DNA of 32,798 nt from Acetobacteraceae bacterium (GCA_023511555.1 JAIMBG010000006.1:1-32798); one strand, 5' to 3'; shown: positions 1-32,798, counted from the stretch's first letter. Program-made: numbers and translations. Notes: generated by a model from the letters alone, not told the origin.

Positions 1-467
1 CCCGTCCGCCCACCGTCCGCAGCCGGCCCCGTGGCGCCCACCCCCGCGCCGGCCCGCCTGATGCCGCGCCCCTCCGCCTCAGCCGCGGCCCTCCCCGACC
101 GGGCTCCTGGGACGGCGCGCCCGGCGCGCCACTCCAGCCAGTCGGCGACCGCAGCCGGATCGGGGGTGAGTCCCTCCCGCCGCGCCGCATAGAACAGGGC
201 GGGGAACTCCGCCGGACCGGGGTAGCCGTCGGGCACCGGGGCGGACCGGGCGCCGGAGCGCAGAAGCAGCGCCAGCGCCTCCTCCAGGCCGGTCGGCTCC
301 ACCCCTTCCCGCTCCAGGGGACCCAGGATGCGCCCGCCGGCCAGGTGGGGCAGCCGGCCGCCAGGGACGCAGGCCAGGGCCAGCCACGAGGCCAGGTCCC
401 GGGCCAGCGGGGGATGCGAGGGATGAGGCTCGAGATGAACCCCCGTCGTCGCGGCGTAGTGCTCCAT
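1..467 (-). CDS. Hypothetical protein, partial (open through left window edge)
   Basis: Own translation of the minus strand from ATG at 467: MEHYAATTGVHLEPHPSHPPLARDLASWLALACVPGGRLPHLAGGRILGPLEREGVEPTGLEEALALLLRSGARSAPVPDGYPGPAEFPALFYAARREGLTPDPAAVADWLEW..., no stop before the edge. Starts 3 nt after the MFS stop codon. Absent from the ORF track because it runs off the edge. Confidence 0.55.
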   Translation of the reverse strand, partial: MEHYAATTGVHLEPHPSHPPLARDLASWLALACVPGGRLPHLAGGRILGPLEREGVEPTGLEEALALLLRSGARSAPVPDGYPGPAEFPALFYAARREGLTPDPAAVADWLEWRAGRAVPGARSGRAAAEAEGRGIRRAGAGVGATGPAADGGRT

Positions 468-469
468 AA

Positions 470-1735
470 TCACACCCCCCCGCATCCCGAGCCGGCGGCC
501 GCGTGGCTCTGCCCGGCGGCCGCCTGCCGCCCCGCCTCGGCCTTCGTCCGGCGGACGGCGGGCCAGGCCCAGCCCGCCAGCCCCAGTCCGGCGATGAGCG
601 CGCCGGCTATGGCCAGGGGTGCCCGCACGCCGGCGGCGTCGGCCAACCACCCGGCCAGAGCCGCCCCTACGGTGTTGAGCGGCCGCGCTTGGCCGTACTT
701 GAGCCCGAACACCCGCCCCCTCAGGCCCGGGGGCGTGAGCGCCTGGATCAGCACCCTGGCCGCTGTCACCCAGACCATGTTGACCACGCCGATGACGAAC
801 ATGGTGAGGGCCAAGGGGGCGGGGCCCCGGAGCAGGGTGAGGACCCCCACCAGGGTGCCGTGGGCGCAGAGGCCGCCCAGGATGGCCAGGGAGGGCGCGG
901 ACAGCGCCCGCTGCCCCCAGGCCGCCAGCCAGGCGCCGGCCAGGACCGAGCCCAGGCTGCCCAGGGCGACCAGAAGCCCGTACCAGGCCGCCCCCAGCCC
1001 CAGAGAGTCGGCGATGAAGACCAGCAGCATGGCGTCCACGGCGCCGATGGCCATGCTCGCCGGCGCCATGCCCAGGGTGTTGAACCACAGCGCCGGCCGC
1101 CGGTGGACGTAGGCGTACCCCTCCCCCAGCTCCGCCCAAAACGCCCCGCGCCTGCCGCGCGCCCGCGCCCCCTCCGCCACCAGCGGCATCAAGAGCGAGA
1201 CGGCCGCCGCCGAGACCAGAAAGGTGCCGCCGTCCAGGTAAAAGGCCAGGTCGGCGCCGACCGCTCCCACCAGCGCCCCGCCCAGGGCGAATCCCAGCAT
1301 GGCCGCCACCGGGTCGGCAATCTGGTCCACGGCGTTGGCCCGCCCCACGTGCTGGGGCCGTACCAGGTCCGGGATCAGCGAAAGGCGTGCGGGCTGAAAG
1401 GCGGCCGAGAGCGTGGTGACCAGGAACATGACCGGGTACGTCCACCCCAGGTGGAGGCGGGCCAAACGGGGCAGCGCAAACACCAGGGCGGCACGGAGAA
1501 GGTCGCAGGCGATCATGGTGCCGCGCCTGGACCAGCGGTCGACCAGCGGCCCGCCCACCAGCCCGAACAGGTTGGGCGCCACCAGCACCACGTAGACCAG
1601 GCCGACCTGCAGCGCCGAACCGGTCCGCTCCAGAACCAGCAGGGCCACCGCCACGCGGGCCACGTAGTCCCCCAGGGTCGAGACCGCCTGCCCTGCGGTG
1701 AGCAGGCACACGTTGGCCACCTCGCGGCGGGTCAC
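470..1735 (-). CDS. MFS transporter (putative exporter)
   Basis: Multiple hydrophobic helices; MFS-like motif GGPLVDRWSRRGTMI after TM2. Probable GTG start at 1735 (VTRREVANVCLLTAGQAVS) overlapping the upstream stop as GTGA. Confidence 0.85.
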   Translation of the reverse strand: MTRREVANVCLLTAGQAVSTLGDYVARVAVALLVLERTGSALQVGLVYVVLVAPNLFGLVGGPLVDRWSRRGTMIACDLLRAALVFALPRLARLHLGWTYPVMFLVTTLSAAFQPARLSLIPDLVRPQHVGRANAVDQIADPVAAMLGFALGGALVGAVGADLAFYLDGGTFLVSAAAVSLLMPLVAEGARARGRRGAFWAELGEGYAYVHRRPALWFNTLGMAPASMAIGAVDAMLLVFIADSLGLGAAWYGLLVALGSLGSVLAGAWLAAWGQRALSAPSLAILGGLCAHGTLVGVLTLLRGPAPLALTMFVIGVVNMVWVTAARVLIQALTPPGLRGRVFGLKYGQARPLNTVGAALAGWLADAAGVRAPLAIAGALIAGLGLAGWAWPAVRRTKAEAGRQAAAGQSHAAAGSGCGGV

Positions 1736-3270
1736 GCCCTGGCCACCCCCCCACCGCCGGCCGCCCGGCGCGCCTCGATGCGCCGGGCGTAGTGGGATGA
1801 GGCCACCGCCAGGGCAAGCTGCCACAGCGCCCGGATCCGATGGGCGTCAAGTTCCGGCGTGCTTATCACCGGCATCATCGACAGCAGCCGCGACACGCCG
1901 CTGAAGTAGCGGTCGTAGTCGTGGCTCAGCACCTGCAGGCCCGGCCCGGGGTCGCGGTAGAGCTCGGTCCCGGGGTAGGGCACCAGGAAGGAGATGTGCG
2001 TTACATCGAGGGTGTCCGAGGCCAGCAGTTCGTCTATGGTGCGTACGGTGCGCAACGCCGAGTCCAGGGTCTCGCCGGGCAGGCCCAGGAGGAAGTATGC
2101 CTGGACGAAGAAGCCCAGCTCCTTGAGCATGCGGCAGAAACCCGCCGCGTCCTGGGCCGATATGTTCTTGCGCACCGCGTCAAGCCGCTCCTGGTCGCCG
2201 GCCTCCACCCCAAAGGCTACCTGCGTGCACCCGGCAGCCCGCAACAGCTCAGCGTCCTCGCGGCTGAGCTCCCCGGAACGCACCTGGCACCACCACTCCA
2301 CCGGCAGCCGCCGCCTCACCAGCTCGCGGCACACCGCCCGGCTGTGCTCGGGATGCTGCATGAAGGTAAGGTCGCCCATCATGAACCGCCGGCACCCCGC
2401 GGTCCGATGCCAGTGCTCTATCTCGTCCACCACCCGCACCGGGTCGCGCCGGCGCACGCGCCCGCCCCAGAATGCCCGCATGGAGCAGAACCTGCAGGTG
2501 CCGCTGCAGCCTCGGTTGGCGGCGACGCGAAACACGATGGGGTAAGCCTCGCGCGGCACCAGGTCGTACGCCGGGTAGGGCACGGCATCGAGGTCGATCT
2601 CCTCCCGGGGCGGGTTCTCCACGATGGATCCGTCCTTTGCCCGATATACGGTGCCGGGTATGCCGCGCAGGGCGTCGGGGAGGCGGCGGCACCCGCCCTG
2701 CGCCGCAGACGCCAGGTCCACGATCGTCTCCTCCCCCTCGCCCCTGGCGACGACCTCCAGCTCCGGGCACTCCTCCAGGCAGCGGCCGCCCACCAGGGTG
2801 GCGTGGACCCCGCCCAGGGCCAGCAGTGCCTCCGGCATGACGGCGCGGGCGATGGCCGCCGTGCGGCGGGCCCAGCCCCAGTTGGAAGCCATGGCGTTGA
2901 GCCCCACCAGGGGGGACCGCCAGCCGGCCAGCGCCCGGCGGATGTCCCCCTCGGCGATGCCCCGCCGCTCACGGTCACGCAGGGCCAGGTCGAGAATGTG
3001 CAGGTCTACGTACTGCACGCTCAACCCAGCCCGGCGGGCGGCCGAGGCCACCGTGAGCAAGCCGATGTTGGGCTCGGTGATCTGGTCGGAAAGGCGCTCG
3101 TCCAGGCTGTAGAGCAGCTCCCAGTAGCGGCGCACGATCGGCTCTCCCACGCCGTCGACCGGCGTACCCGGCGGGAAGACGGGGGGCTGGACCAGGAGCA
3201 GGTCGACCGAGCCGCCGTTGAAGTAATCGAAGACGCTCTGGGCCTTCTCCGGGCTCCCGTCCCACGTCAT
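1732..3270 (-). CDS. B12-binding-domain radical SAM protein
   Basis: N-terminal B12-binding-like region (VDLLLVQPPVFPPG...ALGGVHATL...) followed by radical SAM motif GCSGTCRFCSM (CxxxCxxC) and VAFGVEAGDQERLDAVRK. Start overlaps the upstream stop (ATGA at 3267-3270). Confidence 0.9.
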   Translation of the reverse strand: MTWDGSPEKAQSVFDYFNGGSVDLLLVQPPVFPPGTPVDGVGEPIVRRYWELLYSLDERLSDQITEPNIGLLTVASAARRAGLSVQYVDLHILDLALRDRERRGIAEGDIRRALAGWRSPLVGLNAMASNWGWARRTAAIARAVMPEALLALGGVHATLVGGRCLEECPELEVVARGEGEETIVDLASAAQGGCRRLPDALRGIPGTVYRAKDGSIVENPPREEIDLDAVPYPAYDLVPREAYPIVFRVAANRGCSGTCRFCSMRAFWGGRVRRRDPVRVVDEIEHWHRTAGCRRFMMGDLTFMQHPEHSRAVCRELVRRRLPVEWWCQVRSGELSREDAELLRAAGCTQVAFGVEAGDQERLDAVRKNISAQDAAGFCRMLKELGFFVQAYFLLGLPGETLDSALRTVRTIDELLASDTLDVTHISFLVPYPGTELYRDPGPGLQVLSHDYDRYFSGVSRLLSMMPVISTPELDAHRIRALWQLALAVASSHYARRIEARRAAGGGGVARA

Positions 3271-4373
3271 TCGCGGTCACCTCCGGAGCGGGGGGCTCCA
3301 TGCCAGCACTCCTCGTAATCGCCGAAGGGGTCGTCGGTGGCGATGAACGGTTCGGCGCGGCAGCCGTAGAAGCAGGGGTCGCCGCGGTGCCGGCAGTCCC
3401 GGCACCGGCCCCCGATGTGCTCCTCCACGGCCCGCAGGGAGCGGAGCAGGGGAGAGGAGCGCCACACCTCCTCCAACGTGCCGCCGCCGGCGACGGATCC
3501 GACGGCGGCGCCGATGCCGGCGCAGGGATAGACGGTGCCGCCGGCGTCAACCATCACCCCGTAGAGGAGCTCGGTGCAAAAGAAGCCGACGAACGAGGGG
3601 GCGGGGAACCAGGTGCGCCCGAACTCGGCCTCGTCTATGCGCAGAAGCTCGTAGAAGACCTCCCTCACCCGCTCCGGCTCGGGTGCCAGTCCGGCCCCGC
3701 CCCGCGCCCGGCCCCGGCGCAGCACGGTCTCGAAGTAAGGGGTGACGCCGTCCCGACGCAGCGACCGGTAAAGCTCCGGCAGTTCCTCCAGGTTGTCGCG
3801 GCTGATGATGGTTTCCACCGCCAGGCGCGGGGCAGCGAAGCCCGCCTCCAGCAGGCGCTCGTAGCCGCGCCAGATGAGGGGCGCCGCCCCGCTCACCCCG
3901 GCCAGCCGGTCCTGGACGGCAGCGTTGCGGCTGTTCATCTTGAGGACCACCGAGACCCCGAGGTTGAAGAGCTCCCGGGCCAGGGAGGGGCCGTCCCTGC
4001 CGTGAAGCCGCCGGGCCAGGGAGTCCTCGCCGATGACGGTGCCGTTGGTGTAGAGGACGAAATCCAGCCCCAGGTTCCGAGCCTCCCCGGCCAGGGGCAG
4101 GAGGTCAGGCTGGAGCAGCGGCTCGCCGGCGCCGGAGACGCGCACGCTCAAGGCTCCCAGGGCGGCGGCCTGGCGCAGCACCTCGCGCCGCACCGCGGGG
4201 GGTAGTTCGGGCCGGCCGTCGTCCTCGATGAAGCAGGAAGGGCAGCGCAGGTTGCAGGCGCGGCCCACGTAGAGGGTGAGCAGCAGCATGCTCCCCGCCC
4301 TTCGGGCGGCGTAAATCCGGTCGCGGCTGAAATTCAGGCCCCGTATCTCAGGGGTGGGCCCCTGTGCCTGCAA
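3267..4373 (-). CDS. Radical SAM/SPASM-domain protein
   Basis: ACNLRCPSC radical SAM motif; C-terminal Cys-rich region YPCAGIG...GGRCRDCRHRGDPCFYGCRAEPF...C typical of SPASM/twitch auxiliary clusters. Confidence 0.9.
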   Translation of the reverse strand: MQAQGPTPEIRGLNFSRDRIYAARRAGSMLLLTLYVGRACNLRCPSCFIEDDGRPELPPAVRREVLRQAAALGALSVRVSGAGEPLLQPDLLPLAGEARNLGLDFVLYTNGTVIGEDSLARRLHGRDGPSLARELFNLGVSVVLKMNSRNAAVQDRLAGVSGAAPLIWRGYERLLEAGFAAPRLAVETIISRDNLEELPELYRSLRRDGVTPYFETVLRRGRARGGAGLAPEPERVREVFYELLRIDEAEFGRTWFPAPSFVGFFCTELLYGVMVDAGGTVYPCAGIGAAVGSVAGGGTLEEVWRSSPLLRSLRAVEEHIGGRCRDCRHRGDPCFYGCRAEPFIATDDPFGDYEECWHGAPRSGGDRE

Positions 4374-5484
4374 CCTCCTCCAGCCTCCTCACCGGCAGAC
4401 GGCCCGGCCCCGCACCAGAGAGCGCGCTCTCCCGCGCCGCCACCGCGAACTCCCAGCACAACTGGGTCAAGCCGCCCGTGCCCATGAGAAGCATCGCCCA
4501 GCACCCATTCGTGCACGTGACCCCCGGCCGGCTGGTGGCGATGCGGCACCCCTCGCAGGCCGGCGGCGCTTCCCGCCGCACGCGGAGGAAGACCGGGCTT
4601 TCCTCCCAGATACGGCGGGGATCCTCGCGACCCACGTTGCCCGGCGCCGGCCGACAGGTGAAGGCGTAGCAGGGCACCATGTCGCCGCCGGCCGTCACGT
4701 AGCAGAGGTCCTTGCCGTCGGTACAGTGGTAGGCCGAGACCCCAGGGTCGTCCCGGGGGAAGAGCCTCTCTGCCAGGGGGGAGCACGGCGTTATAGGACA
4801 GCAGGTCAGTTCCAGGTGGCAGTCCCTGGCCCTTTGGGCGTAGAGCCGCTCCAGGGCGTCAGCCACCTCCTCGAAGTCCGGCATCAGGCCCCAGGACGCG
4901 TGCCCGACGGGGGTAAGGAACTCGATGCGGTGCTGGCGGACCCCCAGGTCCGCCAGCAGGCGGTGCAGCTCCACCAGCCGCCCCACGGTGTCCCGGAGCA
5001 GGATGGTCTCCACGCTGAGCGGCCAGCCCCGCCGGGCTATGTGGGCCAGGTTCTCTAACAGCCGCCGGCGCTCGGCCGGCCGGCCGCCGCGCACCGCCAG
5101 GGTCATGGCGTCGTCGAGGTCGTTGCAGGAGGAGAAGAAGCCGGTGACGCCGCCCACCTCCACCAGGCGGTCCAGGTCGGCGGGACGGAAGACGGTGAGG
5201 TTCGAGCTGATGACCGGCCGGGCGCCGTAGCGGCGGGCCAGTTCGAGCGCCGAAAGGACCCGGTCTCCGGCCAGGGCCACCTCGCCGCCGGTCAAAGAGA
5301 CGATCTCGGGGCGCAGCCGGTCGAGGCACCGCTCTACCATCTCCAGCGGCATGAACCGAGGGGGAGCGTCCCGGACGTCTGGGTCGTTGGCGCAATATGT
5401 ACAGCGCAGGTTGCAGGCGGTGACGAGCTGGAGCTCAAGCTTGCGCACCGCCGGAACGGGCCGATCACCGTCTCGCCCGGCCAT
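4348..5484 (-). CDS. Radical SAM/SPASM-domain protein (second paralog)
   Basis: TACNLRCTYCANDPDV radical SAM motif; VSLTGGEV; C-terminal Cys-rich region CYVTAGGDMVPCYAFTCRP...CEGCRIATSRPGVTCTNGC. Overlaps the next gene by 26 nt. Confidence 0.88.
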   Translation of the reverse strand: MAGRDGDRPVPAVRKLELQLVTACNLRCTYCANDPDVRDAPPRFMPLEMVERCLDRLRPEIVSLTGGEVALAGDRVLSALELARRYGARPVISSNLTVFRPADLDRLVEVGGVTGFFSSCNDLDDAMTLAVRGGRPAERRRLLENLAHIARRGWPLSVETILLRDTVGRLVELHRLLADLGVRQHRIEFLTPVGHASWGLMPDFEEVADALERLYAQRARDCHLELTCCPITPCSPLAERLFPRDDPGVSAYHCTDGKDLCYVTAGGDMVPCYAFTCRPAPGNVGREDPRRIWEESPVFLRVRREAPPACEGCRIATSRPGVTCTNGCWAMLLMGTGGLTQLCWEFAVAARESALSGAGPGRLPVRRLEEVAGTGAHP

Positions 5485-5644
5485 CCTTGCGCCTCCCTTC
5501 CAGAGTCAGCCTCGGCTGGTGACTAGTTCTACGCAAGCACGGATATCCCTGCCACGTACAAGGCGAGCAGCAAGCGGTGCGCAGCGGGAAAGCGGGAGGC
5601 AGGCGGGGTCGTGCGTGGCTCGATACTGCATCACTCCCCCGTTT

Positions 5645-5779
5645 CCCCGTCATGGCCGCCAGGGTGGTGTCGTAGAACATCACGCCCACGCCCACGGACA
5701 ACAGGTCGGTCAGCCGACCGTAGAGCGCTTCCTCGATCCTCTCCTTGCGGGCGTAAAGCAGGTCCACGGCCCGGTCGCG
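5645..5779 (-). pseudogene. Transposase remnant (IS4/IS1634-like)
   Basis: Within a short ORF, the segment RDRAVDLLYARKERIEEALYGRLTDLLSVGVGVMFYDTTLAAMTG resembles the '...EEALY..L.DL......FYDTT' catalytic region of IS1634/IS4-type transposases. Flanking frames are broken. Confidence 0.5.
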
Positions 5780-5956
5780 AGGCTGCCGAGAGGCTCTGCC
5801 TCCGGGTCGACAGCGGTTGCCAACCTGCCCGTTCGTGGCCGCCGCCCGCACCCTGGGCATTGAACTGGCCCACACCAACATCCAGGCCCCCAACCGGAAC
5901 GCCTATATCCTTCAGGACCCTCAAGGAGGAGGTCTGGCTCAACATCTATACTGGAC

Positions 5957-6011
5957 CCCCAGGAGGGTCAGCCAGGTCAGGGTGTAATCTAGGGGGATAG
6001 AGCCCCTGGGG
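5957..6011. repeat. Short inverted repeat CCCCAGG...CCTGGGG near the transposase remnant
   Basis: CCCCAGG at 5957-5963 and CCTGGGG at 6005-6011, seen directly. Confidence 0.3.
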
Positions 6012-6251
6012 AGGAGGTGTGTCAGCGCGGGCGGTGTGCGCGGCGCTGGGGGCGCCGCGCTGCCGGCTTTATCCCCGGCGGGTCGGAGAGAGCCGGTGGC
6101 AGGAAGGCGGGCGGGGCAGGGACGAGTCGATCGGGGCCGCGGTGAGAAGCGCAACGGCGGATGCTGACGGGGCCCCCCCTTGCCATCAGCTCCCCCGCTC
6201 TGTCGCGGCGCACCGCCCGGCGCCCGGTCATCTGGCAGCACCCGGCGCGGC

Positions 6252-6782
6252 CTACTCGTTTTCCTCCCAGGCGTAGCTCCGCACCGACCATATCCCCGTG
6301 GGGTCCGGTCTTACCGGCTTGTCCAGCAGCAGGTGCAGCCGTCCCTTCTCCGTGACCACCACGGCCTCCAGGCTGCCGTCGTCCCGCGCCGAGGAGCCCT
6401 CATAGGACATGCGGCCGCTGACCTTGAGCTCCTGGGCGGCGAAATCGAAGGCCACGTCCTGCGGGTCGAGCAGGCCCGGCCGGTGGCCGGCGTCAACCGC
6501 GGCCTGGAGCTCCCGCAGCGCGGCCGCGTCGCGCCGGACCTCCACCCAGGCCAGCGCTGGTTTCACGGCGGGGGGCGGGGCGGCCGGCGGCCCCCCGGCC
6601 GGAGGCGTCGTGCCGGTCTGCGGCGGGGCGGCGCCCCCACCCGGCACTCCCGCTGGCGGTGGAGTCCCCCCGTCTAGCCCGGGCGACACCGGCTCGCCGC
6701 CCCCCGGGCGAGTGCAGCCCCCGGCGGCGCAGGCCCCGAGGATAACCGCCACCACGGCCAGGGAGGTCGCCCGCGCCACCAT
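6252..6782 (-). CDS. Putative lipoprotein with Pro/Gly-rich linker
   Basis: MVARATSLAVVAVILGACAAGG (signal peptide plus lipobox LGAC), low-complexity PPPAGVPGGGAAPPQTGTTPPAGGPPAAPPP linker, then a globular C-terminus. An alternative upstream start exists at 6821. Confidence 0.6.
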   Translation of the reverse strand: MVARATSLAVVAVILGACAAGGCTRPGGGEPVSPGLDGGTPPPAGVPGGGAAPPQTGTTPPAGGPPAAPPPAVKPALAWVEVRRDAAALRELQAAVDAGHRPGLLDPQDVAFDFAAQELKVSGRMSYEGSSARDDGSLEAVVVTEKGRLHLLLDKPVRPDPTGIWSVRSYAWEENE

Positions 6783-6835
6783 GCGCCATGTCCTAAAGCC
6801 TCGGGTTCCGAACACCCGCAATGCCCCCTCGCTCA

Positions 6836-6862
6836 GGGGGGCGCGCCGGTCGCGCGCCCCCC
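6836..6862. terminator. Strong GC stem-loop between genes (possible terminator/attenuator)
   Basis: Perfect 11-bp inverted repeat GGGGGGCGCGC-cggtc-GCGCGCCCCCC (6836-6846 / 6852-6862); no clear T-tract. Confidence 0.45.
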
Positions 6863-6893
6863 ACTTTCTGCATCGTCGGCGGCGCCCCGGGTT

Positions 6894-7444
6894 TTAGGGG
6901 AAGCCGTAGAAGTACACCCGGACCCAGGCGTTCTCCAGGTACCCCAGCCCCAGCCTGCCGGCGATGGGCGGCGTGAGGTCGCAGCCGCAAGGAACGGTGA
7001 CCGTGCGCCCAAACTGGTCCTTGCCGCCGTTGTAACCGTTGTAGTAGGCCGCCTCGGCTCGGGCTTGCCCAGCGGCAGGTCCTTCCACATGCGCCGATTG
7101 GAGTCCCAGTAGTTGTCGTCGATGTTCCAGGGGCCCACCTCCCTGACCAGCACGCCGTTGACCCACTTGTTAGTCCGGCTGAGGTAAAGATCGGCGGTGT
7201 AGGGCGGGTTGGGGTAGGTGTAGTCCCAGCCCAGGTTGGCCCACTTGAGGTACTTGTCGGGCAGGGCTGTCTCCTCGTTGGTGTACCCGTAGTACTGAGT
7301 GCAGAACGCCTCGCGGGAGAAGATGTCGGCCTGGCTGCCCGCCTCGCTGCGGCGGGCCCAGAGAAGCGACCCGTCGCCGGCCGCCCGGCGGGCCTCGTGC
7401 GCTGGGCGTGGGGCAACCTGGAGCGCCGAAAAGAAATGAGCCAT
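6894..7444 (-). pseudogene. Frameshifted secreted/cell-wall-type protein remnant
   Basis: Protein-like sequence in one frame (FSREAFCTQYYGYTNEETALPDKYLKWANLGWDYTYPNPPYTADLYLSRTNKWVNGVLVREVGPWNIDDNYWDSNRRMWKDLPLGKPE) continues in another frame (AEAAYYNGYNGGKDQFGRTVTVPCGCDLTPPIAGRLGLGYLENAWVRVYFYGFP*). The frame change is near 7050-7062. Confidence 0.55.
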
Positions 7445-7511
7445 CGTCCAGAGACTTGGCGGCACCCATCCGTGGGAGGAAGACGCCGAGTCTGGCTTGA
7501 CCCGGTCCCGG

Positions 7512-10106
7512 TCACTGCCCACCCGGCACACCCAGGCGGGCGACTTCGGCCGGCAGCCGGCGCGCGATCCCCTGCATTCCCGCGTACACGGTTCCAGCCA
7601 CGACAGCCGCCATCGCCAGAACGACAGAGGCAAGCCCGGCCGCTGAGACAGCACCCGCCACCGCGCCGCCGGACATGCCGTAAAGGAGGACGGCCCCAAG
7701 GATCGCAGCGCCCGCCGCCCCAGTGACGATGCCAAGGCCGGCGATGGTGAGGTAGTACCAGAGGCTGAGCCCAACCGTCTGCGCCGGGGCGGCGCCGACG
7801 GCCTTTATCACCGCCCACTCCCAGCGGCGCTCTTCAAGCATCAAGCTCACCGAGTCGGCAACGCTCATCACATTTCCCGCCGCCAGGATGGCTAGGAGGA
7901 CGGCGAAGATGGTGACGGCCGCCGACGTTGTCCGGCGGAACGGTTGAAGGATGTCCCCGACGGGGATAGGGATGCCCTCGGGGACGGCCCGCTGCAGTTC
8001 GCAGATCACCTCCGCCGTTGGCCTGCCATCGTCTGCTGCGATATTGAGCAGCACCGGGTAGCGTCCCGGAGCCACCGCCCGGACGTCGGCTTCCGTCGTG
8101 ATGAAGCTGCCGAAGCTGACCATCTGGCGCCGCACCACCCCGACCACTTCGAACTGGTGGTGTACGCCGGAGATGTCGAAGCCGACGGTCTGCCCCGGCA
8201 CGATCCCCAGCGCGTTGGCCACCAGGTCCAGCACCAGCAGCCGCCGCCGGCCCCGGTCCTCACCCGTGAGCGTCCTCCCGGACTGGATCAGCTGGGGCGG
8301 CGGCGGCGAGGTTATACCGGCGAGGCTGAACCCGTTTGCAGTCGCCAACCACGACCGAAGGACCGGGTCCTCCCGCAGCCGGCTTTGGAGCGCCGGCAGG
8401 AAATCGCCCCCCTGTACGGTGTGCAACTCCACCGGGATGGTGTGAAGCCCCCGGACGCCGGTGACGCCCCTGACCGTCATGACCTGCTCGGTGACCCTAT
8501 CACAGCCGACCGAGGAGACCGTGAGCATGATGTCCGACCCAAACTGGGTAGCCACTGCGGTCTGCACGGCCCCCTGCAGTCCTCCCACGAACCAAGCACC
8601 AGCACCGCCCAGGAGCGTCGTCAGGAGAATCAGTACCAGTATGCGGGCTGCACCGGCATCGCGGGGCAGCAGCCGGACGGCGAGGCCCCGGATGGTGGCC
8701 CCCCGCCCCGCAGTCCTGGCCATCGCCGACAACAGGCGCGAGGTGACCAGTGCAGCCAGGGAGTATGCGCCCCAGGCCAGCAGAACGGCGACCGCCGACA
8801 GCGGCCGACCCGTCGCGAGCGCCAGCAGCAGGCAGCCGCTCAGAACCAGAGCCGCTGACGCCCAGCGGATCGCCGCGACCGGGACGGCGCCCTCCTCGCT
8901 CGGCCGCAGCAGCCGTACAGGAGGGATCGACCTGGCGACGAGCGCGGGGGCAACCGCTGAGCCGAGGGCCACGGTCAGCGCAAGCCCGAAGCCGACTGCG
9001 CCCGACTGCCAGAGAGGTATCGAGCCTACCGGAAAACCAAGAACGGGCCTCAGCAGCGGCGAAAGCATGCCGACGACCCCGCACCCGGCGAGTGAGCCCA
9101 CAAGACCTCCCGTCCCGCCAAGCTGCAGTGCCATGAACCCGAACAACATCACCAGGTGCGAGGGCGAACCGCCTACGGCTTTGATGACCGCCAGGTCCAG
9201 CTTCATCCTGGCGGCTATGCAGTGGACCGTGCCGTTCACGGATAGTGCTGCCATGCCCGTGCAGGCAATCACGAGGACCAGTAGCAGCACCTCCCACACC
9301 TGCAGTCCCGCCCCGCGCGCACGCACCGCCTCGGACGGGGTCAACACCTCACAGAACGGCAGGGACCGGCGCAGCGCCTCGGCTATCTCCAGCACGTCCT
9401 GCCCAGGCGCGACCGTCAAGAACGCCTCCGTGAACATGGGTTCCTCGTACCCGAGCGTGGCGAGTGCCCGCTCATAGGTCACGAATGCAAAGCCTCGCAA
9501 GCTCATGTCCCCCTGGCGCTCGTTGAACGGCTCGGCGAGCCCGGCCACCCAGAGCTCCACCGGCACGCCTTCCTGCAGGCTCAGGATCCGCACCCGGTCG
9601 CCCACGCCGACCCCCAGCCGGCGGGCCAGGTTGACCTTGAGGACGCAGTCGCTTTCAGAGCGCAGCAGACCGCCGACTGCAACGCCCGCGGGTTCGAGGA
9701 CGTCGGGCGACGGGACCAGCGGATAATCCCCAGGAACGATCCCCCTGACGTAGGCCAGCGCCTGGCCCGCGGGCGAAGAGGCCCAGGCCTGGCCAGAGAG
9801 GCTCAGGGCGATTCTCGTGACAACGCCTCGCTCCTTCAACGCGAAGGCGGGCTCCAGGTCTTCGACAGGCTGGGGCCCAGTGAGCGTGGTCACGGAAAGA
9901 TCGCCGCCGTTCAGCGCCAGAGCGTGGTGGTTGAGCGCCACCACCGTACGGGTGTACACCGCGTGCGACAGGACAACCACCACCGCCGCCACGCCCACGC
10001 CGGCGACGGCGAGGAGGGAACGGACCCCAAGCCCCAGTACGTTTCGGGCGGCCAGGGTCCAGAGCAGACGCGCGGCCGTCTTTCCCGGGCTCGCCCGCTC
10101 ACGCAC
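7512..10106 (-). CDS. ABC transporter permease, FtsX/MacB-like (two FtsX-type halves)
   Basis: 864 aa; N-terminal TM (MRERASPGKTAARLLWTLAARNVLG...), two sets of three to four TM helices with large extracytoplasmic regions, 'RRWEWAVIKAVGAAPAQ' and 'MKLDLAVIKAVGGSPSHL' repeats typical of FtsX permeases. Confidence 0.87.
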   Translation of the reverse strand: MRERASPGKTAARLLWTLAARNVLGLGVRSLLAVAGVGVAAVVVVLSHAVYTRTVVALNHHALALNGGDLSVTTLTGPQPVEDLEPAFALKERGVVTRIALSLSGQAWASSPAGQALAYVRGIVPGDYPLVPSPDVLEPAGVAVGGLLRSESDCVLKVNLARRLGVGVGDRVRILSLQEGVPVELWVAGLAEPFNERQGDMSLRGFAFVTYERALATLGYEEPMFTEAFLTVAPGQDVLEIAEALRRSLPFCEVLTPSEAVRARGAGLQVWEVLLLVLVIACTGMAALSVNGTVHCIAARMKLDLAVIKAVGGSPSHLVMLFGFMALQLGGTGGLVGSLAGCGVVGMLSPLLRPVLGFPVGSIPLWQSGAVGFGLALTVALGSAVAPALVARSIPPVRLLRPSEEGAVPVAAIRWASAALVLSGCLLLALATGRPLSAVAVLLAWGAYSLAALVTSRLLSAMARTAGRGATIRGLAVRLLPRDAGAARILVLILLTTLLGGAGAWFVGGLQGAVQTAVATQFGSDIMLTVSSVGCDRVTEQVMTVRGVTGVRGLHTIPVELHTVQGGDFLPALQSRLREDPVLRSWLATANGFSLAGITSPPPPQLIQSGRTLTGEDRGRRRLLVLDLVANALGIVPGQTVGFDISGVHHQFEVVGVVRRQMVSFGSFITTEADVRAVAPGRYPVLLNIAADDGRPTAEVICELQRAVPEGIPIPVGDILQPFRRTTSAAVTIFAVLLAILAAGNVMSVADSVSLMLEERRWEWAVIKAVGAAPAQTVGLSLWYYLTIAGLGIVTGAAGAAILGAVLLYGMSGGAVAGAVSAAGLASVVLAMAAVVAGTVYAGMQGIARRLPAEVARLGVPGGQ

Positions 10107-10773
10107 TGGCGGTCACCACTCCGTCCCGGATGTGCATAACTCGGTCGGCCCTGGAGGCCACCGCCGGGTTATGGGTAACGACGACGAAGGCGGTGCCCGA
10201 CCGGCGCCGCAGGTCGAGGATCGTGTCGAGCACCTCCTCTGCCGTAAGGCTATCCAGATTACCCGTGGGTTCGTCCATCAGAACCACAGCAGGGTCATTG
10301 ACGAGGGCGCGGGCTATCGCCACCCGCTGCTGCTCTCCACCTGAAAGCTCCGCAGGGAAATGGCTCAGCCGGTGGCCAAGGCCGAGAAGCTCCAGCCACT
10401 CTCGGGCAGACCTTACCCCCTCGGGGCAATGGCCGAAGCACCGAGGCAGCTCCACGTTCTCCAGAGCAGTAAGCCCAGGGATGAGGTTGAAGGACTGGAA
10501 TACGAAGCCGATCCGGGAATTGCGCAGCCTGGCGAGGCGTTTCTCGGCGAGTGCGGTAATGGCCGTGCCCTCCAACCACACCGAGCCGGACGTGGGGCGA
10601 TCCAGGCCGCCCAGAATCGAGACGAATGTCGTCTTGCCGGAGCCGGACGGGCCGAGAAGAGCCACAATCTCTCCCTTCTGCACGGATATGCTGGCGTCTT
10701 TGAGAACGGTGATGCACCGGTCACGGAACCGGAACTCCTTAACTATGCCTCTTGCCTCCAGAAGGGCGATCAC
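10099..10773 (-). CDS. ABC transporter ATP-binding protein (LolD/MacB type)
   Basis: Walker A GPSGSGKTT, signature LSGGEQQRVAIARAL, Walker B VVLMDEPTGNLDS, H-loop VVTHNP. GTG start at 10773 overlaps the upstream stop (GTGA). Confidence 0.94.
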   Translation of the reverse strand: MIALLEARGIVKEFRFRDRCITVLKDASISVQKGEIVALLGPSGSGKTTFVSILGGLDRPTSGSVWLEGTAITALAEKRLARLRNSRIGFVFQSFNLIPGLTALENVELPRCFGHCPEGVRSAREWLELLGLGHRLSHFPAELSGGEQQRVAIARALVNDPAVVLMDEPTGNLDSLTAEEVLDTILDLRRRSGTAFVVVTHNPAVASRADRVMHIRDGVVTASA

Positions 10774-11326
10774 TGTTCCCCCCCCAACTCGGACCTGAGC
10801 TTCAACGCCGGCAGATAGCGGTCCAGCAGCTGGCCTATCAATTCCTGGGTCATCCACTCGATGGTCGATTTCGCGACCGACGCCACCAGCCGGGAGGAAG
10901 CAGGAGAGCCTACGTTGACCGCCACCACCCCCTCATCTGTCAACAACCGCCTGACATCCGCGAAGAACTCGACCGTCGCCACGTGGAACGGGATCTGGAT
11001 CGTATCGACCGTGGTCCTCACGCATGTAGCACCTGGCATCGTCCACGAACACCTTCACTGGCGTCGGCAGATCGTACGCCTCCCGCGCGAGACGCGCCAG
11101 CAGCGGGTCGATCTCGACAGCGCTAACGACCGCATTGGGGCGGCAGGCGCCGATGTGGCGGGCGACGGTACCGGTGCCCAACCCCAAGAGCAGGCCACGA
11201 AAGACCCAAAACTATCGCGGCGGTGAACACCGTCAACTGAACCACCCTCGGATGAAGTAAGAGACGGAGCGGGCGGCAGAGCAGTGCCAAAGCCCGTGGG
11301 CTAAACACGGGTACGTACGCCCACAT
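10770..11326 (-). pseudogene. Spermidine-synthase-like SAM-dependent methyltransferase, frameshifted
   Basis: RGLLLGLGTGTVARHIGACRPNAVVSAVEIDPLLARLAREAYDLPTPVKVFVDDARCYMREDHGRYD in one frame, then IQIPFHVATVEFFADVRRLLTDEGVVAVNVGSPASSRLVASVAKSTIEWMTQ... in another. The N-terminal hydrophobic part is in a third frame. The usual '(V)VDAY' segment between the blocks appears missing. Confidence 0.65.
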
Positions 11327-11414
11327 TGCGAAACTCAGTCTCCGCAGCCCTCCTCTATGGCATGTTGGGGTATCAATTCGACATAGGGTAAGCCCTTCCT
11401 CTGGCTCGGAAAGA

Positions 11415-11420
11415 ATTATA
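11415..11420 (-). promoter_or_regulatory. Possible -10 element (TATAAT) in an AT-rich intergenic patch upstream of the ABC operon
   Basis: ATTATA on plus = TATAAT on minus, inside AT-rich 'aagaattataaattaaccatattcatt' in an otherwise GC-rich window. No convincing -35. Confidence 0.25.
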
Positions 11421-11760
11421 AATTAACCATATTCATTACTACCAGGCACTGCCAGCCGGGATAACCCCAAGCCCGGCGGAGAAGTCGATCCGCGTCACAG
11501 ACTGGATAACGCGCAGCCCGGTACCGGCATAGCCACGGCCATGCTGGCGTTGGGGTGGTCTTCAGCCAGCTATGATGACACCCCCTTCCCTCCCGTGCAG
11601 CCGTCAACCCCGTCCGCCTCCGCCTGCCCCCTGGCTCGGCCACGGCGCCGGCCCCCGGTGGCCCCGGCCTCGGGAAGGGTTTCACGCCGTCCTTGAGAAT
11701 ACAACCACCGAGGCAGGCCTGCTCCCTCAGGCCCGCACCGGACCGGCTGTCCGACACGGC

Positions 11761-12501
11761 ATGGGGTCCGGAAGCGCGGGGGTGGAACGTGTGGATCGTA
11801 GGGCGTCGACGGCCACGGGGACGGGCGGGGCGGGCGCGCAGACCCCATCGCAGGGCCTGCGTCCCCCGCCCCCGGATGTGCAGACGCGACCGGCTCGGCA
11901 GGCGGACCTGTTATCGGTGGCTGATGTCTTCGTGCGCGCGTTCCCGGGATCCCTCCGCCACTACTTCGGGGCCACCATCCCCCGCCCCTCCGCCTTCGCA
12001 GACCTGTTCGCCTTTCTGCACCGGGCCGAGCCCCTGGGGTTCCGCGTGGCGGAGGCCGGGGGGCGGGTGGTGGGGTACGCGGTGGCCCTGTCCTCGGTGA
12101 GCCGGCTGGTCCGGGCGGCGGTCTCCAGCCCCTACCTGCTCAAGTTCATAGCCGGCCTACTCTTGGGGACATACGGTGTGCGGCCGGCCTCGGTGGCCAG
12201 ACTGGCCTGGGACAAGGTCCGTATGGGGCTGTCCCCCTCCATGGTGGCAGTGACGGGCGGTGAGATTCTCTCTGTAGCTGTGGCGCCGGAGGTTCGCGGA
12301 CAGGGGGTGGGCAGGAGGCTGGCGTGCGACTCTCTGGACTGGCTGCGCAAGGCAGGCGTCCGCCGGGTGCGGCTGGAGGTGCGCCCCGACAATGTGGCTG
12401 CCCTGAGCCTTTATAAGTCCCTGGGATTCAAGGTCATAGGCCGGGCCGCCGATTCTGAAGGGCCGACCCTGGTGATGGCGAAGGACCTCCGCCAGGCCTG
12501 A
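11761..12501 (+). CDS. GNAT family N-acetyltransferase
   Basis: ILSVAVAPEVRGQGVGRRLACDSLDWLRKAGVRRVRLEVRPDNVAALSLYKSLGFKVIGR contains the GNAT acetyl-CoA motif (RGQGVGRR) and motif B. Start uncertain (ATG 11761 or GTG 11791). Confidence 0.82.
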   Translation: MGSGSAGVERVDRRASTATGTGGAGAQTPSQGLRPPPPDVQTRPARQADLLSVADVFVRAFPGSLRHYFGATIPRPSAFADLFAFLHRAEPLGFRVAEAGGRVVGYAVALSSVSRLVRAAVSSPYLLKFIAGLLLGTYGVRPASVARLAWDKVRMGLSPSMVAVTGGEILSVAVAPEVRGQGVGRRLACDSLDWLRKAGVRRVRLEVRPDNVAALSLYKSLGFKVIGRAADSEGPTLVMAKDLRQA

Positions 12502-12536
12502 CGGCGATGTGCCAGGGCGCATCGGCCCCCCGTCTC

Positions 12537-12583
12537 AGGGCCGGTCGCGGGGATAAAGCGGCCGCACCGCGCGAACGGGCCCT
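12537..12583. terminator. Possible bidirectional terminator between convergent genes
   Basis: Inverted repeat AGGGCC...CGCGG / CCGCG...GGGCCCT between the GNAT stop (+) and the menA-like stop (-). T-tract absent. Confidence 0.35.
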
Positions 12584-12597
12584 GCGTCCCCCTCCCT

Positions 12598-13584
12598 CTA
12601 CCCTCCCAGCCCCAGCCACCACACCACGGGCCCCAGCCACCTCCCGGCCACGAGCCCCACGGCCAGCAGCACCCCCGTGGCGAGGTGCGTGTTGACCGTC
12701 AGCGCGCAGGAGGGGACTATGAGACTGGGGTCGGCGTGGTGCCGCCGGGCCACCGCCACCGCCCGGGCTGCAAGCGGAAGGCTCAGGAGCCCAAGCAGCG
12801 CCGGGACGGGGAGGGTCCGGCTGAGGACCGTCCCCAGGATGGCAAGGTACGGCACGGCCACCAGGACGCAGTAGCCCCAAAAGGCCCGCGCCGTCCCCAG
12901 CCTCACCACCCAGTTGTCCTTGCCCGTCCCCCGGTCGGGCTCCACGTCGGGGAACTGGTTGATGTAGAGCACGGCGGTGATGAGGAACCCCACGGGAAGG
13001 GAAGCCAGCACCGGCGTCCAGGAGAACCGCCCCGCCTGCACGTAGTAGCTCCCCAGGACCAGGAGCGGGCCGAAGGCCAGGCCCACGGCCAGCTCCCCCA
13101 CCCCGCGGTAGGACAGCCTCAGCGGCGGGGCGGTGTAGCACACGCCCAGCGCGGCGCCGGCCAGCATCAGCGCCAGCACCGGCCAGCCCCTGAGCCAGGT
13201 CAGGGCCAGCCCCGCCAGCGCCCCCACCAGGTACGCCGCGCCTGCAGCCAGGGCCACCGTCCGGGGCGAAAGCCGGCCCTCCTGGATCAGGCCCGCGCCG
13301 CCGTTGAACGGGCTGCGGTAACGGTTTATCCAGTCGGTGCCCCCGACGTGGTCGTGAAAGTCGTTGGCCAGGTTGGCGCCGGCGTGCGCCGCCACCGCCC
13401 CGACCAGCGTGAGCGCCAGGCAGCCCCAGGAAAGGCTCCAGCCCTGGTACCAGGCTACCGCCGCCCCCAGGAGCACCGGCACCACGCTGGCCGTAAAGAA
13501 CGGGGCCCGCACCGCCCTGGTCCAGAGCGAAAACCCCTTCATCACTTGCTCGTCCCCCTCCCCCAACGCCTCAGCGTCCGCCAT
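12598..13584 (-). CDS. menA: UbiA/MenA-family prenyltransferase (1,4-dihydroxy-2-naphthoate polyprenyltransferase-like)
   Basis: Polytopic membrane protein with NLANDFHDHVGGTDWIN and YINQFPDVEPDRGTGKDN Asp-rich motifs. An alternative start at 13542 (MKGFSLWTRAVRAPFF) has a better SD. Confidence 0.85.
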   Translation of the reverse strand: MADAEALGEGDEQVMKGFSLWTRAVRAPFFTASVVPVLLGAAVAWYQGWSLSWGCLALTLVGAVAAHAGANLANDFHDHVGGTDWINRYRSPFNGGAGLIQEGRLSPRTVALAAGAAYLVGALAGLALTWLRGWPVLALMLAGAALGVCYTAPPLRLSYRGVGELAVGLAFGPLLVLGSYYVQAGRFSWTPVLASLPVGFLITAVLYINQFPDVEPDRGTGKDNWVVRLGTARAFWGYCVLVAVPYLAILGTVLSRTLPVPALLGLLSLPLAARAVAVARRHHADPSLIVPSCALTVNTHLATGVLLAVGLVAGRWLGPVVWWLGLGG

Positions 13585-13715
13585 CCCCGGGCCCAGGGCG
13601 GATCCCGCCCCGCCCCCCGGGCCCTCAGCCGCCCGCCCTCAACGCCTGCCACCCAGCCTCGCCCCCGGTATCAGCCCCGGGCGCAGCCCGCACTCCGCAG
13701 CCTCGCCATTTACCG

Positions 13716-13740
13716 CCCTCCCCAGCCCCAGCCCTCACCC
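13716..13740 (-). other. Putative G-quadruplex motif on the transcript strand at the sucD 3' end
   Basis: Minus strand reads GGGTGAGGGCTGGGGCTGGGGAGGG (four G-runs of at least 3, loops 1-3 nt). Confidence 0.3.
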
Positions 13741-14616
13741 GCCCCCTCCCGCCAAAGCCCGCTTCACCAGCTCCGGGACCTGGTCGGGGGTGTCGGCCAC
13801 GGGCACGCCCGCGGACCGCAGCGCCTCCACCTTGGTGGCGAACGTCCCCTTCCCCCGCTCGATGATGGCGCCGGCGTGGCCCATGCGCTTGCCCGGAGGC
13901 GCCTCATGCCCCGCCAGATAGGCCACCGCCGGCTTCCTGCCCCGGGTGCGGATGTACTCCGCCGCCTCCTCCTCGGCGGTGCCGCCGATCTCACCCACCA
14001 GCACCACCGCCCGGGTCTCGGGGTCGCCCTCCATCATCTCCAGGACGTCGACGAACGAGAGCCCCACCACCCTGTCGCCCCCCAGCCCCACCACGGTGGA
14101 CTGTCCCAGCCCGGCGAGGGTGAGGTGGTTGGCTATCTCGTAGCTTAGGGTCCCGCTCCTGGCCACGATCCCCACCGGCCCCGGCGAGTAGATCGCCCCG
14201 GGCATGATGCCCGCCTTGCACTTCCCCGGCGATATCACCCCGAAGGTGTTGGGCCCTACCACCACCGTGCCCCGGGACCGGGCCCGGAAGAGAAGCTTCA
14301 TGGCGTCGTGGACGGGTATGTGCTCGGTGATGGCCACCAGCACCTTGATCCCTGCGTCGATGGCCTCCAGCGCCGCGTCCAGGGCGAACCGGGCAGGGAC
14401 GAACAGCACCGAGGCGTTGGCCCCGTGGCGCTCCACCGCCTCCCGCACCGTGTTGTAGACCGGGACCCCCTCCACCTCCTGGCCGCCCTTGCCCGGGGAG
14501 GTCCCGGCCACCACCCGACTGCCGTACTCCAGCATCCGGGCGCAGTGGAACCGCCCCTGGTTCCCGGTGATGCCCTGTATCACCAGCCGCGTTGCCTCGC
14601 CTACGATGATAGCCAC
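13735..14616 (-). CDS. sucD: Succinyl-CoA synthetase alpha subunit
   Basis: VIQGITGNQGRFHCARMLEYGSRVVAGTSPGKGG, GPNTFGVISPGKCKAGIMPG, VVLVGEIGGTAEEEAAEYI, GHAGAIIERGKG. Confidence 0.95.
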   Translation of the reverse strand: MAIIVGEATRLVIQGITGNQGRFHCARMLEYGSRVVAGTSPGKGGQEVEGVPVYNTVREAVERHGANASVLFVPARFALDAALEAIDAGIKVLVAITEHIPVHDAMKLLFRARSRGTVVVGPNTFGVISPGKCKAGIMPGAIYSPGPVGIVARSGTLSYEIANHLTLAGLGQSTVVGLGGDRVVGLSFVDVLEMMEGDPETRAVVLVGEIGGTAEEEAAEYIRTRGRKPAVAYLAGHEAPPGKRMGHAGAIIERGKGTFATKVEALRSAGVPVADTPDQVPELVKRALAGGGG

Positions 14617-14619
14617 GGC

Positions 14620-15750
14620 CTACCCTCCCCTCGCCGCGGCCACCGCCGCCCGGGCGGCCTCCTCCATGGTCTGGTAGGCCATGAGTCCGGCCTGCCGGAG
14701 GATCTCCACCCCCTGCTCCTGGTTGGTACCCGCCAGCCTCACCACCAGGGGAACGGGTATCCCCTTCTGCTCCTTCACCTGGACCACGGCCCGCGCCACG
14801 TCGTCGCAGCGGGCGATGCCGCCGAAGATGTTGATGAGTATGGCCCGGGGCCGGGTCCCAAGCAGCACCTCTATCGCCGCGGCCGTGGCCTCGACGCCCG
14901 CCCCGCCGCCCGCGTCGAGGAAGTTGGCCGCCCGGCCCCCGAACCGGGCCAGCACGTCGATGGTGGCCATGGTGATGCCGGCGCCGTTGGCCATGACGGC
15001 GATGTCGCCGTCGAGCTCCACAAACGACAGCCCCAGGGCCTTGACCCGCTGCTCCAGGGGGGTGCCCTCCTCGAACCGGGGCAGCTCGGGGTGCCTCCAC
15101 AGCGCGTCGTCGTCCACCGTCATGCGGGCGTCGACCGCCCAGACCTCACCCTCCGGGGTCACCGCCAGCGGGTTTATCTCCAAGAGCTCGGCGTCGTTCT
15201 CCACGAAAGCGCGGTAGAGCGCCTCGGCCACGCCAGCGACCTTCGCCACCACCCCTGCCGAAAGCCCCCGCCCCTCTGCCGCCTCCGCCATGAGCTTCGG
15301 CCAGAATCCGGGCCTTTGCGCCTCCTCCAGGTTGAGCGGGCGCCTGAAGATCTCCCGGTCGGGCACCTCCTCGATGTCCACGCCGCCCCGGGTGGAGAAG
15401 ATGAGCAGCGGCAGCCGGGCGGAGCCGTCGACCGCCAGCCCCAGGTACAGGTGGTCCCTGATGTCGAGCCTGCGCTCTACCAGGAGGTCCCTCACCTCCA
15501 GGCCCCGTATCCTCTGCCCCAGCAGGTCCAGGCTCAGGCCGTGGGCCTCGTCGGGCGAGGCGGCGAACCTGATGCCGCCCGCCTTGCCCCGGCCCCCGGA
15601 CAGTATCTGGGACTTCACGACCACCGCCCCGCCGAGATCCTCGGCCGCGACCCGGGCCTCATCTGGGGTCTGGACCCGGTGTGCGTCGGGCACCGGGATG
15701 CCATACCGCCTCTTGAGGATGTCCTTTGCCGCCCACTCATAGAGCTTCAC
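14620..15750 (-). CDS. sucC: Succinyl-CoA synthetase beta subunit
   Basis: MKLYEWAAKDILKRRYGIPVP, KSQILSGGRGKAGGIRFA, ELLEINPLAVTPEG, FLDAGGGAGVEATAAAIEVLL, ILINIFGGIARCDDVA. GTG start at 15750. Confidence 0.95.
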   Translation of the reverse strand: MKLYEWAAKDILKRRYGIPVPDAHRVQTPDEARVAAEDLGGAVVVKSQILSGGRGKAGGIRFAASPDEAHGLSLDLLGQRIRGLEVRDLLVERRLDIRDHLYLGLAVDGSARLPLLIFSTRGGVDIEEVPDREIFRRPLNLEEAQRPGFWPKLMAEAAEGRGLSAGVVAKVAGVAEALYRAFVENDAELLEINPLAVTPEGEVWAVDARMTVDDDALWRHPELPRFEEGTPLEQRVKALGLSFVELDGDIAVMANGAGITMATIDVLARFGGRAANFLDAGGGAGVEATAAAIEVLLGTRPRAILINIFGGIARCDDVARAVVQVKEQKGIPVPLVVRLAGTNQEQGVEILRQAGLMAYQTMEEAARAAVAAARGG

Positions 15751-15896
15751 CCCGGCAGCACCCCCAGTCGGTCTTGAGCCACCCGTCCCAGCAACGGGGG
15801 TAGAACGGGGCAGGCTTCACCTGCTGCGTCGGTGCCGGCTCCGTCTCCGTGAAGGCGCTGAGCAACGCCCCCCACGCTCTGCCCCCCTCCCGCCGG

Positions 15897-17141
15897 TCAC
15901 CTCCAGGCCGCCTGAACGCGCTCCACAAGCTTCCTGGTGCGCTCGGCCACGTCCTCGGGGTTCACCTTCAGCCGCGCCACACCGCTGGACATGGCCGCCT
16001 CGGCGACCGCCGCCGCCACCGCGGGGGCCACCCGCCTGTCGAACGGCCTGGGTATCACGTAGTCCGGGGAGCGCTCGGCGTCGCTGATGAGGGAGGCGAT
16101 GGCCCGCGCCCCAGCCAGCTTCATGGCCTCGTTGATGTCCCTGGCCCTGACGTCCAGCGCCCCCCGCAGGACGCCGGGGAAGGCAAGCACGTTGTTGATC
16201 TGGTTGGCGAAGTCGGAGCGGCCGGTGCCCACGACGGCCGCGCCGCCCGCCCTGGCCTCCTCAGGCATGATCTCCGGCACCGGGTTCGCCATGGCAAAGA
16301 CGATGGGGTCGCCGGCCATCGACCTGACCATGTCCCGCGTCACCGCGCCGGCGGCCGACACGCCGATGAACACGTCGGCGCCGCGCATGGCCACGGCCAG
16401 GTCGCCCTTGAGGTTGCGCTTGTTGCCGCGGCGGGCGACGTCCTCCTTGAACGGGTTCATGCCTTCCGGCCGCCCGGCCCAGACGATGCCCCTGGTATCG
16501 CACAGCACGAGCTCTCTCACGCCCGCGTCCAGGAGGAACTTGGCCACGGCGATGCCCGCCGCGCCGGCGCCGTTTATCACCACGTAGATGTCCTCGATGC
16601 GCTTTTGGACGATCCTGAGGGCGTTGAACAGCGCGCCCCCGCACACGATGGCCGTGCCGTGCTGGTCGTCGTGGAATATGGGGATGGAGGTCGTCCGCTT
16701 GAGCTCCTGCTCGATCTCAAAGCAGCGCGGCGCTGAGATGTCCTCCAGGTTCACGCCGCCGATGGTCGGCTCGATGAGCTGTACCAAGCGCACGATCTCC
16801 TTGACGTCCTTGGTGGCCACGCACAGCGGGAAGGCGTCCACGCCGGCGAACGACTTGAACAGCACGCACTTGCCCTCCATCACCGGCAGCCCGGCCTCGG
16901 GCCCGATGTCCCCCAGCCCCAGGACGGCGGTGCCGTCGCTGACCACGGCCACGATGTTGCTGCGCGCCGTGTATTCCCACACGGCGTCCACGTTCTTGTG
17001 GATCTCCTTGCACGGCTCGGCGACGCCCGGCGTATAGGCCAGGCTCAGCTCTTCCTTGTTGCGCACGGGCACCTTGCTGACGAACTCTATCTTGCCGACG
17101 TTCTCCCGATGCAGCTTGAGGGCCTCTTCACGGATATCCAT
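15897..17141 (-). CDS. NAD(P)-dependent malic enzyme
   Basis: ELSLAYTPGVAEPCKEI, VSDGTAVLGLGDIGPEAGLPVMEGKCVLFK, FHDDQHGTAIV, VINGAGAAGIAVAKFLL, FAMANPVPEIMP. Confidence 0.95.
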   Translation of the reverse strand: MDIREEALKLHRENVGKIEFVSKVPVRNKEELSLAYTPGVAEPCKEIHKNVDAVWEYTARSNIVAVVSDGTAVLGLGDIGPEAGLPVMEGKCVLFKSFAGVDAFPLCVATKDVKEIVRLVQLIEPTIGGVNLEDISAPRCFEIEQELKRTTSIPIFHDDQHGTAIVCGGALFNALRIVQKRIEDIYVVINGAGAAGIAVAKFLLDAGVRELVLCDTRGIVWAGRPEGMNPFKEDVARRGNKRNLKGDLAVAMRGADVFIGVSAAGAVTRDMVRSMAGDPIVFAMANPVPEIMPEEARAGGAAVVGTGRSDFANQINNVLAFPGVLRGALDVRARDINEAMKLAGARAIASLISDAERSPDYVIPRPFDRRVAPAVAAAVAEAAMSSGVARLKVNPEDVAERTRKLVERVQAAWR

Positions 17142-17192
17142 CCAGCGAACCTCCTGTCTGCCTCTAAGCCGCGCCGCTGCGCCAGCGAGGCC

Positions 17193-17924
17193 CTAACCCC
17201 GGCCGCGCCCGGTGAGCGCGTGGAGGACCGCGCGACCCTTCAGCTTCTGAATAGCCTGTGTCGGGTTGGTGTTCTTGGGACACGCCTCGGTGCAGTTGAA
17301 GGCGGTGTGGCACCGCCACAGGCCGTTCTCGCTCGCCACCACGGCCAGCCGCTGGGCCGCCCCCCCGTCCCGGGAGTCGGCGATGAACCGCCACGCCTTG
17401 TTGAGGGCCGACGGCCCGAGGAACTGGCCGCCCCCGGTCCACACCGAGGGGCAGGAGGAGTAACATGAGCCGCAAAGGATGCAGCAGGTCGCGTCGTCGA
17501 ACACCGCCCGCTGCCTAGGGCTCTGGATCCGCTCGCCCCCGGGGGCCTGCGAGCGTTCGATGAGGTAGGGCATGACCTTCTCGTAGTTCGCCCAAAACGG
17601 CGACATGTCCACTACGAGGTCCTTGATCACCCGCATGAACGGCAGCGGGCTCACGGTGACGGTGGGCCCGACCAGGTCGAGCTGCGTCTTGCAGGCCAGG
17701 CGATGGGCGCCGTTTATATACATGGCGCAGGCGCCGCAGACCGCGCCGCGGCAGCAGTAGCGGAAGGCCAGGGACCCGTCCAGGCTCTCCAGCACCTCGA
17801 ACATCGCCTCGAGCACCGTCATGCCCGGCCTGGCCTCCAGGGAAAACGTGTCGTAGCGTGGCCGCGAGTCCACGTCCGGGTTGAACCGGAAGACGTTGAG
17901 GGTGACGTTCTTCGTGGCCGCCAT
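17193..17924 (-). CDS. sdhB: Succinate dehydrogenase/fumarate reductase iron-sulfur subunit
   Basis: FRYCCRGAVCGACAMYINGAHRLAC (2Fe-2S), CCILCGSCYSSCPSVW, CHTAFNCTEACPKNTNPTQAI. ATG start at 17924. Confidence 0.95.
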   Translation of the reverse strand: MAATKNVTLNVFRFNPDVDSRPRYDTFSLEARPGMTVLEAMFEVLESLDGSLAFRYCCRGAVCGACAMYINGAHRLACKTQLDLVGPTVTVSPLPFMRVIKDLVVDMSPFWANYEKVMPYLIERSQAPGGERIQSPRQRAVFDDATCCILCGSCYSSCPSVWTGGGQFLGPSALNKAWRFIADSRDGGAAQRLAVVASENGLWRCHTAFNCTEACPKNTNPTQAIQKLKGRAVLHALTGRGRG

Positions 17925-17925
17925 G

Positions 17926-19641
17926 TCAATACCTCCTCGCCTCGGGCTGCCAGCGGGTGATGCGCACCGGCGTGTAATCGAAGCGCGGGCCTTCAGGCGT
18001 CCAGTGGGCCACGGTGTGCTTGAGCCAGTTCCGGTCGTCGCGCTCCTTGAAGTCGGTCCTCGCGTGTGAACCGCGGCTCTCCCGGCGCGCGAGCGCGCCC
18101 AGCGCGATGGTCTCGGCGACCTCAATCATGCCGCCAAGCTCCAGCACGGTGGCAAGCTCCAGGTTGTAGCGGCGCTCGCGCGACCTGACGCAGACGCGCT
18201 GCGCCCGCTGCTTGAGCTCGGCCAGGGTGGCGGCGGCCTCCCGCATCGGGCCCTCGCTGCGGAATATCCCCAGCTTGTCGGACATCGCCACAGCCATCGC
18301 TTTGCGTAGCGCGGCAGGGTCCTCGCCCCCCTCGCCGGCCAGGAGGTTGAACACGCGCCCCTCGGCCCGCAGCATGGCCGCCCTGAGGGCCGCCGCCCGC
18401 GCCCGGCCCCGCCCGTCGCCGTTCTCGAGCCCACCCACGTAGCGGGCCGCCGCGGCCCCTGCCCGCCGGCCGAAGACGATGGTCTCCATCAGCGAGTTCC
18501 CGCCGAGGCGGTTGGCGCCGTGCACCGACACGCAGGCGCACTCCCCGGCGGCGAAGAAGCCGGGGAGCGCCGTGGCGCCATCGACGTCGGTGTCGATGCC
18601 GCCCATGGCGTAGTGCTGGGCCGGCTGCACCGGGATGGGTTTTACGATGGGGTCGATCCCCGCAAAGTCCATGGCGATTTCGCGGATGGAGGGCAGCCGC
18701 TCCAGGATCTTCTTGGCCCCCAGGTGCCGCAGGTCAAGGTGCACGTAAGCGTTTTCGAAACCCCGCCCCTCCAGTACCTCAGTCTCGATGGCCCGCGACA
18801 CGATGTCGCGCGGGGCGAGCTCCATTGCCTTGGGGGCGTATGCAGCCATGAACCTCTCGCCCCGGGAGTTCAGCAGGTAGCCGCCCTCGCCGCGGGCGCC
18901 CTCGGTGATGAGGATGTTGGTGCCCCAGAGCGAGGTGGGATGGAACTGCACGAACTCCATGTCCTTCAGGGGGACCCCGGCCCAGAACGCCACGGCCAGG
19001 GGGCCGCCGGTGTTGATGAGGGCGTTGGTGGAGCGGGCGTAGATGCGCCCAAAGCCCCCGGTGGCGAACACCACGGCCGAGGCGCCAAACGCCTCCAGCG
19101 AGCCGTTGACCAGGTTGAGGCAGACGACGCCGTGGCAGGCGCCGTCGTCCCCCCGCGCCAGCTCGAGCACCTGGCGCTCTTCGTAGACCTTCAGCCCGCG
19201 CTTGACTGTCTGCTCGAAGTAGGTGTGCAGGAGAACGTGTCCAGTGCGGTCGGCGGCGTAGCAGCACCGCGGGTAGCCGGCGCCGCCGAACGGCCGCTGC
19301 GCGATCTTACCCTCGTCGGTGCGGCTGAAAGGACAGCCCCAGTGCTCGGCCTCGTACACCCGCTCCGGCGCCTCGCGCGCCAGGATCTCCGCCGCGTCCT
19401 GGTCGGCCAGGTAATCCGAGCCCTTGACCGTGTCGAAGGCGTGCTTCTCCCAACTGTCGTCCCGGCTGCCCTCAACGTTGCCCAGGGCCGCATTGATGCC
19501 GCCCTGCGCCGCCCCCGAGTGCGACCGCACCGGGTGAACCCGCGAGATGACAGCCACGTCGAGGCCGCTGTCGGCCGCCTCGATGGCCGCGCGGAGCCCG
19601 GCCAGGCCGCCGCCCACCACCAGGACCTGATGGTAGATCAT
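17926..19641 (-). CDS. sdhA: Succinate dehydrogenase/fumarate reductase flavoprotein subunit
   Basis: VLVVGGGLAGLRAAIEA, RSHSGAAQGG (covalent FAD His motif), HPTSLWGTNILITEGARGEGGYLLN, AAGECACVSVHGANRLGGNSLMETIVFGRRAG. Confidence 0.96.
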   Translation of the reverse strand: MIYHQVLVVGGGLAGLRAAIEAADSGLDVAVISRVHPVRSHSGAAQGGINAALGNVEGSRDDSWEKHAFDTVKGSDYLADQDAAEILAREAPERVYEAEHWGCPFSRTDEGKIAQRPFGGAGYPRCCYAADRTGHVLLHTYFEQTVKRGLKVYEERQVLELARGDDGACHGVVCLNLVNGSLEAFGASAVVFATGGFGRIYARSTNALINTGGPLAVAFWAGVPLKDMEFVQFHPTSLWGTNILITEGARGEGGYLLNSRGERFMAAYAPKAMELAPRDIVSRAIETEVLEGRGFENAYVHLDLRHLGAKKILERLPSIREIAMDFAGIDPIVKPIPVQPAQHYAMGGIDTDVDGATALPGFFAAGECACVSVHGANRLGGNSLMETIVFGRRAGAAAARYVGGLENGDGRGRARAAALRAAMLRAEGRVFNLLAGEGGEDPAALRKAMAVAMSDKLGIFRSEGPMREAAATLAELKQRAQRVCVRSRERRYNLELATVLELGGMIEVAETIALGALARRESRGSHARTDFKERDDRNWLKHTVAHWTPEGPRFDYTPVRITRWQPEARRY

Positions 19642-19654
19642 GGCCCACACCCCC

Positions 19655-20002
19655 TCACGCGGCGATGAACGGCATCAGCCCGAAGACGCCCAGGACGAGC
19701 CAGGCCAGGCCGATGACGCTCAGCCCCACGGTAAGCCACAGAGCGCCGCGGCGGCGCACGCCGAAGTCGAGCAGGACGTTGCGCAGGCCGTTCAGGCCGT
19801 GGAACAGGACCAGAGCCAGGAGGCTGAAGTCTACCGCCATGTACAGGACCGTCTTGACCCGTACCGTCACGCCGGCGAACGCGATCTCGGCGCCCGGGTC
19901 GGAGAAGTGCGTGGCCCAGAGATGCAAGAACAGCGCCACGACCAGGGCGGCCGCGGTCGCCCGCTGCCAGAACCAGGGCCAGAGCCCTTTCACGCCCGCC
20001 AC
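19655..20002 (-). CDS. sdhD: Succinate dehydrogenase membrane anchor subunit
   Basis: Three TM helices, FLHLWATHFSDP and LFHGLNGLRNVLLDFG; sits between the cytochrome subunit and sdhA. Confidence 0.85.
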   Translation of the reverse strand: MAGVKGLWPWFWQRATAAALVVALFLHLWATHFSDPGAEIAFAGVTVRVKTVLYMAVDFSLLALVLFHGLNGLRNVLLDFGVRRRGALWLTVGLSVIGLAWLVLGVFGLMPFIAA

Positions 20003-20156
20003 CCCCCTAAGCCGTGATCACCGGCAGGACTATCCAGAAGCAGAACGCGACGCCCGCCGCCGACAGGGCGAAGATGATCCAAAACACCAGCTTCTGCTGC
20101 TTGACCAGCAGGCCGAGGTCAAACAACAGGAGGCGGAGGCCGTTCAGGCCGTGGAA
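19785..20156. repeat. 20-nt exact direct repeat shared by sdhD and sdhC
   Basis: AGGCCGTTCAGGCCGTGGAA at 19785-19804 and again at 20137-20156, encoding the shared FHGLNGL motif. Confidence 0.8.
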
Positions 20157-20438
20157 TATGACCGCCGCCAGGAGCCCCACGTCAAGGACCACCCAGAACT
20201 TCGTGTGGAGGAGGGCCATCACGCCGTCGAAGCTCGCCGCCCCGAGCATGGCCGAGCTGATCACCGGGATGTGCAAGAGAACGTAGAACACGAGGGCCAG
20301 TCCCGTTATCCGGTGCAGAAGGAACGCGTACATGCCGACGCCGGCGTTGGCCGGGTGCAGCGGGCTTACGCGCCTGACCCGCGCCCCCGCGCCGCCGGCC
20401 CCCAGCTCCCCGGGGCCGGCGCAAGCCCTGGTCTCCAT
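20007..20438 (-). CDS. sdhC: Succinate dehydrogenase cytochrome b subunit
   Basis: YAFLLHRITGLALVFYVLLHIPVI and IFHGLNGLRLLLFDLG, with His residues consistent with heme ligation. Confidence 0.88.
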   Translation of the reverse strand: METRACAGPGELGAGGAGARVRRVSPLHPANAGVGMYAFLLHRITGLALVFYVLLHIPVISSAMLGAASFDGVMALLHTKFWVVLDVGLLAAVIFHGLNGLRLLLFDLGLLVKQQKLVFWIIFALSAAGVAFCFWIVLPVITA

Positions 20439-20454
20439 CGCTCTATCCCCCCGC

Positions 20455-21012
20455 TCAGGCCGGCCCGGCCTGCGAGTACTGCCTCAGCCCCTCCTCATAC
20501 AGGTCGCCGCCTCTCGCATCGTTGATGACCACGACGGGGAACCGCTCCACCCTGAGGCGCCGGATGGCCTCCGGGCCAAGATCCTCGTAGGCCACCAGCT
20601 CACAGCCCACGATGCACTTGGTTATCAGCGCGGCGGCGCCCCCCACGGCGGCGAAGTAGACGGCGTTGTACTTCTTGAGGGCCTCACGCACCGCCGCCGA
20701 CCGCGAACCCTTGCCGATCATGCCCTTGAGGCCGCGCTCCAGCAGCGCCGGCGTATACGGGTCCATGCGCCCGCTGGTGGTCGGCCCCGCAGAGCCGATG
20801 ACGCGCCCCGGCTTGGCCGGCGACGGGCCGACGTAGTAGATGATCTGGCCCGCGAGGTCGAACGGCAGCCTCTGGCCCGCCTCCAGCGCCTTGACCAGGC
20901 GCTCGTGCGCGGCGTCGCGGGCGGTGTAGAGGTGGCCGGTGATGAGGACGCGGTCACCGGCGGAGAGCGCGGCAACCGCCCGATCGTCCAGCGGCGTCTT
21001 AAGTTCCACCAT
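20455..21012 (-). CDS. fumB: Fumarate hydratase class I, beta (C-terminal) subunit
   Basis: LTGHLYTARDAAHERL-like (VLITGHLYTARDAAHERL), IIYYVGPSPAKPGRVIGSAGPTTSGRMDPYTP, GKGSRSAAVREALKKYNAVYFAAVGGAAAL. Confidence 0.94.
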   Translation of the reverse strand: MVELKTPLDDRAVAALSAGDRVLITGHLYTARDAAHERLVKALEAGQRLPFDLAGQIIYYVGPSPAKPGRVIGSAGPTTSGRMDPYTPALLERGLKGMIGKGSRSAAVREALKKYNAVYFAAVGGAAALITKCIVGCELVAYEDLGPEAIRRLRVERFPVVVINDARGGDLYEEGLRQYSQAGPA

Positions 21013-21072
21013 GAGCCCCTCCCTCCTCGCACCAGACGAGGCGGCGCGCGCCGCCTCAGTCGCGCTCGATCC

Positions 21073-21915
21073 TCAGACGACCGCCTCCGCGTGCCGGTGG
21101 GCATGGCAGTTAACGTTCACCGCCACGGGCAGCGACGCGATGTGGCAGGCGTATGTGAGGACGCTCACCCACAGGGCCGTGACCCGCCCGCCGAAGCCCT
21201 GGGGACCGATGCCCAGCCGGTTTATCTCCGTCAGAAGGTCGCGCTCCAGGGCGGCGACGGCCGGGTCGGGGTGGTGCTGGCCGAGGGGCCGCAGGAGCGC
21301 CTCCTTGGCCAGGAGCGCTGCCTTCTCGAACGTCCCGCCAAGCCCCACGCCGACCACCACCGGCGGGCAGGGATTCGGCCCCGCCCGGCGCACCACGTCG
21401 ACGACGAAGGCCTTGACGCCGTCGCGGCCATCGGCCGGCGTGAGCATCCTGAGCGCCGACATGTTCTCGGCGCCGCCGCCCTTGGGCGCCACGACGACGC
21501 GCACCCTGTCACCGGGGACGATGCGGGTGTGGATGATGGCCGGCGTGTTGTCGCCGGTGTTCTTGCGGTCCAGGGGGTCCTTCACCGCCGACTTGCGCAA
21601 GAAGCCCCCCACGTACCCGCGCCGCACCCCCTCATTCACCGCCGCCTCGATGTCACCCCCGACCAGGCGGACCTCCTGGCCGACCTCAAGGAACACCACT
21701 GCCAGCCCCGTGTCCTGGCACATCGGCTCGCCTTCTTCACGCGCGATGCGCGCGTTCTCGAGAAGCTGCCCGATGACCTCGCGCCCCGCCGGCGACTCCT
21801 CAGAATCAAGCGCCGCCCGCAACGCCTGGAGGACGTCCTCTCCCAGCACCTCGTTCGCGGAGCGGCACAGCTTGTCGACGGCGGCGGTTACCAGCGAGAC
21901 ATCTACCTCTCTCAC
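21073..21915 (-). CDS. fumA: Fumarate hydratase class I, alpha (N-terminal) subunit
   Basis: GEPMCQDTGLAVVFLEVGQEV, NTGDNTPAIIHTRIVPGD, VAPKGGGAENMSALRML. GTG start at 21915 preceded by a strong SD (GGAAGGAGGGG). Confidence 0.94.
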   Translation of the reverse strand: MREVDVSLVTAAVDKLCRSANEVLGEDVLQALRAALDSEESPAGREVIGQLLENARIAREEGEPMCQDTGLAVVFLEVGQEVRLVGGDIEAAVNEGVRRGYVGGFLRKSAVKDPLDRKNTGDNTPAIIHTRIVPGDRVRVVVAPKGGGAENMSALRMLTPADGRDGVKAFVVDVVRRAGPNPCPPVVVGVGLGGTFEKAALLAKEALLRPLGQHHPDPAVAALERDLLTEINRLGIGPQGFGGRVTALWVSVLTYACHIASLPVAVNVNCHAHRHAEAVV

Positions 21916-22006
21916 GGCGCACCCCTCCTTCCGACCGGCGGCGCGGCCCAGGCCACACCCCATGCCTCCGGGCATCTCGGCCCTCTGGGCGCCCGCCACC
22001 CCCGGC

Positions 22007-22933
22007 CTAGGCCGGCAGCGCCGCCTGGGGCCGGGGGAGCAGACCTGCCCGCTCCACTATGGTGGGTACGATGCTCTCCCAGGCTACGGCCATGATGTGG
22101 ACGCCGCGCACGCCCTCGACCTTGCGGAGCTCCCGGATGAGCTCCACGCAGATGTTCACGCCCTCCTCCTCCGGCTTTTCTGCCGCCTTCATGCGGTCGA
22201 GCAGGGCCCTGGGTATGCTCATCCCCGGGACGGTGCTCATGTACTTCATGGCCCCAAACGACTTGGCCGGGATCACCCCCGCCAGGATGGCCACCCTCTT
22301 GTGCAGCCCGGCCTCCCGCACCGCCTCCATGAAGCGGTGAAACCGCTCCAGGTCGAAGATGCCCTGGGTCTGGATGAAGTCGGCGCCGGCCGCCACCTTC
22401 TTGGCCAGCCTCACCGCCCTGAACTCCAGGGGGTCGGCGAAGGGGTTCTCGGCGGCCCCGATGAAGATGCGGGGCTCCACCTTCATCTCCTCGCCGCACT
22501 GGAACCTCTTTTCGTCCCTCATGCCCTTGAGCATCGAGATGAGCTGGATGGAGTCAAGGTCGAAGACGTTCCTGGCGCCGGGGTGGTTGCCGAACGACTG
22601 GTGGTCCCCGGTGAGGCAGAGGATGTTCTTTATGCCCAGGCTGGCCGCCCCCAGCACGTCGCTCTGGATGGCGATGCGGTTTCTGTCCCGGCAGGTGATC
22701 TGCATCACCGGCTCGGCGCCCTCGGCCAGCACGTGGAGCGCGCCGGCCAGGCTGCACAGCCTCACTATGGCCGTCTGATTGTCAGTGATGTTGATGGCGT
22801 CGACGAAGTCCTTGAGCAGGGCCGCGTGGGAGCGTATGCCCTTGCTCGACGCCCCCTTGGGCGGCCCCACCTCCGCCGTCACCACGAACTCGCCCCTCTC
22901 CAGGAGCGCCTCCAGCCTGCCGCCTGCCTTCAT
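22007..22933 (-). CDS. metF: Methylenetetrahydrofolate reductase
   Basis: EFVVTAEVGPPKGASSKGIRSHAALLKDFVDAINITDNQTA, ILCLTGDHQSFGNHPGARNVFDLDSIQL, FIQTQGIFDLERFHRFM, GVIPAKSFGAMKYMSTVPGMSIP. ATGA overlap with metV. Confidence 0.95.
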   Translation of the reverse strand: MKAGGRLEALLERGEFVVTAEVGPPKGASSKGIRSHAALLKDFVDAINITDNQTAIVRLCSLAGALHVLAEGAEPVMQITCRDRNRIAIQSDVLGAASLGIKNILCLTGDHQSFGNHPGARNVFDLDSIQLISMLKGMRDEKRFQCGEEMKVEPRIFIGAAENPFADPLEFRAVRLAKKVAAGADFIQTQGIFDLERFHRFMEAVREAGLHKRVAILAGVIPAKSFGAMKYMSTVPGMSIPRALLDRMKAAEKPEEEGVNICVELIRELRKVEGVRGVHIMAVAWESIVPTIVERAGLLPRPQAALPA

Positions 22934-23598
22934 AGCCGGGCATCCTCCCTTACCACCTGTCTAGGCCCGCCGTCGCGGGCGGTCGACCAGTCCTTGGGCG
23001 GGAGCACCGGGGTCAAAAGCTCCAGCCGGCCCAGGCCCTTGAGCCGGTCGTAGATGAGCTGCCAGGCGCACCTGGTCTCCCGCTTTATCTCGCAGTTCCC
23101 GCCGTGCGACCCCCCGCAGGGGCCGTTGAGCAGGCTCTTGGAGCAGCGGATGACGGGGCAGATGCCGCCGGTGAGGTGAAGCACACAGTCGCCGCACAGC
23201 CCGCACCTCTCCTCCCACACCCCCGCCTCCCTGACGCCGCCGGCGAACTTGGTGTCCAGCGCCGGCACCACCCAGCGCTGGGCGAACCTCTCCGCCAGGA
23301 ACTGCACCCCCACCCCGCAGCCCATGGAGAGGATCACCTCGGCTGCCTCGGCCTTCTTGTCCAGGGGGACGAGGTACTCGGGCTCGCACTGGCGCTGGAC
23401 CGTCTCCGTCTCGACGGTGACCGGCCGCCCCTCCTTGCCCCTCATGAGCCGCAGCGCGGAGGCCATGACCTCCACTTCCTTCTCCCCGCCGGCCATGCAC
23501 ACGGTGACGCACTCGCCGCACCCCACCACCAGGATGCGCTCGTACGGCGCCACCAGCGAGGCCACCGCTTCCATGGGCTTGCGCTCGGCCACGATCAC
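22930..23598 (-). CDS. metV: MetV, MetF-associated Cys-rich zinc/iron-sulfur protein
   Basis: VVGCGECVTVCMAGGEKEVEVMASALRL, CGLCGDCVLHLTGGICPVIRCSKSLLNGPCGGSHGGNCEI; directly upstream of metF as in acetogens. Confidence 0.92.
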   Translation of the reverse strand: MIVAERKPMEAVASLVAPYERILVVGCGECVTVCMAGGEKEVEVMASALRLMRGKEGRPVTVETETVQRQCEPEYLVPLDKKAEAAEVILSMGCGVGVQFLAERFAQRWVVPALDTKFAGGVREAGVWEERCGLCGDCVLHLTGGICPVIRCSKSLLNGPCGGSHGGNCEIKRETRCAWQLIYDRLKGLGRLELLTPVLPPKDWSTARDGGPRQVVREDARL

Positions 23599-24074
23599 GG
23601 AAGGTCACCCTCTCTCCCAGGATTGGTCCCCGCGGCCTCCCCCCGGGCGGAAAGCCGCTCCCGGATGGGGCTGGGGCCCAGCCGGCGGACCCGTTCCGTC
23701 ATTTCCCGGGCTATCTCGGCGAACCGGGGCCCCATGGAGCCGGAGAGGTTGAACATCTCCAGCCTGTCCCCGCCCAGCCCGATCTCGTCAAGCAGGGCCT
23801 TGACCCTCGCCACCCGTTTTTTGGCCCTCAGGTTGCCGCGCTGGAAGTGGCAGTCCCCCTCCAGGCAGCCGGCGACGTAGACGCCGTCGGCCCCCTCCTC
23901 GAAGGCGCGCAGCAGCAGGACGGGGTCGATCTTCCCCGAGCAGGGCAGCTCCACCACCCGCACGGCGGCCGGGTACTCCAGCCGCATGGAGCCGGCCACG
24001 TCCGCCGCCGCATAGGCGCAGTAGTAGCAACTGAACGCCACGATCTTGGGCTCGAACCCTTCCGCCACCCCCAT
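23595..24074 (-). CDS. mvhD: Hydrogenase iron-sulfur subunit MvhD-like protein
   Basis: PKIVAFSCYYCAYAAADVAGSMRLEYPAAVRVVELPCSGKIDPVLLLRAFEEGADGVYVAGCLEGDCHFQRGNLRAKKRV. ATG at 24074 shares its A with the hdrA stop (TGATG). Confidence 0.93.
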   Translation of the reverse strand: MGVAEGFEPKIVAFSCYYCAYAAADVAGSMRLEYPAAVRVVELPCSGKIDPVLLLRAFEEGADGVYVAGCLEGDCHFQRGNLRAKKRVARVKALLDEIGLGGDRLEMFNLSGSMGPRFAEIAREMTERVRRLGPSPIRERLSARGEAAGTNPGREGDLP

Positions 24075-27000
24075 CACCTCCGTCCCGCCAGGGCATAGAG
24101 CCCGCCCAGCTTGGCCATCACCTGGCCGTCCTCGTAGAACCCGACCTGGATGGCCCCGGCCGGGCACTCGCCGGCGCATGTGCCGCAGCCATGGCACTGG
24201 ACGGCCTCTATCACCGCCACCCCCTCCCGGCTTATCCGGGGGACGCCGTAGGGGCAGACCCGCACGCAGGTCAGGCAGGCGGCGCACTTGTCTTCGTCCA
24301 CGGCGGCGACCACCCCGCCCGCCCAGAGCTCGGGCCGGCTCAGGATGAGCATGGCCCGGGCCGCCGCGCCCTTGGCCTGGTATATGGCCTCCTCGATGAA
24401 CTTGGGCCCGTGTGCGCTGCCGCAGAGGAACAGCCCCTGCGATGCAAAGTCCATAGGCCCCAGCTTGATGTGGGTCTCGAGGAAGAACCCGTCCTCGTTG
24501 ACCGGCACCTTGAGCAGGCTGGCCAGCTCCGCCGTCCCCGGGGGGCTGACGGTGGCCGCGGCCAGCACCAGGAGATCGGGCTTGAGCAGGAGCTCCAGCC
24601 CCCCGGCGCGATCGGCCACCTCGACCTCCAGCCGGCCCTGCCGCTCCTCCACCCGCGGGGGCCTGTCCTCGGGGAAGGGCACGAACAGCACCCCGGCCTC
24701 GCGGGCCCGCCGGTACTGCGCCTCCATGAAGCCGTAGGTGCGCATGTCGCGGTAGAGGACGTAGACCCGGAGCCCGCTATCGCGCTCCTTGAGCAGGAGC
24801 GCGTTCTTGACCGTCTCGGCGCAGCAGGTGCGGCTGCAGTACTGCCGGCCCTCCTCCCGCGAGCCCACGCACTGGATGAACGCCACCTCGCGGATGCCGT
24901 CGAGGGCCGGCGATCCCTCATGCAGCATGGCCTCGAGCTCCAGGCCGGTGACCACCCGACGGCTCTGGCCGTAGAGGTACCGGTCGGGCACCAGCTCCTG
25001 GGCCCCGGTGGCCACCACCACTGCGCCGTGCTCCAGCCTCTCCAGGCGGCGCGGCCCGGGGCCGGGGCCGGCTCCCACCGAGACCTGGCTTATGAAGTGG
25101 CCGGGGCGGCCGGTGAGCTCCTCCAGCCTGGCCTCAAGGAGGCAGGTGATGAGCGGATGGGAGCTCACCCGCCCCACCAGGCGGCGCAGCAGCGCCCGCA
25201 CGTCGCCGCCGTAAAGCGTACGGTGGATGCGGCGCAGGTTGCCGCCCAGCTCGGACTCCTTCTCCACCAGGTAGACGGGCACGCCCTGGTCGGCGAGCGC
25301 CAGCGCCGCCGTCATGCCGGCCACGCCGCCCCCCAGGACCAGGGCCTTCTGCACCACGGGCGCGGGGTGCAGCGAGAGCGGCCGGTGCTCCCTCACCTTA
25401 GCCACCGCCATGCGGACCAGGTCTATCGCCTTGTTAGTGGCCCCTTGGGGGTCGGTCTTGTGCACCCAGGAGCACTGGTCGCGGATGTTGGCCATCTCAA
25501 GGAGGAACTGGTTCAGACCCGCCTCGCGAAGCGTCTCGCGGAACAGGGCCTGGTGGGTGCGGATGGTACAGGACGCCACCACCACGCGATTCAAGCCCTT
25601 TTTGGCGATGACCTGGCGGATGTCCTTGAGGCTGTCCTGGGAGCAACTGTAGAGCATCGCCTGGGCGTGCTCCACCCCGGGCAGAGATTTGGCGAACTCC
25701 ACCACCGCCGGCACGTCGACCACGGACGCAATGTTGATGCCGCAGCGGCAGACGAACACCCCCACTCGCGGCGGCTCGGCCGACACGTCGCGCTCCCGCG
25801 GGTACTCCTTCACCCTGACCATGCTCCAGCGGCCGGGCGCAAGGAGCTCCGCTGCCTCCGCCGCCGCGGCGCTGGCGGTCATGATGGTCTCGGGGATGTC
25901 CTGGGGGCCGCGGAAGGCGCCGGCCACGAACACCCCCGGCCGGGTCGCGGCCACGGGGCTGAACTCGTCGACGCGGGCGAAACCGTAGGGGTTGAGTTCG
26001 AACCCCAGCGCCTGCGAAAGCGCGGGCGCACCCCGGGGGGGCCTCACCCCCGTGGCCAGCACCACCATGTCGAACTCCTCGTCCTTTACCGTCCCGTCGT
26101 CGACGTAGCGGACCACCAGGTTCCTGGTGGCGGGGTCCTCCTTGACGGAGGAGATCATCGCCCGGACGTAGCGCACCCCGTAGGACCTCTTGGCCGCCTC
26201 CACATAGCGCTCAAAGCCCTTGCCGAAGGCCCTCATGTCGAGGTAGAACACGGTGGACTCCACCTGGGGGTCGTGCTCCTTGGCCACCACCGCCTCCTTG
26301 GTGGTGTAGAGACAGCACACCGAGGAGCAGTATTCCGCCCCGCAGGAGAGGTCACGGGAGCCTATGCACTGCAGAAACGCGATGCGCCGGGGCAGGGCGC
26401 GGTCGGACGGCCGCACCAGGTGGCCGCGGGTGGGCCCGGTGGAGCAGAGTAACCGTTCGAACTCGTACGCCGTGACCACGTTGGGGTAGACCCCGTACCC
26501 GTACTCCCCCTCGCGCACCGCAGGGTGAAGGTCAAAGCCCGGGGCGAGGATGACCGCCCCCACCTCCACCTCCCTCTCCTCCGGAGCGTCACTGTGCCGG
26601 ACCGCGTTCCTCTGGCAGGCCTGCTCGCACCGCAGGCACTCGCTGCACGCCCCGCACGCCAGGCACCGCGCGGCCTCGGAGACCGCGGCCTCCCGGTCGA
26701 GCCCCAGCGAGACCTCGTCGAAGCCCGAGAGCGCCCCTTTGGGCTCCAGCCGCCCCGGCCGGGCGCGCGCCCGGGGGACGGGCCGGGCCCACTCCGGCGC
26801 GCTAAGGCGCTCGGGGGCGGGAGCCTCCCTGCCCTCCCGGAGATCGCCGCCGGAGAGGTACCTGTCGATCGACTCCGCCGCCTCGTGGCCCGAGACGATG
26901 GCCTCCAGCACCGAAGACCCGTGGCCGGTGATGTCGCCACAGGCGAACACCCCGGGCGCGGACGTCTCCTTCGTCAGCCTGTCGGCCACGACCAGGCCGC

Positions 27001-28576
27001 CCGGGGTGGTGCGGATGGAACCGTCGTCGGGCAGGAATCCCGGCTCGGGGGCCCGGCCCACGCAGAGGATGACGGTGTCCACCTGGAGCCGCTCCTCCGT
27101 CCCCTCCTGGTAGCGGGGGTCGAACCGCCCCGTCTCATCGAAGACCTGAACGCACCGCCAGAGCTCCACGCCCGTGACGCTGCCGTCCTTGTGGAGCACG
27201 CGCTTCAGCCCCGTCGAGGGGTGGAGCTTCACCCCCTCCTCCAGGGCCTGCTCCACCTCCCAGGGGCGGGCCGGCAGAGTGTCCCGGCCCTCCACGCAGG
27301 CCACGTGGACCTCCCGGGCCCCCAGCCTCAGCGCGGTCCCGGCCGCGCCCATGGCCACCGAGCCCCCGCCCACCACCAGCACCCTTTGCCCCACGGGCGG
27401 ACGGCCGCCCAGGGCGGCCTCCCTCAGCCACCCCAGGCCCTCCACCACGCCCTGGGCGTCCACGCCCGGCACGGGGAGCGGGCAGCCCCTCTGCAGCCCC
27501 ACGGCCAGCAGCACGGCGCCGTACTCCGACCTCAGCCGGTCCCAGCCGATGTCCCGGCCCACGCGCACCCCGGTGCGGATCTCCACGCCCTCGCCCTCTA
27601 TCGCGGCTATCTCCCGCTCCACCACGGACTCGGGCAGCCGGTAGCGGGGGATGCCGCACCTCAGCATCCCGCCCGGTCTGGGCAGGGCCTCATAGACGGT
27701 GACGCCGAAGCCCCGGCGGGTAAGGTCCAGGGCCGCCGTAAGCCCCGCCGGACCGCCGCCCACCACCGCCACCCGCTGGCCCCGGGGCTCAGCCGGGGGC
27801 GGAAGGGACAGCCAGGGCCGCCGCTTGCCCCGGGCCTCCCGGGCGCGGGCCCAGTACTCCTCCCAGCCGTAGTCTGCGGCCGCCCGCTCCAGGGCAGAGA
27901 TCGCCAGAGGCTCGTCGACGTCCTTGCGGTTGCACTCGCTCTCACACGGATGGTGGCAGATGCGGCCGCAGATGCCGGGGAAGGGCAGGGTGCGGCGGAC
28001 CACGTCGACCGCCTGGGCAAACCTGCCCTGGGCAACCAGGGCCACGAACCCCTGGACGTTGCAGCCCGCAGGGCAGCCCGAGCGGCAGGGCGGACGCCCC
28101 CGCTTCTCCACCAGGTAGGCGTTGGGCACCGCCTGGGGAAACATCTTGTGGATGGCCTTCTGGGTGCCTCGGCCCAGGTTGAAGGCGTCGGGCACCTCCA
28201 CCGGGCAGACGCCCTCGCACCCTCCGCAGGCGGTGCACTCCTTTACGTCCACGTACCGCGGCTGGCTCCGGAGCCGGGCCTTAAAACGCCCCGGCTCCCC
28301 CTCCAGGCCCACCACCGTGGTCAGCGCGCTGATCTCGATGTTGGGGTGGTTCTGGCAGTCGGTCATCCGGGGCCCCAGCATGCACATGGCGCAGTCGTTG
28401 GTGGGGAAGGTCTTGTCCAGCCGGGCCATCTTCCCCCCGATGGACGCCTCCTCAGTCACCAGGTGCACGAAGAACCCCGAGCCCGCGAGGTCCAGCGCGG
28501 CCTGCATCCCGCCGATGCCGCCGCCCACCACCAGCACCGAGCCCAGCGGCCCTGCTCCGTCATTGCGCTGGGGCAT
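24074..28576 (-). CDS. hdrA: Giant fused HdrA: HdrA split by GltD/NfnB-like NAD(P)H oxidoreductase module, plus second HdrA
   Basis: 1500 aa. HdrA start (VLVVGGGIGGMQAALDL...FPTNDCAMCMLGPRMTDC...CTACGGCEGVCPVEVPD); GltD-like block about aa 163-655 (CRSGCPAGCNVQGFVALVAQGRF...ICGRICHHPCESECNR; VAVVGGGPAGLTAALDL; VLVVGGGSVAMGAAGTALRLGA; GVFACGDITGHGSSVLEAI); HdrA resumes (CIGSRDLSCGAEYCSSVCCLYTTKEA); second HdrA from about aa 935 (VGVFVCRCGINIASVVDV...; ALVLGGGVAGMTAALALA; C-terminal CAACLTCVRVCPYGVP / CHGCGTCAGECPAGAI). Confidence 0.95.
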   Translation of the reverse strand: MPQRNDGAGPLGSVLVVGGGIGGMQAALDLAGSGFFVHLVTEEASIGGKMARLDKTFPTNDCAMCMLGPRMTDCQNHPNIEISALTTVVGLEGEPGRFKARLRSQPRYVDVKECTACGGCEGVCPVEVPDAFNLGRGTQKAIHKMFPQAVPNAYLVEKRGRPPCRSGCPAGCNVQGFVALVAQGRFAQAVDVVRRTLPFPGICGRICHHPCESECNRKDVDEPLAISALERAAADYGWEEYWARAREARGKRRPWLSLPPPAEPRGQRVAVVGGGPAGLTAALDLTRRGFGVTVYEALPRPGGMLRCGIPRYRLPESVVEREIAAIEGEGVEIRTGVRVGRDIGWDRLRSEYGAVLLAVGLQRGCPLPVPGVDAQGVVEGLGWLREAALGGRPPVGQRVLVVGGGSVAMGAAGTALRLGAREVHVACVEGRDTLPARPWEVEQALEEGVKLHPSTGLKRVLHKDGSVTGVELWRCVQVFDETGRFDPRYQEGTEERLQVDTVILCVGRAPEPGFLPDDGSIRTTPGGLVVADRLTKETSAPGVFACGDITGHGSSVLEAIVSGHEAAESIDRYLSGGDLREGREAPAPERLSAPEWARPVPRARARPGRLEPKGALSGFDEVSLGLDREAAVSEAARCLACGACSECLRCEQACQRNAVRHSDAPEEREVEVGAVILAPGFDLHPAVREGEYGYGVYPNVVTAYEFERLLCSTGPTRGHLVRPSDRALPRRIAFLQCIGSRDLSCGAEYCSSVCCLYTTKEAVVAKEHDPQVESTVFYLDMRAFGKGFERYVEAAKRSYGVRYVRAMISSVKEDPATRNLVVRYVDDGTVKDEEFDMVVLATGVRPPRGAPALSQALGFELNPYGFARVDEFSPVAATRPGVFVAGAFRGPQDIPETIMTASAAAAEAAELLAPGRWSMVRVKEYPRERDVSAEPPRVGVFVCRCGINIASVVDVPAVVEFAKSLPGVEHAQAMLYSCSQDSLKDIRQVIAKKGLNRVVVASCTIRTHQALFRETLREAGLNQFLLEMANIRDQCSWVHKTDPQGATNKAIDLVRMAVAKVREHRPLSLHPAPVVQKALVLGGGVAGMTAALALADQGVPVYLVEKESELGGNLRRIHRTLYGGDVRALLRRLVGRVSSHPLITCLLEARLEELTGRPGHFISQVSVGAGPGPGPRRLERLEHGAVVVATGAQELVPDRYLYGQSRRVVTGLELEAMLHEGSPALDGIREVAFIQCVGSREEGRQYCSRTCCAETVKNALLLKERDSGLRVYVLYRDMRTYGFMEAQYRRAREAGVLFVPFPEDRPPRVEERQGRLEVEVADRAGGLELLLKPDLLVLAAATVSPPGTAELASLLKVPVNEDGFFLETHIKLGPMDFASQGLFLCGSAHGPKFIEEAIYQAKGAAARAMLILSRPELWAGGVVAAVDEDKCAACLTCVRVCPYGVPRISREGVAVIEAVQCHGCGTCAGECPAGAIQVGFYEDGQVMAKLGGLYALAGRR

Positions 28577-28595
28577 GCTCCACCCTCCCCCCTGC

Positions 28596-29453
28596 CTAGC
28601 CCAGGCCCAGCCGCGAAAGCAGCGGCCGGGGGCTCACCAGGTGGCGCCTGAACCATGAGCCCCTCCCGCCCAGGTCCAGCGCCAGACCCAGGAGCTCGGT
28701 GAAATAGAAGACCGGCAGCCTCCCTTCCGCGCCCCGGCTCTCCAGGTTGGTCTGGCAGAGGGGGCAGGCGGTGCTGAGCGCCTCAGCCCCGGCCCGCCGG
28801 GCCTCAACCCGGAGCCTGGAGCAGAGCTCCCCCACCAGGGCGGGGCGGGAGAACGCCAGGCCGGCGCCGCAGCAGTCGGTGCGGTAGGACCACTCCACCG
28901 GCTCGGCCCCTGCCGCCGACAGCAGCCTCTCCATGGAGCGCGGCTGCTCGGGGTCTTCGAACGCCGCCGCCCGGGGGGGCCGCACCAGCAGGCAGCCGTA
29001 GTACGCCGCCACCTTGAGGCCCTTGAGCGGCCTTCTTACCGCCCGCTTCAGCCCCGCCACCGCATCGGGGACAGAAAGCACCTCCAGGGGATGGCGGGCC
29101 CGGACCCTGCCCGTAAAGGGCCTGCCGGTGATGCGCCTCTGCTCCTCCTCCGCCACAAGCGCCCGGCCCTCCCCCGCCTCCAGCGCCGCCGCGGCCTGCC
29201 TTAAGCCGGAGTAGCAGGCGGCGCAGGGCGCCAGCAGGTCCCGCCCCTGGGCCTCGGCCAGGGCCAGGTTCCTCATGGGCAGGGCCAGGGCCAGAAAGTC
29301 GCTGGTGGAGTGGGCCGATGTGGCACCGCAGCAATTCCAGCCCTTGAGCTCCTCCACCTCCAGCCCCAGCCGCCCCAGCACCGCCCGCGTGGAGAGGTCG
29401 TACTCCCTCCCCGTGGAGTGGAGCGAGCAGCCGGGGTAGTAGCCGTACTTCAC
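28596..29453 (-). CDS. hdrB: Heterodisulfide reductase subunit B-like (CCG domain)
   Basis: KYGYYPGCSLHSTGREYDLS, GWNCCGATSAHST, APCAACYSGL, YYGCLLVRPPRA, TDCCGAGLAFS, ACPLCQTNL. GTG start at 29453 in GTGA overlap with hdrC. Confidence 0.94.
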   Translation of the reverse strand: MKYGYYPGCSLHSTGREYDLSTRAVLGRLGLEVEELKGWNCCGATSAHSTSDFLALALPMRNLALAEAQGRDLLAPCAACYSGLRQAAAALEAGEGRALVAEEEQRRITGRPFTGRVRARHPLEVLSVPDAVAGLKRAVRRPLKGLKVAAYYGCLLVRPPRAAAFEDPEQPRSMERLLSAAGAEPVEWSYRTDCCGAGLAFSRPALVGELCSRLRVEARRAGAEALSTACPLCQTNLESRGAEGRLPVFYFTELLGLALDLGGRGSWFRRHLVSPRPLLSRLGLG

Positions 29454-29998
29454 TGGAGCTCCCTCGCTCTCTGGAAGATGCGGGCGACCTCGCGCGCCCC
29501 GGGGGCGCGGGACGGCAGGAGGCGGAGCTTGCCCCGCGCCATCATCCTGAGGCCCAGGCCCAGGTCCTGGGTGAGGTTCCGGGTGAGCAGCTTCTGGAGC
29601 AGGATGAGGCCCACCTCGTAGGCCCGGCCCAGAAGCTCCACCATGAGCAGGAAGGAGAAGTGGAAGTCCTTCACCGCCTTCTCCGCCGGCCGCCGCTCCC
29701 TCAGCGCCATGACCCGGAGCGCGTCCGTCACCCTGGCCCCGTCGATCTCGTTGGGGCATCGCGCCTGGCAGGTCTTGCAGCCGGTGCAGAGCCAAATGGC
29801 GCGGGCGCTCAGCGCCTCGTCCTTGAGCCCGAGCTGCACCAGGCGGACCACCTGGTGGATCTTGAGGTCAGCCGCAAAGGACAGCGGGCAGCCGGCCGAG
29901 CACTTCTGGCACTGGTAGCACCGCGCCACCGGCTGGCCGGAGTCCCGCTCCACCGCCCGGGGAAAGGTGACGGCAGCGGCGGAAGGATTGACCGCCAT
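29450..29998 (-). CDS. hdrC: Heterodisulfide reductase subunit C-like
   Basis: CYQCQKCSAGCPLSF and CTGCKTCQARCPNEI 4Fe-4S motifs; small protein directly upstream of hdrB. Confidence 0.93.
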   Translation of the reverse strand: MAVNPSAAAVTFPRAVERDSGQPVARCYQCQKCSAGCPLSFAADLKIHQVVRLVQLGLKDEALSARAIWLCTGCKTCQARCPNEIDGARVTDALRVMALRERRPAEKAVKDFHFSFLLMVELLGRAYEVGLILLQKLLTRNLTQDLGLGLRMMARGKLRLLPSRAPGAREVARIFQRARELQ

Positions 29999-30049
29999 GA
30001 TCCCTCGCCTCCCCATCTTGCCTACCGATGCCGGCTGATGCCGCCCGCC

Positions 30050-31875
<1,826 letters not shown>

Positions 31876-31933
31876 TCCCCTTTCCTTGACGGTACCCGTG
31901 ATCGACCCCTGGGCCGGGCCGGCCCCGGAGGTG

Positions 31934-32689
31934 CTACAGCGCCACCCGCTTCACCAGGTCTCTCACCGCCTCCAGCGCCGGAGAGCCGGCGGCAAGGGAG
32001 GAAAGCGGCCGGCCCTCGAGGTCGAGCGCCGCCACCTGGGGGTCATTCGGCACCACCGCCCCCACCTCCAGCCCCAGCCGGGCGGCCGCTCCGCAGAGCT
32101 CCTCCCCGTCCTCCGAAGAGGCCCGGTTCAGCACCAGCAGCCGCGACTTCACCCGGGTGCCCTCCAGCGACCCGGCGAGCCGCCAGATGCGTTGGGCGGC
32201 GGTGAGCCCCCTCATCGTAGGGTCGCTGGTGACGAAAAGCACGTCTACGTCCCGGGCGATACGGCGGGAGAGGTGCTCCAGGCCCGCTTCGTTGTCCAGC
32301 ACCAGGTACCGGTAGTTCCGGCTCAGCGTCTCCATATGCTTACGCAACAGGTCATTGGGGTAGCAGTAGCAGCCCGGGCCCTCGGGGCCCCCCATGGTGA
32401 GCAGGTCGACCCCCCTGGCCTCGGACAGCGCCTGGCTCAGCCTGAACTCCACGAACGCCTCCCGGCTCATGCCCGGCGGCACCGCCCGGGGCTCCTTGGT
32501 CTGGGCCAGGATCTCGGCCAGCGTCCCCTCCACCCTCACCCCCAGGGCCTCCCCCAGGTTGGCGTTCGGGTCGGCGTCCACCGCCAGGACGGGGCCGGCC
32601 CCCGCATCGAGAAGGCAGCGCACGGTGAGCGCGGCCAGCGTGGTCTTGCCGGTGCCGCCCTTGCCGGCCACGGCTATCTGAAAGGACAT
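31934..32689 (-). CDS. cooC: CooC-type nickel-insertion/CODH-ACS maturation ATPase
   Basis: [24 protein letters not shown] (deviant Walker A), [55 protein letters not shown]. Confidence 0.93.
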
Positions 32690-32711
32690 TCTATCCCCCA
32701 TCAACCGTGCC

Positions 32712-32798
32712 CTATTGGCTTGCCAGCCACCGCTGCTTCACGAAAGAAGGAATGCCGGCGGACTCGCGCGGCCCCACCAGCACCTCCCAGCCGGAAAC
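32712..32798 (-). CDS. acsC: 3' end of CODH/ACS gamma subunit (corrinoid/iron-sulfur protein large subunit), partial
   Basis: Own translation at the right edge: ...VSGWEVLVGPRESAGIPSFVKQRWLASQ*, matching the C-terminal 'GWEV.VGPRE..GIP.FLK' signature of AcsC/CdhE. Not in the ORF track because it is short and partial. Confidence 0.75.
   Translation of the reverse strand, partial: VSGWEVLVGPRESAGIPSFVKQRWLASQ

Follow-up and report, generated by a model that had tools for sequence, protein, structure and literature searches.

Gene Content of the Locus

The window, i.e., the whole stretch of 32,798 nucleotides from an Acetobacteraceae bacterium that was analysed here, carries the gene hdrA of the kind belonging to the type IV methylene-THF reductases (MTHFR), located at 24074..28576 on the minus strand, with the stop codon inside these coordinates, and encoding a protein of 1500 aa and 161.4 kDa. 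The original prediction gave the same coordinates, which are correct, but the gene lies on the minus strand, the plus-strand translation of 24074-28576 being unrelated. The genes hdrC-hdrB-hdrA-mvhD-metV-metF are contiguous on the minus strand and include, besides hdrA, hdrC (29450..30016) with a 4Fe-4S dicluster, hdrB (28596..29453) with two CCG stretches, whose Cys motifs were read from the translation, mvhD/FlpD (23595..24074; 159 aa), whose ATG overlaps the hdrA stop codon, metV (22930..23598; PF12225) and metF (22007..22933; PF02219). This contiguity bears out the predicted link of HdrA to MetF, MetV, MvhD and HdrBC. The same strand encodes the methyl-THF:corrinoid/Fe-S protein methyltransferase acsE (30050..30841), the CODH/ACS delta subunit acsD (30901..31875), and a CooC-like MinD/NifH-family ATPase (31934..32704), for which the name cooC was taken from the position beside acsD, while acsB is found at another site of the genome. 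The six subunits of the complex total 284 kDa as computed from the sequence; the Moorella complex was reportedly put at 320 kDa by Mock in 2014.

Downstream of metF, on the same strand, the region 12598-21999 contains menA, a sucCD-like CoA ligase, malic enzyme, a succinate dehydrogenase/fumarate reductase operon, and fumarase; thus, a quinone-linked C4 pathway adjoins the Wood-Ljungdahl genes. The gene menA (12598..13584, minus strand, outside the hdrA operon) encodes 1,4-dihydroxy-2-naphthoate prenyltransferase (TIGR00751, 123.9 bits at a cut-off of 102.15), and menaquinone is probably synthesised by the organism. The sulfite reductase model dsrA found no match in the genome, which is 88.6% complete, and, therefore, sulfate reduction is not indicated.

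Domain Architecture of HdrA

The 1500-aa chain begins with an HdrA half and closes with a second one; a GltD/NfnB-like module for FAD and NAD(P)H splits the first half within its inserted ferredoxin domain. Pfam assigns Fer4_20 to residues 161-240, Pyr_redox_2 to 268-560 (E 1.9e-54), and Fer4 from residue 1426, and in the phmmer search against the PDB chains, residues 163-576 matched NfnB 4ylf (E 2.8e-64), so that both the insertion within HdrA and its GltD/NfnB homology, as originally predicted, were recovered by the domain search. The methanogen HdrA 5odc, taken as the reference, is aligned by phmmer in four pieces, with residues 15-158, 644-863, 934-1106 and 1353-1494 of the window HdrA corresponding to 147-290, 293-514, 2-174 and 506-650 of 5odc, respectively. 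The alignment break between 5odc residues 290 and 293 shows that the inserted ferredoxin domain is split by the insert between its two 4Fe-4S motifs.

Residues 1-160 (28097..28576; this and the following segments are all on the minus strand) represent the N-terminal part of the half-1 TrxR/FAD domain, with Cys65 as the equivalent of Cys197, and the first 4Fe-4S motif of the inserted ferredoxin domain (C114, C117, C120, C124). The GltD/NfnB-like module follows at residues 161-600 (26777..28096), with C164, C168, C203, C207, C211 and C215, an FAD Rossmann fold, and an NAD(P)H Rossmann fold bearing the acidic loop ACVE (E429). The span of aa 163-655 given earlier for this module thus stands as regards homology, but the module itself extends from 161 to about 600, and residues 601-654 are a linker and the resumed ferredoxin motif. 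The segment 601-930 (25787..26776) comprises this linker, the second 4Fe-4S motif (C638-C654), and the rest of the half-1 TrxR domain, with E707/K760 and C737/C750/C754/C755. The HdrA N-terminal domain (C943, C945, C978, C1003) occupies residues 931-1070 (25367..25786), the half-2 TrxR/FAD domain, with E1215/K1257 and C1236/C1247/C1251/C1252 and devoid of the inserted ferredoxin domain, residues 1071-1415 (24332..25366), and the C-terminal 2x[4Fe-4S] ferredoxin domain residues 1416-1500 (24077..24331). Three FAD-type domains are accordingly present, in agreement with the three flavin sites and the NAD(P)H module claimed earlier. The AlphaFold2 model, which covers residues 1-1200 only, is a confident one, with a mean pLDDT of 87.4 and a pTM of 0.81, and its closest PDB structures are Nfn-ABC, StnC, NfnB and HdrA.

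In half 1, Cys65 is found together with the FAD domain and the inserted ferredoxin domain, while neither the N-terminal domain nor the C-terminal ferredoxin domain of HdrA is present. The inserted and the C-terminal ferredoxin domains thus occur once each, in different halves. The halves are complementary, with the N-terminal domain in half 2 and Cys65, which would complete the cluster of this domain, in half 1. Judged from the sequence, neither half is complete, and both together make up one full set of HdrA domains; the second complete HdrA of the original prediction is not upheld, since half 2 has no inserted ferredoxin domain and one domain set is split over both halves. The Fe-S ligands of both halves are all present, and Cys65 aligns at the sequence level with Cys197 of 5odc. 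Among the 101 full-length homologues, the Fe-S cysteines are nearly all invariant (C943, C945, C978 and C1003 in 101/101), C172 and C203 being variable, and a few ORFs that are truncated or start elsewhere leave gaps in the alignment, at C62/C65 or in the C-terminal ferredoxin domain. In the methanogen dimer, Cys197 comes from the partner HdrA, and the Moorella HdrA was described as two fused HdrA with complementary loss (Chadwick et al., PMC9012536). With such complementary halves, a single chain could act as its own HdrA dimer, and the window chain may be read as a self-contained one.

Homologues and Their Gene Neighbourhoods

The search in 101 genomes, namely that of the window and 100 others from its class, revealed more than 25 single ORFs spanning nearly the whole HdrA query. 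Full-length single-ORF homologues were found in all at about 100 loci of 13 named phyla, as counted for the full-length set by the NCBI ranks of the record titles. The best 80 loci in named genomes belong to Thermodesulfobacteriota, Myxococcota, Bacillota, Chloroflexota, Atribacterota, Spirochaetota, Gemmatimonadota, and others. In Moorella, the single-ORF homologue, mostly of 1487 aa, is found in 11/11 genomes, with 57-58% identity over residues 3-1495.

An assembly join of the two halves, which had been named earlier as a possible source of the fusion, was rejected. The source genome is fragmented (243 contigs), and two-gene split forms are found in genomes of the same class, but the same single ORF recurs at full length in about 100 loci across many genomes, including the long contigs of well-assembled ones, so that an assembly artefact or a joining of separate genes has a next to negligible probability. 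In the split form (L043, L044, L045), an HdrA-GltD of about 900 aa is followed by an HdrA of about 575 aa, the genes abutting or overlapping by one base; it is likely the unfused state of the same architecture.

The partner genes vary considerably. In one group of loci (L028-L034, L037-L039, L101, L102, L120, L127), the long HdrA is clustered with two QmoA/QmoB-like flavoproteins, HdrC, MvhD, and often MetVF; these Qmo-type clusters are mostly devoid of HdrB, i.e., a different partner set surrounds the same HdrA. Full-length long HdrA genes with no HdrBC, MvhD or MetVF genes nearby also occur in the same-class genomes (L020-L027, L036, L041, L042), and for three of these orphans (L020, L021, L024) no partners were apparent in the simple ORF listing. 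Single in-frame TGA codons were noticed within the HdrA-family matches G013:C21, G083:C30, G098:C246 and Moorella G101:C46, which may possibly encode selenocysteine, as in some known HdrA, or reflect an overrun of the match.

Relation to the Moorella Complex and Other Known Systems

The gene order cooC-acsD-acsE-hdrC-hdrB-hdrA-mvhD-metV-metF is identical in the window and in Moorella stamsii (L048; HdrA of 1488 aa), and the identity of the window HdrA to the Moorella HdrA is at the ortholog level. For M. thermoacetica, Kremp, Roth and Mueller described in 2022 an HdrA of 162.8 kDa, with aa 922-1487 as a C-terminal HdrA and a GltD-interrupted N-terminal half, predicted to hold eight 4Fe-4S clusters, three FAD and one NAD(P)H site, and with the bifurcation residues E696/K750 and E1204/K1246 (PMC9430772). 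The corresponding Glu/Lys pairs align in both TrxR domains of the window HdrA (E707/K760, E1215/K1257), so the bifurcating-flavin residues, as checked in each half, are present, and both pairs are kept in all the Moorella copies as well, whereas the half-2 equivalents of E356/K409 are lost in many relatives of the 101-sequence alignment. The HdrA of the M. thermoacetica complex MetFV-HdrABC-MvhD (Moth_1191-1196), with 1487 aa, is similar in length to the 1500-aa window HdrA and shares with it the domain order, the three FAD sites and the single NAD(P)H site, the E/K pairs, and the gene order; unlike it, the window HdrA has Glu instead of Lys at position 230, Cys at 172, and the changes D410G, N406S and R413G in the NAD(P)H Rossmann fold. 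Since the layout, including the three FADs, has been published (PMC9430772), which is one of the findings that the original prediction had itself named as refuting, the possible novelty of the HdrA-GltD-HdrA order is lost, and the window HdrA is an ortholog from a lineage that has not been characterised.

Accumulated from the sequence, these features make it most probable (about 0.78) that the protein is the HdrA of a Moorella-type (type IV, Hdr-type) MTHFR complex MetFV-HdrABC-MvhD of the Wood-Ljungdahl pathway, which leads from CO2 to acetate, and that NADH would enter the complex and the HdrA flavins would couple a path to MetF with a path through HdrCB. It is a real, well-preserved ortholog of a known, only partly understood enzyme, of low novelty and of moderate value as comparative material.

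The nearest other systems share only parts of this architecture. The type III HdrA of ANME-1/Bathyarchaeota (HdrA9-11; PMC9012536, PMC12054007) has the GltD/NfnB insertion at the same site in the ferredoxin domain, but, the insert aside, it has been described as type I-like and not with MetFV; in the window chain there is, in addition, a second HdrA half. HdrL of Desulfobacterium autotrophicum, likened here by its description, is an HdrA/glutamate-synthase fusion followed by mvhD, for which the use of NADH was proposed; HdrL1 is, however, tied to dsr genes, and two of the three HdrL are selenoproteins (PMC2702500). The best structural and sequence match of the insert is to StnC and the Nfn-ABC large subunits (8oh5_C, 9bov_A, 9n5u_A), where, as in the window HdrA, the element 'EV..EA.RCL.CG' stands after the module, although these proteins run on into other domains (NuoG/FdhF-like in StnC) and not into HdrA. 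NfnB has the same Fer4_20 and Pyr_redox_2 fold with FAD and NAD(P)H sites, but carries the element before the module; this canonical EA.RCLQC element is absent at that place from the alignment of the window HdrA, and no gene for the NfnA partner lies beside hdrA, its neighbours being hdrBC, mvhD and metVF. All four domain types and the cluster ligands of 5odc (HdrABC-MvhADG) are also found in the window HdrA, but its single chain distributes them between two halves that differ from each other, with the GltD module breaking the sequence.

The NAD(P)H Loop and the Cluster Ligand of the Inserted Module

In the NADPH-linked Stn and Nfn-ABC and in most relatives, strand 2 of the NAD(P)H Rossmann fold is followed by a YRR loop, and in the window HdrA by ACVE, an acidic loop that fits NADH. 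The Moorella HdrA is said, following Mock in 2014, to be specific for NAD, with which the acidic residue would agree. An acidic loop [C/A/S/M]xE is present in 17/20 non-redundant rows with MetVF and HdrB, including every Moorella copy and all 11 rows of the window clade, vs 16/69 of the others (Fisher p 8.6e-7 on raw counts, with only 3 phylogenetically independent pairs, so that the link between loop and gene context is not established beyond shared descent); it is found in 0/14 Qmo-type and 0/10 orphan rows.

The FAD-proximal cluster of the module is ligated by Lys170 in StnC, a non-bifurcating GltD module, and by Glu in the bifurcating NfnB (PMC10482914). The aligned position is Lys in 88/101 sequences, His in 10, Glu in 2 and Arg in 1, and the usual Lys points to an entry flavin without bifurcation in the family, from which the window HdrA, with Glu230, would be an exception. 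This NfnB-type Glu, where nearly all relatives have the Stn-type Lys, has suggested that the GltD-module FAD of the window HdrA might itself bifurcate, three bifurcating flavins then coupling NADH, methylene-THF, a quinone-type partner and a low-potential acceptor, which seems very improbable. Loop and ligand offer two cheap comparative tests, for NADH vs NADPH and for a wire-like vs a bifurcating entry flavin, respectively.

Four substitutions, all at conserved positions of the GltD-like module, are unique or nearly unique to the window HdrA: K230E (27887-27889) and N406S, D410G and R413G (residues 406-413, 27338-27361). Asp410 is invariant in the other sequences of the 101, the window alone having Gly, with Ser406 and Gly413 close by, and these changes could alter NADH binding. 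Moorella keeps K, N, D and R at these positions, and a decaying or altered NADH module may accordingly be suspected, but the chain is under ordinary constraint (6 deviations at 244 conserved columns vs a median of 3), the Cys ligands and the FAD motif are intact, and a few base errors are possible in a fragmented assembly, which makes decay distinctly doubtful.

Electron Path and the Third Partner

NADH is oxidised in the Moorella complex at HdrA (PMC8760232, PMC5861303), and methylene-THF is reduced by MetF (PMC5861303, PMC8760232), so that the entry of NADH into the type IV methylene-THF reductase is well supported. The heterologous Moorella HdrA was reported with 2 FAD (PMC5861303), vs the 3 predicted sites (PMC9430772). 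By homology and the Moorella biochemistry, two electrons from NADH would pass to the GltD-module FAD and, as the domain order suggests, would reach the HdrA flavins one at a time by way of the module clusters and then the ferredoxin domain that the module interrupts; given the E/K residues, either or both of these flavins may be the coupling site of two paths. The methanogen HdrA-MvhD and the gene order suggest that one path would leave by the C-terminal ferredoxin domain, continue through MvhD to MetV/MetF and end at methylene-THF. The other may use HdrC/HdrB as its exit towards a third partner, for which a quinone or thiol system is likelier than free ferredoxin, and the potential of this partner may decide whether the complex bifurcates or confurcates. 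For Moorella, a confurcating mode with reduced menaquinone and NADH was proposed (PMC13040438, PMC13391211).

The original prediction assumed that NAD(P)H electrons are bifurcated to methylene-THF and ferredoxin, with up to three flavins involved. The HdrA and NfnB families do reduce ferredoxin, the cysteines of the ferredoxin domain are intact, and the bifurcation E/K pairs are kept in both halves. However, the only ferredoxin-type insert domain of the window HdrA, where ferredoxin docks in the methanogen HdrA, carries the GltD module, for which blocking of the ferredoxin site and feeding of NADH instead were proposed in the archaeal GltD-inserted HdrA (PMC12054007), half 2 lacks such a domain, and the involvement of ferredoxin could not be shown for the Moorella complex (PMC8760232, PMC13391211), which argues against ferredoxin as the third reactant and makes this scheme quite unlikely. 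A quinone-type partner through HdrCB would fit better, with circumstantial support from half 2 without the ferredoxin-docking domain, the two CCG stretches of HdrB, and menA on the contig.

It is also conceivable, although unlikely, that the long HdrA does not bifurcate and acts as a plain wire, leading to MetF either from NADH or from quinone via HdrCB, as the S. ovata system functions with no GltD module and its MTHFR seems to be coupled to the membrane chain (PMC9430772), and as the half-2 E/K equivalents are lost in many relatives. Such a wire should, however, give NADH-dependent methylene-THF reduction, which was not seen in the Moorella preparation without a third partner (PMC8760232); moreover, it would not need two HdrA flavins, and both E/K pairs are retained in the window and all the Moorella proteins. 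Coupling of the MetF path and the HdrCB path by the HdrA flavins is the preferred reading.

In many long-HdrA homologues, hdrBC are not nearby, and, therefore, HdrCB is not always the exit path. The third partner of the type IV methylene-THF reductase matters for acetogen energetics, and the window locus contributes an ortholog from a lineage not yet in culture, whose contig also bears a gene of menaquinone synthesis. The same genome contains a second hdrC-hdrB-hdrA set with a GltD insert (L046, G000:C50, 1947-4079), whose HdrA has its own N-terminal domain and an NADPH-type YRR loop, and ends at the contig end.
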